A stretch of DNA of 56,674 bases from a virus. Shown here piece after piece: positions 1-56,674 of the stretch; position 1 is the stretch's first letter, and each line of letters opens with the position of its first letter. The translations under genes were made by a program, and so were the position numbers. The notes under the pieces were generated by a model, which was not told the DNA's origin, made no database searches, and saw only the letters and a program-made list of their open reading frames with translations. The DNA lies in the IMG/VR virus record IMGVR_UViG_3300034021_000712, positions 1 to 56,674 of that record. One strand, written 5' to 3'.

Positions 1-77
1 CGTGCATACCTATCTAAACGCAAATCAAAATGAGCGAACCATTCAGCTTCGTGTTCTGGCTTTAAGTTGAGGGGCAT
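1..77 (-). CDS. Partial small hypothetical protein (cut by left window edge)
   Basis: An open frame begins MPLNLKPEHEAEWFAHFDLR and runs off the left edge without a stop. A good Shine-Dalgarno GGAG stands 6 bases before the ATG, and the previous gene ends immediately upstream, so this is the next gene in the same minus-strand run. The visible part is polar and matches no family I can name. Confidence 0.6.
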   Translation of the reverse strand, partial: MPLNLKPEHEAEWFAHFDLRLDRYA

Positions 78-79
78 AA

Positions 80-259
80 TTAGTCTCCAAAATAAGAATA
101 AAGTCTTTCAAATTTTTCTAACATTGTGCGATGATGGTTAATACCTTCAAGTAGAACAACCTTAATTTCTTCTGTCACATCCTCTGGGGAAACGTCATCT
201 TCATTTAGTGCATCATAGATAAATCCACTAACTTGTTCTAGTGCATGACATTTACTCAT
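80..259 (-). CDS. Small hypothetical protein, 59 aa
   Basis: A complete 59-residue frame starts MSKCHALEQVSGF and ends LYSYFGD. Its ATG overlaps the stop of the upstream gene by 4 bases (ATGA), and its own stop lies just before the next start. The protein is acidic and probably helical; there is no recognisable domain. It belongs to the chain of tiny accessory genes that fills the first 4.7 kb. Confidence 0.6.
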   Translation of the reverse strand: MSKCHALEQVSGFIYDALNEDDVSPEDVTEEIKVVLLEGINHHRTMLEKFERLYSYFGD

Positions 260-402
260 TTACCATCTCCTATAATGTAGTCTTCCAACTTTCTGAGTCT
301 AGCATCTATCTTATCAAGTGTGTCTTGAATGTCAGGTATCATGAACATGATGCCCCTGATGTTAGTTTCTAGATTGTTTATTTGATCTTGAATATCATCC
401 AT
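256..402 (-). CDS. Small coiled-coil-like protein, 48 aa
   Basis: I choose the ATG giving MDDIQDQINNLETNIRG because it overlaps the end of the upstream zinc-ribbon gene by only a few bases; a longer frame starting at 480 would overlap it by 86 bases. Hydrophobic residues recur at heptad-like spacing, which suggests a short coiled coil or helical hairpin. Function unknown. Translational coupling to both neighbours is likely because the genes overlap at both ends. Confidence 0.55.
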   Translation of the reverse strand: MDDIQDQINNLETNIRGIMFMIPDIQDTLDKIDARLRKLEDYIIGDGK

Positions 403-604
403 AACTTCGAGGGAATTGATGTTTACAGTCTGGGCAGACCCAATGATTAATTCTATCTTCACCCAAAAGTTCAACACCAATCACACGACTATAAAAGTAT
501 GGCGGAGAATAATTCTCCCAATACTTTTCTGGAATTGGTGCAGCAACCCAATTAGCTTCACATTCTGGGCAATTCTCAAGCTTGGTAATGTCAGCGTAGT
601 TCAT
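395..604 (-). CDS. Zinc-ribbon protein, 69 aa
   Basis: Two CxxC knuckles are visible, C12-x2-C15 and C57-x2-C60, spaced as in a single zinc ribbon. The rest is aromatic and polar. The product probably binds zinc and could be a small nucleic-acid or protein adaptor, but nothing shows the partner. It overlaps the genes on both sides by a few bases, in keeping with the operon-like run. Confidence 0.65.
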   Translation of the reverse strand: MNYADITKLENCPECEANWVAAPIPEKYWENYSPPYFYSRVIGVELLGEDRINHWVCPDCKHQFPRSYG

Positions 605-803
605 ACTGTTTTATAATAATAGGTTGAGCATTGTCATTCCAATGTCTAATTACACCAGCAACAATGAAGACATTTGTGATAAGATATGTGCTGAAGATAA
701 GTGTGCGAATGATTGCAACTTTATCTGATTCTACATCACACTCGCTTGCTTTTTGCCCTAGGGCTTTTGCCCACCACCGCCACATCATTTTTATTTGTTT
801 CAT
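591..803 (-). CDS. Small membrane protein, 70 aa
   Basis: The likely start gives MKQIKMMWRWWAKALGQ, followed by an acidic stretch and one hydrophobic segment (about residues 29-49, rich in I, L, F, V) that looks like a transmembrane helix. I recall a similar W-rich start in hypothetical proteins of other cyanomyoviruses, but that is memory and not a search. A longer frame exists, but it would overlap the upstream gene by 140 bases. Role unknown; inner-membrane location is inferred. Confidence 0.6.
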   Translation of the reverse strand: MKQIKMMWRWWAKALGQKASECDVESDKVAIIRTLIFSTYLITNVFIVAGVIRHWNDNAQPIIIKQYELR

Positions 804-1062
804 TTGATGTAAAGAACTGATCCAAAGATGAAAATAGATTTTGCTTTGATTTCTTTTTCTTTGGTGTGGTAACATTTAAAACCCTACCATCAGAAACTTC
901 TACCAAAGCACCAACATCATTTAGCTTATATCTTGTTATGTATTTTGTCAAGTGCTCTTCACATTCAAACCAACATATTTTTCTATCCTTACCGTCTTGA
1001 TATTCTAGACGGTAAGGAAACTTTTCATATGGAAACTTTTCTGTCTCTTTAGATGCTGCCAT
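736..1062 (-). CDS. Hypothetical protein, 108 aa
   Basis: The frame starts MAASKETEKFPYEKFPYRLE. The N-terminal half looks like a compact beta-rich domain (YRLEYQDGKDRKICWF), and the C-terminal 40 residues are lysine-rich and low in complexity, probably disordered. It overlaps the thioredoxin-like gene upstream by 14 bases. No family recognised. Confidence 0.6.
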   Translation of the reverse strand: MAASKETEKFPYEKFPYRLEYQDGKDRKICWFECEEHLTKYITRYKLNDVGALVEVSDGRVLNVTTPKKKKSKQNLFSSLDQFFTSNETNKNDVAVVGKSPRAKSKRV

Positions 1063-1324
1063 GTTTTTCTACAGTTGCCCTCCAAAAGTCAGTGGTCATT
1101 TCCTTTGATCCTACCATCTTTGCGACGATGACACCATCGATGAGTGCCACTAAAGTTGGTGTCACATCAACACCACAATCAATGGCAAATTGTGACCACA
1201 CTCCATTCTCTTTCGCATTGGTGATGGTAACAACATTCTCCCAACCTTCTACCTTCTTCAGTTGCGTTTCAGCATACATGCAAGGTCTACAACCTTCCTG
1301 CACAAATAAGTGAATTTTAGTCAT
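1049..1324 (-). CDS. Thioredoxin-like protein, 91 aa
   Basis: Short thioredoxin-fold protein with the redox motif C12-R-P-C15 after a first beta strand (KIHLFVQEG), and the fold's cis-proline region at VDVTPTLVAL. At 91 residues it is nearer glutaredoxin length than full thioredoxin. It probably exchanges thiol-disulfide electrons, for example with a phage or host ribonucleotide reductase, but no partner gene is in the window. Start and stop overlap the neighbouring genes. Confidence 0.82.
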   Translation of the reverse strand: MTKIHLFVQEGCRPCMYAETQLKKVEGWENVVTITNAKENGVWSQFAIDCGVDVTPTLVALIDGVIVAKMVGSKEMTTDFWRATVEKHGSI

Positions 1325-1752
1325 CGTAATTTACTCTTGATTTTAGTGAGACAATCATTGAAACCTTCTACACTACACTCAACATAAGCGTTTTGAGAAC
1401 CAGCAGCAGATTGTTCTTTGGGCAACCATTCTTCAATCTGTTCTACCAGGGTTTCAATATTTTGTCCTGAAGGATTGTTGTTGATAAAGATTTCATCCCA
1501 CCAATCAGCAATAATATCATAGAGTGTGGTGGGTTTTGGTTTCTCTACTCGTTGATATTTTACACCACGATAGTAAATACAGTCGCCATCTTTGATTATT
1601 TGATATGGCTCAAGTTCAGTTGCTTTGATAGTCATTTGTTTAAGATAAGGAGTAGCATCCATCACACCATCTTTCATTGCTTGTCTAAAAGCATCACGCA
1701 ATCCATCGGCAACTTGTTCTGGTGTTTGTGGTGTTGGTTGAAATTCAGTCAT
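1321..1752 (-). CDS. Hypothetical protein, 143 aa
   Basis: I start at MTEFQPTPQTPEQVAD because its ATG overlaps the upstream stop by 4 bases; an alternative start 29 codons earlier would overlap that gene by 91 bases. The protein has an acidic helical N-terminal part, a short beta region around CIYYRGVKYQRVE, and a W-rich helical C-terminal part. No family recognised. Confidence 0.6.
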   Translation of the reverse strand: MTEFQPTPQTPEQVADGLRDAFRQAMKDGVMDATPYLKQMTIKATELEPYQIIKDGDCIYYRGVKYQRVEKPKPTTLYDIIADWWDEIFINNNPSGQNIETLVEQIEEWLPKEQSAAGSQNAYVECSVEGFNDCLTKIKSKLR

Positions 1753-1931
1753 AGGTCTAATGGTTGTTGAGGGTCTTTCTTCCAAACTTCTTTGTAGATA
1801 ATCCAAGGTTCTTCTTGGTGGGTCATTTGAGCAGACCAATGCACACCATTCGCATCAACAGCATCAAGATAATGAATACGAGTCTTAGGATCAATAGTTC
1901 GTGTGATGTATGTGAATTTTACTTTGTTCAT
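1749..1931 (-). CDS. Small hypothetical protein, 60 aa
   Basis: Complete frame beginning MNKVKFTYITRTIDPKTRIH, with ATGA-type overlaps on both sides. Alternating hydrophobic residues suggest a small beta-sheet protein. Function unknown. Confidence 0.6.
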   Translation of the reverse strand: MNKVKFTYITRTIDPKTRIHYLDAVDANGVHWSAQMTHQEEPWIIYKEVWKKDPQQPLDL

Positions 1932-2491
1932 TTCTCATCTACCCATACAAAAGAAAGACAATTTTTCATAAACCAACGACTAATAGCAGTCGGTTTCTTA
2001 TTCATATAATACTTCAAATACCCATTACCGAATGTATAATATCCAACTTCTTTACCACCAGATTTAATCACAAAATTGGAAGTAATGTTACTACCAGTCG
2101 CAACAAGATTAGAGTAACCTAATGTAAGTCTGACTGGGAATTGTCCGTGTTCTTTCGCATACTCAATATCCTCAATAATCCTGGTAATCTTTTTACTAAA
2201 CTGATACTCTTGACGATATTTGAGTGCTGCGAACTTATATTTTACATCCTCAATCTGTTTATCAATCTTCTCATCAAACTCTTGTGAGATTTCTTCTAAT
2301 GACTTGCGTGGTAATTCAAATTTGATTTCTTGTGGCTCATTCGGGATGGTGAAGTATTCTTTGAGGAGTTCATACTGTTCGTTGTCTGCACTCGCATTAG
2401 AATACAAACCCATACACTCAAAGACATTCTTTACATCTTTAAGAGTTTTGATTTTACTTACATCTAATTTATGATTTAATCTTTCAGTCAT
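1928..2491 (-). CDS. Hypothetical protein, 187 aa
   Basis: The start MTERLNHKLDVSKIK is chosen because it overlaps the stop of the upstream gene by 4 bases; the frame stays open 12 codons further. Residues 60-110 are a charged, probably coiled-coil helix (KSLEEISQEFDEKIDKQIED), and the last 70 are beta-rich. It is the longest product of this small-gene run. No family recognised. Confidence 0.6.
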   Translation of the reverse strand: MTERLNHKLDVSKIKTLKDVKNVFECMGLYSNASADNEQYELLKEYFTIPNEPQEIKFELPRKSLEEISQEFDEKIDKQIEDVKYKFAALKYRQEYQFSKKITRIIEDIEYAKEHGQFPVRLTLGYSNLVATGSNITSNFVIKSGGKEVGYYTFGNGYLKYYMNKKPTAISRWFMKNCLSFVWVDEK

Positions 2492-2709
2492 TTCACAAAA
2501 TCCCCAACCACAGGAACAGTTCCACAAATATCAGTAATTCGTCCTACTGTTTGATCTTTGAGTGCTTGACGACACTCCAAGTTCTTATTGTATGTTTGTT
2601 GAAAGAGTGCTCGTTGTTGTTGCTCACTATAAGTGATAGAAGTAGCAGCAACGATTATAATAAAGAATACAGACAAAACTATCCAATCAAGTTCATCAAA
2701 GTTTTTCAT
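2488..2709 (-). CDS. Single-pass membrane protein, 73 aa
   Basis: A hydrophobic stretch at residues 9-25 (WIVLSVFFIIIVAATS) forms one clear transmembrane helix, followed by a polar domain with two cysteines. There is no lipobox or signal-peptidase site, so it is probably a membrane-anchored small protein. It overlaps both neighbours by 4 bases. Role unknown. Confidence 0.6.
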   Translation of the reverse strand: MKNFDELDWIVLSVFFIIIVAATSITYSEQQQRALFQQTYNKNLECRQALKDQTVGRITDICGTVPVVGDFVK

Positions 2710-2918
2710 TTCAGTGCCTCCAGTTCGTTAGCAATTTCATTCAGTTCATCAGCAATATGAAGAAGCCAAGATTCATCTTCAAGAACTCCACTTCTATGAA
2801 TGTGAGAAGAAATCACACGAATAGCAGCAGCAACTCCGTCCTGTGGAAAGTTGTAAGTATCCTCTGCTTCGTATGCTCTCATAATCTTTTGTGCTCGTTC
2901 TTGTTTATGGTTAGTCAT
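2706..2918 (-). CDS. Small hypothetical protein, 70 aa
   Basis: Starts MTNHKQERAQKIMRAYE and is predicted to be almost entirely helical, ending in an acidic amphipathic helix (HIADELNEIANELEALK). It resembles the next gene at 2915-3091 in size and in its MTN start. No domain recognised. Confidence 0.55.
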   Translation of the reverse strand: MTNHKQERAQKIMRAYEAEDTYNFPQDGVAAAIRVISSHIHRSGVLEDESWLLHIADELNEIANELEALK

Positions 2919-3091
2919 AGAGCCTCCACATTATAGGAAAGACGATTTAGATAATCTACAACAGGGTCAAAGTAGAGTTGGTCAGCAATCTCACGAATTG
3001 CCGATGCTAGTGCTTCCTTCATATCATCTGTGGGTTCTACAATCAATTCTGCTTTGAATGCTTCCCAAACTTTGTATGCTGCGTTAGTCAT
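2915..3091 (-). CDS. Small hypothetical protein, 58 aa
   Basis: A complete frame starts MTNAAYKVWEAFKAELIVEP and ends LNRLSYNVEAL, overlapping both neighbours by 4 bases. Acidic and helical, with a phrase (AIREIADQL) like the downstream protein's HIADELNEIA, so the two may be diverged duplicates. Function unknown. Confidence 0.55.
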   Translation of the reverse strand: MTNAAYKVWEAFKAELIVEPTDDMKEALASAIREIADQLYFDPVVDYLNRLSYNVEAL

Positions 3092-3219
3092 AATACTGCT
3101 GCGATTACTGCTGGTAGAGTGTTTGTAGTTTTGTCTGTTGGTTCTTGTGATTTTTTCTCTTTGTATTCTTTGAGTGCTTTGAGAAAGATTTCCTCTTCTC
3201 TTTGAAGGTCGTCAGGCAT
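3088..3219 (-). CDS. Very small hypothetical protein, 43 aa
   Basis: Start MPDDLQREEEIFLKALKEYK chosen because it overlaps the upstream stop by 8 bases; the longer open frame would overlap that gene by 74 bases. The first half is a charged helix and the second is T/A/V-rich. Function unknown; the overlap pattern is the main evidence that it is a gene. Confidence 0.45.
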   Translation of the reverse strand: MPDDLQREEEIFLKALKEYKEKKSQEPTDKTTNTLPAVIAAVL

Positions 3220-3388
3220 AATACATTTCCTCCTCATAAGCAACATAATCACTTTGAAGATAGTTAAAGAACTCTCCGTCTTCACTTCTCATAGTATAGC
3301 ACCATTCATCAAAGATTTCTCCAATCCACCACCAGCCAATTTGGATTTTCTCAAAGAAGTTCATAGGACGATTGTAGAGTTTTGTCAT
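3212..3388 (-). CDS. Small hypothetical protein, 58 aa
   Basis: A complete frame starts MTKLYNRPMNFFEKIQIGWW and is rich in W, Y and F. A GGAG Shine-Dalgarno stands at the end of the upstream gene, 7 bases before the ATG. No family recognised. Confidence 0.55.
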   Translation of the reverse strand: MTKLYNRPMNFFEKIQIGWWWIGEIFDEWCYTMRSEDGEFFNYLQSDYVAYEEEMYYA

Positions 3389-3391
3389 TTC

Positions 3392-3592
3392 TCACTCCAT
3401 ATAATGATAAATTGGTTCTTTGTATCTCCTTAACATCCTAATTGCCTCTTTTGCTTGCATAAGTTGTCCAAATCTTTTTGTTGAGTGAAGAACATACTCT
3501 GCTTGAACAACATTATATCTTTGAATAACATAGTAAGTAGTCATACAATCAAAATCAAAGCATTCTTCAATTCGGTAATCATAAACTTTCAT
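3392..3592 (-). CDS. Small hypothetical protein, 66 aa
   Basis: Starts MKVYDYRIEECFDFDCMTTY; probably one small alpha/beta domain with a basic C-terminal helix (QAKEAIRMLRRYKEP). It overlaps the upstream gene by 4 bases. No known family. Confidence 0.55.
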   Translation of the reverse strand: MKVYDYRIEECFDFDCMTTYYVIQRYNVVQAEYVLHSTKRFGQLMQAKEAIRMLRRYKEPIYHYME

Positions 3593-3789
3593 AATACACC
3601 TCTAATAACTTTACGCATCGTGGCTTCATGGATAATGTCTTTTTCCAGTTCGTATGGTGATGCTACTTGAAGATAGGTTTGATACTGATGCTCGTTGAGG
3701 TCTTTGGATGGAATGTATCCCTTATAGGATATCATTTTTTGAATTGCCTTACGAGTTGGTTCTTCCCAGTCCTCTTTGAAGTTGAACAT
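3589..3789 (-). CDS. Small hypothetical protein, 66 aa
   Basis: Starts MFNFKEDWEEPTRKAIQKMI; mainly helical and charged. Its ATG shares one base with the stop codon of the upstream gene. No known domain; part of the same co-directional chain. Confidence 0.55.
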   Translation of the reverse strand: MFNFKEDWEEPTRKAIQKMISYKGYIPSKDLNEHQYQTYLQVASPYELEKDIIHEATMRKVIRGVL

Positions 3790-4049
3790 CAGTCATTCCA
3801 CCCATCAAAGTATTCTGTGAAAAATTCAAAAGCAAGAGATTGTTTGTCGTTGTTGAGTTCTACACCAAAAAGAGAACTGGCAAGAAAAGAAAGTGTGACA
3901 TGAAATCCACCAGAAGACCAATGATGAGCGGTAGGATTTTCATAATTCACCCACAGAAATGAATGATTTTTGAAGACACCAAACTGCCAAGTATGAGAGG
4001 TTTGACCATCATCCCAAACTTTTTTATCGTATTGGAAGAGTTTATTCAT
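3789..4049 (-). CDS. Hypothetical protein, 86 aa
   Basis: I prefer the start MNKLFQYDKKVWDDGQ over one 14 codons upstream, since the shorter form overlaps the preceding gene by 8 bases and not by 50. The protein is W- and H-rich and beta-like in the middle (SFLWVNYENPTAHHW). No family recognised. Confidence 0.55.
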   Translation of the reverse strand: MNKLFQYDKKVWDDGQTSHTWQFGVFKNHSFLWVNYENPTAHHWSSGGFHVTLSFLASSLFGVELNNDKQSLAFEFFTEYFDGWND

Positions 4050-4194
4050 AATAATCACCAGTAGTATAAAGAAGTAAGGCACCAAATGCAATCAGAAAAG
4101 AAATCAAATAGTCATCACCAACAATTGAGTTTACCCCAGTAACAAAAAAGAAAAGTAGAGGCACTTGAAGTAAGTATTTGATTATGAGTTTCAT
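4042..4194 (-). CDS. Small membrane protein, 50 aa
   Basis: A complete frame starts MKLIIKYLLQVPLLFFFVTG and contains two hydrophobic segments separated by GDD, which suggests a helical hairpin in the membrane. The stop and start overlap the neighbours. Function unknown; the size would suit a superinfection or envelope-modifying peptide, but nothing proves it. Confidence 0.5.
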   Translation of the reverse strand: MKLIIKYLLQVPLLFFFVTGVNSIVGDDYLISFLIAFGALLLYTTGDYYE

Positions 4195-4349
4195 CCTTCT
4201 TCATCATATTCAGTAGTAATACTATCAATCACATAATCTCCGTGAGCAATCAGAAGATTAGCAGTCGCAATAGCCATCTGCATCGTTTTGTGTTGTTGGT
4301 GTCGTTGTTCCAAATCGTTTTTATAGTGATAGGTAATGAGGTAGGTCAT
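4191..4349 (-). CDS. Small hypothetical protein, 52 aa
   Basis: Starts MTYLITYHYKNDLEQRHQQH and is mostly helical, with an acidic tail. Shine-Dalgarno GGAG stands 8 bases before the ATG, and the stop overlaps the next start. No family recognised. Confidence 0.5.
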   Translation of the reverse strand: MTYLITYHYKNDLEQRHQQHKTMQMAIATANLLIAHGDYVIDSITTEYDEEG

Positions 4350-4363
4350 TTCATTTTCTCCTC

Positions 4364-4591
4364 TTAATCTCCAATCTCCATAATTTTGTTGACCGCATTT
4401 ACAATTTTTTTAATTTGTCTAAGATCTTCTAATCTTTGTTTATGCTCATCATATTGCTCACAGAAATCATTCATTCGTTCTTCATGCCCCTCATCATCAT
4501 AGTTTGTTTCTTCACGAATCTCCCACTCAAGATCATTCAGATATGCTTGGGTATCATCGATGAAATATTCAAGGGTATCAGATAAAGTCAT
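4364..4591 (-). CDS. Helical acidic hypothetical protein, 75 aa
   Basis: Starts MTLSDTLEYFIDDTQAYLND; two long charged helices (about residues 12-40 and 45-70) suggest a helical hairpin or coiled coil. It overlaps the upstream gene by 14 bases. Another ATG 3 codons earlier is possible. Function unknown. Confidence 0.55.
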   Translation of the reverse strand: MTLSDTLEYFIDDTQAYLNDLEWEIREETNYDDEGHEERMNDFCEQYDEHKQRLEDLRQIKKIVNAVNKIMEIGD

Positions 4592-4760
4592 GATCTTCAA
4601 AGGTAAAGTAATCAGTAATAGAAGACATCACTTCATCATTGATACGATCAATAATTACATGCTCTTCAGGATTTTCCACATGTTTGTGAGCAAGACGCCA
4701 ACCACGTTGCACACCCTGCTCAATTGCCATTTCAAGAATCACATGATATTTTGGTTTCAT
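4578..4760 (-). CDS. Small hypothetical protein, 60 aa
   Basis: Starts MKPKYHVILEMAIEQGVQRG; a small alpha/beta protein. Its ATG overlaps the stop of the RNA ligase gene by 4 bases, so it is translated with the ligase. No family recognised. Confidence 0.55.
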   Translation of the reverse strand: MKPKYHVILEMAIEQGVQRGWRLAHKHVENPEEHVIIDRINDEVMSSITDYFTFEDHDFI

Positions 4761-5800
4761 CGATCTTTATGCTTTAGGAGATACGAGTTAGCAATCGCTT
4801 TGAAAGTGAAATCACTATCCCACGATTTGAATACAATACCTTCACGTTTGGTCTGTGGGTTCAACGATGGACCTTCAGCAAAGTTAAGAAGGTCATCAAT
4901 GGTTTCGTATTGTTGGGTGAGAAAAACGTGTTGGTCGATGATAGGAACGTGTTCCACATCAGCACCAAGCATCCTCAGTTGGTCGAGAACGGTATAACGC
5001 TCAAAGGGTTTAAAATAGCGACCCTCAGTGATACTGTAGATGTCAAACAGGTAGAAACGCTGACCTTTGAGTTTCTCAGGATTACCCTGAATACTTTCAC
5101 CAATCAACTCACCTTGAATGGCATACTCTTCACCTTTTTCTTTACTCAGTTCAAGCAAAGCTTCAATGATATTCTGTTCCCGTGCTGCTTTCCAGAAACT
5201 ATTACCTTCAGTTTCCTTCAGATCAATATTCCTGGAACACACACCAACCTCACCATCTTTGATATAGATCGTAGTGCTGCTACCATCAAGTTTGAGAGTA
5301 ACTTCATAGGTCTCATCTTTGTGTGTTTCAAAGATGTTTTTACGAAGGTTCTGGCAACGCTCCTGGTCAGTTTTAGGGATGAAGTGTGGGAAGTTACCCC
5401 TCATCGTTCCCTGAAGTTGAGCAGGAATAGGTGGTTCCCACTTCTGAATGCCCAGCGATTCAGTAAGATCAGTGCCAATATCACGCCAGAAGGTAAGTTC
5501 AATCGGCAGCAAAAGACCCTGACTAACTTGACCACGAAGTTTGACAGTTTTGAGACGCTCACCCTTCACACCATTATACTCACGGGGTTCTTGACCCTTA
5601 CTGAGGAATGGAGCAAGTTCGTGGGGCACCCAACTATCAATCTCAAGGTAGATGGCAATATCACCAACCTTATACTCACCTTTCTTGACAACTACGGGCC
5701 AACCACCATCAACGATGGCACATTCAATAGCATCAGCACCTTCGATAGGTTTGATGTAGGTGATAGGTTTGATCGAAGCAAGTTTACGCACAGTATTCAT
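4757..5800 (-). CDS. RNA ligase, DraRnl (Rnl5)-like, 347 aa
   Basis: An ATP-dependent ligase with the nucleotidyltransferase motif I K170-L-D-G-S, motif III-like YAIQGELIGE (about 226-235) and motif IV-like QRFYLFDIYS (about 247-256). The N-terminal 100 residues look like an OB-type domain ahead of the catalytic domain, the order known for Deinococcus DraRnl (Rnl5), which seals nicks carrying a 3'-OH RNA end. The catalytic lysine position fits that family closely. It lies 270 bases downstream of a second, different RNA ligase and the kinase/phosphatase genes, which suggests a joint role in RNA repair. Its start overlaps the stop of the small membrane-protein gene upstream. Confidence 0.85.
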   Translation of the reverse strand: MNTVRKLASIKPITYIKPIEGADAIECAIVDGGWPVVVKKGEYKVGDIAIYLEIDSWVPHELAPFLSKGQEPREYNGVKGERLKTVKLRGQVSQGLLLPIELTFWRDIGTDLTESLGIQKWEPPIPAQLQGTMRGNFPHFIPKTDQERCQNLRKNIFETHKDETYEVTLKLDGSSTTIYIKDGEVGVCSRNIDLKETEGNSFWKAAREQNIIEALLELSKEKGEEYAIQGELIGESIQGNPEKLKGQRFYLFDIYSITEGRYFKPFERYTVLDQLRMLGADVEHVPIIDQHVFLTQQYETIDDLLNFAEGPSLNPQTKREGIVFKSWDSDFTFKAIANSYLLKHKDR

Positions 5801-6000
5801 TTGAAGAACCCATTAACAAGAGCAATAATAAACACAATAGCAATGATGGTAAGACCAATCAGAGCACTAATCCACAGAGGAGAAAGAACCCAGACCCAAG
5901 ACCAAGTAATATGACCAGTAAGTTTCAAGCCAATAAACAAAACAGTCAGCAGACCAGGGAAGCCGATGCCAGATGAAGATGAAGAAGAGTTGTTAGACAT
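5797..6000 (-). CDS. Small membrane protein, 67 aa
   Basis: Starts MSNNSSSSSSGIGFPGLL, with a serine-rich head and two hydrophobic segments (about 14-30 and 38-62, containing WSWVWVLSPLWI). I remember similar proteins from other cyanomyoviruses with no known function. A promoter lies about 26 bases upstream; a longer open frame reaching back over it is ignored. Likely integral membrane. Confidence 0.65.
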   Translation of the reverse strand: MSNNSSSSSSGIGFPGLLTVLFIGLKLTGHITWSWVWVLSPLWISALIGLTIIAIVFIIALVNGFFK

Positions 6001-6025
6001 GATTGCCTTTTGTTGACTTAAATGA

Positions 6026-6054
6026 ATTCTATGCCATAAAAAAGGGGCTGTCAA
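6026..6054 (-). promoter_or_regulatory. Sigma70-like promoter with -35 inside a hairpin
   Basis: On the minus strand TTGACA (6049-6054) is followed after 17 bases by TAGAAT (6026-6031). The -35 overlaps the loop and stem of the terminator hairpin at 6042-6061. It would drive the membrane protein and the Rnl5-like ligase downstream. Seen directly; promoter activity is inferred. Confidence 0.6.
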
Positions 6055-6061
6055 GCCCCTT
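6042..6061 (-). terminator. Intrinsic terminator after the phosphatase gene
   Basis: An 8-bp perfect stem (AAGGGGCT/AGCCCCTT) with a 4-base TGAC loop is followed by a run of T residues on the minus strand. It stands 8 bases after the phosphatase stop and should end the ligase 1-kinase-phosphatase transcript. It also carries the -35 of the next promoter. Confidence 0.7.
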
Positions 6062-6069
6062 GTGCCAGT

Positions 6070-6534
6070 TCAGAAATTGCCCTTGCCCTGACCCACATCA
6101 AACACCCAGATGCCACGCTCAATCCACATATTCACTACCCTTTGCCGATCATCAAATACACCAAGAATGTTGTGTGTCTTCTCAATTTCGTCAGCAATCT
6201 CACCTTTGACAACAGCATCATCACGATGATCCTTATACTTTCTCATATAGATCTCATCATAAAAGATTTCGTTGTCAGTCAACCACTTGATCGTTTGTTC
6301 TTTGTAGTCATCTGAACGACCAGAAACAATAATCAAGTCAACTTCCTGATCATTACGAAGTGCTTGAAATACTTTCTGAACTGCTACATTAGGTGTATCA
6401 TTTACCAGACCAGCATTCCAAGCATCCCAGTTGCGGGGCTTTGTTGCCACATATTGTCTACGATGGCGAACATCACAGATGGTGCCATCAAGATCAAAGA
6501 TATAGCAATTCCTGTTTTGTTGCGCATTCGACAT
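6070..6534 (-). CDS. Polynucleotide 3'-phosphatase domain protein (HAD), 154 aa
   Basis: HAD-superfamily phosphatase: motif I D14-L-D16-G-T at the start, motif II S in LIIVSGRSDD, and the late acidic motif GVFDDRQRVV. The layout matches the C-terminal phosphatase half of T4 PseT (polynucleotide kinase/3'-phosphatase), which removes 3'-phosphate or 2',3'-cyclic phosphate from broken RNA ends. Here it is a separate gene that overlaps the end of the kinase gene by 41 bases. It would prepare 3' ends for the ligases nearby. A start two codons upstream is also possible. Confidence 0.82.
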   Translation of the reverse strand: MSNAQQNRNCYIFDLDGTICDVRHRRQYVATKPRNWDAWNAGLVNDTPNVAVQKVFQALRNDQEVDLIIVSGRSDDYKEQTIKWLTDNEIFYDEIYMRKYKDHRDDAVVKGEIADEIEKTHNILGVFDDRQRVVNMWIERGIWVFDVGQGKGNF

Positions 6535-6985
6535 AATCAAATCCTTCTTCTAAGGTTGGAATTTCAAACTGGTGCCACATTCGGTGGAGAATACTCTCAG
6601 GAATGAACTTACCTTCACGGGTTTTGTTTCGTTGGATGGCATCCTCATAGCTCACTTCAAAGTATACAGCACAACGACGATACATGGAAGGGAGTTTAGA
6701 AAGTTTTCTCTTTCGGGTCTTGATCGATAAGTTTGTCTGATCCCAGATAATATCCTTTCCTTTATCCTTTGCCATAATGAAATTAAGTTCAAGTTCCCGA
6801 GTAGCATCAGGAATCACATCATCAAATACTTCATTATAAGTTTGACCGACACGTTCTGCATATTTTTCAATATAGTTATCGGTAGAAAGAACTACTGCAT
6901 CTTTCCAGTAGTCTAGTGTCTTCAGTTTTTCAACATATGTGGATTTTCCAGAAGTAGGAATTCCACAAAGCATTACACATTCCAC
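6494..6985 (-). CDS. Polynucleotide 5'-kinase, P-loop, about 163 aa
   Basis: P-loop kinase with Walker A G8-I-P-T-S-G-K-S-T16, a downstream D in LSTDNY, and the lid-like arginine segment RNKTREGKFIP. The family is the kinase half of T4 PseT, which phosphorylates 5'-OH ends of RNA or DNA. The start is probably GTG at 6985: a strong GGGGAGG Shine-Dalgarno stands 6 bases before it, and it keeps the first beta strand (VECVML) ahead of the P-loop. An ATG at 6973, overlapping the ligase stop, would remove most of that strand. It overlaps both the ligase and the phosphatase genes. Confidence 0.82.
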   Translation of the reverse strand: MECVMLCGIPTSGKSTYVEKLKTLDYWKDAVVLSTDNYIEKYAERVGQTYNEVFDDVIPDATRELELNFIMAKDKGKDIIWDQTNLSIKTRKRKLSKLPSMYRRCAVYFEVSYEDAIQRNKTREGKFIPESILHRMWHQFEIPTLEEGFDYVECATKQELLYL

Positions 6986-8142
6986 AAGAGACCTCCCCAC
7001 AGCCAACGATTTTCATCAATTTTAGTTTGTGTTGACAAAGAATTGCCAATCATTTTAACAATAACTTCCTTAGCAGTCTTTCCACCTTTCATAGCATACA
7101 TGATTGGAGCATGAATTTGAAGAACTTTCTTCTGAACAAATTCAACCGCAAAGTCTTTTTTCTCTGGATACATTGTGTTTCCAGCAACATATAGATCTGC
7201 CATTTCAGATGCAAGATCATCCACAGATAACCAGAATGCAGTTTGGAATTGCTTGACACGATTTGCATCCTCTGGAGTTAGCAGAGGCACAAGATCATCA
7301 ACAGATTCATCAATGATAGTTTGAATCACATTCTTCTCTTGATTAATTTGATCTTTTGATTTATGGCGAAGCACATACTCATCGGCTTTCACTTTAACCA
7401 TGTGCCCACTGTTAAATCGTAGCACAATACCCTCACCATCATCCCATTCCCGAACCTGCTTAACAAACAAGTTAATATCTTGAACAGCAAGACCATCCAC
7501 TGCTTTTACAACAGGGATACCATAGTGTTCACCAAACTCTTCCAAGTTCCAGTGAAGGATGTAATTACCCATCATGGTATTACGAACACCAGTGAGAATC
7601 AGTTGATCCTCTGGATAATCTACCACAATACGATTTTTACGAGAACACCATTCAAAGATGGGGGTCATATTGCCATCAAGCATGGCAAGAATGAACTCAC
7701 GATACTGTGGTTTGTCGGCAATAAACAACTCAGCATTCATTGCTACATCAGTAATACCTGCTTTGGTAGCAAGACGAAAACCTTCTTTCGTAGGAATCGG
7801 ACGGATCATGGAACCATCCAGTTTCTCCAGAACTACATGAGGTTCATATAGATTAATCTTATTGATAGCAGTTTCTTCCCGCTCACCAACATTAAAGAAT
7901 TTGTGATACGGACGAGAAATGATTTGACCAGTTTCAGTATCGAAGATTAAACCACGGCATTCCCGACGCATCTTCATGTTATAGTGACTACGCTCACGAA
8001 CAAGAGAGAACGTATCCTCAAGCGCCACCATATAATTGATAACAGTGTACCAATCCTTGACTATCACCTTGAACTCAGGACGGTCTTCAATATGAGGAAT
8101 CACATCGTCAATATGATTGATGTCAGGAAAATCGTAGTTCAT
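6973..8142 (-). CDS. rnlA: T4 RNA ligase 1-like protein (Rnl1), 389 aa
   Basis: Motif I is K107-L-D-G-S, preceded by the family signature RRECRGLIF (about 59-67) and SRPYHKFFNVGE, as in T4 RNA ligase 1 (gp63), whose lysine is K99. Later motifs include PIFEWCSRKNRIVV and EGIVLRF. T4 Rnl1 reseals host tRNAs cut by anticodon nucleases, together with PseT. The order ligase-kinase-phosphatase with overlapping ends makes a repair cassette. I choose ATG 8142; a TTG at 8160 is in frame but less likely. A TTGACA/TATTCT promoter lies just upstream. Confidence 0.88.
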   Translation of the reverse strand: MNYDFPDINHIDDVIPHIEDRPEFKVIVKDWYTVINYMVALEDTFSLVRERSHYNMKMRRECRGLIFDTETGQIISRPYHKFFNVGEREETAINKINLYEPHVVLEKLDGSMIRPIPTKEGFRLATKAGITDVAMNAELFIADKPQYREFILAMLDGNMTPIFEWCSRKNRIVVDYPEDQLILTGVRNTMMGNYILHWNLEEFGEHYGIPVVKAVDGLAVQDINLFVKQVREWDDGEGIVLRFNSGHMVKVKADEYVLRHKSKDQINQEKNVIQTIIDESVDDLVPLLTPEDANRVKQFQTAFWLSVDDLASEMADLYVAGNTMYPEKKDFAVEFVQKKVLQIHAPIMYAMKGGKTAKEVIVKMIGNSLSTQTKIDENRWLWGGLLWNV

Positions 8143-8162
8143 GGTGCTGTTGAATTTCAATT

Positions 8163-8191
8163 AGAATAACAGGTGGATCGTGGTCTGTCAA
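8163..8191 (-). promoter_or_regulatory. Sigma70-like promoter for the RNA-repair cassette
   Basis: Minus-strand TTGACA (8186-8191), 17-base spacer, TATTCT (8163-8168), about 20 bases before the rnlA start. It lies in the only gap of this region, between the rnlA start and the next gene upstream. No hairpin is seen here. Confidence 0.6.
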
Positions 8192-8204
8192 GCACTGATA
8201 AGTT

Positions 8205-8723
8205 TTACGGATATGTTCCAGTAATTTCAATAGAGTAATTTAATCTGCCACCACCATCAGAATTAACAGTCAATCCTGTTACAATTGCTCGTTTGTCTGT
8301 GACATCACGGAGAATTCTACAAAACTGTTCCTCCAATTCATTTTGAGGATCTATAGCAAACATCTTGTGTTTAACAACATGAGATGTTAAAGTGTTTGCT
8401 GTGACATAACTATCGTTCATATGTAAAGAACCATTACTCACGGTTCCTGTAGGTATTACAACATCATTACTACCATCAAATACTGTTAGTTCACCACCAC
8501 CGTTAATAGAAAGTGTTCCTTTTGCTGTTGGATTGACAGGAGTAATGCCTATACTTGATGTCGTGAATGGTGTATAACTACCTATAATTCTATCAAATTC
8601 TTCTTCTGCTTCTTCAAGAATTTCTTTTCGTTTATCTACAGGTTCTTCCTTAGTTTCTTCCTCAGTTTCTACCTTAGATTTTCCATATATTTCGTCAAAT
8701 TTATCAAGTAGTGGGTTGCTCAT
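8205..8723 (-). CDS. Hypothetical protein, 172 aa
   Basis: Starts MSNPLLDKFDEIYGKSKVE; residues 15-50 are a glutamate-rich helix and the rest is beta-rich, with repeated short glycine turns (SINGGGELTVFDGSND, VNSDGGGRLNYSIEITG). This is the style of a small virion or decoration protein, but I recognise no family. It overlaps the upstream gene by 20 bases. Confidence 0.6.
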   Translation of the reverse strand: MSNPLLDKFDEIYGKSKVETEEETKEEPVDKRKEILEEAEEEFDRIIGSYTPFTTSSIGITPVNPTAKGTLSINGGGELTVFDGSNDVVIPTGTVSNGSLHMNDSYVTANTLTSHVVKHKMFAIDPQNELEEQFCRILRDVTDKRAIVTGLTVNSDGGGRLNYSIEITGTYP

Positions 8724-9069
8724 AGTCATCATCCCATGGTGCTTTTCGGTTTAGTATTTCTTTAAATCTTTCCATCACTTTTGGATCGGGTGGAGCATTG
8801 ATACGTTCCATTAAAGCATCATAATCTTGTTGAGATAATACAATACGTTCTGGTGGATATGATCCTTTACCCCAATACTCTTCAAACTTGTGAACATAGT
8901 TCATATGATCCCAACCATGATTGAGATTCAACCAGAACTCAGCATAACGTTGGTGGTCATCCATTCGCCAATTATCATGATTGATTAGACGATACCAATA
9001 CCAGAAAATTGTATACTTAATCGGTTTAAATCCGATTATCCACTTGTTTAAGAACACTGGAAAGTTCAT
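8704..9069 (-). CDS. Hypothetical protein with TacA/DUF1778-like C-terminus, 121 aa
   Basis: Starts MNFPVFLNKWIIGFKPIKYT. The last 45 residues (ERIVLSQQDYDALMERINAPP and what follows) resemble the C-terminal toxin-binding tail of TacA/DUF1778 antitoxins, which have the form VLSxxDWDxFxxxLxxPPxP. The ribbon-helix-helix DNA-binding part of those antitoxins is not visible; the N-terminal part is instead W/Y-rich. It could be a phage protein mimicking the tail to neutralise a host GNAT toxin, but this is only a resemblance judged by eye. Confidence 0.5.
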   Translation of the reverse strand: MNFPVFLNKWIIGFKPIKYTIFWYWYRLINHDNWRMDDHQRYAEFWLNLNHGWDHMNYVHKFEEYWGKGSYPPERIVLSQQDYDALMERINAPPDPKVMERFKEILNRKAPWDDDYEQPTT

Positions 9070-9314
9070 TGGCGATACCAATCTAATTCGCGTTGACGAT
9101 ATGCAAGGAAGTCAAATGAGATGGTTAGTTTATATACAGAAAAGTTAAATCCAATCAAACTCTCCCCTAAGATATTCATTAAGAATAATGGTCTAGCAGC
9201 ATAGTGTGACCAATCTAAGTTAAATTGGAATAGATTGAACAGTCTGGTGCAGAATACATTCAAATACCATTCGTGCCCATAATCGTAAACATGATGATAA
9301 TCAAACAGTTTCAT
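9066..9314 (-). CDS. Hypothetical aromatic-rich protein, 82 aa
   Basis: Starts MKLFDYHHVYDYGHEWYLNV; unusually rich in F, Y, W and H, with two moderately hydrophobic stretches. Shine-Dalgarno GGAG stands 8 bases before the ATG. A good promoter lies inside the gene upstream, about 30 bases away. Family unknown. Confidence 0.55.
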   Translation of the reverse strand: MKLFDYHHVYDYGHEWYLNVFCTRLFNLFQFNLDWSHYAARPLFLMNILGESLIGFNFSVYKLTISFDFLAYRQRELDWYRQ

Positions 9315-9517
9315 GGGAGATTCTCCACTTCTTTGGATAGTGTCATCATATCACCCTTGTCAAGCACTGTCAAGTTGTTGAGCTTCTGGGCTGTCATAGT
9401 TCTCACATGTTCCATAGTTTTGCGAATGATAGCAGCAACAAGCTTTTGCTCGCTGTCTGCCCATGTGTTACGCTCATTCCACACAGAATCCATTAGTTTT
9501 TGCGCTCTTTCAGTCAT
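9311..9517 (-). CDS. Small hypothetical protein, 68 aa
   Basis: Starts MTERAQKLMDSVWNERNTW, the ATG sharing one base with the upstream stop. Helical, charged; the phrase TERAQKLMDSV recalls the upstream small protein family with KQERAQKIMRAYE at 2706-2918, so the two may be distant relatives. Function unknown. Confidence 0.55.
   Translation of the reverse strand: MTERAQKLMDSVWNERNTWADSEQKLVAAIIRKTMEHVRTMTAQKLNNLTVLDKGDMMTLSKEVENLP
9345..9373 (-). promoter_or_regulatory. Sigma70-like promoter inside an upstream gene
   Basis: Minus-strand TTGACA (9368-9373), 17 bases, TATGAT (9345-9350). A second TTGACA overlaps the spacer. It lies within the coding sequence of the 9311-9517 gene and points at the 9066-9314 gene. 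Confidence 0.5.
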
Positions 9518-9741
9518 TACCACCTACCTAATCTTAATTTACGTTCTGGGGAAAGATATGGATTGTATGGGTCATCATAAGGATAGATATATTCACACAT
9601 CCAACCCCAAGATAATGCCTCCCAGAAGTCATCAGGAAAGTGCTCAACCGTTTCATGACAATCTATGATATATCTAATATTGAAAAATCCCTCACGAAAC
9701 CATTCCCACTTACTCATTCCCCAATATTCATCGTGTGTCAT
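9517..9741 (-). CDS. Small aromatic hypothetical protein, 74 aa
   Basis: Starts MTHDEYWGMSKWEWFREGFF, overlapping the upstream stop by 4 bases. Very rich in W and Y. Function unknown. Confidence 0.55.
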   Translation of the reverse strand: MTHDEYWGMSKWEWFREGFFNIRYIIDCHETVEHFPDDFWEALSWGWMCEYIYPYDDPYNPYLSPERKLRLGRW

Positions 9742-9956
9742 TTTGCCTCCCAAAATCTACCATCAGGACCACAAGAGTAATCAAGTGATTCCCAACACTT
9801 AGCACGGAGCATATCACAGAACCTGCTCTCATTACCAGTTACAAGATTTTGTGAAGTATTTGGTGATTTGCAAGTATCGTGTCGGTGTCCCATTCCCATA
9901 AGGTGAGAGAACCAATCCTTACGATACCATTTGCAATCTTTACAAAGTTTAGTCAT
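9738..9956 (-). CDS. Cysteine-rich protein, probable zinc binder, 72 aa
   Basis: Six cysteines (C5, C8, C29, C47, C54, C62) and clustered histidines (H18, H24, H26) suggest a metal site, beginning with a CxxC knuckle. Overlaps both neighbours by 4 bases. I recognise no named family. Confidence 0.6.
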   Translation of the reverse strand: MTKLCKDCKWYRKDWFSHLMGMGHRHDTCKSPNTSQNLVTGNESRFCDMLRAKCWESLDYSCGPDGRFWEAK

Positions 9957-10405
9957 GAATAGTTAACGTGTGAATGTGTTTGCCAAGTAAAGATTGGTTG
10001 ATCTCTACGATTAACCTGCACTTTTACATGTTCTGGGATAAGTTTAGCATACTTCTCCATGAACTCTTCTTCTGCGAGTTCTTCAAATCCATACATGTAA
10101 TGGTCACAATCAACGAATTTAGTGAATTTTTCTTTCTCTCTGTCTCTACCATCATAAGATTGATAGTTACGACAAATCATTAACCAGAATGATCGACCTT
10201 CACCAGTAGCAAAATAATCAATCGCAAAGAAACGATAAAATGGCTTTTCTTCTCGTTTCGCAGCTTCTTCAAGCATTTCTTCGTGTGTCATAAATCCATC
10301 ATAAGTAGTGTTTAACCATGGAGCATCATCTTTCATTTTTGCCCATCCTAAATTAGGCCAAGTGTCTCTAAAAATTTCGTTTAGCTTTTGGTTTTGGTAA
10401 TACAT
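9953..10405 (-). CDS. Hypothetical protein, 150 aa
   Basis: Starts MYYQNQKLNEIFRDTWPNLG. Mixed alpha/beta, with a charged middle (MTHEEMLEEAAKREEK) and a beta-like C-terminal part. It overlaps the next gene upstream by 38 bases in a different frame. No family recognised. Confidence 0.55.
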   Translation of the reverse strand: MYYQNQKLNEIFRDTWPNLGWAKMKDDAPWLNTTYDGFMTHEEMLEEAAKREEKPFYRFFAIDYFATGEGRSFWLMICRNYQSYDGRDREKEKFTKFVDCDHYMYGFEELAEEEFMEKYAKLIPEHVKVQVNRRDQPIFTWQTHSHVNYS

Positions 10406-10595
10406 CAAAGCAAACTGAATTGAATTTTCCCTTTATTCCTCTTAATTCTATTTTAGTGTGTTGAGAGTGAATTTCCACCTTCTCAACATGATATTTGTCT
10501 CCTACAATGAGAATGCCTGTTGGATCATCATTGTTTCCCCAGTTGATTTGCTCTTTAGAGCATCCAAGGAATTTAACTGTATCACCCGATCTCAT
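10368..10595 (-). CDS. Small SH3-like hypothetical protein, 75 aa
   Basis: Starts MRSGDTVKFLGCSKEQINWG. The pattern of short strands with turns (GDTVKFLG, GDKYHVEKVEI, KIELRGIKGKFNSVCFD) looks like a small SH3-type barrel, which I have seen in other tailed phages as an uncharacterised protein. It overlaps the upstream gene by 14 bases. Function unknown. Confidence 0.6.
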   Translation of the reverse strand: MRSGDTVKFLGCSKEQINWGNNDDPTGILIVGDKYHVEKVEIHSQHTKIELRGIKGKFNSVCFDVLPKPKAKRNF

Positions 10596-10971
10596 CTTCT
10601 CCTAGCTCCACATCTTCTACAAGATTTTTTAGTCGATCAAAGAAATCTTCATCAAGGGGAATGAGTTTTTCCTCACCACGATCAACACGATCCATCATTT
10701 GCATTAAGCTTTCAAGAAATTCTTTTGGATAAACATCGTCATCATTTAATCCAACCCAGAACCAGTCAATACACTCTTGTTCTGGATCTTCTATTGTTCT
10801 GAGGAGGGCATAATTCTCATAAGATGAACTCATGAGATCTGCCCACACTCTAAAATTACAACGAATAGTTTGCCATCCAGTCATCCAACAATGACCGATC
10901 CAATACTCCCACCAATTCAAGGTGGTTCTATTTTTCTTTGGTGCTGTTCCTCTTACTGGTGTGCTATACAT
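10582..10971 (-). CDS. Hypothetical protein, 129 aa
   Basis: Starts MYSTPVRGTAPKKNRTTLNW. The middle is W-rich and the last 50 residues form an acidic helix (LDEDFFDRLKNLVEDVELG). The start shares one base with the stop of the gene upstream. No family recognised. Confidence 0.6.
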   Translation of the reverse strand: MYSTPVRGTAPKKNRTTLNWWEYWIGHCWMTGWQTIRCNFRVWADLMSSSYENYALLRTIEDPEQECIDWFWVGLNDDDVYPKEFLESLMQMMDRVDRGEEKLIPLDEDFFDRLKNLVEDVELGEDEIG

Positions 10972-11132
10972 TATGGATACAAGGGTGGATGATACTTTAG
11001 ATACTCACGAAATGTCATCTTCATTTCTTTAATTGTCATTCCACAGTGGCTGGCTGCTTCAGGAAGATTCATCGTGGAATGAAACAAACCTTCATTCGCT
11101 TCTTTAACTGTCTGTGGTGTCGTTTGATTCAT
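10971..11132 (-). CDS. Small helix-turn-helix-like protein, 53 aa
   Basis: A complete frame starts MNQTTPQTVKEANEGLFHST. The segment NLPEAASHCGMTIKEMKMTF looks like a short helix-turn-helix, in which a helix of the type LxEAAxxxGMTxxEMK is typical of small DNA-binding regulators. It could be a transcription factor, though at 53 residues only a minimal domain would fit. ATGA overlap with the next gene. Confidence 0.5.
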   Translation of the reverse strand: MNQTTPQTVKEANEGLFHSTMNLPEAASHCGMTIKEMKMTFREYLKYHPPLYP

Positions 11133-11281
11133 TTGATTCCTACTTCTTTCAAATATTGATGATATCTCAAAAATCTAGTCATCGATGGCTCAACTTCTAG
11201 ACTCTTACAACATTCCAAATATGATATCCACTCAAACCATGGTGTAGTTGGATCTAATGGAAAATAATATTCATCTTTCAT
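11129..11281 (-). CDS. Small hypothetical protein, 50 aa
   Basis: A complete frame starts MKDEYYFPLDPTTPWFEWIS and ends with a basic helix (MTRFLRYHQYLKEVGIK). It overlaps the downstream gene by 4 bases. Function unknown. Confidence 0.5.
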   Translation of the reverse strand: MKDEYYFPLDPTTPWFEWISYLECCKSLEVEPSMTRFLRYHQYLKEVGIK

Positions 11282-11287
11282 ATGATT

Positions 11288-11533
11288 TTACTCTTCTTCG
11301 AGTTTCATGTCAAGTTCCTTTCTTAATTCTCTGGCACGTTTTTCGCCCATTCTTTTCAAATTCCAAGTATCCCAACGTAGGCGAGGATAAAATTTAACCC
11401 AAAAAATAAATCTATGGAAATTGACCACAGCCAACTTCCATAGAAGGGTAATATATTTTGCTACATTAGGATCTACAACTATCACATATGCGATAATAGC
11501 AAATAAAGCGAACCAAGTATAATAATAATTCAT
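11288..11533 (-). CDS. Small membrane protein, 81 aa
   Basis: Starts MNYYYTWFALFAIIAYVIVV, one N-terminal transmembrane helix followed by an amphipathic region and a basic, then acidic tail. There is no signal-peptidase site, so it is probably anchored with the C-terminus on the cytoplasmic side. An ATAAATA box lies just upstream. Confidence 0.6.
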   Translation of the reverse strand: MNYYYTWFALFAIIAYVIVVDPNVAKYITLLWKLAVVNFHRFIFWVKFYPRLRWDTWNLKRMGEKRARELRKELDMKLEEE

Positions 11534-11542
11534 TTTTGATTT

Positions 11543-11549
11543 TATTTAT
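11543..11549 (-). promoter_or_regulatory. Late-promoter-like box ATAAATA
   Basis: The minus strand reads GCCATAAATAAAATC, overlapping the stop codon of the 11546-11815 gene and 10 bases before the membrane-protein start. It matches the T4-type late -10 element; with so short a leader it is a weak case. Confidence 0.35.
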
Positions 11550-11815
11550 GGCATGGGAACACACCAGTAATTGTTTTTGTCACGATACTGATACAAACAT
11601 TGCTGACCATATCCATAACCATTTCCCCAGCCATACCCATATCCATAAGGTCTATAAGGTGGCAGCCAAGTGTAATTTTGGCGGGCAACTGCACCAGGAT
11701 CATACTGACAGATCCTCTCCCCGACTCGATTAAAATAACAATTATAGAATCCAGGTTCAGCCTGAGCTGGATATGGTGCAATTGCTAAAAGTGTAGCCAG
11801 AATGAGCTTTTTCAT
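11546..11815 (-). CDS. Exported glycine/tyrosine-rich protein, 89 aa
   Basis: A clear signal peptide: basic MKK, hydrophobic LILATLLAIA, then AQA at residue 19 as a signal-peptidase I site. The mature protein has a run of YG repeats (about 57-70) and four cysteines that could form two disulfides in the periplasm. It could be a periplasmic or surface protein active during infection. No family recognised. Its ATG overlaps the methyltransferase stop by 4 bases. Confidence 0.65.
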   Translation of the reverse strand: MKKLILATLLAIAPYPAQAEPGFYNCYFNRVGERICQYDPGAVARQNYTWLPPYRPYGYGYGWGNGYGYGQQCLYQYRDKNNYWCVPMP

Positions 11816-12735
11816 AGTAGGGCAAGAAGACCTTGAGAGTCTCGGATACGTTTCTCTGCTAGTTTAGCATACTCTGGATTCAGCTCAAAGCCAATATACT
11901 GTTTACCAAATTTAACAGCAACCTCTCCAGTGGTGCCAGATCCCATGAAGGGGTCGATCACCACCCCACCATCGGGGCAGCAGGTTCTAATAGGCTTTTC
12001 AATCAATTCTGGAGGATAAACTGCAAAGTGAGCCCCACCATAAGTCGTTGATGATACATCCCAGACCGTAAATGTGGGTCTTTTGGGGCATTTGCCCGAA
12101 GCAATAAGCTCTTCGTAGTTAAAATCCCTGTCGATGCCTGTTTCCTCGCGCATCCTGGCATAATGCTTGTCTTGGTTGGCAGAACTGAGGGAAAATCCCT
12201 CTTTATCATCTACCTGGGCATCTTTACGCTTGTCTACGTTATTTTTAGAGAACATCCTTCGAATAGAGATCTCTGCCTGAGGAACCATCATAGGATCACG
12301 ATCAAAATAATACTTTTTGACATCCTTCACAAACCAAAAGAACTTCTCATGGTTCGACCAATACCTATCTTTAGATGAGATTGGTTGAGGATTTGGTTTA
12401 TTCCAAATTATTTCGTTCCTAAGATGCCAGCCTCTATCAGACATAGCAATCTCAAACCTACTAGGAACTTGCAGCAGCCTTTTCTTGTCATAAGTGTCTG
12501 CAATGTTCACCCAGCAGGATCCACTGGGCTTCAGAACACGATAGACTTCATCGAAGACTTGGCACAGATTCTCTACAAAATCAGCTACACTAGATTCTGC
12601 CCCAATCTGACCATCGCTCTTGTAGTCTCGGAGATTGTAATATGGTGGAGAGGTTACACACATATCTACTGAAGAATCAGGAAGATTCTTGAGGTTAGTG
12701 ATGTTGTCACCAACGTGGATGATGTTAGTTTGCAT
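11812..12735 (-). CDS. DNA methyltransferase, TSPPY type, 307 aa
   Basis: The catalytic motif T28-S-P-P-Y32 comes first and the SAM-binding motif DPFMGSGTTGEVAV comes near the C-terminus (about 260-275), the beta-class order. TSPPY is typical of N4-cytosine enzymes, although some N6-adenine enzymes share it. It probably methylates phage DNA against host restriction. The start MQTNIIHVGDN is chosen because it lies at the end of the upstream gene; the frame extends 14 codons further. No clear endonuclease stands beside it, but see the unknown gene upstream. Confidence 0.85.
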   Translation of the reverse strand: MQTNIIHVGDNITNLKNLPDSSVDMCVTSPPYYNLRDYKSDGQIGAESSVADFVENLCQVFDEVYRVLKPSGSCWVNIADTYDKKRLLQVPSRFEIAMSDRGWHLRNEIIWNKPNPQPISSKDRYWSNHEKFFWFVKDVKKYYFDRDPMMVPQAEISIRRMFSKNNVDKRKDAQVDDKEGFSLSSANQDKHYARMREETGIDRDFNYEELIASGKCPKRPTFTVWDVSSTTYGGAHFAVYPPELIEKPIRTCCPDGGVVIDPFMGSGTTGEVAVKFGKQYIGFELNPEYAKLAEKRIRDSQGLLALL

Positions 12736-12736
12736 A

Positions 12737-13222
12737 TCAGGGCTTGAGGGCATATTGGTCATAGGGGAAGAGATCAAAGAACTGCTTTACAGTTACTTTG
12801 CCGTCTTTGATCGTTCCATTCTCCGTCAATTCTACTACTTTGTCAACAGGGATCTCATAGAATTTTGGAGCTTCAGTGAAGCGGGCTCGTAGATCACAGA
12901 ATACATATGAATCTACAGAACTCAATTTCTTTTTGTAATCATTCTCATCATAAAACCGACCCTTGCCAGTTGCTGTAGATGGAGAAAAGAAAACATATTG
13001 TGTCTTACAGATGTTGCGAACCTCAATGAGCTGATTGAGTCGTTCTTTAACCACAACATCGTAAGGAAGTTGTTTTCCAACAACACGTTCACCACCAAGA
13101 AGCTTGGCAACAGCAGCCTCAGTGATAGGTGAAGTTCCACTGCCATTTACAGTGTCGATGAACTCATCCAGACTAATACCATAGCCATCAGCAATTTGCT
13201 GAGCGTTGATGTTCCAGAGCAT
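12737..13222 (-). CDS. Hypothetical protein between methyltransferase and helicase, 161 aa
   Basis: Starts MLWNINAQQIADGYGISLDE. The N-terminal part looks helical and the C-terminal half is alpha/beta (SYVFCDLRARFTEAPKFYEI). I do not recognise the family. The position next to a methyltransferase and a DEAH helicase would fit a restriction-related or DNA-processing protein, but no PD-(D/E)xK or HNH motif is convincing. Transcription probably starts at the TTGCAA/TATAAT promoter 24 bases upstream. Confidence 0.65.
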   Translation of the reverse strand: MLWNINAQQIADGYGISLDEFIDTVNGSGTSPITEAAVAKLLGGERVVGKQLPYDVVVKERLNQLIEVRNICKTQYVFFSPSTATGKGRFYDENDYKKKLSSVDSYVFCDLRARFTEAPKFYEIPVDKVVELTENGTIKDGKVTVKQFFDLFPYDQYALKP

Positions 13223-13245
13223 AGTGGTGATTTAATTACAGTTTA

Positions 13246-13274
13246 ATTATAACAGGGCATAGCCCCCCTTGCAA
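13246..13274 (-). promoter_or_regulatory. Strong sigma70-like promoter with -35 in a hairpin
   Basis: Minus-strand TTGCAA (13269-13274), 17 bases, perfect TATAAT (13246-13251). The -35 falls in the loop of a hairpin formed by AGCCC and GGGCT, just after the helicase stop. There is no U-tract, so the hairpin is at best a weak terminator. Confidence 0.65.
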
Positions 13275-13278
13275 GGGC

Positions 13279-14532
13279 TCAAGCCAGTGCAAGAGGTGGC
13301 ACACCCTTCAGGAAGATGGCATCAACTACTGTTTGGAGACGTTTGACGATCTGAGAACCATAATTAGTGTAAACAGGCACAGTAACGTAGCCACAGGGTT
13401 TGCGATAAAATTGACAATCACCAGGAACAAGCACCCCAGTCGCAATATCTTCGGCGTCTTGTCGATCAACTCGAATAACACGCCCGATAGTTTGCGCCAT
13501 TTCAACGATGTTGAGATTCCTAAGCAGGATTGTGTGCGTAAGCCCTGGGACGTTGATCCCTTCGCTGAGAATGGAATAGTGAAGGAGAATGAATTTCCGC
13601 TGCGGATCCTTACCCCATTCGGTGAGAGTGTCAAAAAATACTTCGCGGTTGACCTTTTGTTTGTTGACATAAGCCCCATGTTTAGAAGTGATGTGGAGGA
13701 TATCATATCCCCGCTCAGAGAGACGCTCTAGAACATCACTCTGACTGAGCATGTTCCAAAGAATTTTGGTGCTAGGTGCAGCCACAAGAATCTTAGCAGC
13801 AGCAGATTCATCGAGAGAATCAACGATATCAACAACAGTGTTAGAATCTACCGTTGCAGCAGTCTCTTTGCTACGAAGAAAATCAGTCTCATGAGCAACA
13901 ACCTTGGGAGGAATGATGCTACCGTTGGCAATGAGCTTAGGTGCAGGAATATTCATGAGAACATTACCATACACTTCAGGGTTGTTCATGCCCCTAGCAT
14001 GTTTTTGACTGATTCGTGGAGTAGCAGTGAAATAATAGCAATTCTGAGCATATTGGCTGATTGCAAACACGCTGGTGAAGAAGTTTCTACCAGTCGAGTT
14101 GTGAGCCTCATCATAGTAAATGACATCGATATCAATACCACTATCGATAATCTTAGGAAGAGAATGATAGGTAGTATACAGAATACGATGGCTATTAGAT
14201 TGCTCTGCCATCTTCACGAAACCAGCAATTTTGTCTGGATTCGTGGTCTTGAAGTGCTTAGTTTCACCGCTGTGAATGTGAGCAGGAATAGCAACGTTAC
14301 TAAGAATGTGCTCACTAAACTCAGCCTCAAGCTGACTCGCCAGAAGAATTCTCGGAGCACAGACAACAATAGTCATCGGACGCTGAGCTTCATTAAGTCT
14401 GCGCAGACAATCAAAAATCATGATGAGGGTCTTGCCACCACCAGTAGGGCAATAGATAGAACCTTTGTTTGCAGACTTCAGAGCATCTAGAGCTTTTTGC
14501 TGGTGGTCACGAAGTTTCATAGAATCAATCAT
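13279..14532 (-). CDS. DEAH-box DNA helicase (UvsW-like SF2), 417 aa
   Basis: SF2 helicase: Q-like start LRDHQQKALDAL, Walker A CPTGGGKT (K34), Walker B DVIYYDEAH, motif III FTATPR, and motif VI AQTIGRVIRVDR near residue 350. The C-terminal half carries the second RecA domain. The family includes T4 UvsW, which unwinds branched DNA and R-loops, and type I/III restriction helicase subunits; the proximity to a methyltransferase leaves the latter open, but there is no nuclease domain in the protein. An in-frame ATG 4 codons later is an alternative start. Confidence 0.8.
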   Translation of the reverse strand: MIDSMKLRDHQQKALDALKSANKGSIYCPTGGGKTLIMIFDCLRRLNEAQRPMTIVVCAPRILLASQLEAEFSEHILSNVAIPAHIHSGETKHFKTTNPDKIAGFVKMAEQSNSHRILYTTYHSLPKIIDSGIDIDVIYYDEAHNSTGRNFFTSVFAISQYAQNCYYFTATPRISQKHARGMNNPEVYGNVLMNIPAPKLIANGSIIPPKVVAHETDFLRSKETAATVDSNTVVDIVDSLDESAAAKILVAAPSTKILWNMLSQSDVLERLSERGYDILHITSKHGAYVNKQKVNREVFFDTLTEWGKDPQRKFILLHYSILSEGINVPGLTHTILLRNLNIVEMAQTIGRVIRVDRQDAEDIATGVLVPGDCQFYRKPCGYVTVPVYTNYGSQIVKRLQTVVDAIFLKGVPPLALA

Positions 14533-14542
14533 TTACTTGTAA

Positions 14543-14571
14543 AGGATAGCAAAAATTATCCCCCCAGTCAA
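14543..14571 (-). promoter_or_regulatory. Sigma70-like promoter for the helicase, -35 in hairpin loop
   Basis: Minus-strand TTGACT (14566-14571), 17 bases, TATCCT (14543-14548), 11 bases before the helicase ATG. The -35 hexamer is exactly the loop of the terminator hairpin at 14558-14579. Confidence 0.6.
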
Positions 14572-14579
14572 GGGGGGAT
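14558..14579 (-). terminator. Terminator hairpin of the oxygenase/HNH operon
   Basis: A perfect 8-bp stem (ATCCCCCC/GGGGGGAT) with a 6-base loop TTGACT, followed on the minus strand by AATTTTTGC. It lies 17 bases after the HNH gene stop. It is the first clear terminator found in the transcription direction after the tail-fibre and oxygenase genes. Confidence 0.65.
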
Positions 14580-14596
14580 GGATAAAAATATTTTAT

Positions 14597-15232
14597 TTAA
14601 GAAAGGATTTCTAAAAGATTAGGTAATGGCTTTTCTTTTTTGGTTCTTTTCTTTTTTACATTCTTTTTGGCATTATGAAAATTGCCATCATAAAACTCAA
14701 TTGCTGCTCTAGAGTTATCTCTAGGCTTTTTATACTCAAGATTATCTAAGAGATTGTTTTTAGGATTAGTATCTAAGTGATCAATAAAAACAGTATCCCT
14801 CACCCAGTCTATAACCTTAGGTGGGATTCTTCTCTGCCCAACCATATCAGGAGTGATAACTTCAAACCAACTATCTTCCAATTCTTTTGGTGGATGATCG
14901 TATATAGATCTAAATGTTCCCATCATTAACTGATGGAGATACAATGTTATTCTAGCTTTCTTGCTGTTCTTTTGTCTGCAACTGTAACTATATGTTGGAT
15001 CCCAGTTTTCAGGTAAAGTAAAATCTAATTTTTGATGGAGTTTATCTTTTGAATTTCTAGGTGTCATCAAGTGAACTCTATTTTTGAATCTCAAGAGACT
15101 GTATACCTTTGCACTCTTAGTTACATAATATCCAGGAAGTGGATATCGGTAAACAGCTGGATATGCTAACTCTCCATCAATTAATATAGGCTCAGATAAA
15201 TCAGTTTGCAAAAATTGGCACGACTTCGACAT
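14597..15232 (-). CDS. HNH homing-type endonuclease, 211 aa
   Basis: The C-terminal half has the HNH core: VFIDHLDTNPKNNLLDNLEYKK with H, N, N in order, followed by RDNSRAAI, and an upstream LYLHQLMMGTF. The N-terminal part (YPLPGYYVTKSAKVYSLL) is NUMOD4-like, and the C-terminus is a lysine-rich tail. Free-standing HNH enzymes of this type are mobile genes in T4-like phages. It is the last gene of the operon containing the oxygenases, just before a terminator. Confidence 0.82.
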   Translation of the reverse strand: MSKSCQFLQTDLSEPILIDGELAYPAVYRYPLPGYYVTKSAKVYSLLRFKNRVHLMTPRNSKDKLHQKLDFTLPENWDPTYSYSCRQKNSKKARITLYLHQLMMGTFRSIYDHPPKELEDSWFEVITPDMVGQRRIPPKVIDWVRDTVFIDHLDTNPKNNLLDNLEYKKPRDNSRAAIEFYDGNFHNAKKNVKKKRTKKEKPLPNLLEILS

Positions 15233-15279
15233 TAACGCATCCCTCTTCTTTCACATGCGATTCCCAAAAAATGGCATCA

Positions 15280-15432
15280 TCAATCTTCAAAAATGTTGCT
15301 GTTTGCTTGCTGAACTTGTTCTTTTTCGGCTTCAGATACACTACTTGATACTTCATTATTTCTAGGTGGATATCCATAGAATTTTAACACCTCATCATAG
15401 AGGTTGTCAAGGTTCTTATTTGTGTTCTGCAA
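15280..15432 (-). CDS. Small hypothetical protein, about 50 aa, probable TTG start
   Basis: A strong GGAGGAGGG ribosome-binding site stands 7 bases before a TTG codon at 15432, which gives a 50-residue acidic product. An ATG at 15474 in the same frame lacks a good site and would overlap the upstream gene by 59 bases. The tail is rich in S, E and Q. No family recognised. Confidence 0.45.
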   Translation of the reverse strand: MQNTNKNLDNLYDEVLKFYGYPPRNNEVSSSVSEAEKEQVQQANSNIFED

Positions 15433-15721
15433 CGTTGTGCCCTCCTCCTGTAAATTCTGCAACAATTCTACCATCCTTTATCTTCTCAAATCTCTCTGGA
15501 TCCACTGCAATCTCATCCCAGTTTTGAGTATAAACTAGCATGTGAACATCATTCACCCTCTTATCTCCTTCTGTTATACAGATGGTAACATATTCATCAC
15601 AGACAAATTTAATGTAACCAGAATGTGATCTATATTCAACATAAGATCCTTCTTTCAAAGACATAATGATATCACGAAGTTCTAGTGCGTGTGAATTCCA
15701 GAGAAACAGAGGTGTGGTCAT
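15416..15721 (-). CDS. Hypothetical beta-rich protein, 101 aa
   Basis: Starts MTTPLFLWNSHALELRDIIM, overlapping the oxygenase stop by 4 bases. The middle, KEGSYVEYRSHSGYIKFVCD, followed by more strands, looks like a small beta barrel. I recall similar cyanophage proteins of unknown function. Confidence 0.6.
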   Translation of the reverse strand: MTTPLFLWNSHALELRDIIMSLKEGSYVEYRSHSGYIKFVCDEYVTICITEGDKRVNDVHMLVYTQNWDEIAVDPERFEKIKDGRIVAEFTGGGHNVAEHK

Positions 15722-16380
15722 GGAAGAGGAATTAGTGAGAATTGAGAATCTGGGATTGATGCTCTGAGAGTCACATCATACCCTAAAGTAATTCTAGGAC
15801 CTTTAAAGTCTTCATTAACAAATACTTTATGCTCTCGATATCCAGGACCAAAATAGATTTGCCCTGGCTTGTTTACGATCTCATAATGGTCATCACCATT
15901 TCGAAACTTAGTAACTGTTTCTTTAGGATCAATGGAGATATAACCATGATAATCCCAATGATGATCATGCCAATCAAGAACAGTATCTGGTCTATGAAAG
16001 TTCATCCAACATTGATACCAAGCAGGAGTTGCATCACCAATAGAAAGACGAATGAGTGATTTCAGTTGCCTTTGAATCTCATAAAAATAAGGTGATGGTG
16101 CAGTCAAAGCAAACACATTATAGAAAGAATAACCCGACAAATTTGAGTTTGAATTGTTCATTTCATTTTCAATGAAGTTGTGATCCTTCGCCTGTAAGAT
16201 CTGAGGGAGATCACCAAAAGTAAGTTCCTGTCTACGAGTAAGAGAAGAATCTACATTGACAAATACGTTCTTAAAATTTTCGTATGCAGTGTTTAGATCC
16301 TCAATAATTTCTCTCTGATAGCTTTCAATAAAATCGCTTTTATATAAAACCCAATCAGTTCCGTGATCAATTAATCTCAT
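15718..16380 (-). CDS. 2OG-Fe(II) oxygenase-like protein 1, 220 aa
   Basis: A double-stranded beta-helix oxygenase is suggested by H141-W-D143 in WHDHHWDYHGYISI, the distal H184 in YREHKVFV, and R196 (GPRITLGYDV) as the 2-oxoglutarate anchor. These enzymes hydroxylate, halogenate or desaturate substrates using 2OG, O2 and Fe(II). It is the last of six in the operon. ATGA overlap with the gene upstream. Substrate unknown. Confidence 0.75.
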   Translation of the reverse strand: MRLIDHGTDWVLYKSDFIESYQREIIEDLNTAYENFKNVFVNVDSSLTRRQELTFGDLPQILQAKDHNFIENEMNNSNSNLSGYSFYNVFALTAPSPYFYEIQRQLKSLIRLSIGDATPAWYQCWMNFHRPDTVLDWHDHHWDYHGYISIDPKETVTKFRNGDDHYEIVNKPGQIYFGPGYREHKVFVNEDFKGPRITLGYDVTLRASIPDSQFSLIPLP

Positions 16381-16997
16381 TTTAAAGCCTCCATGTTTAA
16401 GTTAATTAGATTAAAGTTTAGCACACATCGGTGTGTGTCATTTGCATAAGAAGAGCAATGAAAATGATTGCTTGGAAAGATAACCACTCTACCACGCTTA
16501 GGTTTAATTGGTTCCTTCAAAATATCAAAGTCGTTATCATTCTGAATCTTATCAAATTCTTCTTTAGTATAATCCTGGAGATGTTGCTGAAGAACGTGCG
16601 TATCTCCATTATTTGTATTGACATAATATAGCCCACTCCAAGAATTTCTATAGAAGTGGTCAACATGAGGTAGGTGCCAACCCTTATCATATCCAACTTC
16701 TTTCTGGAATAGATTTAGCCTCATGCTATCAAGTTTGTTCCATTTAATCTCTGACTCTCTTTCGCTAATAGCCAGAATAATAGGATAGAACATGTCAAAT
16801 AAATTAGATTTGACCGTATCATCACTATAAATGTAATGAAAAAATCCAGGAACATTTCTAGGATCTCTTTTTTTCACAGCAGAAATTGCATGTTGTTTAT
16901 AATACCAGGGGATTTGAATTTCCTCGTTGAAAACAAAATCTTCAATCCATTTCTGTTGAGCTTGAGGAATAATATCATCAATAATATAATATTTCAT
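16377..16997 (-). CDS. 2OG-Fe(II) oxygenase 2, 206 aa
   Basis: The canonical set is complete: H111-V-D113 in LPHVDHFYRNSWSGLYYV, distal H180 (FPSNHFHCSS) and R190 (HRCVLNFNL). The region between carries a typical GxxxIFP turn before the distal histidine. Cytoplasmic, likely Fe(II)- and 2OG-dependent hydroxylase. Four-base overlaps on both sides indicate co-translation with the sister oxygenases. Confidence 0.85.
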   Translation of the reverse strand: MKYYIIDDIIPQAQQKWIEDFVFNEEIQIPWYYKQHAISAVKKRDPRNVPGFFHYIYSDDTVKSNLFDMFYPIILAISERESEIKWNKLDSMRLNLFQKEVGYDKGWHLPHVDHFYRNSWSGLYYVNTNNGDTHVLQQHLQDYTKEEFDKIQNDNDFDILKEPIKPKRGRVVIFPSNHFHCSSYANDTHRCVLNFNLINLNMEALK

Positions 16998-17599
16998 TCG
17001 ATAACTCCATTGTTTAATGTTTTCATTTCTTCATGTATTTCAGGGTGAGCTAAACTAAAGTGAGCACCAAGCATTGGTCTCCCATCATACTTATAATGAG
17101 AAAATTCACCCTCAGAATCAACATATTGTAAAAATCCCATAACCTGCTCTTTACCTGGGAAAGGGGGTCTCCAATGTAGATACTTTGATCCCTGAAAAAT
17201 TACAATATCTCCAACATCTAGACTAATTGATTCTACACCACTATCATATTGAATGTAAAGATCCCACTCAACTGGATCTTTAGTTATACAACAGCTAACA
17301 GAATATTCTGAAGATCTTCTATCTTTATGCCTCTTCAATTCACATCCATTCATGTATATTCTGGCATAAGAATAAGAAGGATAAAGCTTTCTACCAACTG
17401 CAGATGAGATTGTAGGCGTTAGGTTATCCATTAGCGCCTCAAAGCATATAGGAGAATACATAGCAAATGCTCCTGGAACAGTGGGATCAGAATCTGGTCC
17501 TCCAGAAGCAATAACATTTGCTCGTATTAGTTTGTATTCTGTTGCTATATGATCGCAAACTTCTTTGGAGATTGCATTTCTAATTATGATATGTTCCAT
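16994..17599 (-). CDS. 2OG-Fe(II) oxygenase 3, 201 aa
   Basis: H91-K-D93 (LKRHKDRRSSEYSVSCCI) and distal H142 (GSKYLHWRPP) form the iron triad; the 2OG anchor may be K150 rather than arginine, since no arginine stands in the usual place. The LDVGDIVIFQGSKYLH phrase is the classic strand before the distal histidine. Overall like prolyl-4-hydroxylase or PKHD-type enzymes. Start shares one base with the upstream stop. Confidence 0.8.
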   Translation of the reverse strand: MEHIIIRNAISKEVCDHIATEYKLIRANVIASGGPDSDPTVPGAFAMYSPICFEALMDNLTPTISSAVGRKLYPSYSYARIYMNGCELKRHKDRRSSEYSVSCCITKDPVEWDLYIQYDSGVESISLDVGDIVIFQGSKYLHWRPPFPGKEQVMGFLQYVDSEGEFSHYKYDGRPMLGAHFSLAHPEIHEEMKTLNNGVIE

Positions 17600-18231
17600 T
17601 AAATATTACCAACTCTACCAAAAAATACTAGTGTCAACCTTGAATCTTCGTTAGTTGTTCCAAAAAAGTCTGCAGCACTATGGAATTGTCTAGCATCAAA
17701 TAAAAGCATTCTATTAAATCTATTTTCAACCTTTAAATTAGGAGTGAAGTGTGAATTACATTCATTCCTATACTTTTCATATTGAACAACAATCTCATCA
17801 GATTCTGCATTTGCAGCAGTAACAAATTCATTTACATAATCTACATCTTTTCTATCTTTTAGCCGATCATAGAGCCAAGTTCCACTATTTTGTGGTGGCT
17901 CGGGATTTAAGTATACCATACCAGCAACATCTAAATCATCAGAGTCTTGATGAACCCAGCCACCAATATCTCTCTCCTTGCAGATATGAAAGGAGCAATC
18001 AAAGTATTCAAAGAAGTTATAGTTTGGTATATGGGGGATTAGTTTTCTGCAAACCAGATGATGAAAATCAACATGGTTTATATTTAAAATTTCAGATCTT
18101 AATCCAGACCAATTTCCACGATTACCTTTATAAAACTCAAAAGTAAGTGCCCAAGAACGAATAGCTTCTGGAGTTTCGAAAAAGTTATCAACAATAACAG
18201 TTGGAAATGGTGGTTTAACGATGCGTGTCAT
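17599..18231 (-). CDS. 2OG-Fe(II) oxygenase 4, DUF6445-like, 210 aa
   Basis: Triad H94-Q-D96 (GGWVHQDSDDLDVAGMVYL), H184 (ARQFHSAADFF) and anchor R198 (SRLTLVFF). The N-terminal phrase FPTVIVDNFFETPEAIRSWA is like DUF6445 proteins, which I recall beside tryptophan-halogenase genes in several Proteobacteria. That recurring neighbourhood supports a joint role with the halogenase at 21180-22835. Family assignment is by eye. Confidence 0.78.
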   Translation of the reverse strand: MTRIVKPPFPTVIVDNFFETPEAIRSWALTFEFYKGNRGNWSGLRSEILNINHVDFHHLVCRKLIPHIPNYNFFEYFDCSFHICKERDIGGWVHQDSDDLDVAGMVYLNPEPPQNSGTWLYDRLKDRKDVDYVNEFVTAANAESDEIVVQYEKYRNECNSHFTPNLKVENRFNRMLLFDARQFHSAADFFGTTNEDSRLTLVFFGRVGNI

Positions 18232-18938
18232 TTCTTATATAAAAATGCAAATGGGCATTTAGATTCTTGCTTCTTAAACATCAAATTCTTTGATAGCTTA
18301 GGAATTACATCCTTTAAAGCAATTCTCCTTTGAGTGTCTTCCACAAGAAGATCATCAGGTCTTGCTTTAACTAGAGTGAATTGGCAATTCAAATCACCCT
18401 CTTTAAAAAATCTAACTTTATATAGTGGATCTCCTCTCTTAATGACAATTGGTTTAGTGTCATCTAAAATATCAATAGCAAAAGAAAGTGGTCTAGTCCA
18501 GCTGCTAAGATTCCACCACCCACCAATAGTTACGAAATTACATAATGCATTGTTGGGATGTGGTGATTGATCTAACCAAACATTCTTCTCTTTTGTCCAG
18601 AAAAGAAACATAGGAATAGGAAGCTGATATGTCTCCAAATTGGATCTATTTTGCCCCTGAATATACTTATGAAACTGATCTTCTCTCAGTGAAGAGTTTA
18701 CAAACCTATTAACCCGATCAATCTCAAGACGGATATCTCTAGCAGCATATACAATAAATTCTCTGCTTGCCTTATGTTGGAAAGCAGGACATTCATAATA
18801 TGTCTTTGTATTTGGAATTTCTTGAATTTGCCTTTTAGGTTCAATACCGACACCATCTAAAGGAAGAGGTGAGTTTTTCATATCAGGAATATATCCATCA
18901 CCCTCAAATTGTTGATAATAGATCTTAATTTTCTTCAT
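18228..18938 (-). CDS. Unknown oxygenase-operon protein A, 236 aa
   Basis: Starts MKKIKIYYQQFEGDGYIPDM. It lacks the HxD...H triad. It shares a layout with the 20440-21207 protein: an early CP motif (YECPAFQHKAS), a long beta-rich middle, and a late phrase PIVIKRGDPLYKVRFF that parallels EVLIKGGTPLAQYIPI in the other. I therefore regard the two as distant paralogues, perhaps DUF6065-like, but I am not sure of the family. A binding or scaffold role for the tailoring enzymes is possible. Confidence 0.6.
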   Translation of the reverse strand: MKKIKIYYQQFEGDGYIPDMKNSPLPLDGVGIEPKRQIQEIPNTKTYYECPAFQHKASREFIVYAARDIRLEIDRVNRFVNSSLREDQFHKYIQGQNRSNLETYQLPIPMFLFWTKEKNVWLDQSPHPNNALCNFVTIGGWWNLSSWTRPLSFAIDILDDTKPIVIKRGDPLYKVRFFKEGDLNCQFTLVKARPDDLLVEDTQRRIALKDVIPKLSKNLMFKKQESKCPFAFLYKK

Positions 18939-19503
18939 AATACTTTGGAACAAAGTTTGCGTTTATAACTACTCTTTTTTGATGTTGTTGTGGGCAACTA
19001 CTAGAATGGTATATGCCTCCACCAAATAATATAATTCTCCCCTTCTTTGGAGAACATCTGTCTACAGGTATCCTGTTGCCATCAGAATTATAGTCAAAAA
19101 AGATTGTATCCCCGTCACTATCATTAACGTAATACAGAAGTGTTTTATGTGGGATATTGTAATCTATATGAGCTTTATTATATGTTGTTTTTCCTGTTTT
19201 GACAAGCAATCCACACTTAATTCTCAATAAATTATCCAAAGGCTCTTCAAATTTCTCTGAAGCTTCATAAAATAATGGCATAAGATAATCTAAAAATTCA
19301 CCTTCAATGCCAACTTGTCGATCATATTGAACATTGGCAAATCCTGGAGTGGGCTCGCCTTCATGTTCATCAATATGTTCTTTAGTGAAGTAAGAAACTT
19401 CTTCAAGATATCTCCAAGAAAATCTAAGACCCAATAGAACATGTTCTATTTCATCTTGATATCTTTTTGATACTACATTATCAATACATTTAAAATACTT
19501 CAT
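18925..19503 (-). CDS. 2OG-Fe(II) oxygenase 5, 192 aa
   Basis: Triad H112-I-D114 (KAHIDYNIPHKTLLYYV), H166 (GGGIYHSSSC), and anchor R177 (KRVVINANFV). The KKGRIILFGGGIYHSS phrase is nearly the same as KRGRVVIFPSNHFHCSS in oxygenase 2, so these two are probably duplicated genes. Overlaps the next gene by 14 bases. Confidence 0.84.
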   Translation of the reverse strand: MKYFKCIDNVVSKRYQDEIEHVLLGLRFSWRYLEEVSYFTKEHIDEHEGEPTPGFANVQYDRQVGIEGEFLDYLMPLFYEASEKFEEPLDNLLRIKCGLLVKTGKTTYNKAHIDYNIPHKTLLYYVNDSDGDTIFFDYNSDGNRIPVDRCSPKKGRIILFGGGIYHSSSCPQQHQKRVVINANFVPKYYEEN

Positions 19504-20150
19504 GCTCCAAAATTTATCGTTAAAACAACTCGATCATCATCAGAATTACTAACTTGTGTTCTATGCTTTATCCACCCAGGAAAAAATAAAACATCATTGG
19601 TCTTAACTTTAACTTCTTTCCAAAGATACTCTAATGGTTCATAGGGTAAACCAAATTTATGATACTCCAAAGGATCCCTAAATTCAATATTTCCAGAGTT
19701 TGGTGGGCATTGTAAGTAACATGTGGCAATCAAAGGAGTATGGTTATGATTGTGCTCTAGAGTAGCTCCTGTTCTCTTATGTAAATTATTCCAAGAAGAT
19801 GTAATAATAGGCGATCCCCTATATTTCAAATGATTCCACACAAACATTGCTCTATTCATCAACCAAGGCATAAAAAATTGAGTTTCTTGCCAGGTATGTG
19901 GTTGATATGATATGTGTAAATTATCTCTATTTTGTGCCGTAGAAAATGCTGCTCCTGTTTCTAATGCACTACCAGTATATTCAGGGTTCTGCGTTGCATT
20001 CATCGATAGCCCAATAGCATTCTGCAACCTAGACATAGGATAGTTAAATCCATCCTCGTAATGAAACAGCCAAATATATGATTCCCAAAGATCAATGGAG
20101 ACTGACCCAGAAGGTCTCTCCATTGATGAATCTTCCCATTGATATATCAT
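19500..20150 (-). CDS. 2OG-Fe(II) oxygenase-like protein 6, 216 aa
   Basis: Resembles the TIGR02466 group: SSWNNLHKRTGATLEHNHNH, then YLQCPPNSGNIEFRDPL, KTNDVLFFPGWIKH and RVVLTINF. The distal histidine is H196 and the anchor R207. In the first iron site the usual HxD or HxH is HNHNH (133-137), so the acidic ligand is replaced; a missing carboxylate is also a known feature of 2OG halogenases, though those have Ala/Gly there. Function therefore uncertain. Confidence 0.75.
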   Translation of the reverse strand: MIYQWEDSSMERPSGSVSIDLWESYIWLFHYEDGFNYPMSRLQNAIGLSMNATQNPEYTGSALETGAAFSTAQNRDNLHISYQPHTWQETQFFMPWLMNRAMFVWNHLKYRGSPIITSSWNNLHKRTGATLEHNHNHTPLIATCYLQCPPNSGNIEFRDPLEYHKFGLPYEPLEYLWKEVKVKTNDVLFFPGWIKHRTQVSNSDDDRVVLTINFGA

Positions 20151-20440
20151 TCCTCTTCTTCTTCTGGAATAGTAAGAACAAAGTTACCATCAGCATCGGT
20201 ATCTACATCCTCATTGAGAACGTCTCTCTTATAAATCATGAGACCTTCTACAGCTCCCATAAGTTTTGTTCTCTTTTCGATCAGATCATTTCTCTTGCCG
20301 AAATCAATTTTAGTGATTCCATATGGATTGATCTTAACATCATTCATTTCAGTTTCAAGCTTTTCAATTTCCTCGCTTGCCTCTTTAATCTGTGCAGCGA
20401 AATTAAGAATCAGTTCGTCTAAAGTCATAGTGTTCTCCAT
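20147..20440 (-). CDS. Coiled-coil hypothetical protein, 97 aa
   Basis: Starts MENTMTLDELILNFAAQIKE; residues 10-75 form a charged helical segment with heptad spacing, and the end is acidic (PEEEEE). Shares one base with the upstream stop. It could be a chaperone or structural helper within the fibre/tailoring operon; no family recognised. Confidence 0.55.
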   Translation of the reverse strand: MENTMTLDELILNFAAQIKEASEEIEKLETEMNDVKINPYGITKIDFGKRNDLIEKRTKLMGAVEGLMIYKRDVLNEDVDTDADGNFVLTIPEEEEE

Positions 20441-21207
20441 TAAAGATTTTTGCCGTTTGCGTATTTTGAAATAACTGTGATGGTTCTTTTCAACCTATCA
20501 GAAAGAGTATCATATCTGGGGATAGAATGTGAAGTAAACCTGAAAGAATGCTCAAGTTGCCATTCTTTTTCTCCAGCGCCATCAATGTATATATCATACC
20601 AATTTTTATCCAAAACTTTTCTAGGAATTGGAATATATTGAGCCAGTGGAGTTCCCCCTTTGATTAAGACTTCATCATTCAATTTGTGCCAGAACAATTG
20701 AACATTACACTGTAGTGCATATCTGGGATCAAATATTCCTGTAGCAGAGGTAAATCGATCTTCATTATTCCAATGAACATGCGTTTGAATTAACACAATA
20801 TCATCAGATGCCCTACATCTCCATGGTGTTTCAATTTTAATCGTTGTTGCTAATGTCTCTCTTGGGCTATCAATAATAGGTAAAGTTTGATCTGGAGGAT
20901 GGTTGCCTACCAAACCAGCTTGAGACATAAATGCCGATCCAGATTCCCACTCAAAGCTAGAACCGTCACCGTTCGTTTTAATTACAATATCTGTAGGGCA
21001 AGTTATAACCCACCCCATTTTAACGTATTGATTAATACCTGGGCAAGTTGCTGCCGATAAAATATTAGTAATCTTAGAAAAGGGGCACTTTGACCCCTCT
21101 CCTTTCCAAGTTCTGGTTAAAGATGATGCTGGGATGATAGGATATAAATCTTCTACTGCTTTTTCAAGAGAATAAAATCTTACCCAGGGCTTTTTTCTTC
21201 TAAACAT
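20440..21207 (-). CDS. Unknown oxygenase-operon protein B, 255 aa
   Basis: Starts MFRRKKPWVRFYSLEKAVED. Beta-rich, with ATCPGINQYVKMGW early and LFWHKLNDEVLIKGGTPLAQ late, matching the layout of protein A at 18228-18938. No catalytic triad is evident. The gene overlaps the halogenase stop by 28 bases, so it is tightly coupled to the halogenase. Possibly it supplies substrate binding; this is inference. Confidence 0.6.
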   Translation of the reverse strand: MFRRKKPWVRFYSLEKAVEDLYPIIPASSLTRTWKGEGSKCPFSKITNILSAATCPGINQYVKMGWVITCPTDIVIKTNGDGSSFEWESGSAFMSQAGLVGNHPPDQTLPIIDSPRETLATTIKIETPWRCRASDDIVLIQTHVHWNNEDRFTSATGIFDPRYALQCNVQLFWHKLNDEVLIKGGTPLAQYIPIPRKVLDKNWYDIYIDGAGEKEWQLEHSFRFTSHSIPRYDTLSDRLKRTITVISKYANGKNL

Positions 21208-22835
21208 GTATCAACTCCACCATAAATGTTGTCACGCAAGTATTCGTAATGTGATGGAAGAGTCTTAATATAATCTTCCATTCTATTTCTGAAGTTAAGA
21301 TACCCATCACGAATATTCAAGATATCTTCATCAGTCTCAATCTTATCAAATGCTCTCCTCATTCTAGCATGTTCTAGTGTAGAAATAGGGCGAACACCCA
21401 TTCCAGCAAGAATATAATTCATTCCACCCATGCTTTCATTATATGTATTCCTGTCTAAATTACCAGCAATACTAAACCAAACTTCATCAGTTCGACGTAA
21501 TGTGTTGAACATGTCTGGATCATATTCATGCTTAGTAGTAGCCCATCTCCAATATGGAGTATCATTTCTCTGAGAGAATGCATAATGCATAGAGACGAAT
21601 TGATAGAAATTATTGATTTCATCATCAACTGAGAAATTGTAAGATTCAATTTCAGTTCTAGTTACATATCCCTGCCTTCTATTCAGAATCTCTACTAGTC
21701 TAATAATATTTTCATGAGTTGTCAATAGACCAGTAGATTCTAATGGCTCAACAAAGCCATAGGATAATCCGATTCCAACACAATTCTTAACCCAAGCTCT
21801 TCTTCTCTTTCCATGCTTAATAGATACACGGAAAAACTTATCTGGATCTACTCTATCTTCTCCATACTTTTTAACAAGATGATTGTAGAACTCTTCCTTG
21901 GCTTCGGCATCGGTGCAGAATTCATTTGAGTATGCATACCCAGTTCCGATACGATTCCATAGAGGAATTGTCCAGCACCAGCCATTGTTCATCCCCTCAC
22001 AATCCGTGACGTTAATCATTTCACGGTCTTTTTGTTCTACATCATTAGTATATGGAATTCTAGCAGCCCAGGCTCTATTTGTTCTTAGGTTATTCCATTG
22101 AACGAAAGAACTACCAAATTGCTTTTCTAGCAGGAGTGATTTGAATCCTGTGCAATCAATGATCAGATCAGCTTCAATAGTTTGCCCCTGTTCTGTAAAA
22201 ACACCAACAACAACATCAGTCTTTTTGCTTCCACTAGGATCGTCACCTGCATCTTTAACAAGACCAGCAACATCACCATACATATGGATTACCCCGTTTG
22301 GGATAGCAACATTATCTCTCAAATATTCTCCAAACTTTTCAGCATCTAAATGATAGGCAGTATCCCACTCAAAGTTATACTTTGGTAGATATTCTTCATT
22401 TCCGTTTGATTGCTTATTATGCTTAACCAGATAGGTATTTGATGGTGCAAAAAATTCTGCAAATTTAACATCAAAACTTGGATCCAAAAGTTTAATTTCA
22501 TCCAAAGCATTCAACTTTAAAGTTGAAGATGGCATATGAAATCCAGTTTGAAATGGATATTGAAAAGTTCCCGAATCTTTAGTTCTAAAATTAGTAAACT
22601 GAATTGAATTCTTGTATGTAGCATTACAATGTGGCATCCAATCTTCATCTTTTAAGCCCAATAGCTTAAGGAATTTGTTGAAATGCCCAAGTGTAGATTC
22701 ACCCACACCAACTTTTGGAATCACTTTCGATTCAACAAGAGCAATTTGTAACCAAGGGCATAGTTTACTCAGGGCAGCAGCAGTCATCCATCCAGAACTG
22801 CCGCCGCCTACGATTACGACGGATTCGATTTGCAT
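21180..22835 (-). CDS. Flavin-dependent halogenase (tryptophan-halogenase family), 551 aa
   Basis: All hallmark motifs are present: FAD-binding GGGSSGW (residues 10-16), GVGESTLG (43-50), the catalytic lysine K75 in YKNSIQF, the halogenase signature W286-C-W-T-I-P291, and E366 in FVEPLESTG, equivalent to the active-site glutamate of PrnA. These enzymes use FADH2, O2 and halide to make HOX, which K75 passes to an aromatic substrate. Its length is close to PrnA (538 residues). A cyanophage member of this family, VirX1, has been reported to halogenate and iodinate varied substrates. A separate flavin reductase is needed and is not seen in the window, so host reductase is likely used. Confidence 0.92.
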   Translation of the reverse strand: MQIESVVIVGGGSSGWMTAAALSKLCPWLQIALVESKVIPKVGVGESTLGHFNKFLKLLGLKDEDWMPHCNATYKNSIQFTNFRTKDSGTFQYPFQTGFHMPSSTLKLNALDEIKLLDPSFDVKFAEFFAPSNTYLVKHNKQSNGNEEYLPKYNFEWDTAYHLDAEKFGEYLRDNVAIPNGVIHMYGDVAGLVKDAGDDPSGSKKTDVVVGVFTEQGQTIEADLIIDCTGFKSLLLEKQFGSSFVQWNNLRTNRAWAARIPYTNDVEQKDREMINVTDCEGMNNGWCWTIPLWNRIGTGYAYSNEFCTDAEAKEEFYNHLVKKYGEDRVDPDKFFRVSIKHGKRRRAWVKNCVGIGLSYGFVEPLESTGLLTTHENIIRLVEILNRRQGYVTRTEIESYNFSVDDEINNFYQFVSMHYAFSQRNDTPYWRWATTKHEYDPDMFNTLRRTDEVWFSIAGNLDRNTYNESMGGMNYILAGMGVRPISTLEHARMRRAFDKIETDEDILNIRDGYLNFRNRMEDYIKTLPSHYEYLRDNIYGGVDTCLEEKSPG

Positions 22836-22864
22836 AATACCTCTATAAACAATTAATAATTATA

Positions 22865-23365
22865 TCAGAAATTTCCTCTCTCTAGCCAAGGCTTATACTT
22901 CAACCAGCAAGGATGTTCTTGAGATGCCATCTTTGGTTGCTTTTCAACAGAAGGCTCTTCAATTCTTTGCCTCTCCAACATTTGTTCCAGAGTTTCATCT
23001 GGTCTTTGGGGAGAATCAGGCCAACCTGCTTCTGGTTTTCTAACCTCAGCCTTAACTTTATCAATATGTTCAATCCAGTTACTTGTTCCTTCTTTCAGAT
23101 CATGATAAAGCATATCAAGTTGACTACCAAGATCACCATAACGAACTTGTCTCATCAACTTAGGATCGTGGAAAGGAATTTCTCTCTTAACCCAGATTGA
23201 TTCATCTTTCGATGGAGAATACTCTAAAGTCCAATGAATACTAATATCATCAGGAGCATCTAACCAAATAAAAGATGCATCTGGACCTTCATAAATTTCG
23301 TATTCTTCGCCTGGATCACAGATTTCCATTACTGTTCCAGTATGTTCTACAAGTGCTTTTCTCAT
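22865..23365 (-). CDS. Tail-fibre-region chaperone-like protein, 166 aa
   Basis: The central phrase MRQVRYGDLGSQLDMLYHDL, followed by WIEHIDKVKAE, is the motif often seen in small phage proteins linked to tail fibres (YGDxxDQLDMLxHD). The last 60 residues are proline- and glutamate-rich. It stands between the halogenase and the adhesin genes. A structural or assembly helper is likely; no catalytic motif seen. Confidence 0.6.
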   Translation of the reverse strand: MRKALVEHTGTVMEICDPGEEYEIYEGPDASFIWLDAPDDISIHWTLEYSPSKDESIWVKREIPFHDPKLMRQVRYGDLGSQLDMLYHDLKEGTSNWIEHIDKVKAEVRKPEAGWPDSPQRPDETLEQMLERQRIEEPSVEKQPKMASQEHPCWLKYKPWLERGNF

Positions 23366-23374
23366 GTTACCTCC

Positions 23375-24184
23375 TTATAAGTAATTAGTTACAATAACAA
23401 CTCCAGATTTTCCATCGGCACCTCTGAAGCTGTGAAAGTGCCCGCCAGATCCACCAGCACCGTATGCAGCATGATCTTGATGGTTATGACTAAAGTTGCC
23501 TCCGTTAGGCCAACCAGCAGCAACGGCACCACCAAAGTGAGATGCACCACCTAATCCGCCGCCGCCCATTCTATGGTCTGTATGACCAAATCCTCCACCA
23601 CCCCATACATTTAGATCACCACCAGAACCATTACGACCTAAGCCACCAGAGTGAGCATTAGTTCTATTTGCACCATGACCACCTCCAGCAGATAGATATC
23701 CACCAAAAGAACTAGAGCCACCATCGTTACCAAAACCAAAATACCATGTTCCAGTTCCTGCACCCCCAACAGTTACGGAAACAGAAGATACAGATTCAAC
23801 ATTAATGACTCTTTCAGCATAGCCACCAGCACCACCAGATTCTGAGTGACCAGATCCACCGCCGCCGCCTGCTTGAACTCTAACATGAATATATCTAACA
23901 CCAGTTGGTCTACTCCAGGTTCCATTACCAGTATAAACATTCATTGAAGTAATGTTACCAGAAGAAACTGCTGACCAGCTCAATGAAGTTCCATTAGTGG
24001 TAAGAAATTTTCCAGATTGACCAGAAACTGAAGGAATAATAGAGTTGGATGATCCACCAATTGTTCCTTCAATAACGATATCAGTTACCGTTAAAGTTCC
24101 AGCAACAGAAATTGTGCCATTGGAAAAAGTAAATCCACTGGATCCTGTTAAGTCTTTAATATTTGATACTTTTAATACTGCCAT
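23375..24184 (-). CDS. Glycine-rich tail adhesin paralogue 3, 269 aa
   Basis: N-terminal attachment-like part MAVLKVSNIKDLTGSSGFTF, a GNGTWSRPTGVRYIHVRVQA strand module (about 85-110), then about 150 residues of glycine-rich repeats ending HNHQDHAAYGAGGSGG and GVVIVTNYL. The glycine-rich part resembles the polyglycine lattice of T-even gp38-type adhesins, which determine host range at the fibre tip. Third of three tandem copies in transcription order. Confidence 0.72.
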   Translation of the reverse strand: MAVLKVSNIKDLTGSSGFTFSNGTISVAGTLTVTDIVIEGTIGGSSNSIIPSVSGQSGKFLTTNGTSLSWSAVSSGNITSMNVYTGNGTWSRPTGVRYIHVRVQAGGGGGSGHSESGGAGGYAERVINVESVSSVSVTVGGAGTGTWYFGFGNDGGSSSFGGYLSAGGGHGANRTNAHSGGLGRNGSGGDLNVWGGGGFGHTDHRMGGGGLGGASHFGGAVAAGWPNGGNFSHNHQDHAAYGAGGSGGHFHSFRGADGKSGVVIVTNYL

Positions 24185-24188
24185 GGTT

Positions 24189-24989
24189 TTACTTGTAATG
24201 TGTAACTACAACAACACCTTCTTTTCCATTGGAACCCCTAAAGCTATGGAAGTGACCACCAGATCCACCAGCACCGTATGCAGCATGATCTTGATGGTTG
24301 TGACTATAGTTTCCCCCATTAGGCCAACCAGAAGCTACTGAACCGCCGAAATATGAATTACCTCCAGTTCCTCCACCATATGCAAAGTGACATTGACCAC
24401 CTCCACCCCATACATTTAGATCACCACCAGAACCATTACGACCTAATGCTCCATTATGAGCCCCATTCTCATTTGCACCATGTCCACCTCCAGCAGAACA
24501 ATATCCACCGAAGGAACTAGTTCCACCACCTCCACCAAAGCCAAAATAATACGTTCCGCTTCCCCCACCACCAACTGTTACAGAAACAGATGATACGCTA
24601 GTTACATCAATAATTCTTTCAGAATATCCACCAGCACCACCAGACTCACCATGACCAGATGCACCTCCACCTCCACCTTGAACTCTAACCTGAATATATT
24701 TAATTCCTGTTGGCTTATTCCAGGTTCCACTACCTGTGAATATTTGCATAGAGTTAATATTTTCACTGGAAACAGCAGACCAACTTAAAGAATTACCATT
24801 AGTGGTCAAAAATCTATTCTGATTTCCAGATTGAGATGGAATAATTTGGGTTGAACTACCACTTATTGCACCGTTAACAGTAATATTTTGAACTCTAAGT
24901 GTTCCTGTGCTAGTAACACCACTAGAATTTAGGGAGAATCCCCCAATTCCAGCAATATCTTTAATATTAGCTACTCTTAATGTGCTCAT
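24189..24989 (-). CDS. Glycine-rich tail adhesin paralogue 2, 266 aa
   Basis: Same plan as its neighbours: MSTLRVANIKDIAGIGGFSL start, GSGTWNKPTGIKYIQVRVQG module, glycine-rich domain with the HNHQDHAAYG segment, and VVVVTHYK end. The gap to the next copy is only 4 bases. Differences fall mainly in the middle of the glycine-rich domain (AHNGALGRNG, CHFAYGGGTGG), where receptor-binding loops are expected. Confidence 0.72.
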   Translation of the reverse strand: MSTLRVANIKDIAGIGGFSLNSSGVTSTGTLRVQNITVNGAISGSSTQIIPSQSGNQNRFLTTNGNSLSWSAVSSENINSMQIFTGSGTWNKPTGIKYIQVRVQGGGGGASGHGESGGAGGYSERIIDVTSVSSVSVTVGGGGSGTYYFGFGGGGGTSSFGGYCSAGGGHGANENGAHNGALGRNGSGGDLNVWGGGGQCHFAYGGGTGGNSYFGGSVASGWPNGGNYSHNHQDHAAYGAGGSGGHFHSFRGSNGKEGVVVVTHYK

Positions 24990-24993
24990 TTTC

Positions 24994-25794
24994 TTACTTG
25001 TAATTTGTAACTACGACTACACCATACTTACCATCAGAACCTCTAAAGCCAGAGAAATGCCCTCCAGATCCACCCGAACCATATGCCGAATGGTCTTGAT
25101 GGTTATGACTAAAGTTGCCACCATTAGGCCATCCAGCAGCTACTGAACCACCAAAGAATGAACCTCCACCAGTTCCTCCACCGTGAGCAGTATGAGACTG
25201 ACCACCTCCACCCCATACATTAATATCACCGCCAGAACCATTACGACCTAAACCACCAGAGTGCCCATTATTTCTAGCAGCACCATGACCACCACCAGCA
25301 GAACAATAACCACCAAAGGAACTAGTTCCTCCGTCGTTTCCAGCATTAAAGTAGTAAGTTCCTCCACCGCCGCCACCAACTGTAATTCCTACAGATGTTA
25401 CAGATTCCACATTGATAATTTTTTCAGCATATCCACCAGCGCCGCCAGATTCACCATGACCAGCGCCGCCGCCGCCGCCACCTTGAACTCTTACATGCAC
25501 ATATTTTACACCAGTTGGTTTATTCCAAGTGGAATTGCCAGTGTAAACATTCATAGAAACAATGTTTTCTGACGATAACGTGCCCCAAGTAAGCTTAGAG
25601 CCATCAGTGCTTAAGTATTTTCCAGATTGACCAGACTGTGGAGGTATAACTTGAGATGATTGCCCAGTGATATTACCGTTAATGACTAAATTACCAACCG
25701 TAATAGTTCCGCCTGCAGAAGCAGAACCACTGTTCATGGAAAATCCACCAGTTCCAGCAAGGTCTTTAATATTTGATACTTTTAGAGTGCTCAT
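24994..25794 (-). CDS. Glycine-rich tail adhesin paralogue 1, 266 aa
   Basis: First of the three in transcription order. Starts MSTLKVSNIKDLAGTGGFSM, with the GNSTWNKPTGVKYVHVRVQG module and glycine-rich C-terminal domain ending VVVVTNYK. An ATAAATA box stands about 65 bases upstream inside the preceding gene. Its ATG overlaps that gene's stop by 4 bases. Surface-exposed host recognition is likely by comparison with T-even adhesins. Confidence 0.72.
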   Translation of the reverse strand: MSTLKVSNIKDLAGTGGFSMNSGSASAGGTITVGNLVINGNITGQSSQVIPPQSGQSGKYLSTDGSKLTWGTLSSENIVSMNVYTGNSTWNKPTGVKYVHVRVQGGGGGGAGHGESGGAGGYAEKIINVESVTSVGITVGGGGGGTYYFNAGNDGGTSSFGGYCSAGGGHGAARNNGHSGGLGRNGSGGDINVWGGGGQSHTAHGGGTGGGSFFGGSVAAGWPNGGNFSHNHQDHSAYGSGGSGGHFSGFRGSDGKYGVVVVTNYK

Positions 25795-26093
25795 AATTGA
25801 TTTTTATAGTCTAAAAATAAGGAATAAAATTCCCCATCTTTTCCTGGAATTTTGTTATTATTTATATCGTTCCATAGGGAATCAAGTAAATCTAATAAAC
25901 TTATTGGTTTTTTGTCACCAAGATTCTTAAAGATTTTATTTTCTTCTTCTATTATTTCATCAGGATGTGGTCTTTTGGTGTCTTCATCATACCATAGCAT
26001 ATCATGTGGGTTATCGTCAACCATTATAAATTTAGCATTTGGATTACCCGTTAAATTAGTAATAGCCTGAGACCAATAATATCTTCTATTCAT
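25791..26093 (-). CDS. Tail-fibre-region hypothetical protein, 100 aa
   Basis: Starts MNRRYYWSQAITNLTGNPNA and contains a W...RPHPDEIIEEENKI phrase like those in small tail-fibre assembly proteins. It lies between two fibre genes with 1- and 4-base overlaps. A chaperone role is a guess from context and motif style. Confidence 0.5.
   Translation of the reverse strand: MNRRYYWSQAITNLTGNPNAKFIMVDDNPHDMLWYDEDTKRPHPDEIIEEENKIFKNLGDKKPISLLDLLDSLWNDINNNKIPGKDGEFYSLFLDYKNQL
25859..25865 (-). promoter_or_regulatory. Late-promoter-like box TATAAATA
   Basis: The minus strand reads GATATAAATAATAA about 65 bases before the first glycine-rich adhesin, within the coding region of the 25791-26093 gene. It fits the T4-like late -10 consensus. 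Confidence 0.4.
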
Positions 26094-27001
26094 TATCCTC
26101 TAATTTCCATAGCATAGAATGCAGAGATCGATCTCATATCATTAGAAACACGATCATTAATATATAGATCTCTAACTGAACCACTCCAAGATGCGGATGC
26201 TCTTACTCTATATCTAACAGGAACCGTAACACCAGGAGAATCTCTAAAGATTATATGATGGTTATACATATAATCTGTAGTATCTTGACCATCATATACA
26301 GTAGAAATTGATCCTGCACCAACGTTTGAATTTCCAGAAAGCCCAGAAGTTAAAAGACTACCATCTCTGGAAAAGCCAAATGATGTTACATGTGTTGCAG
26401 AGCAATTAATCATTGCAACTAAAAGTATCTTCGAATTTGTATGAGTGGGCTGAATAGAAATTTCTAGTTCAGGAATGTCAGCACTGCTATCCAGATCTTG
26501 TGAACGAATTAGATATCTTGTTGGTGATGAGTGAACCATTCTAACCTGAACAATTTCACCTTCTCTTAGGTCATTATCCTCACCACCCATGATGAGCCAA
26601 CTTGCACCATTTTCAATAGTTACTGTGTAATTATTGTCAACCTGAACAGGACCAGCAGTGAATCCATTTGTGAATTCTGCACCACCATTAGCAACAGGAC
26701 CTACAGTTAAATTTTCAGAGATATTGGTTCCATTTGTTCTGATGATTGACTTTTCACCAACAGAAGGACCGCCACCACCAACATCTGTCCAACCAGGAAC
26801 ACCCTGTCTAGCATCAGCAACCCAAATTTGAGCTTGGTCTGCAGTGGTATTGAATACCATAGTTCCCACTGCAGGAGTTCCCAAAGCATTAATTTGGGTT
26901 TGATTTAAGCCTTGCAGTGTGAGTGATTGTGATAGTGAAAGTGTGGTCATTAATGCTCTAGTAGAAGCATTAATTTGTGACTCTATAATTTTTGTTGCCA
27001 T
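26093..27001 (-). CDS. Tail fibre-like protein, 302 aa
   Basis: The N-terminus MATKIIESQINASTRALMTT is followed by ALGTPAVGTMVFNTTADQAQ and a PGWTDVGGG segment, typical of phage fibre N-terminal modules; the rest is beta-rich, with a C-terminal half (about 170-302) like a jelly-roll receptor-binding or trimerisation domain. Placed between the large structural genes and the adhesins. Family not named with certainty. Confidence 0.6.
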   Translation of the reverse strand: MATKIIESQINASTRALMTTLSLSQSLTLQGLNQTQINALGTPAVGTMVFNTTADQAQIWVADARQGVPGWTDVGGGGPSVGEKSIIRTNGTNISENLTVGPVANGGAEFTNGFTAGPVQVDNNYTVTIENGASWLIMGGEDNDLREGEIVQVRMVHSSPTRYLIRSQDLDSSADIPELEISIQPTHTNSKILLVAMINCSATHVTSFGFSRDGSLLTSGLSGNSNVGAGSISTVYDGQDTTDYMYNHHIIFRDSPGVTVPVRYRVRASASWSGSVRDLYINDRVSNDMRSISAFYAMEIRG

Positions 27002-27022
27002 GAGTTTATAAGAATAAGGTTA

Positions 27023-30000
27023 TTAGATTACTAACTCACGGATTTGAATTACATCACCAGTTTGTGGAACTGTAGACACGGAAAAGTCTACAGCATTACC
27101 AGTAACAGTATAATCAACTCCAGGAACTTGACATACACCGTTCAAGAATACGAGAACGGAATATGCAGTGTGCCCCGAAGAAATAGCAAAGGTAGATTGA
27201 ACCCCATTGCCATTATACGTTACACCATTATTGCTATTGGTAATACCAGTAGCTAATCTATATTTATCCGCGCACCCATATGATCCAGTAATATCAATGT
27301 TACCTTGAACATACACATTACCAGCAATCTTCATCCTGTTGGATGCATCTGGAGCCATACCAATACCATAGTTGGTAGTGCCAGAATATCTCTGAGATGT
27401 TATTGGCGTGGTATCAGATAATCCGAATTTATACCATGTTGCAGAATCATAAATCCAACCTAATGCTTGACCAGGAGCCCAATCCTGATTGTATACCATA
27501 TCACCATCATTAAATGCTAATCCAGCTGGGAGATCAGGTAAGCCCTGAGCATTCTCTTCTGCTAAGAAAGATTGCTTAAGAACTGTTCCATCTGCATTTG
27601 TATAGGTAAACTTCAGCGTTTGAATATTGTCAAGTGAAGTTACCTTTTTCTGGAATGTTACAGGACCAGAAAATACAGATTCTAACTGGTTAGATGCACC
27701 ACCAATTACGGTTAGTTTATCAGTTAAAACCAATTCTGAGAAAGTTTGGATTGTTGTATTTTCTTCACCCAAAACATTAAGTTGTGCAATGTCAGCATTA
27801 GTAATCTGACCAGTAACTGGGTTAACAACTTGGTTACCAATGAAGAGGTCACCGTTAGAGTTTAGACCAGAATAGAATGCAACGCCCGCTGCTTCTTTTA
27901 GTGACTGAGATAATCTAACTTGAGAATCAGTTAAAACTTCAACCTGCGTTGAGGGGAATGCAGTAGAATAGTTACCAGGACCAAAACCAAGATATTCAAA
28001 TGTGTGGTTACCTGAACGTAGAATTGAATATCTTCTCAATTCTACAGGAATTGGCTCTACAGAATTATCAGCTTCTCTGATTTTTAGTGGAATTTTTCTC
28101 TGCTCTGAATCACCAAGTCTAGCAGTTACTGTAATGCCATTCAAGACGTTAGCAACTGTAGTATATCCAAGATTATTTTCAGTTTCTTGTAAGAAGAATT
28201 GTGCAGTTTCTTTTGTGATCGATCTTTGAGCATCAAGATTTGGTGTTGGGGTTGCACCATCTGTAGCATATACTAATCCAATTGTCTCGTTATCTGCAAT
28301 AGATACCGAAGCTTGAGGATCAGCATTTGGGTTGTCTCTATCAAACGAAGGATATACCTCATTAACGTTCTGAGAGAACTTAAAGTCATTAAAGTTGTCT
28401 GTTGTAGGTGAAACAGAGGCAGAAAGAACTGAAAGATAATAAATTCCGTCTTGCTCACCACGAATAAATTCTTGGTATGTTTCAACTTCATACACATAAT
28501 AAATTTTATTGTATGAAGGAGAATTGGTTTCAGATGATCTTGGTTGCATTACGAAACCAGTAATAGGTTCTCTAGGAACTGGGAATGAATCTTTATCTAG
28601 AAGATATCTAAATCTATAGATTCTATCAGTTAAGTTTCTTGCATCGGGAACTCTTCTAATATATGAAGTTGGCGTGAATCCAAGATTTTGATATTGTGAA
28701 TTGGCAAGAAGAGTAGTATAGATGGTATTTACGTTTCCATCAACTTGAAGATACCAATTAGATCTGCCAGAATCCCATTTAATTGGATTATTTGGATCAT
28801 CTGCTGCAGTTCCAGTAACATCAGTTCCAGCAGGTTGAATATTAGCATAATGAACTGTTGGTGTAGTTGCACCAGATGCAATCAGCGAAACATATAATCT
28901 ATCTGGTGTATTAACGTTATCTCTTCTAGCACCAATTGTATAGCCTTGAATTTTTGTTGGTGGTGGAGCAGACTGATTGGTATATCCGTATAAGTAAAGC
29001 TTAGTTTGATCTGCTGCAGCTCTTGTCTTTTGAATATCAATTGTAACCCAGTTTACAGAAATCTCAGGAACATCACCTAAAGATTTTGGAGGGATTATAT
29101 GTGTAACTTGACCAGCTTTATCTTTAGTAAATGCTGCAGCCTTAAAGCCTTTACATCTTAATGATGTATTACCAAAGTTGGAGTTAGAGTTGGTGATCGA
29201 CATGTCACCACCACTATCAGCAAAGAAGTGATCGCCAAATCCAACAGCGAACACAGAAACAACCTGAATAAAAGCATCATTTGAAGCTTTAACGTGGCAA
29301 TGTCTCCAGCCTTTTCTATATTTGCAAAGACCATTGATGTGAGCACCAGATCCTGCAGTTTGTGGTTCGTAGTTGCCTGTATTGGGATTATAGAGAACAA
29401 ATGCTCTGTCATCCTTTTGTAGAGAAATTCCAGTAAACTGCGCAACAACCATGGATTTAAAGCCAGTAGCTCTAGATCCATCAGCGTGCATACCATTAAT
29501 TCCCCACACGGAACGTAGGGATAGGTTGAACATGTATGGAGAAGCAGAGTCTACTGTATCAATTTCAACCTTAACTAAGATATTATTTCCAATTGCATTA
29601 CCAGAAGGTTCTGCTGACATCTGATATGTAAATTGGTTACCCTGCGCAGATGTAACCAAGAATGAGCCATTATATAATAACTGGTCTTGTTCAGTCGGCC
29701 CTACAACACCAGAAACGTTAACTGCAACACCAACTGAGAATCCGTGGTTTTTAGGATTACCTAGTTCGTCAACTGTAAATGCTGTAGCAGTCTGACCATT
29801 ACGAATAATCTGAGAAACTGCAAATTCGTCAGAGATAGGACCAACGATTCTATTTTCTTCGACTCTTGCTTGGATCTGATCCTGAGAAATAACTCCAGAA
29901 GTATCAGGAATAGTAGCGTAAGCTTTTGAAATCTTTTGGTAGTAAAGATCTAGATCTTCTTTACTTGCATATTCAAAGCAAGTTAATTTGTGGTGAGAGA

Positions 30001-30601
30001 AGTTTGGTGCAATTGTATTAATTGCATCAGGTCTATAATATACACCATTATTATCACCATCAAATAATGAGAACTGCCAGAAATAACAACCACCAGTTAC
30101 TCTAAAAATAGCACTAGCTCCTGGTTCATTTAAGGCATTAATACCTAAACTACCTGATACTGTAGGATATGGAATATATTTTGGAATAATCTTCGTTCTT
30201 CTAAGGTCAGATCCAACTAGTGAACAACCTCTTGGAACAATGACGCCACCATCTACAGAATTAAATCTGTAAAGAATGTTACTACTTGAGTTGATATCAA
30301 AGTTACTATTTGCATCAAATGGTTGAATAGTAGCGTAATCAGATGTTCCAGGTCTATTATCAATAATATATTCAGAGGGATACAAATAGATAGAGAAAGC
30401 ATCAAACTCGTCATTAGAAAGACCAACTCTATATGAGAATCTTGCTACTTCTAAGAACGCTCGCTGTAGAGTTTTGAATGGTCGCAATGCAGAGTTTCCT
30501 CTGTTATCATATGCATCTGATGCATCAAAATCGTCAGGGTTAACGTAAATAATACGACCCGTTCTAGACGTAATGATATTTTTTAATCGAGTAAGTGCCA
30601 T
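27023..30601 (-). CDS. Large virion structural / tail fibre protein, 1192 aa
   Basis: The N-terminal 350 residues (MALTRLKNIITSRTGRIIYV, then RPFKTLQRAFLEVARFSYR) belong to a large protein I recall as conserved and virion-associated in T4-like cyanophages. The middle contains many beta strands. The last 85 residues (YNGNGVQSTFAISSGHTAYS to QIRELVI) are a separate domain that looks like a small receptor- or carbohydrate-binding module. Late box 22 bases upstream. Probably baseplate or fibre component. Confidence 0.65.
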   Translation of the reverse strand: MALTRLKNIITSRTGRIIYVNPDDFDASDAYDNRGNSALRPFKTLQRAFLEVARFSYRVGLSNDEFDAFSIYLYPSEYIIDNRPGTSDYATIQPFDANSNFDINSSSNILYRFNSVDGGVIVPRGCSLVGSDLRRTKIIPKYIPYPTVSGSLGINALNEPGASAIFRVTGGCYFWQFSLFDGDNNGVYYRPDAINTIAPNFSHHKLTCFEYASKEDLDLYYQKISKAYATIPDTSGVISQDQIQARVEENRIVGPISDEFAVSQIIRNGQTATAFTVDELGNPKNHGFSVGVAVNVSGVVGPTEQDQLLYNGSFLVTSAQGNQFTYQMSAEPSGNAIGNNILVKVEIDTVDSASPYMFNLSLRSVWGINGMHADGSRATGFKSMVVAQFTGISLQKDDRAFVLYNPNTGNYEPQTAGSGAHINGLCKYRKGWRHCHVKASNDAFIQVVSVFAVGFGDHFFADSGGDMSITNSNSNFGNTSLRCKGFKAAAFTKDKAGQVTHIIPPKSLGDVPEISVNWVTIDIQKTRAAADQTKLYLYGYTNQSAPPPTKIQGYTIGARRDNVNTPDRLYVSLIASGATTPTVHYANIQPAGTDVTGTAADDPNNPIKWDSGRSNWYLQVDGNVNTIYTTLLANSQYQNLGFTPTSYIRRVPDARNLTDRIYRFRYLLDKDSFPVPREPITGFVMQPRSSETNSPSYNKIYYVYEVETYQEFIRGEQDGIYYLSVLSASVSPTTDNFNDFKFSQNVNEVYPSFDRDNPNADPQASVSIADNETIGLVYATDGATPTPNLDAQRSITKETAQFFLQETENNLGYTTVANVLNGITVTARLGDSEQRKIPLKIREADNSVEPIPVELRRYSILRSGNHTFEYLGFGPGNYSTAFPSTQVEVLTDSQVRLSQSLKEAAGVAFYSGLNSNGDLFIGNQVVNPVTGQITNADIAQLNVLGEENTTIQTFSELVLTDKLTVIGGASNQLESVFSGPVTFQKKVTSLDNIQTLKFTYTNADGTVLKQSFLAEENAQGLPDLPAGLAFNDGDMVYNQDWAPGQALGWIYDSATWYKFGLSDTTPITSQRYSGTTNYGIGMAPDASNRMKIAGNVYVQGNIDITGSYGCADKYRLATGITNSNNGVTYNGNGVQSTFAISSGHTAYSVLVFLNGVCQVPGVDYTVTGNAVDFSVSTVPQTGDVIQIRELVI

Positions 30602-30622
30602 CTCTTACCTATCTTCCTTAGA

Positions 30623-30629
30623 TATTTAT
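30623..30629 (-). promoter_or_regulatory. Late-promoter-like box ATAAATA
   Basis: Minus strand AACAAATAAATATC lies in the short gap between the 710-aa and 1192-aa structural genes, 22 bases before the start of the latter. A Shine-Dalgarno GGAAG/AGG follows in the leader. Confidence 0.5.
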
Positions 30630-30632
30630 TTG

Positions 30633-32765
30633 TTAGTTAACCGATTTAGGCGTATTTAATACAACATAGTCATCAGATACAGTCTCAAATCCAGTCACGA
30701 CATAGCTGAGATCTGCAGCACTAGAATATACCATTATATTCTGACCAGGACCGACAACAATACTAGAATTTTTATCCGTTGCATTTGCGTTAATCGCTTT
30801 ACCATACATGATGTAATCTTGTGTTTCAATTTCATCCACATCAACATGAACTGCAGTGCTTACTGTTCCAACAGTAAATGTTAGATTGGGAGCACCACCA
30901 CCACCCAATTGAGCATCTAGAACAGTGATTGTATCCGAAATCGCATGACCTTTTCCGCCATTCAAAATAGTTACAGTTGCAGCACCAGATCCATTAACAG
31001 CAATACTAAATGATTGATTTGTTCCAGATCCACTTGTAGTTCCAGTTACAGTATAAGTTCCTTGAACTCTCAATGCATTGGCAGCACCAACGCCAGTAAC
31101 TGTTAGAATTTTACCGTCTACTGCTTCAACATAAGAACGAGCGCCATCTTCAATAGATGGAGAATCGTAGAATTTATCTCCATTTACAAAAGGAACCGAA
31201 TCTTTTTCAAGAGAGACTTTTAGTAATGCATTAGTTGCATCCCAGTCTTGAACATATCCATGTGCTCCTGGAACAACTCCAGTAATTGTTTGTGTTGTTG
31301 TTCCAATTGTAAATGTATCGGCAATCGTGAAGTCTGCTCCAGAAAAATTGTATACAAAAATTTCAGTATAGGTTGGATTATTAATAGTATTAATAGTAAA
31401 TCCATATCCAATTGAAGCTGCAGCTTCGTTATACACATAAATTGTTCCTGCAGTTGTATCAGTAATACTAAATTGCAGATATGCTCCTGCTTGACCAGAA
31501 GTTCCACTTTTAATAACGCCAGTTGTATACTCAGTTCCTGCTGTTGGTGTATTATTAATACCCTCAATGGCATCAACCGAGAACCTAAAGAGATCACCAG
31601 TCATTGAAGAATCTGATAAATCAAACTTATAAGTTCTCAAATTATTCAGGGTGAAATTAACTGGTTTAAAATGACCACTTCCTGAAGTAGTTGATAGTAG
31701 GAATTGGAAAGTCTGATTAACTGAGCTTGTTACTGTAAATTGAAGATCTGCTGAAGCAGTTGCTCCAGATATAGTTTCTCCTGTAGCAAAATAATTAATT
31801 AAGACTAGCTGACCGATATTATATAAAGTTACTGTGGTTGCATCATTATGATTTACATCTGCTGTGCCATATTGTCCCCTGGCAACAGTAATGTCATTAC
31901 CAACAACATTATCAATTCGCATTAATTCATTATCAATTCGAATAATACCACCAGTAATAAATCCAGTCGAGTCGGTAACAGTAAGAGTTGTATCACTTGC
32001 AGCAAAAGTTGCACCTTCATTTACTGTTGTTGTGGTTGCACTAGCAACAAGTGGGGTCGATCCATAACCACCAGCAATTGTTGCAGCAGTTGTTCCTAAT
32101 GCACCTCTAGTTACTGTAATTGAACTAGTTACGCTATTTACTGTTGCAATTTGTAATAGTTCATTATTATTGGTTGGTAATAAATATCCAGCTTGTAAGT
32201 CGTTTGGCGCTATTCCAATACCACTAACTTTAATAGTAGTAGCAGAGTTATTTAAAGCATTCACATGAAGATAAATGGCATTTCCTGCTGCAGCACCACG
32301 ATAAGTTGCAGTTAAGCCAGTAGTATCTCCAGTTACTGTTTCACCATTAACGAAAGTGCCACTTAAACTAGCTCCGTTAATCGATTGAGTATGGATGTCT
32401 TCTACAATCACATAGTAATTAACCAGATCTGATGGCTTATATACATCAAACAAAGTAGCAGAAGCTTCAAGATCAGTAGTAATATTCAAACCAGGAATTG
32501 CAACAGTATTTGTCATTCCTGGAGTAATCTGTAATTTATATTTTGTTACTGGATTCCCTTTCTGAAATTTATATGTGCTTGGCTGTGCTCCATCAATTCT
32601 AAGAATTTGATCATAGTCTCTTAATGCAACACGATATGATGCACTAGATCCACTCTGATTGCAAACGTTTAATACTACACTACCAGTTCTATCAATATCT
32701 GGAGAATATAGTTTATGATTTGTGGTTGCCCCTGGTTTTGCGGCTGCTAATCTTCCTGCTGTCAT
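30633..32765 (-). CDS. Virion structural protein, beta-rich, 710 aa
   Basis: Starts MTAGRLAAAKPGATTNHKLY. It is composed of repeated Ig-like or beta-sandwich units rich in T, V, G, N, with two similar segments around residues 215 and 275 (ITVTRGALGTTAA and ITVARGQYGTADV), which suggests an internal duplication. No enzymatic motif. Between two other fibre-type proteins, so a fibre, collar or baseplate component is likely. Confidence 0.65.
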   Translation of the reverse strand: MTAGRLAAAKPGATTNHKLYSPDIDRTGSVVLNVCNQSGSSASYRVALRDYDQILRIDGAQPSTYKFQKGNPVTKYKLQITPGMTNTVAIPGLNITTDLEASATLFDVYKPSDLVNYYVIVEDIHTQSINGASLSGTFVNGETVTGDTTGLTATYRGAAAGNAIYLHVNALNNSATTIKVSGIGIAPNDLQAGYLLPTNNNELLQIATVNSVTSSITVTRGALGTTAATIAGGYGSTPLVASATTTTVNEGATFAASDTTLTVTDSTGFITGGIIRIDNELMRIDNVVGNDITVARGQYGTADVNHNDATTVTLYNIGQLVLINYFATGETISGATASADLQFTVTSSVNQTFQFLLSTTSGSGHFKPVNFTLNNLRTYKFDLSDSSMTGDLFRFSVDAIEGINNTPTAGTEYTTGVIKSGTSGQAGAYLQFSITDTTAGTIYVYNEAAASIGYGFTINTINNPTYTEIFVYNFSGADFTIADTFTIGTTTQTITGVVPGAHGYVQDWDATNALLKVSLEKDSVPFVNGDKFYDSPSIEDGARSYVEAVDGKILTVTGVGAANALRVQGTYTVTGTTSGSGTNQSFSIAVNGSGAATVTILNGGKGHAISDTITVLDAQLGGGGAPNLTFTVGTVSTAVHVDVDEIETQDYIMYGKAINANATDKNSSIVVGPGQNIMVYSSAADLSYVVTGFETVSDDYVVLNTPKSVN

Positions 32766-32778
32766 TTTTTAATTTCCT

Positions 32779-34104
32779 CTACCATCCTGATTGAAAGAAG
32801 TTTATAAGTCTTAATTTTCCACCAAAAGCTGGGGCGGAAATCGGTCCCCCAAAAGAAACACCAACCTGACCTACGTTATTTGTTGATAATAGCTCAGCAT
32901 TAGCATTTGGGAATTTAATAGTAACTGCTTCTGTAATATTAGAAGCATCTATTGTAATTATACCATTAAGTGACTGTGGATTATTTATCTGAACATCTTC
33001 TAAAACTTTATTAGCAAGTGTTTGACTTGCTAATGTTGATACTAAAGTATTTACTCCTAGAGTATTTAAATCTTCTGCTGGGAATCTAAATGGTATAGTT
33101 CTGTTTTCACCAACATTACTAATATCAAAAGATACTTTTTTAGTTTCAAAAGTAGTATCAGAAAAAATTGCACCTTTATACACTTTGTTTGTCAGTGTTT
33201 GTGATGCATCAGTTCCAACCAAAATAACATTAAGGTCAGGGAATGTTACTGTTCTATTCTGTGTAATACCCGAAGCGTTAAACGAGACTTTTCTAGTTGG
33301 AACCTGAGGATCAGTAGATGGAGTATTAGAGAATGTTGGGTTAACTAAATTTTTATTGAAAGCATTCTGCTCAGAAATATCATCCAGTAATGTAGATTGC
33401 CCAGGACCTACACCAAAATCAGGCAGTCTATAAATTTTAGTTCCAGGTGCTTCCCATGCATCACATTCGAATCTTGCAATCTTTGTAGTATCAGAAGATC
33501 CTGTTATTGAAAAATCATTATCTTTAATGATAATTGATTTATTGGTAATAGTTTGAACAGTATCATTACCAAGAAGAGTGGTAGAAGTAAAGGATCCAGT
33601 ATTAGGAAGAGCAAATCTTCTAACACCAGATCCTGTAGAGATACCAGATACTTCAAATGTTGCTAGTTTACCAGGGTTTTGATCGTCAATAATGAAAAAC
33701 TGTGAATCAGTAAATCTAGAAGAACCATTAACAGTAAAATACCCAGATCCTTGTGGGGTTATTTGAATATTAGAGTTAGACGAAAAGGTATCAATTCCTC
33801 TAATAACAATGGTGCTAGAACCATCTGTATTTTGTGTTCTTGAATTATAAAGAGCAGTGGTTCCGAATGAAATTCCAATTTCATTTACTGCAGACTGATA
33901 TAATCCAGTGTCACGATCTAGGTCAAAAGCTAAACCTGGATTTGCTTTTGATCCTGCAGAAACACCTTTGAATAACTGATTGATTTTTGCCTTCCTATTT
34001 GGAATCAAAGGATCCGAAATGATAATAGGCAAAAAAGCCTCTCCAGTTACAACTGAATCGGCTAGTGGTTCTAATTGAGATATTCTTTTATATAGTAAAG
34101 CCAC
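32779..34104 (-). CDS. Tail fibre-like protein with TLTNK repeats, 441 aa
   Basis: Starts MALLYKRISQLEPLADSVVT. Short motifs recur: TVQTITNKSI, ASQTLTNKVY and ASQTLANKVL, each after a beta segment of the form RTVTFPDLN, characteristic of phage fibre shaft repeats. C-terminus ends with LRLINFFQSGW. First gene of the fibre group after the tRNA cluster, with a late box upstream. Confidence 0.65.
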   Translation of the reverse strand: MALLYKRISQLEPLADSVVTGEAFLPIIISDPLIPNRKAKINQLFKGVSAGSKANPGLAFDLDRDTGLYQSAVNEIGISFGTTALYNSRTQNTDGSSTIVIRGIDTFSSNSNIQITPQGSGYFTVNGSSRFTDSQFFIIDDQNPGKLATFEVSGISTGSGVRRFALPNTGSFTSTTLLGNDTVQTITNKSIIIKDNDFSITGSSDTTKIARFECDAWEAPGTKIYRLPDFGVGPGQSTLLDDISEQNAFNKNLVNPTFSNTPSTDPQVPTRKVSFNASGITQNRTVTFPDLNVILVGTDASQTLTNKVYKGAIFSDTTFETKKVSFDISNVGENRTIPFRFPAEDLNTLGVNTLVSTLASQTLANKVLEDVQINNPQSLNGIITIDASNITEAVTIKFPNANAELLSTNNVGQVGVSFGGPISAPAFGGKLRLINFFQSGW

Positions 34105-34129
34105 TATTATCTACTGGTGCAGTTTTCTC

Positions 34130-34136
34130 TATTTAT
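34130..34136 (-). promoter_or_regulatory. Late-promoter-like box TATAAATAG
   Basis: Minus strand GTTTATAAATAGAG, 26 bases before the start of the 441-aa fibre gene and 8 bases after the tRNA-Leu gene. Close to the full T4 late consensus TATAAATA. Confidence 0.55.
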
Positions 34137-34144
34137 AAACTTTA

Positions 34145-34217
34145 TGCCCGTGGTCGGATTCGAACCAACACTGTATGGATTCTAAGTCCACCTTCTCTAC
34201 CGTTGGAATACACGGGC
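34145..34217 (-). tRNA. tRNA-Leu (anticodon TAG)
   Basis: 73 bases: acceptor GCCCGTG/CACGGGC, anticodon stem GTGGA/TCCAT with loop CTTAGAA giving anticodon TAG (reads CUA), T-arm GTTGG-TTCGAAT-CCGAC, discriminator A. The variable region is only 5 bases, unusual for leucine. No CCA is encoded. Shares its acceptor stem with tRNA-Leu(TAA) at 35410. Confidence 0.85.
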
Positions 34218-34220
34218 TGG

Positions 34221-34292
34221 TGGCGGGGGGTGGAGTTGAACCACCTACCTGAAGCTTATGAGACTTCTGTGCAACCGTTACACTTCCCCACT
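34221..34292 (-). tRNA. tRNA-Met-type (anticodon CAT), CCA encoded
   Basis: 72 bases with anticodon stem GAAGT/GCTTC and loop CTCATAA (CAT), D-stem GTGT/GCAC, T-arm GGTGG-TTCAACT-CCACC. Acceptor AGTGGGG/CCCCGCC has a mismatch at positions 1-72 (A-C), and the gene is followed by CCA in DNA. Could be elongator or initiator Met, or Ile if modified; the sequence alone does not settle it. Confidence 0.75.
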
Positions 34293-34304
34293 ATGAAAGG
34301 AGTA

Positions 34305-34333
34305 AATATACTCCTGTTTTTTGAGGATGTCAA
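34305..34333 (-). promoter_or_regulatory. Sigma70-like promoter before the tRNA-Met/tRNA-Leu pair
   Basis: Minus-strand TTGACA (34328-34333), 17 bases, TATATT (34305-34310). The -35 is in the loop of GAGG/CCTC. TSS would lie a few bases before tRNA-Met. Confidence 0.6.
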
Positions 34334-34356
34334 CCCTCTACGCTCGGCTCGCCACC

Positions 34357-34363
34357 TATTTAG
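34357..34363 (-). promoter_or_regulatory. Late-promoter-like box CTAAATA
   Basis: CTAAATA overlaps the stop codon of the 31-residue frame upstream and precedes the sigma70-like promoter by about 25 bases. It may provide late expression of the two tRNAs. Confidence 0.35.
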
Positions 34364-34455
34364 TTATCGAGCAAATAGGAATCTCGGCGGGAGTATACCT
34401 CCATCCGCACCAGTCGGCATTTATATTGCCCATCCGACGAGGGCAAATGGGTCAT
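34360..34455 (-). CDS. Possible 31-residue peptide in the tRNA cluster
   Basis: Open frame MTHLPSSDGQYKCRLVRMEV to LLDN, with GGAG 5 bases before the ATG. It is more GC-rich than nearby genes and lies between tRNA genes in a gap that is otherwise unexplained. It may be a real microprotein or chance; no family known. Confidence 0.4.
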   Translation of the reverse strand: MTHLPSSDGQYKCRLVRMEVYSRRDSYLLDN

Positions 34456-34483
34456 ATTGACTCCACCACCTAATTTACACAAA

Positions 34484-34708
34484 CTAGGAAAGAAGTAACT
34501 GCAATAACTTTGCTAGTTCGATCATAAAGAAAAAACTACAAATAATTACAGTATCCCACATTTTGTGTTTTACAAAAGATGGGATAAGAAGTGATCCAGC
34601 TATTAGTTTAATAACTAAACCAAACTGCAAATCTCCCCAAACCATAATGAAGTAACCGATAATGACAAATGCATTACCAACGTATCGCAATAAAGTGAGA
34701 TTAGACAT
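34484..34708 (-). CDS. Membrane protein, 74 aa
   Basis: Starts MSNLTLLRYVGNAFVIIGYF and has two to three hydrophobic segments covering most of the protein (7-24, 27-45, 50-72). Good Shine-Dalgarno GGGAG before the ATG. I recall closely similar proteins beside tRNAs in other cyanomyoviruses. Function unknown. Confidence 0.7.
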   Translation of the reverse strand: MSNLTLLRYVGNAFVIIGYFIMVWGDLQFGLVIKLIAGSLLIPSFVKHKMWDTVIICSFFFMIELAKLLQLLLS

Positions 34709-34756
34709 AAGGGGGTTCTCCCGACCAGGGCTAGTTTTAGGTCATACCGAGACCTA

Positions 34757-34827
34757 TGGAGAATACCAGAGTCGAACTGGTGATTGATGCTTGCAAAGCA
34801 CCCGTTTTACCACTAAACTAATTCCCC
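34757..34827 (-). tRNA. tRNA-Ala (anticodon TGC)
   Basis: 71 bases: acceptor GGGGAAT/ATTCTCC (one G-T pair), anticodon stem GGTGC/GCATC with loop TTTGCAA (TGC, reads GCA), T-arm ACCAG-TTCGACT-CTGGT, discriminator A. No encoded CCA. Confidence 0.88.
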
Positions 34828-34836
34828 TGGCGGCCC

Positions 34837-34868
34837 TTTTGTTAACGGGGTAGAGCCGAACCCCGAGA
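34837..34868 (-). other. Possible tRNA T-arm remnant between tRNA genes
   Basis: The minus strand has CGGGGTTCGGCTCTACCCCG, a T-arm-like hairpin with a TTCGGCT loop, but no anticodon stem or acceptor can be built around it. It may be a decayed tRNA or only a processing hairpin. Confidence 0.25.
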
Positions 34869-34870
34869 CT

Positions 34871-34900
34871 ACTTTAGAGTATGGACCTCTATTTTGTCAA
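34871..34900 (-). promoter_or_regulatory. Possible sigma70-like promoter before tRNA-Ala
   Basis: TTGACA (34895-34900) and TAAAGT (34871-34876) with an 18-base spacer, directly after tRNA-Ser. The -10 match is poor. Confidence 0.3.
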
Positions 34901-34901
34901 G

Positions 34902-34986
34902 CGGAGGGAGGGGGAGTCGAACCCCCAAGGCTTTTACACTCAACTGTTTTCAAGACAGGTTCCGTCGCCAATCGGATTGCCCCTCC
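34902..34986 (-). tRNA. tRNA-Ser (anticodon TGA)
   Basis: 85 bases, class II with a long variable arm. Acceptor GGAGGGG/TCCCTCC, anticodon loop CTTGAAA (TGA, reads UCA), T-arm GGGGG-TTCGACT-CCCCC, discriminator G as usual for serine. The outermost anticodon-stem pair is mismatched. Confidence 0.88.
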
Positions 34987-35026
34987 ATAATGTGGGGGTT
35001 TCCCCCCAACACTTCCTTCACACGGA

Positions 35027-35098
35027 AGCCCCCGACAAGATTCGAACTTGCGACCAGCGGTTTACAAAACCGCTGCTCTACCACTGAGCTACAGAGGC
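35027..35098 (-). tRNA. tRNA-Thr (anticodon TGT)
   Basis: 72 bases: acceptor GCCTCTG/CGGGGGC with two G-T pairs, D-arm GCTC/GAGC, anticodon stem GCGGT/ACCGC with loop TTTGTAA (TGT, reads ACA), T-arm GCAAG-TTCGAAT-CTTGT. Discriminator T. No CCA. Confidence 0.88.
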
Positions 35099-35104
35099 AT
35101 ATCC

Positions 35105-35371
35105 CTATAAAGGAATATCTTGTGGATTTTCAATGTGCTCCTCGATTTGGAATAAGATTGGATGACAACCTTCCATAATCAAGTAGTTACTATATCTATA
35201 CAAGTCTTCCATGTCATAAGATGCCATTTTCGGATTTGCATTGTATAGTTGTTCTTGAAAGTCTTCCTCTAACTCATCAAAAGTGAATGGCATTTTGTTT
35301 ATAAAAAACATTTCGACAACACCAACGTTAGTTAATGTGCAGTATGCTTTTTCGATCTTTAGTTGTTTCAT
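35105..35371 (-). CDS. Hypothetical acidic protein, 88 aa
   Basis: Starts MKQLKIEKAYCTLTNVGVVE: two or three strands, then acidic helices (FDELEEDFQEQLYNAN). Lies between tRNA-Leu and tRNA-Thr, with a GGAAG ribosome-binding site and a late box upstream. Function unknown. Confidence 0.6.
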   Translation of the reverse strand: MKQLKIEKAYCTLTNVGVVEMFFINKMPFTFDELEEDFQEQLYNANPKMASYDMEDLYRYSNYLIMEGCHPILFQIEEHIENPQDIPL

Positions 35372-35394
35372 GGAAGACTTCCACTTTCATAGAA

Positions 35395-35401
35395 TATTTA
35401 T
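35395..35401 (-). promoter_or_regulatory. Late-promoter-like box ATAAATA
   Basis: The minus strand has CATAGAATAAATATTCTATG, a perfect inverted repeat centred on the box, 24 bases before the 88-aa gene and 9 after tRNA-Leu. The palindrome could also act as a tRNA 3' processing or operator site. Confidence 0.45.
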
Positions 35402-35409
35402 TCTATGAA

Positions 35410-35482
35410 TGCCCGTGGTCGGATTCGAACCGACCCTTGAACGATTTTAAGTCGTTTGCCTCTTCCGCTGGGCTACACGGGC
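35410..35482 (-). tRNA. tRNA-Leu (anticodon TAA)
   Basis: 73 bases: acceptor GCCCGTG/CACGGGC, anticodon stem AACGA/TCGTT with loop CTTAAAA (TAA, reads UUA), T-arm GTCGG-TTCGAAT-CCGAC, discriminator A. The variable region is only 5 bases (CAAGG), whereas normal tRNA-Leu has a long arm. Clearly a paralogue of the TAG gene. Confidence 0.85.
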
Positions 35483-35492
35483 ATTTGAGACA

Positions 35493-35520
35493 ATCTTAGC
35501 AGAACTGCTCGGATTGTCAA
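35493..35520 (-). promoter_or_regulatory. Sigma70-like promoter before tRNA-Leu(TAA)
   Basis: TTGACA (35515-35520), 16-base spacer, TAAGAT (35493-35498), just after tRNA-Met. It gives a TSS a few bases before tRNA-Leu. Confidence 0.55.
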
Positions 35521-35521
35521 G

Positions 35522-35594
35522 TGCTCCTTGAGGGGATCGAACCCACCTTAGCCGAATTATGAGTTCGGTGCATTCGCCAGATTGCTAAAGGAGC
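35522..35594 (-). tRNA. tRNA-Met-type (anticodon CAT)
   Basis: 73 bases: acceptor GCTCCTT/AAGGAGC, anticodon stem CCGAA/TTCGG with loop CTCATAA (CAT), discriminator A. One T-arm pair is mismatched (T-T). It is different in body from the other CAT tRNA, so the two may serve different roles (Met versus Ile AUA or initiator). Confidence 0.82.
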
Positions 35595-35600
35595 AACAGG

Positions 35601-35672
35601 TAGGAATACTGGGAGTTGAACCCAGACTACCCCGTTATAAGCAGGGCGCTCTAACCATTAAGCTATATTCCC
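35601..35672 (-). tRNA. tRNA-Ile (anticodon TAT)
   Basis: 72 bases: acceptor GGGAATA/TATTCCT (one G-T pair), D-arm GCTT...GAGC, anticodon stem CCCTG/CGGGG with loop CTTATAA (TAT, reads AUA), T-arm CTGGG-TTCAACT-CCCAG. Reads a rare host codon common in AT-rich phages. Confidence 0.82.
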
Positions 35673-35700
35673 ATGAAGCGATTAATCAACTATAATCGCT

Positions 35701-35832
35701 TCATATTCGACCTGTTGCGTTCAATCGATTCTTTAAAGCTTGTCTACGCTTTTTAGCAGAGCGTAATGCTTGAGGCTTCAAATGTCTCTTCTGCTCTTTT
35801 TTAGAGTGATGCTGCCAGTTTGGAAGATTCAT
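35701..35832 (-). CDS. Very basic small protein, 43 aa
   Basis: Starts MNLPNWQHHSKKEQKRHLKP and continues RSAKKRRQALKNRLNATGRI; about a third of residues are K or R. It may bind nucleic acid. It lies just before the tRNA-Ile gene with its own promoter region upstream. No family recognised. Confidence 0.55.
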   Translation of the reverse strand: MNLPNWQHHSKKEQKRHLKPQALRSAKKRRQALKNRLNATGRI

Positions 35833-35855
35833 TGGTTTCTCTCGACCTCATTACC

Positions 35856-35889
35856 TATTTAGAATAGCATGGAGGGGGCTCTCCGTCAA
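35856..35889 (-). promoter_or_regulatory. Overlapping early and late promoter elements
   Basis: TTGACG (35884-35889), 17 bases, TATTCT (35861-35866), with CTAAATA (35856-35862) overlapping the -10. The -35 lies in the loop of a hairpin AGGGGG/CCCCCT. This could allow both early and late expression of the basic protein and tRNA-Ile. Confidence 0.55.
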
Positions 35890-35914
35890 CCCCCTGATTT
35901 GAGTCTCATGTGAC

Positions 35915-36169
35915 CTATTCAACAATCTGAACAGGTTTCGAAAACTCTTGTGTCAGTTCACCTATAGATTCACTGACATACTCACGAACTTCTTGTGGAT
36001 TTGGTTCCATCTCTAAAGCATCTGGAACTATAGGGGTGTTTGCAATAGGTGTCATTAAGACTACACCCTTTTCTGTTTTGATTTTTAGAGTATATCCTCT
36101 CTCAACTAAAGAGAAGCAAAAATCAAAGTTAGTTTGAATTTCTTGGATATCTACTGAAATAATATTCAT
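35915..36169 (-). CDS. Phd/YefM antitoxin-like protein, 84 aa
   Basis: The first 45 residues, MNIISVDIQEIQTNFDFCFS followed by LVERGYTLKIKTEKGVVLMTPI, fit the Phd/YefM DNA-binding fold (I-S-x-x-E-x-R-x-N...L-x-x-V-x-x-G...I-x-x-x-G). The acidic C-terminal tail would be the toxin-binding part. No toxin gene stands beside it, so it may be an orphan antitoxin that neutralises a host toxin, or a repressor. Overlaps the upstream gene by 4 bases. Confidence 0.58.
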   Translation of the reverse strand: MNIISVDIQEIQTNFDFCFSLVERGYTLKIKTEKGVVLMTPIANTPIVPDALEMEPNPQEVREYVSESIGELTQEFSKPVQIVE

Positions 36170-36357
36170 AGTTGATAAGTCAGCATATCTGCGGGGAGAA
36201 GATCTTGAATTCTAGTGACTTCTTCCTGGAATCCTTCGGCACCCTCAGAATCCCATCGGAAAGACACGGTTCGTTTTTCACCATCATCAGCAATACAAAT
36301 AATTTGCCGCTCAATAAAATTGAAAACTACTTGAGACAGCTCTTTTTCTTCAGTCAT
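36166..36357 (-). CDS. Small hypothetical protein, 63 aa
   Basis: Start MTEEKELSQVVFNFIERQII, with CAGG 8 bases upstream; the longer frame with a GTG start is less likely. Beta strands (RQIICIADDGEKRTVSFRW) then an acidic helix. Translated with the Phd-like gene. Function unknown. Confidence 0.55.
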   Translation of the reverse strand: MTEEKELSQVVFNFIERQIICIADDGEKRTVSFRWDSEGAEGFQEEVTRIQDLLPADMLTYQL

Positions 36358-36380
36358 AACGTTTGCCTGGTAACTCACAA

Positions 36381-36409
36381 ATCATAGCACGAGCCCAGGG
36401 GGGTGTCAA
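36381..36409 (-). promoter_or_regulatory. Sigma70-like promoter after gp5, -35 in hairpin loop
   Basis: TTGACA (36404-36409), 17 bases, TATGAT (36381-36386). The -35 is the loop of GGGG/CCCC, beginning directly at the gp5 stop. It drives the 63-aa and Phd-like genes. Confidence 0.6.
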
Positions 36410-36412
36410 CCC

Positions 36413-38884
36413 CTAGTTCAGGAGGAGGGGTAAGCCAAAGAGCTGCGCAGGTCCTTTGTTACATCCAGCAGCATACAATCCTGTCGCAACACTATAAGCA
36501 GCCAAACCGTTCTGAACGCTATTGACAATAGCCCCAGATGCCCCTGTGCAAGCTTCGATGATACCACCAGATGCTGTGTTAACAATTGTCATATGAGCAC
36601 CTGTTGTTCCATTAACCATATCTAAGAATCCACCTGGAATTGTTTGCCCTAAAATAACTCTTACCTGACCAGGAGCAGATAATGATGCACCAAAGGATTG
36701 CGTAACATCATAAATCGGACCTCCAACAAATGTAAACTGACCTGCTGTTGGAGAACTTAACCCTATGTTCAAGAAATTGATAAAGTTCATTTCTCCCGTT
36801 GAACATATATTAGTAATCCATGAAGTCTCATTAACAATTTCTGCTGAAGCTTCATTTGTAATAGTAGCTGCTTTGAGAGAAATATCGGGCGCTGTCAACT
36901 TAACGGCACTATATCCCTGTAGTTCTACTTTGTTTCCAGCGAAAGCAAAATCACCCTGTATCTTTTGTTGGTGGTCGGCAGATTTTGTCTGAACTGATTT
37001 CTGCTGCTTTTCACCATCATTGAATCCATTCTTCTTAGCAGAAATACCGTTCGATGTATTTTCGTTAAACGCCCCAAGAACTTCTAGGTGGAAATTACCC
37101 ATCACTTTAAGTGTGTAATCACCTTCAATGATCATTGTTTTATTGCCTTTTACTGTCTTGCAGTCATCTCTAGCAATAATTTTAGTTTCATTTCCTGGAA
37201 CATTAGTATGTGCATTTCCTCTGGTGTCTTCAATTACAGTTACACCACCAGGACCCTGATTGATTCTTTTTTCTTTTCCTGGAGTAGCATCATCAATAAT
37301 TTTTGACCCATTAAGCGATTGTTTAACATCCATTACATATGGATTTAAGTCACTGTATAAGAAATTAATATAGTTATTATCTGCAAATGTCGTCTTGCCC
37401 CCAAAGCCTCCAACATTGGTTGGTAAACCCAATGAAGTTAAAAATTCGCTAGGTGAATTACATTCGGTTGTTCCGAGTAAAGGTAGCCAAAACTTTTGTC
37501 TAGGTTCTTGAAACTTCCTGCCACAATCACTCTTAAATCCAAGAATAATATCAACTAGTGTGCTAATAATTTTTAAAATTCCAGAAAAACTAAGCTTAGT
37601 AAAATCAAAAGAAAAGATTGTATCGAATGTTTTTTTAAGCGATCCGAATGCAGATAGTGCAGATTTAGCAGTAGCTAATGCTGCAGAAATCAATTTAGCT
37701 TTGTCTGCAACTTGCTGAATCGCTCCTGTTAAATTACCAATAACTTGAGTAACGGCATTGGTAACACTACCAGCGATATCTGTAATTTTACTAAAAACTT
37801 GACCAACTAAAGAATTGACAAATCCATCAATATTGGAAAATGCATTTTTAACATAAGAAACAATATACTGCGCTTCGAATTGACAGAAAGAACCCAGGAT
37901 TTTCTCAACGATCCCTAAAATTGCAGTGATCGTTGCTAATGGAACAATCTTTGAAATTGCCCCAACAATAGCCCCAATTGCTTTTTGGAAAAATTGAGCG
38001 ATTAGTTCTTTGAATTGCGATAAAATACCAGAGAATGCTCCAGAAATAAAGTTTTTAATTTTTCCAACATATTCATCAACAATATTAACACTTACTAATT
38101 TTCCATTAGATAGTGAATATAACTGACCATTTGATGCTTGCTTAACCATAGTTGCAACACCAGCAACTTCGGTTAACATTCTTTCTAAATCTCTTTCGAA
38201 GTTATCTCCTGCTGGTCCGCTTACTCCATCGCCAATACCTTGAGGCTGAGATGGAGGTTTAATTGGATTAGTTACTACATTTCCAGGGAGAGTTTGTTCT
38301 GCAATTGAAATTGCACTATTTTGTGGTGTAGTTCCACCAGTAGGTGATCCAGGGGCTGTAGATTGAACTTTTGGTAGTGTTCCAGTTACAACTTCATTGC
38401 CCTTAATATCTCTCGCAGCAGGATTATTTACTTTATTCTCTTCAGCGTTTGCACCATCAGCAATAGTTGTTCTAGATGTTTCTGCTGCTTTCTTTGCAAT
38501 TTCTTCGTCTGTGGCTTTCTTGGTATCATCAGTTAAAGATTTGAATGAACGAATTGATCCCAAGACACAAGGTAGTTGTGCCTCTTCGCCATCCATGAAA
38601 AATCCAAGCACAACTGCACCAGGCTGGAGCATTGTAGAAGTTCCAGCAGAAGTAATTCCTGCCTGATCAGTTGGAAGAATTACAGTTGCCCAAGGAAGAG
38701 ATTCTCTAGGAATATCCTCAAGATATGCTTTCTTATCTTTATGCCCAGTATACCAGCCAAATACACGAACACGAACTCTACCTAGTTGTGCAGGGTCATT
38801 AATATCTTCTACTTCCCCCAGCCACCAAGTAAATCCATCTCTACCAGCGTAGTCTGTTCTTCCTAGGCTTGCAATTTGATCCAT
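36413..38884 (-). CDS. gp5: Baseplate central spike protein gp5-like, 823 aa
   Basis: N-terminal OB-fold (about 18-120): WWLGEVEDINDPAQLGRVRV to PCVLGSIRSF, as in T4 gp5 and VgrG. The middle is long, helical and glycine/alanine-rich, and there is no lysozyme domain as in T4. The C-terminal part (about 540-640) has the repeating VKGNKTMIIEGDYTLKVMGN pattern of a triple-stranded beta-helix spike. It forms the membrane-piercing needle under the hub. The missing lysozyme may be replaced by hydrolase domains in the 1177-aa protein. Confidence 0.85.
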   Translation of the reverse strand: MDQIASLGRTDYAGRDGFTWWLGEVEDINDPAQLGRVRVRVFGWYTGHKDKKAYLEDIPRESLPWATVILPTDQAGITSAGTSTMLQPGAVVLGFFMDGEEAQLPCVLGSIRSFKSLTDDTKKATDEEIAKKAAETSRTTIADGANAEENKVNNPAARDIKGNEVVTGTLPKVQSTAPGSPTGGTTPQNSAISIAEQTLPGNVVTNPIKPPSQPQGIGDGVSGPAGDNFERDLERMLTEVAGVATMVKQASNGQLYSLSNGKLVSVNIVDEYVGKIKNFISGAFSGILSQFKELIAQFFQKAIGAIVGAISKIVPLATITAILGIVEKILGSFCQFEAQYIVSYVKNAFSNIDGFVNSLVGQVFSKITDIAGSVTNAVTQVIGNLTGAIQQVADKAKLISAALATAKSALSAFGSLKKTFDTIFSFDFTKLSFSGILKIISTLVDIILGFKSDCGRKFQEPRQKFWLPLLGTTECNSPSEFLTSLGLPTNVGGFGGKTTFADNNYINFLYSDLNPYVMDVKQSLNGSKIIDDATPGKEKRINQGPGGVTVIEDTRGNAHTNVPGNETKIIARDDCKTVKGNKTMIIEGDYTLKVMGNFHLEVLGAFNENTSNGISAKKNGFNDGEKQQKSVQTKSADHQQKIQGDFAFAGNKVELQGYSAVKLTAPDISLKAATITNEASAEIVNETSWITNICSTGEMNFINFLNIGLSSPTAGQFTFVGGPIYDVTQSFGASLSAPGQVRVILGQTIPGGFLDMVNGTTGAHMTIVNTASGGIIEACTGASGAIVNSVQNGLAAYSVATGLYAAGCNKGPAQLFGLPLLLN

Positions 38885-38899
38885 ATCGATGTTTTATCT

Positions 38900-39358
38900 T
38901 TATTTATCGTGTTTAAAAAAATGGAATTCACCCTGCTCCTTTTTCTTTCCCCATAAAAATTCATTAGTTTCTATGCTATATGCAGCATCTCTGGAAAAAT
39001 ATTCAGTGCCATTAAATTTAATATAAGTTTCTAAAGAGATATTCTTTTCTGGTATCTCACATCTAGATATATCACTTTCCCACCAACCATCATTATATCT
39101 AAAAATTAAATCGCAATACTTAACTTCTGATTCTCTATTAAATGTTCTCAGAATCACATGATCATCTTCATAGATCAGTTTATGAATTGATCTACGATAT
39201 GCTTGCTTTTTCCCCAAATAATCATGCCAACTCCATGATTCAATTTTTCCGTTAGGAAGCTTTTCAAATAAAACATGTATGTATGCCCAATCTGTTGGAT
39301 ATGACTGTGCTTGTCTTTTATTCGTATAATGACCTAATAAATTATCCTCAAACTTCAT
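38900..39358 (-). CDS. cpeT: CpeT/CpcT-like phycobiliprotein lyase, 152 aa
   Basis: Matches the CpeT/CpcT family plan: N-terminal LLGHYTNKRQAQSYPTDWAY (family LxGxFxNxxQA), KKQAYRRSIHKL (family YRQRxYRL), the single-Cys region SRCEIPEKNISLETYIKFNG, and the end FSRDAAYSIETNEFLWG. The family attaches or handles phycoerythrobilin on phycoerythrin. In cyanophages it may tune host light harvesting during infection. I start at MKFEDNLL; an upstream TTG is possible. It follows the CP12-like gene with a small overlap. Confidence 0.78.
   Translation of the reverse strand: MKFEDNLLGHYTNKRQAQSYPTDWAYIHVLFEKLPNGKIESWSWHDYLGKKQAYRRSIHKLIYEDDHVILRTFNRESEVKYCDLIFRYNDGWWESDISRCEIPEKNISLETYIKFNGTEYFSRDAAYSIETNEFLWGKKKEQGEFHFFKHDK
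38901..38907 (-). promoter_or_regulatory. Late-promoter-like box ATAAATA
   Basis: Minus strand CGATAAATAAAG, overlapping the stop of the cpeT-like gene and 17 bases before gp5. Matches the late -10 element. Confidence 0.5.
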
Positions 39359-39557
39359 ACCTCTTACATTCTGATGCGCCTGGGTTTTCAAAACAATATA
39401 GTTCTAATGCTGTAGGATCACGATCATCTTCTGGATTATTTTGTTGATATTTCTTTAAACTTGCAAGTTCATCTTCAAGATGCCTTCTTCTTTGATCGCT
39501 CAACATAGCATCTGACAGTTCATTCTGATTACTTTCAATGTGTTTTTTTAGTGACAT
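39348..39557 (-). CDS. cp12: CP12-like Calvin-cycle regulator, 69 aa
   Basis: The C-terminal phrase DPTALELYCFENPGASECKR holds the CP12 hallmark pair (C55 and C64) that redox-links GAPDH and phosphoribulokinase and switches the Calvin cycle off. The N-terminal cysteine pair is missing, as I recall for marine picocyanobacterial and phage CP12 forms; the N-terminal part is helical (QRRRHLEDELASLKKY). It would direct carbon flux to NADPH and nucleotide synthesis during infection. The C-terminal YDD is degenerate (YEV). Lies 3 bases after the gp27 gene. Confidence 0.75.
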   Translation of the reverse strand: MSLKKHIESNQNELSDAMLSDQRRRHLEDELASLKKYQQNNPEDDRDPTALELYCFENPGASECKRYEV

Positions 39558-39559
39558 AA

Positions 39560-40981
39560 TTACGCCCTCTTAATTGAATCTCTAGCTAATACAAGAGTTG
39601 TAGTTACACCCTCTGCAGAATATCTATGCGTTAGCCCAACAACCAAATATTTACCACTATATAAAGGATCTTCTGTAACTCTAGCTCCAGATTGTAATGA
39701 TTTTGGAATGGAAACTGATATTACATTTCCCGTCACAATAGATGTATTGCCTGGAACAACTATGGTTAGCTGTATAGTATTTAACAACTGATATCTTGCG
39801 TTTGCATAAGCAGACACTGCAACTGTATCACGATTTGCCTGATTTCCATTATTTGCAGTATTGTTTGTTGTGGATTGCTTAGATAAGCCTGGAAGAATCC
39901 TAAGTTTCGATCTTGCTGGGAATAGCGTATCTTTAGAGGATGTCTTTCCATCATACAAATAATTCGAAACTGAGTCTGGATATGGGAACTGAGATTCTAA
40001 TTTATTGGCAATACGAAAAATACTCTTAACTGATACTACAGTTGGGGTCAATTTTGTTCCACTAGGGGTAGCAGATCTTCCCCTCGCTGCTTCTTTTTTT
40101 CTTCCCGAATCTGTTATTCCGCTTTCGAAAATATTAGGAACATTCAAAGAAAGTATAGCAGATGAATACGTTCCAGATCTCATCTTTTCAAGATGATTGT
40201 ATTTGTCTGGGAATTTTATCATCTCAATATTATAATATCCCCCTCCAGTTTGCTGAATGTTCTTTTGTGTGTATGAATACTTCAGCGGATTATTATACGT
40301 CGGATTTAATGAAGAGCAAAGATAATCTATTGATACAAAATTATATCCGTTTTTGTTCTCGAAGAACAAAAATCCAGATTGATCCTTATTTGAAGCTCTA
40401 ACAATCTTATCTGAAATATAAGATATTGTATCAAATGGTCTCCAGTTTGGTGATATGAATTGAATAATTCCTGAAGAATCCTCAAAGATACCACCTTTCA
40501 TTTTTTTACTAGCCTTCAAATTATCAGTAACAATCTTTTTGACTGCTTGTGTTCCTGATTCTTTACCAATAAAAGATTTGAAGACTCGATTAACTTCATT
40601 ATTATAAACTTCAGGCGAAACGCAATGAAGAGTATATAACTGAGTTCTTTCTTGCTTTACTACACTTCCAATTTTAAAAACTCGCATTATAATATTCAAC
40701 CCACTTCCTGTAGGATCACTATCGGTTATTAGATTTAATTTAATTAACTCATTGCCAGATAAAAATGCATTAAAATCTACAGTATCAATCATCGTAATAT
40801 CCATTCTCACAGATGGAGAATCTATACTTTCATGAACTGCAATTTCTTTTGCAAGATTTCTAATATCATAAACTCCTGCAGAAACAGATAAACTATTAAT
40901 CTCTTCAGATGGAGTCAGCGTTGAACTCTTATCTACTGAGATCGATAATTCTTTAAGTGTATATCTTTTTGAGAATGCCAT
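39560..40981 (-). CDS. Baseplate hub protein gp27-like, 473 aa
   Basis: Starts MAFSKRYTLKELSISVDKSS. The pattern of an N-terminal beta domain (SPSVRMDITMIDTVDFNAFL) and a long mixed middle matches hub proteins that hold gp5 in T4-like baseplates. It has no enzymatic motif. Directly upstream (transcriptionally before) of cp12, cpeT and gp5, and after the two tape-measure-like genes. Confidence 0.72.
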   Translation of the reverse strand: MAFSKRYTLKELSISVDKSSTLTPSEEINSLSVSAGVYDIRNLAKEIAVHESIDSPSVRMDITMIDTVDFNAFLSGNELIKLNLITDSDPTGSGLNIIMRVFKIGSVVKQERTQLYTLHCVSPEVYNNEVNRVFKSFIGKESGTQAVKKIVTDNLKASKKMKGGIFEDSSGIIQFISPNWRPFDTISYISDKIVRASNKDQSGFLFFENKNGYNFVSIDYLCSSLNPTYNNPLKYSYTQKNIQQTGGGYYNIEMIKFPDKYNHLEKMRSGTYSSAILSLNVPNIFESGITDSGRKKEAARGRSATPSGTKLTPTVVSVKSIFRIANKLESQFPYPDSVSNYLYDGKTSSKDTLFPARSKLRILPGLSKQSTTNNTANNGNQANRDTVAVSAYANARYQLLNTIQLTIVVPGNTSIVTGNVISVSIPKSLQSGARVTEDPLYSGKYLVVGLTHRYSAEGVTTTLVLARDSIKRA

Positions 40982-40985
40982 CTAT

Positions 40986-43900
40986 CTACCACAAATTAGT
41001 CTTTGGTGCAACGTTATCTGTCAACATGCCAAATTTTGGTGCAAGGTATTTATTTGCATCCAGTTGATATGCATTTGGCATAACAATATCAGAGGAGCCT
41101 GCACCTGGAGCGCCGATAATTGCTGGTTTTGCCTTTGCAATTGCTGCTACATTTCCATTAGAAGCTGCAGCTTGAGCCTTAGCTTTATCCTTTTTATCTT
41201 TAATTGCAGCTTCAACTTTAGTCTGACCTTCATCTAGCTTGCTTCCACTGCTCGCAGATGATGAGCTAGGAGCAAAAGCTTTACTTAAATCTTCAGATAA
41301 TTTAGTGAGCAATTGATCCAATTGCTGATCTGCAGATTGGGCAGTATCACCACCCGCTGCTGCAGATTCTGCTGCAGATACTCTATCATCAACTCTTTCT
41401 TTATATTCTTGTAGTGCTCTTGCAGTATCAACCTTTGTTTGTGTTAATGGTTTATCAATAGCAATCTGCTCTTTATCAAGAATATCTAAAAGATCTTTGA
41501 TTCTCTCGTGAGCTTTCTTTGCAGTTTCAGATTTTGGAGTAACTGACAATCTAGCTTGAAGCTCAGATCTAATTCCAGATCTTCTATTGTTTATTTCTTT
41601 TAAGACAAATGCAGACTTAGCAACTCTATCAAATTCATCTTTGTGTTTTGTTGGATGCAATGAAGTTAGATTTTGCATATTCATAAATCCACTTCCAGAC
41701 ACCCTCTTTGTTACTTGAAGAACATTTCCTGTGTATGGATTATATCTAGCATAGTAAGTTTTACCCCCAAGAACAACGTCTGTGGTGTTTGCATAAGATG
41801 AATCTAAAGCTAGTTTCACATCATCTTTTGATTTTGTTTTGTTGAAATTAATAACTCCTTGTGTTCCAGACTGACTTATAAAGGCTTTACCGCCAGCTGC
41901 AAATTTTGGAATTGTTGGGGTGACAGCACCACCCACACTAAAGCCCCTAGGTAATGCATACCCACCAGCTCTTGCCTGGTTCATTCTCATCTTAGTGAGA
42001 TGTGGGCTTCTCTGTGTTGCTGGTGTATTGAATGGAACTACAAAAGCTGTTCCTCCTGCTGCCCTGCCCTTTAATCCAACCCATTCGGTTCCATGACCAA
42101 TAAATGATACTGATCTGCCACCATCTAATGAGACTGGATAACCAGTTTGCGGACCTCTAATCCATCCACCTCTAGCATAGCCATCCACTGTTCCACCAAT
42201 TGATCTTTGAGGAGGAGTTTCCTCACCAGAAATTATTCTATGAATTCTCTTCAGTAAGCTCAGAACAGAATCACTTTGCTCTCCTCCGATAACTTTCTGT
42301 AACATTTCTCGCCCTGCATTTCCAACGCCCTCAGCAACTCCACCAACAAATTTTAATCCTTTATTTGCAATGGTATTCATCACAGAAGCAGGAACTCCAA
42401 ACATGCTAGCAATGGGTCCTAGAATAGATCCCAATAGCATTTTTATTGGTGCTGGTAAAAAGCTACCAAACATTCCACCAATAGCACTAATAGATCCAAC
42501 AATACCAATACCTATTGCTTTGAATGGCAATAGCATGGCTTCAGCTAGACCAGCTTGCAATGAATTCATTTTAAGCTGAGCAACTCTTAGCTCATTTGAT
42601 ATTGTTCCCCCTTCTGCCATCTGAGGAACAACCACTTTGCCCCCGTATGCTCTTTCTGTTGTAGCTGTTCTTTGTTTTGGCGCAGAACTACTACCAGCAA
42701 AAAACTCTAAGAATTTAATAAGACCATCTAATACTAAGAAGAAAGGAGACAACAATCCTTTAAATATACCACCGACAATCTTGGATATTAATGGTAAGTG
42801 TGGTTCAATAATATCCATCATTTTGGTCATCAATCCACCAAGAAGCTGGAAGAATTTACCTATTGGTTCTTTTATTGTTCCAAGAACGGCATTAAAGATT
42901 TCTCCAATCTTACCAAAGAATCTCTTTATCGGATCAATTATCGGTGTCAGAAACTCTCCAACTTTGCCACCAATAGCTCCACCTGCGATTCCACCTAAGG
43001 CTCCACCGATGGCTCCACCGATAGGACCAGCCAATTTCGAACCCAAAGCCTCTCCAGCTAGTGCTCCTGCTGTAGCTCCAGCTCCTGCACCTAGGGTTGC
43101 TCCAAGATCACCTTCAGAGTCAATGTTTGCTGCTATAGCAGCTACCGCGCCACCAGCAAAAGCCCCACCTAACTTTCTAAGTGGCAGCTTCTCCATCACT
43201 TTAGCAATCTTAGTTCCAGCGACAAGATTGGATATTATTTTACCAATACTACCAATAACCCAAGCAAGACCCTTTACAGTCTTGACTGGAGATTTGAGGA
43301 ATGCCATTCCAACAAATATTGGAACCATTCCAGCAAGGAATTGGGCTAATCCCAATAACCCTTTAATGCCCGTAGGATTTTCTAAAAACTTAACTAATCC
43401 TCCAAGAGTAACACCAACAAACATTTCAGTCAATCGCCAAAAGAACTTGAGAAGTTTAACAATACCCTCAACAATCTTTTGCATTTTTTCACTATTTTTG
43501 GATATCCAATCCAACATTCCATATAAAACAAATCCACGAAATACAGATTCGGCAACCTTTGCTATAGCTTGCCAAAATCCCATTACCCCTTTTTGAACTA
43601 TTTTAGTAAAACCTTTAGCAAATTTGTTTAATCCCTTCTCCTGTTTTTTCTCAGATTCAGCATCCTTTTCTTTTGATCTTCTTCTTTTCTCTAATGCATC
43701 AGAATCTTTCTTTCTTTTATCTTCTTTCTTTGTAATCTTGTCTTGAACTTTTTCAATAGTATTTGCAGAATCAACATATTTTTTAACTGAGTTCTTCAAC
43801 CCATAGTTAATACCTTCTGCAATGATAGCAATACTGTTGACAGTTGCCCCCAAGCTATTCAGAGACTTTACAACTGAAGAGTAACCACCACCAGATATAA

Positions 43901-44000
43901 CTTTCTCTCCAATAATAACAGTGGCACCCGCTCCTCTGGGGATGCTCACCATCTTATAGAGTCTAGCTCTTGGTATTTTTACTTCTGGATTGTCTGCCAT
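40986..44000 (-). CDS. Tape-measure-like tail protein 1, 1004 aa
   Basis: Charged coiled coil at residues 85-130, hydrophobic helical segments (about 140-270), then long glycine-zipper stretches (GGAIGGALGGIAGGAIGGKV, about 325-345), typical of tape measure proteins that traverse the tail tube and enter the membrane. It ends with DQQLDQLLTKLSEDLSKAFA, matching a segment of the next gene. No hydrolase motif recognised. I regard it as a paralogue of the 1177-aa protein. Confidence 0.65.
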   Translation of the reverse strand: MADNPEVKIPRARLYKMVSIPRGAGATVIIGEKVISGGGYSSVVKSLNSLGATVNSIAIIAEGINYGLKNSVKKYVDSANTIEKVQDKITKKEDKRKKDSDALEKRRRSKEKDAESEKKQEKGLNKFAKGFTKIVQKGVMGFWQAIAKVAESVFRGFVLYGMLDWISKNSEKMQKIVEGIVKLLKFFWRLTEMFVGVTLGGLVKFLENPTGIKGLLGLAQFLAGMVPIFVGMAFLKSPVKTVKGLAWVIGSIGKIISNLVAGTKIAKVMEKLPLRKLGGAFAGGAVAAIAANIDSEGDLGATLGAGAGATAGALAGEALGSKLAGPIGGAIGGALGGIAGGAIGGKVGEFLTPIIDPIKRFFGKIGEIFNAVLGTIKEPIGKFFQLLGGLMTKMMDIIEPHLPLISKIVGGIFKGLLSPFFLVLDGLIKFLEFFAGSSSAPKQRTATTERAYGGKVVVPQMAEGGTISNELRVAQLKMNSLQAGLAEAMLLPFKAIGIGIVGSISAIGGMFGSFLPAPIKMLLGSILGPIASMFGVPASVMNTIANKGLKFVGGVAEGVGNAGREMLQKVIGGEQSDSVLSLLKRIHRIISGEETPPQRSIGGTVDGYARGGWIRGPQTGYPVSLDGGRSVSFIGHGTEWVGLKGRAAGGTAFVVPFNTPATQRSPHLTKMRMNQARAGGYALPRGFSVGGAVTPTIPKFAAGGKAFISQSGTQGVINFNKTKSKDDVKLALDSSYANTTDVVLGGKTYYARYNPYTGNVLQVTKRVSGSGFMNMQNLTSLHPTKHKDEFDRVAKSAFVLKEINNRRSGIRSELQARLSVTPKSETAKKAHERIKDLLDILDKEQIAIDKPLTQTKVDTARALQEYKERVDDRVSAAESAAAGGDTAQSADQQLDQLLTKLSEDLSKAFAPSSSSASSGSKLDEGQTKVEAAIKDKKDKAKAQAAASNGNVAAIAKAKPAIIGAPGAGSSDIVMPNAYQLDANKYLAPKFGMLTDNVAPKTNLW

Positions 44001-44003
44001 TGA

Positions 44004-47000
44004 TTATACTGGTAATACCATTGGTGACGCTGGGGCATAAGTCACAGTTACATTACTACCTGTATTATGTATGATTGGTTGCTCGACTAAAACAGTTCGT
44101 GTTGTGGCAATCATATCAGTTTCTGATAATTTTCTAGATGCCCTCTCTTCACTAGATTGTGTTAGTGTAGATGCCTTTTTATTTGGCATTGTAGTTGGTG
44201 TAACTGCAGGGCGAGAACTTGATTTTTGTGGTTCAATTTTTGATGCTACAGGTTCAACTGATGGTGAAACTCCAAATGCTTTCCCAAGATTTTCCACTAA
44301 TTTTTCAATCTCAGAATCCAATTGCTGTTCTGGAGTCATCGATGGCGCACTAGTTCCTCCAGGAGAACTTTCTCCACCCTCAACACTTTCAGTATATGCT
44401 CCAGTTCTTTGTGCTCCTAACTGAGCAGCAACCCACATCTCATGATATTTTGGCTGAGCATCTAAGTGAACGTGAACTGCACCGCCAGGCTTATTTCCCT
44501 GATAACCAATAACTGTATTTTTACTTACAGACTGACCAGGCTTTACCGAAATTCTATCGAAGTGATGGAATTGCATTCTCTCAACACCATTTCGGTCTGC
44601 TAATACAATAGTATATCCAGACGCACTTATGACTTTTCCATCTATTCCAGCTACAACTGGAGCACCTCTATCTAAAGCAGGATTGCTAAAGTCTCTGACA
44701 ATTACATAATCTCTAGGTGGTCCGTGCTTTCTTTGATTATAACCATGACTATCTGGCTTGTTGTGGTGTAAAGCAAAATTAGCAAAAGATGAATTTGGAT
44801 TTAATCTCTTATCTGCAACTGCTCCATTGGTGCTTAATAATCCACCTTTAGCCATTTCTTTTAAATTTTCTTCCACTCTTTCATACCAACCAATAGATGG
44901 TTCTCCCATGCCAACTGGATATTTTCTTACTTTACCACCAACAGCATAACGGTCTCTGAACCAGTTGCCACCATCAGGTCTACTTCTTGCCCCTGCATGT
45001 TTATATCCTAAAAAGTATTGAGCACCACCTACAAACTTTTTAGCATTTTGTGCCAGAGGCCCATTACTTTCAAAATCGGCAAGAACTCTAGCAGCAACTG
45101 ATGGATTTCCTGCACCAAAGCGTTTTGTTAATTGTTGTATCCCATCTGGCTTTGAGGCTAATTCAAATATTTCTTTTTTAGTTAATTTTAAACCACCATA
45201 TTTTCCTTGCGCATTTTCATCTTCACTAGATCCATAAAGAGCAGCAGAATAAGGAGTGAATTGCTCTCTAGCAGTTATAACTGCCGCAATCCCCCCACTT
45301 TGTTTTGCTGCTCTATTTAAAATGACTTGATAGACATCTGCAACATGTTGAGGTGCGGTTGCTTCTAATGTTGCTAAATGCGCTGCTGCTCTTTTATCTG
45401 CAGAAGAAGCTTTAATAGCTTGGATTTCAGCAGGTGTTAATGTTGGATCTGCAGTTGGTTGAGTAGGTGCTGCTCCAGCTCCACTTCCAGCTCCACCTTT
45501 ATATGAAGGTAAATCTTCAATGATACGCATCAATGTATTCTTTATGTCTCCACTGACAATAGAAACCAGTCTATCATCTCCAGCATCAGAACTCATTGAT
45601 AGATCAATAGTTCCACTTCTAGCCGATGAAGGCAATCCTCCAGACACCTTCGTTGCTATTGTTCTTCCACCAAAGGTATTAGATAGTCTACCAACATCAG
45701 AAGTTAAATTGGATGCAACTAGTTGACCAACATAACCGAATGATCTAAATGCTCCCGTAACAGAACTGAGTATACCTTGACCTATGTTAATTAAAGTTAG
45801 TTCTTCTGGAGAATATGATTCAGCAAAGGCTCCACCTTTTGCCATTTCGACTGCACCACCTGCAGCTTTACCCATGCCATCAAAATCAGTCAAGCCAAAG
45901 GTTAAAGTATCTAAGTAACCCAATGCAACACTCTTGGGATCTTTAAGCCTACCAAGCTGCTTCATCATCCACTGGAATCCACCCACTGCTTTCTTCCAAA
46001 GCCCACCATAGAACCACTTATATAAATTCATTATCTTGGATCCAGATGCTGATAGAACCTCTGCAATTCTACCAAAAGCAGACATCAATCTATTAAAATA
46101 CTGCCCATATTCTTCCGCAATGCCACCAACTGACATTTGAAGAAATTTACCAATCATTGAGAAGTATCTTCCGATTGGAGCAAAGATAGGCTCCATCAAA
46201 GGAACAAATTCCTTTCCTATGAACTCACCTAAAAAGCTACCGATTGCAGATCCAACAATAGGTCCGAGTGGTCCTAGAAATGGCAATAAGGCTCCACCAG
46301 CTACTGCTCCAGCAATACCTCCAGCAGCGGATCCAATTCCAGCACCAACTGCAGATGATGCCCTTTCACCCTCTGCCAATCCAGTAACTGCTCTGTTAAC
46401 GCCACCAAAAACAGACATTACTCCACCACCAATCTTGGCAAACTTCATTGCCTTTGGTGTTCCAAGAAAATCTATTCCACTTTGACCTAATTTAGATAAT
46501 CCTCTTCCTGCTTTAACTTTTGCTATTCTACCACGTTGTCTTAGCTTGGAAAGTCTTCCCTTTTTCCTCGAATGATATTGCCCTTGAAATCTTGCATCAA
46601 TTGCATCTTGATATAACGAGGATTCAAAGCCCTTGCCAGCTCTCTTGGCTCTTTTTTTATCTGCTCTTTGTGCAGATTTTTTTATAGCATCATACTCTTC
46701 TTTTGAATAAATTCTACCCGTATCTTTGTCTCTGTATCCAGTCTTTCGTAGTTCAATCTGAGCTTCAGTTTCTTTCTTTAACTTACCAAAGTCAGAGAAT
46801 GTTTTTAAAATAAAATTGGCATCTGTTAAAATTTTCCAAGGCATCAGAAGATACTGAGCCCCTTTGAGTGCAGCTACTCCAACTAATATTTCTACAGCAC
46901 CAATAAGGAATCTGAAAGTTCTAGCTAGAGCGTTCTCTTTAAAGCTACCAACAGTGTTAGCAACACCATCCATCACTTTACCAATGCCGAATGATGTAAC

Positions 47001-47537
47001 TTTATAAGCAAACTTAGCCAGACTGTATAATGTCTTTACTGCACCGTTTAGCTGACCAGAATCTGCTTTTGCTATCCAATTTAATGCATTGTAAAGCAGA
47101 AATCCCTTTACAATAGGCTCTAGAAATTTACCAATAGAAGTCAAAAGTTGTTCTAAAAACCCTAACTTCTTTCCTTCTTTTTTTAAGGCTTCTTTTGTTC
47201 CTTCTTCTACAGATCTATCCCCAAGCTTTTCTGTTTTCTCTTCCGATCTTCTATCTCTGAGAAAATTTTCAAGCTTTTTCTTTACCTTTTCGGCTAGAGA
47301 TTCTTGATTCTGTTTGTTTTTATCTTTCTTTTCTAATTTTGTTGTGGTTCTTTTTGTGTAAGAATCCAACCAATTATTCTGGAATTCAATTAGAATTCCA
47401 ATTTCTCTAAGGTTCTTTCCTACACCTTCAGTTACATGACCAATTCTATTAATAGCTTTGACGTAGGGACGAAAGGGATCGTCAGCATTTGTCTTTACTG
47501 AAATAAAATTTCTTACGTTTAGCGTGGATCCCTTCAT
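44004..47537 (-). CDS. Tape-measure-like protein 2 with two cell-wall hydrolase domains, 1177 aa
   Basis: N-terminal coiled coil (about 60-130), hydrophobic helices and a glycine zipper near 395-440 as in its neighbour. Then a SleB-like hydrolase segment (YQVILNRAAKQSGGIAAVI to YFLGYKHAG, about 725-860) and an M23-type peptidase/lysostaphin fold (PVVAGIDGKVISASGYTIVL, HHFDRI, AVHVHLD, about 900-1040) with HxH zinc ligands. This probably makes the hole in the peptidoglycan during DNA injection, replacing the lysozyme domain of T4 gp5. Confidence 0.72.
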   Translation of the reverse strand: MKGSTLNVRNFISVKTNADDPFRPYVKAINRIGHVTEGVGKNLREIGILIEFQNNWLDSYTKRTTTKLEKKDKNKQNQESLAEKVKKKLENFLRDRRSEEKTEKLGDRSVEEGTKEALKKEGKKLGFLEQLLTSIGKFLEPIVKGFLLYNALNWIAKADSGQLNGAVKTLYSLAKFAYKVTSFGIGKVMDGVANTVGSFKENALARTFRFLIGAVEILVGVAALKGAQYLLMPWKILTDANFILKTFSDFGKLKKETEAQIELRKTGYRDKDTGRIYSKEEYDAIKKSAQRADKKRAKRAGKGFESSLYQDAIDARFQGQYHSRKKGRLSKLRQRGRIAKVKAGRGLSKLGQSGIDFLGTPKAMKFAKIGGGVMSVFGGVNRAVTGLAEGERASSAVGAGIGSAAGGIAGAVAGGALLPFLGPLGPIVGSAIGSFLGEFIGKEFVPLMEPIFAPIGRYFSMIGKFLQMSVGGIAEEYGQYFNRLMSAFGRIAEVLSASGSKIMNLYKWFYGGLWKKAVGGFQWMMKQLGRLKDPKSVALGYLDTLTFGLTDFDGMGKAAGGAVEMAKGGAFAESYSPEELTLINIGQGILSSVTGAFRSFGYVGQLVASNLTSDVGRLSNTFGGRTIATKVSGGLPSSARSGTIDLSMSSDAGDDRLVSIVSGDIKNTLMRIIEDLPSYKGGAGSGAGAAPTQPTADPTLTPAEIQAIKASSADKRAAAHLATLEATAPQHVADVYQVILNRAAKQSGGIAAVITAREQFTPYSAALYGSSEDENAQGKYGGLKLTKKEIFELASKPDGIQQLTKRFGAGNPSVAARVLADFESNGPLAQNAKKFVGGAQYFLGYKHAGARSRPDGGNWFRDRYAVGGKVRKYPVGMGEPSIGWYERVEENLKEMAKGGLLSTNGAVADKRLNPNSSFANFALHHNKPDSHGYNQRKHGPPRDYVIVRDFSNPALDRGAPVVAGIDGKVISASGYTIVLADRNGVERMQFHHFDRISVKPGQSVSKNTVIGYQGNKPGGAVHVHLDAQPKYHEMWVAAQLGAQRTGAYTESVEGGESSPGGTSAPSMTPEQQLDSEIEKLVENLGKAFGVSPSVEPVASKIEPQKSSSRPAVTPTTMPNKKASTLTQSSEERASRKLSETDMIATTRTVLVEQPIIHNTGSNVTVTYAPASPMVLPV

Positions 47538-47722
47538 TAAAGTGATGTTCTAGATTCTTGTTGCTTTTGACGACGTTCTTCTTCGGCAAGATAAGCAATC
47601 AATAAATTAACATAGATATCACGTTCCCAAGGTATCATATTTTCTAGTTCGGTTAAACTATACTTATGATGCTGCATTAATGCAAAATTCGTTTTGTAAT
47701 AATTCATCAACGAATCATGCAT
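47537..47722 (-). CDS. Small tail/baseplate assembly protein, 61 aa
   Basis: Sequence MHDSLMNYYKTNFALMQHHK followed by SLTELENMIPWERDIYVNLL, a pattern often seen between gp26-like and tape-measure genes in T4-like phages (gp28/gp51 neighbourhood). Likely a chaperone or hub assembly factor, but exact orthology uncertain. Shares one base with the tape-measure start. Confidence 0.6.
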   Translation of the reverse strand: MHDSLMNYYKTNFALMQHHKYSLTELENMIPWERDIYVNLLIAYLAEEERRQKQQESRTSL

Positions 47723-47727
47723 TAATC

Positions 47728-48432
47728 CTATCCGAAAAAAGCTGCTAATCCCTCCAATACAATTTCACTTTCAACTTCAGTGTTTGGATTGGTAACTTTC
47801 AATGTATATGAAAGTTTTGGCATTGTTTCGAAGAATTTCTGGATCAATTGGAATTGCTCCGAATCCATACTTTCAATAAATTCAATTGCTTCCTTTTTCG
47901 TAAATGAATCATAGACTTGCTCATCATCATAAACATTTTCAATACAAGTTGCAGCCAATTCAAAGATATCATCCATCTTAGGATTATCCTTCAAATTATT
48001 GCTAATGAATACATCAATTGAAGGATACTTCATAACAACTCCAACTTTATCATCAATTTGAATTTTGTTGCTATGCCCTTCGGGAACTTGCAGGTCTATC
48101 TCTTCTAGGGGAACTTTAATTTCAACTTTTGTTTCATTGTCATCTGGGCAGGTGACCATAAATTCACTATATTCGCCCACGGCTTTTGATCTAATCTTGA
48201 GGAATAGATATTCAATTTCAAATGTTGCTAGCTCTTCAACTTTTGCCTTTAAATTAGTGCAGCTTTTAATAATAGTTTTAACTGCATTCACCATTTCCTT
48301 TTCATCTTGAGATTCCATAGCCAAATAAAGAAGCTTCTCTTCTCTCACAAGAAATGGGCGATACTTAACTCTAGTATTTTTAATTGGTAATGTCAGTTCA
48401 TACTCAGGAACCGATAATTTAGGTAATGTCAT
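47728..48432 (-). CDS. Baseplate hub assembly protein, gp26-like, 234 aa
   Basis: Starts MTLPKLSVPEYELTLPIKNT, with YRPFLVREEKLLYLAMESQD, EYLFLKIRSKAVGE, the family pattern of the T4 baseplate hub protein (gp26) and its relatives. Predicted to help assemble the hub. A CTAAATA box stands upstream at 48460. Confidence 0.75.
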   Translation of the reverse strand: MTLPKLSVPEYELTLPIKNTRVKYRPFLVREEKLLYLAMESQDEKEMVNAVKTIIKSCTNLKAKVEELATFEIEYLFLKIRSKAVGEYSEFMVTCPDDNETKVEIKVPLEEIDLQVPEGHSNKIQIDDKVGVVMKYPSIDVFISNNLKDNPKMDDIFELAATCIENVYDDEQVYDSFTKKEAIEFIESMDSEQFQLIQKFFETMPKLSYTLKVTNPNTEVESEIVLEGLAAFFG

Positions 48433-48459
48433 ACAAAAGTATACTGTAAGTTATATTTT

Positions 48460-48466
48460 TATTTAG
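48460..48466 (-). promoter_or_regulatory. Late-promoter-like box CTAAATA
   Basis: Minus strand TCTAAATAAAAATATAAC, overlapping the stop codon (TAA) of the tail-tube-like gene and 28 bases before the gp26-like gene. Confidence 0.5.
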
Positions 48467-49197
48467 ACGCCATATTGCATGTCGCTTATAGAATTTCTAC
48501 CAAATACATTAATTTCACCAGTAGTTTCTCCCCAATCGAGATCATCAAATCTATATCTCTCAAAGTAGAAAGATACATCCAATTTCATCAATGATGTTTC
48601 GCTATTATTAAAAGACATGGCGCCAACATTAAATGGGAACGCATTGACAAGATGCCATATTCCACTTGGTTTGTTATATCTGATAAACTTATTTTTAGAG
48701 GAATCTCGATGAACAATATCACTACCGAGTTCCCACTTTTTAATTAGAATATCTGAAGTGTATTGATCGTATAATGCAACTCTATTTTCTGCATCAGATG
48801 CAGAATAATTCATCCATCTTTCAAATATAGTTCGATGAAATAAATTTTTAGTTACTAGGAACGAAATGCTAATTTCACTAAATGTTGTTCCCGTGGCATA
48901 TCTGCGCATAGAACCAACAGTCTTAACTTCTCCTGTTGTTATCTGTCTACTTGGAACAGTTACATCATCTGCAAAATAATTCATCCCTTCAGCAAAAAAT
49001 CTCGCCTTACCATAATCAGCTCTCATGGTATCAGAAGCTGCATTGATATTAGATGGATTTAATACTTTAGATAGTAAAACTTTCGGAGGAACAATTTCTA
49101 CAGAATATAAATTAGAACGAGCTGGTTCCCAGCCACCCTTTCCAGAAGCAACTAACTCTCTAAATTTCTTAAAATCATTTGGATTGTTGATTGCCAT
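48463..49197 (-). CDS. Tail tube/initiator protein, gp54/gp19-like, 244 aa
   Basis: The pattern ARFFAEGMNYFADDVTVPSR, KTVGSMRRYATGTTFSEISI and NLFHRTIFERWMN is the T4 tail-tube fold, in which gp19 and gp54 are related. At 244 residues and next to baseplate genes it is more like the initiator gp54. Structural; forms the first ring of the tube on the baseplate. Confidence 0.7.
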   Translation of the reverse strand: MAINNPNDFKKFRELVASGKGGWEPARSNLYSVEIVPPKVLLSKVLNPSNINAASDTMRADYGKARFFAEGMNYFADDVTVPSRQITTGEVKTVGSMRRYATGTTFSEISISFLVTKNLFHRTIFERWMNYSASDAENRVALYDQYTSDILIKKWELGSDIVHRDSSKNKFIRYNKPSGIWHLVNAFPFNVGAMSFNNSETSLMKLDVSFYFERYRFDDLDWGETTGEINVFGRNSISDMQYGV

Positions 49198-49677
49198 TTA
49201 TGGTCTGCTCCAAACAAAGCTACTAGGAAGGGTCATATATTTTCCGTTTACATTTGTCACAAACTCCTCTACAGGAAGTTTACCAATATCTCCCCACTCT
49301 GGCTCTGGAACAGAGAATAATCCAGAAGTGTTATCTATAATATATTTATGGTGCATTCTTGGTGGATAATCTTCAGTTCCACTCTGAAACATTTTACCCA
49401 AAGTAACTCTCAATACTGGTCTAACATAATGTAAATTACCTCCAGTAAAATGACCAGTAGCATACGAAACTGATGTGACATAGACTAAGGGATAGCGATC
49501 CCAATACTCTAATTCATCGCCAAACTTAGCTCCGTAAGAAAAGAAATACATTCTTCCAACCTGAGGATAACCATCTATCGGATCCAAGGAAGAAAATAAT
49601 TGAGATCTATACCAATTTTTACTTTTCCTTCTACCCTCCGTTTTTAACTTTATTTGCTCATACAGTGTTTGTCTCAT
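49198..49677 (-). CDS. Baseplate-region structural protein, 159 aa
   Basis: Starts MRQTLYEQIKLKTEGRRKSK. Beta-rich, with PLVYVTSVSYATGHFTGGNL and HYVRPVLRVTLGKMF. I recall a conserved protein here in cyanomyoviruses but not its name. Abuts the tube initiator gene and overlaps gp4 by 4 bases. Role unknown. Confidence 0.55.
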   Translation of the reverse strand: MRQTLYEQIKLKTEGRRKSKNWYRSQLFSSLDPIDGYPQVGRMYFFSYGAKFGDELEYWDRYPLVYVTSVSYATGHFTGGNLHYVRPVLRVTLGKMFQSGTEDYPPRMHHKYIIDNTSGLFSVPEPEWGDIGKLPVEEFVTNVNGKYMTLPSSFVWSRP

Positions 49678-50108
49678 ATCTTAAGCTCGTGTTCTGTAAG
49701 GATTAGAAATTTCATCATTCTATCTTCACAGTATTCTCTAGCTGCTTTCCATTTTGCTTGGTTGACAGCATAAGTTTTAACTTCAGTTAGGTATTTTTTA
49801 GTCATTTTTTTCTGTCGTTTTGGCTCATCTACCTGACTTTTTGGTTTAACTTCAACAATATACTTTTCAATCGTTCCTGATTTAGTTTTTGCTTTTACAT
49901 AAAAATCAGGAAAGTATCTATGAGGTCTACCATCTACTGGATGAATATAAGGTATTACAATTTCTTCAGATCCCCATTCTAATACATTTTCATTAATATC
50001 ACACCAAACCATGAACTTTCTTTCCCACAAACTACGATAAATAATGTTTGTAGGATCTCCTCTATATTTTAATGGGTTTGAAGGTCTGTATCTTCCAGAA
50101 TAACTCAT
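49674..50108 (-). CDS. gp4: Head completion nuclease gp4-like, 144 aa
   Basis: The order IYRSLWERKFMVWCD, WGSEEIVIPYIHPVDGRPHR, YFPDFYVKAK and YIVEVKPKSQ matches T4 gp4 and its relatives, with the nuclease-like residues E, D (FPDF) and ExK (VEVK). It is believed to trim or finish DNA and complete the head. Start ATG overlaps the start of gp48 on the other strand in the tetranucleotide CATG. Confidence 0.82.
   Translation of the reverse strand: MSYSGRYRPSNPLKYRGDPTNIIYRSLWERKFMVWCDINENVLEWGSEEIVIPYIHPVDGRPHRYFPDFYVKAKTKSGTIEKYIVEVKPKSQVDEPKRQKKMTKKYLTEVKTYAVNQAKWKAAREYCEDRMMKFLILTEHELKI
50037..50043 (+). promoter_or_regulatory. Late-promoter-like box for gp48-gp53
   Basis: Plus strand ACGATAAATAATG, 64 bases before the gp48 ATG and inside gp4. 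It is the only candidate for the plus-strand operon. Confidence 0.5.
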
Positions 50109-51249
50109 GAGCACAAAAACTCCCTCTAGATATATATTTCCACAAATCCCACCAAAAACACCAAATCCTGTTGCGAGTGGGGTTACTGGTATTGGGAAAG
50201 ATTCTGCATTTGCAAATCAAGTTCAAGACTACCTGAAAATAACAATATATGATGCAGAAAGCTCAAATCCATATAATTATATAACACAGACCAATCCCAC
50301 TGAAGGAACAACCAGTGGTATTAGAGGATCGACATTAAATAGTTCTCCTCAAGCAGCAAACAAAGGAGACACAGAAACTATAAAATCCAGAATATACCTC
50401 TATCTTCCTGGATCATTACAAGAGAATTACTCAGTCAATTATGCAGACAACGACTTAGGAGCATTAGGTGTTGGTGCATTAAATGCTGCTGGATCTTTAA
50501 TGGCAGGTAATACTGATATTGCAGCAACTCTAAAATCTACTGCGGAGGGAATGAAACCTGAAGTAGCCCTTAACGCAATTGCATCTGGCATTAGTGGTAT
50601 TGGCAATATATTTGGAACTGGGGGTCAAGTATCCGCAAATGCAATTGCAGCATTAACTAGAAAAAAAATTATGAATCCTTATCGTGAAACAACTTTCAAT
50701 GGAGTTGATAATAGGGTTCATAATTTTTCATTTAAGTTATCACCTAGGAATGCTCAAGAAGTTATGGTGATTAGAAGTATCATCCAAACTTTAAGAACAT
50801 CGATGCTTCCTGGTATTAGTGGTGGTGGATTAAATCCAAATGACGATACCCAAACTGCCAATGCCAAAAATGAAGTAAACATCGACACTCAACGTGGGGA
50901 TAGATGGTTGACAATTCCAGACTTTATGAAATTGGAAATTGTCAGATATAAATCCAATTCCGTGGGTGAAGGAGATGAACTATACAGTTCAACAAGCAGA
51001 AAAAATTCCAGTGTTCTTAGAAGCATTATGACGTTTCCCGTCAAAATGGTTCTAACAAATTTCAATATCAATTTAACACCAGATGGTGTTTACAATTCAC
51101 TATTTGATGTAACATCTTCAGAGGATGGAACAAGAAGTGGCGAAAGTAGAGCTGGTTGGTATGATGATTTAGGTCCAGTATCATATCAAATCGATTTAAC
51201 ATTCAAAGAAACTGCTATCTTAACAAGAGAATCATTCACTCCAAAATAA
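50107..51249 (+). CDS. gp48: Tail tube cap protein gp48-like, 380 aa
   Basis: The first of the two plus-strand genes. Length close to T4 gp48 (364), with the N-terminal SRYIFPQIPPKTPNP part and the domain with FNGVDNRVHNFSFKLSPRNA (typical of gp48 and tube-related proteins), followed by RSIIQTLRTSMLP. It caps the baseplate hub where tube polymerisation starts. Followed with no gap by gp53. Confidence 0.8.
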   Translation: MSTKTPSRYIFPQIPPKTPNPVASGVTGIGKDSAFANQVQDYLKITIYDAESSNPYNYITQTNPTEGTTSGIRGSTLNSSPQAANKGDTETIKSRIYLYLPGSLQENYSVNYADNDLGALGVGALNAAGSLMAGNTDIAATLKSTAEGMKPEVALNAIASGISGIGNIFGTGGQVSANAIAALTRKKIMNPYRETTFNGVDNRVHNFSFKLSPRNAQEVMVIRSIIQTLRTSMLPGISGGGLNPNDDTQTANAKNEVNIDTQRGDRWLTIPDFMKLEIVRYKSNSVGEGDELYSSTSRKNSSVLRSIMTFPVKMVLTNFNINLTPDGVYNSLFDVTSSEDGTRSGESRAGWYDDLGPVSYQIDLTFKETAILTRESFTPK

Positions 51250-51969
51250 ATGGCAAACTATTTCAAATATCTACCAAACGTTTATGTTAGGAAAGCAGAT
51301 CCTAATGTAGACCAATTTGTTCTTACTAAAAATTTCTTTAGAAGAATCAAAATCAAAGAAGAGACTAGAAATTTTGCTTTAGGTTTTACTCAGTATTCAA
51401 TTCAGGAAGGAGAAAGACCAGATACTCTTGCACAAAAGTTCTATGGTGATTCTACATTAGATTGGGTGATATTAATTTGCAATAATATCATAAATGTATA
51501 TTCAGATTGGCCTCTGACAAGAGAAGAATTAGTTCCATTTGTAGAATCAAAATATGGTGATTTAGATGGTATCCACCACTACGAAACATTAGAAATAAAA
51601 GATACTAAAGGTCAGGTATTACTTCCAGCAGGTATTACTGTCAAAGAAAACTTTATATATACCAGATCAGATGGAACTATAGTTCCCACATCACAATCTA
51701 TAATAGCAATCTCAAATTATGAATATGAAGCCAATATTAACGAAGAAAAAAGAAATATCTATTTACTAAAGAGTGGTTATATCAATGAATTTGTAGATGA
51801 ATTTAAGGCACTAACAGAATACTTGCCAAATGATGAATTAAACGAATTCGATATCAAACAAACAAAAACAAAAGTGATTAATCAGAATAACAAATATAAT
51901 TACGATAAATTGATTCCATATACTGCACCAAATATCGTAAAGAATGAAAGTTTAGGTGGTCTTTCATAA
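51250..51969 (+). CDS. gp53: Baseplate wedge protein gp53-like, 239 aa
   Basis: Starts MANYFKYLPNVYVRKADPNV, with a LysM-like segment QEGERPDTLAQKFYGDSTLD followed by WVILICNNIINVYSDWPLTR, the T4 gp53 signature. Completes the wedge. The following stem-loop at 51990 may also end this transcript, although its T-run serves the opposite strand. Confidence 0.83.
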   Translation: MANYFKYLPNVYVRKADPNVDQFVLTKNFFRRIKIKEETRNFALGFTQYSIQEGERPDTLAQKFYGDSTLDWVILICNNIINVYSDWPLTREELVPFVESKYGDLDGIHHYETLEIKDTKGQVLLPAGITVKENFIYTRSDGTIVPTSQSIIAISNYEYEANINEEKRNIYLLKSGYINEFVDEFKALTEYLPNDELNEFDIKQTKTKVINQNNKYNYDKLIPYTAPNIVKNESLGGLS

Positions 51970-51989
51970 AAACCCTACAGACCAAAAAA

Positions 51990-52014
51990 ATACCCGCGAT
52001 TTTTGCGCGGGTAT
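51990..52014 (-). terminator. Intrinsic terminator downstream of gp32
   Basis: A 9-bp perfect stem ATACCCGCG/CGCGGGTAT with a 7-base loop, then TTTTTT on the minus strand. It lies 27 bases after the gp32 stop and between two convergent operons. Confidence 0.8.
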
Positions 52015-52040
52015 CGGGGAATTGAAAGTTCAATTTGGTT

Positions 52041-52958
52041 TCAGTCTTCTTCTGCAAGACGAGCAAAGTAACTCAGATTGTCATCATCTTCCTCAACTTC
52101 TCTAGAAACTGTAGCTTGTGTTTCTCGGAAGTTGTTAACTTCTTCTGCCCAATCGGATTGAGGTTGGGGTTCGTAACTATATTCTTCGTCTTCTTGAGTT
52201 TCACGATCAACTCGTCGAGCTTGCGACTTTCCAAGAACGATATTAAGACGCTCCTGAAGCTGTTCGTAGGTCTTGAAGTTGCTCTCATCGGTAAACTCTT
52301 TCAGTGAATATTCTTTCTTCCAAATCGACTCCAGTTCTTCATCAGAAAGATCATTCAACACTGATGGAGAAGAAAACTCTGACTTATCGTAGTTCCAATA
52401 GCCATCTTTTTTAACAATTTTCAGTTTGAAATCTGCACCTTTCCAGAAGTCAAAGACGTTAATTGGCTGTTCATCTTCAAATTGAGGTTGCGATTTCTCT
52501 GCAATTTTATCCCAGATTTTTTTACCATACTTAAAGAGGAAAATCTTTCCTTCATTTTCTGGATGCAGAGGATCTTTGATTACATAAATGTTGCTGTAAT
52601 ATGAAAGCTTTCGCTTTTGCTTTCGTGCAACTTCTTTATCAGAATCAATACCACTATTCCAAAGTGTACGATTAAGTTCACCGACAGGATCTTTCTTGTT
52701 GAGAGTAGTCAGGCTATTCTCAATATACCAGCCACCAGTGCCCTGGAAGGCGTGACTCCACACTTGAGCCCAAGGAAGATCCTCACCATTGGGTTCAGGT
52801 AGAAATCGAATTACTGCGTAACCATTGCTTGACTTGTCTAGTTCTGGCTTCCAGAAGCGTTCGTCAGCACCACCAGAAGGATTTTGAAGCTTTTCAATCT
52901 CTTTGGTTAGGCGATCGAATGCAGAACCAGAAGACTTTTTAAGATCAGCAAAAGACAT
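52041..52958 (-). CDS. gp32: Single-stranded DNA-binding protein gp32, 305 aa
   Basis: Starts MSFADLKKSSGSAFDRLTKE, with WKPELDKSSNGYAVIRFLPE, YYSNIYVIKDPLHPENEGKI, FKYGKKIWDKI and an acidic C-terminal tail (EEDDDNL...), as in T4 gp32. It coats ssDNA in replication and repair. The protein has no cysteine, so the zinc ligands of T4 gp32 (three Cys and one His) are lost. Followed by a strong terminator. Confidence 0.93.
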   Translation of the reverse strand: MSFADLKKSSGSAFDRLTKEIEKLQNPSGGADERFWKPELDKSSNGYAVIRFLPEPNGEDLPWAQVWSHAFQGTGGWYIENSLTTLNKKDPVGELNRTLWNSGIDSDKEVARKQKRKLSYYSNIYVIKDPLHPENEGKIFLFKYGKKIWDKIAEKSQPQFEDEQPINVFDFWKGADFKLKIVKKDGYWNYDKSEFSSPSVLNDLSDEELESIWKKEYSLKEFTDESNFKTYEQLQERLNIVLGKSQARRVDRETQEDEEYSYEPQPQSDWAEEVNNFRETQATVSREVEEDDDNLSYFARLAEED

Positions 52959-53003
52959 GTGTGTATTCTCCGTATTTTCGTATTTGGCTTGTTCGCCATT
53001 GAT

Positions 53004-53032
53004 ATAATGGCATACTATTTAGGTGTTGTCAA
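53004..53032 (-). promoter_or_regulatory. Early- and late-type promoter elements before gp32
   Basis: TTGACA (53027-53032), 17 bases, CATTAT (53004-53009); inside the spacer is CTAAATA (53016-53022), a late-type box. About 45 bases before the gp32 start, overlapping the end of the DUF1825-like gene. Both classes could allow gp32 to be made throughout infection. Confidence 0.5.
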
Positions 53033-53379
53033 GGGTCTTGTCTGGATTCCGTGATCTCATTTTTCCATTTGATTAGCTTGGCTTCCATCTCGTCTAAAAT
53101 TTGCAGTAGACCTTGACCTGAGAACATCATACTCAATGTGTCGATTCTCGATTTCATATTGACTGCTTCGTTTTCTTCCGCTTGATGTGACATCAACTGC
53201 AGACGAGCATAAAAAACTTTTTGCTTTGAAATTAACTCTAAAGTTTTTTCAATATGTTCTAGTTTTTCTTCAGGATTAAAACTTTGAAGATTTTGACTCA
53301 TTGACAAAAGATCATTATACGATCTTTGCATTTCAATTAGTTCCTCTTGAACTAATTCAGATTTAAAAAAATTATCCAT
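53029..53379 (-). CDS. DUF1825-like protein, 116 aa
   Basis: Starts MDNFFKSELVQEELIEMQRS; the FFxSxxVQEE start and helical rest match DUF1825, a small family otherwise found in cyanobacteria. Placed between gp32 and gp59. The function of DUF1825 is not established; a role in replication or host takeover follows only from location. Confidence 0.7.
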   Translation of the reverse strand: MDNFFKSELVQEELIEMQRSYNDLLSMSQNLQSFNPEEKLEHIEKTLELISKQKVFYARLQLMSHQAEENEAVNMKSRIDTLSMMFSGQGLLQILDEMEAKLIKWKNEITESRQDP

Positions 53380-53962
53380 TAAAAATCTCCCTGACTATTC
53401 TTTTGTATTCATCTTTATCCACTTTAAGAAATGGAGAATACTTCAACACCTTAGTTTTTACTGGTTTTATAACCAAATCATCCTTAATTTTTGGAACAAA
53501 ATTTAATAGTTGATTCAATATAACTAAAGTTTCCAGGGAAACCTCACCAGAAAAATACTTTTTAATAATTTGTGGGTGTGAACTATTGGATTCAAATAAA
53601 CCATCAAAATTTTGATTATATGGTTTAGGAACATCATCTAATACTTTTGTAAATTCTTCTTTAAAGAAATAAGAAAGAGAATTTATTTTTTTCTTCCAGC
53701 TATAATAAACCTTCTCACCTTTTGGTTTTGTGATATCACCTACCCATACATCTTCGGAAATAAAGTTCGACACAAAGTAATCAACTAAGGTATCTTGGTT
53801 ATATTTATTTGCTAACTTTTCGAAAAAGTATTTGTCTTTTCTAGTGTTATACGTTTCTGGTTTAGATTTTATCTTGCCACAATATTTAAAAAAATCATAG
53901 CTAGCACTATTAAAGTGTAGCTTTATAGCAAGATATAATTTATAGCAATCAAACCCTGTCAC
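53372..53962 (-). CDS. gp59: Helicase loader gp59, 196 aa
   Basis: CYKLYLAIKLHFNSASYDFF, KRDKYFFEKLANKYNQ-like segment (here TRKDKYFFEKLANKY) and VSNFISEDVWVGDI match T4 gp59, which loads gp41 helicase on gp32-coated forks. All helical. Length similar to T4 (217). Overlaps gp33 by 4 bases. Confidence 0.85.
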   Translation of the reverse strand: MTGFDCYKLYLAIKLHFNSASYDFFKYCGKIKSKPETYNTRKDKYFFEKLANKYNQDTLVDYFVSNFISEDVWVGDITKPKGEKVYYSWKKKINSLSYFFKEEFTKVLDDVPKPYNQNFDGLFESNSSHPQIIKKYFSGEVSLETLVILNQLLNFVPKIKDDLVIKPVKTKVLKYSPFLKVDKDEYKRIVREIFNG

Positions 53963-54204
53963 AGATGCAAAATACCCCTAGAAGTTTTTTTCATGTAGTT
54001 CAATTCTTGCGCTAAGAATTTAATCTTATCTTTAAGTGGTTTTGCAATTAGCTTTCCCACAGTATCAATTTCAATGTTATATTCGTCACACACTGAAATT
54101 ATAGCATCAATATAATTAATCAATCCCTTGCCTTCCAAAACTGTCTCTTCAACCAGTTTTGTAAATTTGCTTTGGGTCATGAAATTATTTTCAATACTTT
54201 TCAT
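53959..54204 (-). CDS. gp33: Late transcription co-activator gp33-like, 81 aa
   Basis: GGAGGG stands 6 bases before the ATG at 54204, so I start there (MKSIENNFMTQSKF) and not at 54273. The helical segment INYIDAIISVCDEYNIEIDT, then KLIAKPLKDKIKFLAQELNY, is like gp33 of T4-like cyanophages. gp33 joins the RNA polymerase flap to the sliding clamp at late promoters, which agrees with the late boxes seen here. Confidence 0.7.
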   Translation of the reverse strand: MKSIENNFMTQSKFTKLVEETVLEGKGLINYIDAIISVCDEYNIEIDTVGKLIAKPLKDKIKFLAQELNYMKKTSRGILHL

Positions 54205-54853
54205 TAAGAGCCCTCCATTCGGAAATGTATTCATGAAGTAATTTGACATAGTAATTAATGTTGTAAGTTTCAAATACTTGCATGATCATATCACTTTCAC
54301 ATGCAATTAAGATTGTTAGTTTATCTACCTTGACTCCAGTTCGTTCATAATACATAAGTGCATATGCTGCACACTGCACAAAATAGTTTTGAATCCACTC
54401 TTCTTTTTTGAGTTTGGTTGATGTTTTAAAATCTACAATAGACAGTGTATTATCAAAGCTAGCCACGCAATCAACCCTCCCAGCGAGGCGTAGATAATCA
54501 CTGTAAAGATATTGCTCAATACAATGTATATCAGATATCCTATCAAGAGTCTTACGAGCAGCCCCAAAAAGGTATTTGGGAAGACCTTCCACCGTTTCAT
54601 CTAAATCGTTTTTAAGATATGATTCTACTATAGCATGGAACTTGGTTCCTCGGGTGGTTGCCCTCTTGCTGATAGCATTTGCAACATCTTCTCCAACACG
54701 CGCTCTCCATTTAGAAATATCAGTTCTTACTCCAGTTACTGTAGTAACGCTAGGATATAAGTTTCCTGATGGTGTAGGATAATATCTCTTTCCATCTTTT
54801 TGTATTGCTTCAGCATCATTGACTAAAACAGGCATTCCAACATAGTTAAACAT
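54191..54853 (-). CDS. RecB-like PD-(D/E)xK exonuclease, 220 aa
   Basis: Catalytic set: H73 (KFHAIVESYL), D128 (AGRVDCVASF), D141 and K143 (IVDFKTS), and the following VQCAAYALMY helix, as in the Cas4/RecB nuclease family. Could process DNA ends in recombination or degrade host DNA. Overlaps gp33 by 14 and the hydroxylase gene by 8 bases. Confidence 0.82.
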   Translation of the reverse strand: MFNYVGMPVLVNDAEAIQKDGKRYYPTPSGNLYPSVTTVTGVRTDISKWRARVGEDVANAISKRATTRGTKFHAIVESYLKNDLDETVEGLPKYLFGAARKTLDRISDIHCIEQYLYSDYLRLAGRVDCVASFDNTLSIVDFKTSTKLKKEEWIQNYFVQCAAYALMYYERTGVKVDKLTILIACESDMIMQVFETYNINYYVKLLHEYISEWRALNEKY

Positions 54854-55445
54854 AAGTCATCCAAGTAGTAATAATATATTTGGTATCTTTCAATGGAGGA
54901 TTGCCTCTATGGATGTGAGTATATCCAGCAGGCCATATTAAAAGCTTTCCTTGTTCTGGGGAAATTCTCTTCGATTGATACAAGAATTCGGTTTCTCCAC
55001 CGTCTTCTATTGTATTCAAATAGAGCTGCAGTGTCAATATTCGTGTTGCAGTATAACGATCAAAGGATTCACAATGCCAAGCATGGAATCCTTCTCCTGG
55101 TCTTGTTTTTTGAACCTTTAAATCATTAACCGTTACATTATCCAAGTCTAACAAATAACTATACTTAGATCTATAATGATCTAAACACTCACTTATACCT
55201 GCATTAAATTCATGAGAGATTGACTTATGCAATGAATGCAATTTAAAGTCTTCAGAGAATGGAGTATCGGTCAAAAATAATTGTTTATCAGAAACCTGCA
55301 ATGGATTTCTACCAAGCCTTGATTTAATGTAGTATCCAGTTTCTTCAAGATAGTCAAAATGAGCAATTGCTTTTTGACAGAAATCACTGGATACTACATT
55401 TTCATATATTCCAATAAACTCATCATAAACTACATTCATTATCAA
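54846..55445 (-). CDS. 2OG-Fe(II) oxygenase, prolyl-4-hydroxylase-like, 199 aa
   Basis: The double-stranded beta-helix motifs: H124-C-E126 (FHAWHCESFD), LTLQLYLNTIEDGGETEF, and YTHIHRGNPPLKDTKYIITT with distal H177 or H179 and K186 as the 2OG anchor, P4Hc style. An aspartate is replaced by glutamate in the iron site. These are common in cyanophages; the substrate is unknown. Seventh such enzyme in the window, away from the oxygenase cluster. Confidence 0.82.
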   Translation of the reverse strand: MIMNVVYDEFIGIYENVVSSDFCQKAIAHFDYLEETGYYIKSRLGRNPLQVSDKQLFLTDTPFSEDFKLHSLHKSISHEFNAGISECLDHYRSKYSYLLDLDNVTVNDLKVQKTRPGEGFHAWHCESFDRYTATRILTLQLYLNTIEDGGETEFLYQSKRISPEQGKLLIWPAGYTHIHRGNPPLKDTKYIITTWMTYV

Positions 55446-56197
55446 AATCCTAGGTTATTTTTGGTTACTAGATATTCTTTAACTAATCCAGATCTAACAA
55501 TATCATTAACATTAAATTCATGACAGTCAAATGATGGCATTTGCTTAAGGATATTCAAGAAGTCTAAGACTCCTGTTCTCTCTGCACTTCTTACCAAGTC
55601 AGACTGAGTATAATCACCAGAGAAAATAATCTTACAGTCTTGACCTACTCTGGTAATAATTGAATCAAGTTCGTGGAAGTTCAAGTTTGAAAATTCATCG
55701 ACAATGATAATGCAATTGTCAAGAGTAACTCCACGGATAAAAGAAGTAGACCAAAAAGAAACAGTTTCTTGGGCTCTAAGATTGGCATATAAAAGTTCAA
55801 ACTCCTGATCACTAGGCATTTCAAACATATACTTTACCATATTTTTGTATGGAATTTGGTATAAATTTGATTTATCTTCATGATCTCCTGGGAGGAATCC
55901 AATTTCTCTAGTAGGAACGAGAGAACGAACGATATAAACTTTATCATATGGTGTGTGCTCATTCAAAACATCTTTTAGTGCTAGATATAAACTAATAAAT
56001 GTTTTACCTGTTCCTGCACATCCATGTAGAACTAAGTTTTTTCCATCAGCATAAGACTCAAATACTTTAGTTTGGGTCTCGGTTATTGGTTCTATGTTGA
56101 GAAGATGTTCCGTATTAATTGGTTTTTTTCTTCTCATTTGTTTGCTAGACATGTTATTAATGGAAGTAGTGCCGTTCTTTCTCTTTCTTGCTGGCAT
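55442..56197 (-). CDS. phoH: PhoH-like ATPase, 251 aa
   Basis: Walker A GCAGTGKT (59-66, K65), Walker B IIIVDEFSNL, and the PhoH-typical RSLVPTREIGFLPGDHEDK and IIFSGDYTQSDL. PhoH is widespread in marine phages and named for phosphate regulation, but its biochemical role in phages is not settled; RNA/DNA-related ATPase functions are suggested. Overlaps the hydroxylase start by 4 bases. Confidence 0.9.
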   Translation of the reverse strand: MPARKRKNGTTSINNMSSKQMRRKKPINTEHLLNIEPITETQTKVFESYADGKNLVLHGCAGTGKTFISLYLALKDVLNEHTPYDKVYIVRSLVPTREIGFLPGDHEDKSNLYQIPYKNMVKYMFEMPSDQEFELLYANLRAQETVSFWSTSFIRGVTLDNCIIIVDEFSNLNFHELDSIITRVGQDCKIIFSGDYTQSDLVRSAERTGVLDFLNILKQMPSFDCHEFNVNDIVRSGLVKEYLVTKNNLGF

Positions 56198-56201
56198 ATG
56201 C

Positions 56202-56426
56202 CTATGTGTATTGGGATAGGTTTGATTTTGGGTGATTCTTTTGAATCTCCTTCATTCTGTCTCGGAATCCACTAGGTAGTGTTGGTGCCCCATAAACTAC
56301 ATTAGGAGGATAATGCATCTGTGTAAGTTGCGGGTTATCCTCTTTATATTTATCGAGGTCATGAATACTCATGAACTTTTCGAAGATTTCTCCTGTGGAT
56401 TCGTCTTTAAATTTGTAGGTAGGCAT
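56202..56426 (-). CDS. FmdB-like small protein without zinc cysteines, 74 aa
   Basis: MPTYKFKDESTGEIFEKFMS, with the FmdB-type start (MPxYxF...TGEIFEKFMS) but none of the cysteines of the FmdB zinc ribbon. The rest, PPNVVYGAPTLPSGFRDRMK, is shared by such cyanophage proteins in my memory. Possibly a regulator. Located next to phoH. Confidence 0.65.
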   Translation of the reverse strand: MPTYKFKDESTGEIFEKFMSIHDLDKYKEDNPQLTQMHYPPNVVYGAPTLPSGFRDRMKEIQKNHPKSNLSQYT

Positions 56427-56536
56427 GAACGTATCTCCATTAAAATTGTTTTAATATCTTCAAGTTCTTCATGAATATCTTGATGATGAAACCGCAAAGG
56501 CTTTTGAATTAATTCTTTAAATACTTTTTTCTTCAT
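56369..56536 (-). CDS. Small hypothetical protein, 55 aa
   Basis: A complete frame starts MKKKVFKELIQKPLRFHHQD and ends NPQEKSSKSS. It overlaps the next gene by 58 bases in another frame and the preceding one by 4. Basic then helical. Its overlap with the FmdB-like gene makes it less certain. Confidence 0.45.
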   Translation of the reverse strand: MKKKVFKELIQKPLRFHHQDIHEELEDIKTILMEIRSCLPTNLKTNPQEKSSKSS

Positions 56537-56674
56537 GGTCTAATCAAAACGGCTGGTTGAAACTCTGAACAATCACATTCATTGACCCATCCCAATGCCT
56601 CAGAGACTGCAGGGAACTTGCAAGAAAAAATACATCTAGCTTGCTCAGCGATTTCCATGTGCTCTTTCTGAGTG
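56533..56674 (-). CDS. Partial gene at right window edge
   Basis: An open frame enters from the right and ends with a stop at 56533. The visible 46 residues contain ARCIFSCKFPAVSEALGWVN and end ECDCSEFQPAVLIRP, with four cysteines that may bind metal. No family recognised. ATGA overlap with the next gene. Confidence 0.5.
   Translation of the reverse strand, partial: TQKEHMEIAEQARCIFSCKFPAVSEALGWVNECDCSEFQPAVLIRP

Follow-up and report, generated by a model that had tools for sequence, protein, structure and literature searches.

An enzyme block comprising the genes of a VirX1-type flavin halogenase, six predicted 2OG-Fe(II) oxygenases, two related unknown proteins and a coiled-coil protein is found on the minus strand at 15718-22835 of the window (the whole IMG/VR record that was analysed, a virus fragment of 56,674 bases), with three genes of glycine-rich putative fibre-tip proteins (adhesins) immediately 5' of it. 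As the comparison of loci presented below indicates, what is new is how tightly such a block follows one adhesin subfamily, and not the block itself. Based on this linkage and on family resemblance, we consider it somewhat more probable than not that we are dealing with a cassette for tailoring the fibre tip, the enzymes of which would modify the phage's own glycine-rich tip.

By its fibre, tRNA and other genes the window groups with the T4-like cyanomyoviruses (Kyanoviridae), and the phage records closest to it are cyanophages, with about 74% DNA identity across one fibre gene. The cluster claimed by the first-pass annotation is real, its coordinates and reading frames being exact: the ten genes are each intact and consecutive ones overlap. 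The same annotation let most junctions overlap by 1-28 bases; the overlap stands but its extent was understated, all nine junctions from the halogenase to the last oxygenase overlapping by 1-29 bases (the value of 29 bases needs a TTG start). The features are as follows.

27023-30601, minus strand: large tail-fibre protein, 1192 aa, the shaft 5' of the cassette (PHROG 529 tail fiber, E 0)
24994-25794, minus strand: ADH3, putative glycine-rich fibre tip, 266 aa, 74 Gly, 10 His (PHROG 863 family, paralogue scored; PF21722)
24189-24989, minus strand: ADH2, putative glycine-rich fibre tip, 266 aa (ADH3 paralogue, 70% identity)
23375-24184, minus strand: ADH1, putative glycine-rich fibre tip, 269 aa (PHROG 863 'tail fiber assembly', E 7e-55)
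22865-23365, minus strand: P1787, possible fibre chaperone adjoining the adhesins, 166 aa (PHROG 1787)
21180-22835, minus strand: predicted flavin-dependent halogenase, VirX1 orthologue, 551 aa (PF04820; PDB 6qgm, E 1e-168)
20440-21207, minus strand: U7084, dUTPase-like fold in the model, 255 aa (PHROG 7084, E 4e-45)
20147-20440, minus strand: small coiled-coil-like protein, 97 aa (position conserved across loci; PHROG matches weak only)
19500-20150, minus strand: OXD, predicted 2OG-Fe(II) oxygenase, H133xH135...H196...R207 (PF13759, E 9e-13)
18925-19503, minus strand: OXE, predicted 2OG-Fe(II) oxygenase, H112xD114...H166...R177 (PHROG 274, E 5e-42)
18228-18953, minus strand: U17480, U7084 homologue, 241 aa (PHROG 17480, E 6e-45)
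17599-18231, minus strand: DUF6445, predicted 2OG-Fe(II) oxygenase, H94xD96...H184...R198 (PF20043, E 5e-13)
16994-17599, minus strand: OXH, predicted 2OG-Fe(II) oxygenase, H91xD93...H142 (PHROG 2954, named 'ferrochelatase', E 1e-46)
16377-16997, minus strand: OXI, predicted 2OG-Fe(II) oxygenase, HxD...H...R (PF13759, E 2e-8; PHROG 274, E 5e-32)
15718-16380, minus strand: OXJ, probable 2OG-Fe(II) oxygenase, H138xH140...H184...R196 (PHROG 2696, E 2e-42; PHROG 81, E 2e-5)
14558-14579, minus strand: hairpin followed by a T-run, terminator candidate 3' of the block (8 pairs, 6 G-C)

The hairpin at 14579-14558 outranks every other terminator-like site from 13200 to 32900, and from 25794 to 15718 no such site is more than weak (3 G-C pairs), every one of them being intragenic. 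This agrees with the earlier reading that no terminator stands between the fibre genes and that hairpin. The late-promoter core ATAAATA was also considered and was rejected as a signal, with 14 matches in the window versus 21.5 expected by chance; the copy that lies 65 bases 5' of the first adhesin gene carries no evidential weight.

The description of the halogenase as a complete tryptophan-halogenase homologue is confirmed. The protein matches PF04820 (E 9e-95) and PHROG 2928 (E 1e-143), it has GGGSSG from residue 10, K75, WCWTIP at 286 (the WxWxIP motif) and E366, and it aligns with VirX1 (PDB 6qgm) at E 1e-168 over residues 2-541. It belongs to the flavin-dependent, tryptophan-type VirX1 group, the activity being predicted, and is the orthologue of VirX1 of cyanophage Syn10, identical at about 50% of positions along its entire length and with like motifs. 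As a match to the window protein the 530-aa halogenase of Syn10 beats the halogenase beside it in Syn10, and, judged by length alone, it fits the 531-residue chain of 6qgm. The structure of VirX1 has reportedly been solved, and the enzyme is said to have been used as a biocatalyst with synthetic substrates and to have broad activity in vitro; we know of no native substrate for it. At least 567 relatives of the window halogenase are present in IMG/VR. No flavin reductase was found among the proteins scanned within the 56,674-base fragment, as the first-pass annotation had stated.

The six different 2OG-Fe(II) oxygenases of that annotation are retained as predictions, four of them being of HxD type and two of an unusual HxH type. 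In OXE, OXI, DUF6445 and OXH the site HxD...H...R is invariant across homologues, and these four have the iron-site pattern HxD/E...H; OXD and OXJ lack this pattern and have instead HxH...H...R, which is likewise invariant across homologues (14 of them for OXD). OXD and OXJ may have a variant iron site or no iron; OXD still scores in PF13759. Searches of the PDB with the sequence profiles of OXE/OXI, OXH and DUF6445 gave no match.

The two unknown proteins, U7084 and U17480, are related as had been claimed: they are scarcely alike by direct BLAST, and profile comparison finds them homologous (hhalign probability 94.5%, E 7.5e-8). The model of U7084 (pLDDT 91) retrieves dUTPases in Foldseek with E 1e-4, which would suit enzymes that modify the nucleotides or the DNA of the phage. 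However, the match covers the fold in part, with a TM-score of 0.35 to the query, no dUTPase family was matched by sequence in Pfam or NCBIfam, and modification of nucleotides leaves the link with the adhesins unexplained; we regard this explanation as highly improbable.

The three adhesins are assigned through fold and domain. ADH3 scores above the cut-off in PF21722 (E 4e-7), and the ADH model retrieves the fibre of cyanophage Pam3 (7ypx) with Foldseek E 7e-9 and a TM-score of about 0.55; the adhesin sequence profile gave no match in the PDB. The alignments behind the structure models exclude the loci taken from phage records. The ADH proteins would thus be glycine-rich tips of the Pam3 gp24 type, with putative receptor binding; they contain few Lys and Arg. 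In Pam3, too, the tip gene stands behind the shaft gene and PF21722 is found, and the published work on Pam3 gives the glycine-rich tip as the receptor-binding part of the fibre. S16 gp38 (6F45) is missing from the top fold matches of the ADH model. Two differences from the known tips are noted. Firstly, the tip of Pam3 is described as hypervariable in published work, whereas the adhesin subfamily of the window keeps a conserved tip-loop motif of the approximate form G-[HYF]-x-E-[SA]-GGAGG, which is common to the halogenase-linked adhesins (the strict pattern matches 113 of 139) and is lacking in four aligned sister sequences. Secondly, the accessible descriptions of Pam3 and S16 mention no modifying enzymes, while the adhesins of the window come with an enzyme block. 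The P1787 gene adjoins the adhesins in almost every locus and its product probably helps them to fold, as a chaperone; by itself P1787 gave no match in a PDB search.

For the VirX1-like subgroup, the homologues remain linked with fibre neighbours and are not scattered singly, the latter being the case that the first-pass annotation had named as speaking against modification of the fibre. Starting from the halogenase, 23 IMG/VR loci among the matches listed extend for 9 kb or more to either side; 18 of these 23 have the adhesin within 3 kb, and 18 have three or more oxygenases. From the side of the adhesin, with scan patterns that were fitted to the halogenase-linked subfamily, a halogenase is nearby in every one of the 56 loci, among the matches listed, that extend 5 kb or more downstream, and an oxygenase in 53 of these 56. 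From the side of a JmjC gene of sister clusters, described below, adhesin and halogenase are both present in 49 of the 49 loci that reach 8 kb or further upstream (the full result has 70 loci). It is noted that the IMG/VR scans order their matches by similarity, with a bias towards close relatives, and that the counts come from related viruses, 48 loci remaining of 73 after removal of near-identical halogenases. Among phage records, 14 have the adhesin subfamily and 20 have P1787, each of them together with a VirX1-like halogenase, while a fibre-base gene occurs in 294.

The linkage is not absolute. VirX1-like halogenases are also found away from fibres (S-B64, S-H35, L068, L084 and L061), those of L068, L061 and L084 being beside replication genes, and further halogenase loci have no adhesin, several standing beside other fibre-like genes (e.g. 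L049, L060, L062, L063, L072, L073 and L074), where the identities of neighbours at adhesin-lacking loci were read from sequence starts rather than from family searches. A few loci (L051, L153, L154, L156 and L165) have adhesin, P1787 and halogenase with no neighbouring oxygenase of these families. A positive association between how much histidine the adhesin contains and how many oxygenases a locus has was rejected: the raw Spearman coefficient is 0.49, and the trend is a clade effect because independent contrasts on the halogenase tree remove it (r 0.06, p 0.69).

Could the enzymes be hitchhikers, collected in a hypervariable stretch that follows the fibre genes and each having an unrelated role? 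Such roles, in 2-oxoglutarate levels or DNA repair, have been proposed for cyanophage oxygenases in PMC3037559 and PMC9146016, and the gene content of the region does vary between phages. In the sister adhesin subfamily (Syn33 gp38, the query matching 97 phage records), P1787 is next door in 16 of 17 good IMG/VR loci and a PHROG-274-type oxygenase is close by in 17 of 17, with the halogenase in 0 of 17. The joint presence in 56 of 56 and 49 of 49 loci versus this absence would not be expected of independent genes. Moreover, the adjacency of halogenase and adhesin is kept after inversion of the fibre block (L075, L078, L079 and L081). Independent hitchhiking is thus, in our view, unlikely.

The linkage is also seen within one species. 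The S-RIM44 isolates Np_42_0711 and Sn_08_0709 differ by replacement of a whole block, adhesins included. From the giant fibre gene to the neck gene, Np_42_0711 has three adhesins, P1787, two halogenases, U7084 and several oxygenases, whereas Sn_08_0709 has another tip protein of 294 aa, a small protein, one PF13759-type oxygenase and a short coiled coil. The flank on the neck side is 95-97% identical between the two, and the fibre gene has diverged to about 65-70%. Therefore, the enzyme set changes with the tip.

This replacement also bears on the explanation that the enzymes of the block synthesize or alter a small molecule, such as an antibiotic, a signal or a redox compound, and that the block lies near the fibre genes merely through a common late transcript. 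The homology to tryptophan halogenases would agree with this, as would the halogenation of many small aromatics by VirX1 in vitro, reported in PMC8407142, and protection against antibiotics has been suggested for a phage halogenase in PMC2984593 and PMC9964418. But the explanation accounts neither for the linkage with an adhesin subfamily nor for the S-RIM44 swap, and the ten proteins scanned include no scaffold-building enzyme or export gene, so we give it a low probability. As regards a cluster that tailors a ribosomally made peptide, which would have a short precursor with a leader, the adhesins are full-size proteins.

Among the targets offered by the first-pass annotation, i.e., the phage's own fibres, a host surface molecule or a small metabolite, the own fibre tip fits best and the host surface remains the main rival. 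We favour the tip protein because the enzymes are co-inherited and co-replaced with one adhesin subfamily. That the substrate would be a protein is also supported by the sister clusters. A JmjC domain (PF08007) is present in the clusters of S-CREM1, Syn9 and P-TIM40 and absent from the ten window proteins in a Pfam scan. The best solved relatives of the P-TIM40 JmjC protein are the JmjC ribosomal oxygenases NO66, MINA and YcfD (E 1e-6 to 4e-3), which are about twice as long as the sister-cluster protein; since these hydroxylate His or Arg of proteins, they point to a protein substrate. The active site of VirX1, reported in PMC8407142 as open and taking large substrates, also points in this direction.

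The rival is that the enzymes modify the host receptor of the adhesin, be it a surface protein, a polysaccharide or another molecule, so as to prevent rebinding to debris or entry of rival phages. Receptor-altering enzymes beside receptor-binding genes are known in other phages, and this explanation predicts co-inheritance and co-replacement with the adhesin equally well. Yet as many as about ten enzymes, most of them unrelated, seems a large number for a single receptor, and in the sister clusters they are joined by a JmjC enzyme whose family comprises protein hydroxylases. We therefore hold modification of the receptor to be rather unlikely, though worth keeping in mind as the main rival to modification of the tip.

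The gene order of the window recurs in S-CREM1, Syn9, P-RSM6, S-RIM44, S-WAM1, P-TIM40 and Syn10. In Syn10 adhesins, a P1787-like gene, halogenases, U7084, coiled coil and oxygenases follow one another as in the window, with two adjacent halogenases and more oxygenases, while in the window three adhesins go with a single halogenase. The cluster of Syn9, near-identical to that of Syn10, includes a JmjC-type oxygenase. In Syn9, S-CREM1, P-TIM40, S-RIM44, S-WAM1 and P-RSM6 the block stands behind the fibre genes as in the window; the number and kind of enzymes vary, several having the JmjC protein that the window lacks. The block is usual for the cyanomyovirus group and unusual only versus phages in general, so the first-pass statement of far more tailoring capacity than in a normal phage stands in the wider comparison and falls within the group. 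Neither does the background of single halogenases and single oxygenases hold, because Syn10 has two halogenases with the same oxygenase block and because cyanophage genomes with nine, ten and 24 oxygenases have been published (PMC9146016, PMC9964418 and PMC9602691).

A search of openly accessible literature gave no link of a halogenase or oxygenase to fibre modification or to an adhesin. As far as searched, the widespread adhesin-linked enzyme cassette has no earlier description, the window being one member. Phage enzymes that alter virion proteins are known, e.g., by glycosylation. The present proposal resembles virion glycosylation in that a phage enzyme changes a virion protein; it differs in the kind of change, which would be halogenation and hydroxylation, and in the large number of enzymes that go with a single adhesin type.

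If the block tailors the fibre tip, we envisage the following. The three paralogous glycine-rich proteins would make up the tip with which the long tail fibre binds its receptor, and the halogenase and six oxygenases would be made late together with the fibre. Residues of the tip would then be modified in the cytoplasm of the host while the virion is still unfinished: an aromatic or histidine ring would be halogenated, and side chains, for example those of His, Asn, Asp or Pro, would be hydroxylated. The host would supply the reduced flavin, Fe(II) and 2-oxoglutarate, and seawater the bromide or iodide. We infer that modification of the tip serves host binding, as we infer the adhesin to be the substrate and which residues would be changed. 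Note that the stepwise pathway of the first-pass annotation is unsupported, several enzymes acting on separate residues fitting equally well.

The linkage gives VirX1 and the cyanophage oxygenases, the latter so far explained through nitrogen sensing or DNA repair, a specific candidate protein substrate that can be tested on cultured phages. It is a plausible, if tentative, generalization, to which we give somewhat less than even weight, that marine phages finish their own tail-fibre tip, that swappable halogenases and hydroxylases widen binding beyond the twenty amino acids, and that this is the native job of VirX1. If true, one could look to the cassettes for protein halogenases and hydroxylases, and receptor binding of some of the most abundant viruses in the ocean would rely on chemistry that is invisible to genome-based host prediction.

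It is noted that the 2OG-Fe(II) oxygenase site HxD...H...R is present in members of PHROG 274, both in the window and in the comparison loci L167 (7401-7901) and L173 (8160-8660), whereas the family is titled 'DNA endonuclease V' and its members are named DenV in cyanophage records. The endonuclease name looks wrong, and it has been propagated across records. The titles of PHROG 2954 and PHROG 1644 both conceal predicted 2OG-Fe(II) oxygenase sites as well. The window genes are:

18925-19503 (-), PHROG 274, site present
16377-16997 (-), PHROG 274, site present
16994-17599 (-), PHROG 2954, titled 'ferrochelatase', 2OG-Fe(II) oxygenase site present
17599-18231 (-), PHROG 1644, titled 'minor coat protein', 2OG-Fe(II) oxygenase site present

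Elsewhere in the window, eight tRNA genes (34145-35672) are flanked by virion structural genes.

The clusters of L060, L063 and L074, having one to several halogenases and 3-4 copies of U7084 (PHROG 7084) each, lack the glycine-rich adhesin of the halogenase-linked subfamily, and their neighbour is a different fibre-like gene on the opposite strand. The genome of S-B64 (NC_055744) holds, at about 61.8 kb and 148.4 kb, a halogenase like VirX1 of cyanophage Syn10, which lies within the replication region, and an adhesin of the sister type, which is encoded in a different part. Three IMG/VR loci (L219, L232, L246) have 4-5 halogenase genes each, split over two opposed blocks, alongside about nine or ten oxygenases. 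In L075, L078, L079 and L081 the enzyme block still adjoins the block of the adhesin and P1787 (a possible fibre chaperone) despite inversion of the latter.

In the S-RIM44 isolate Sn_08_0709 (L170:16395-18508), an alternative fibre tip occurs with a short coiled coil and its own single PF13759-type oxygenase, which suggests that tip-linked oxygenases are general among cyanomyoviruses.
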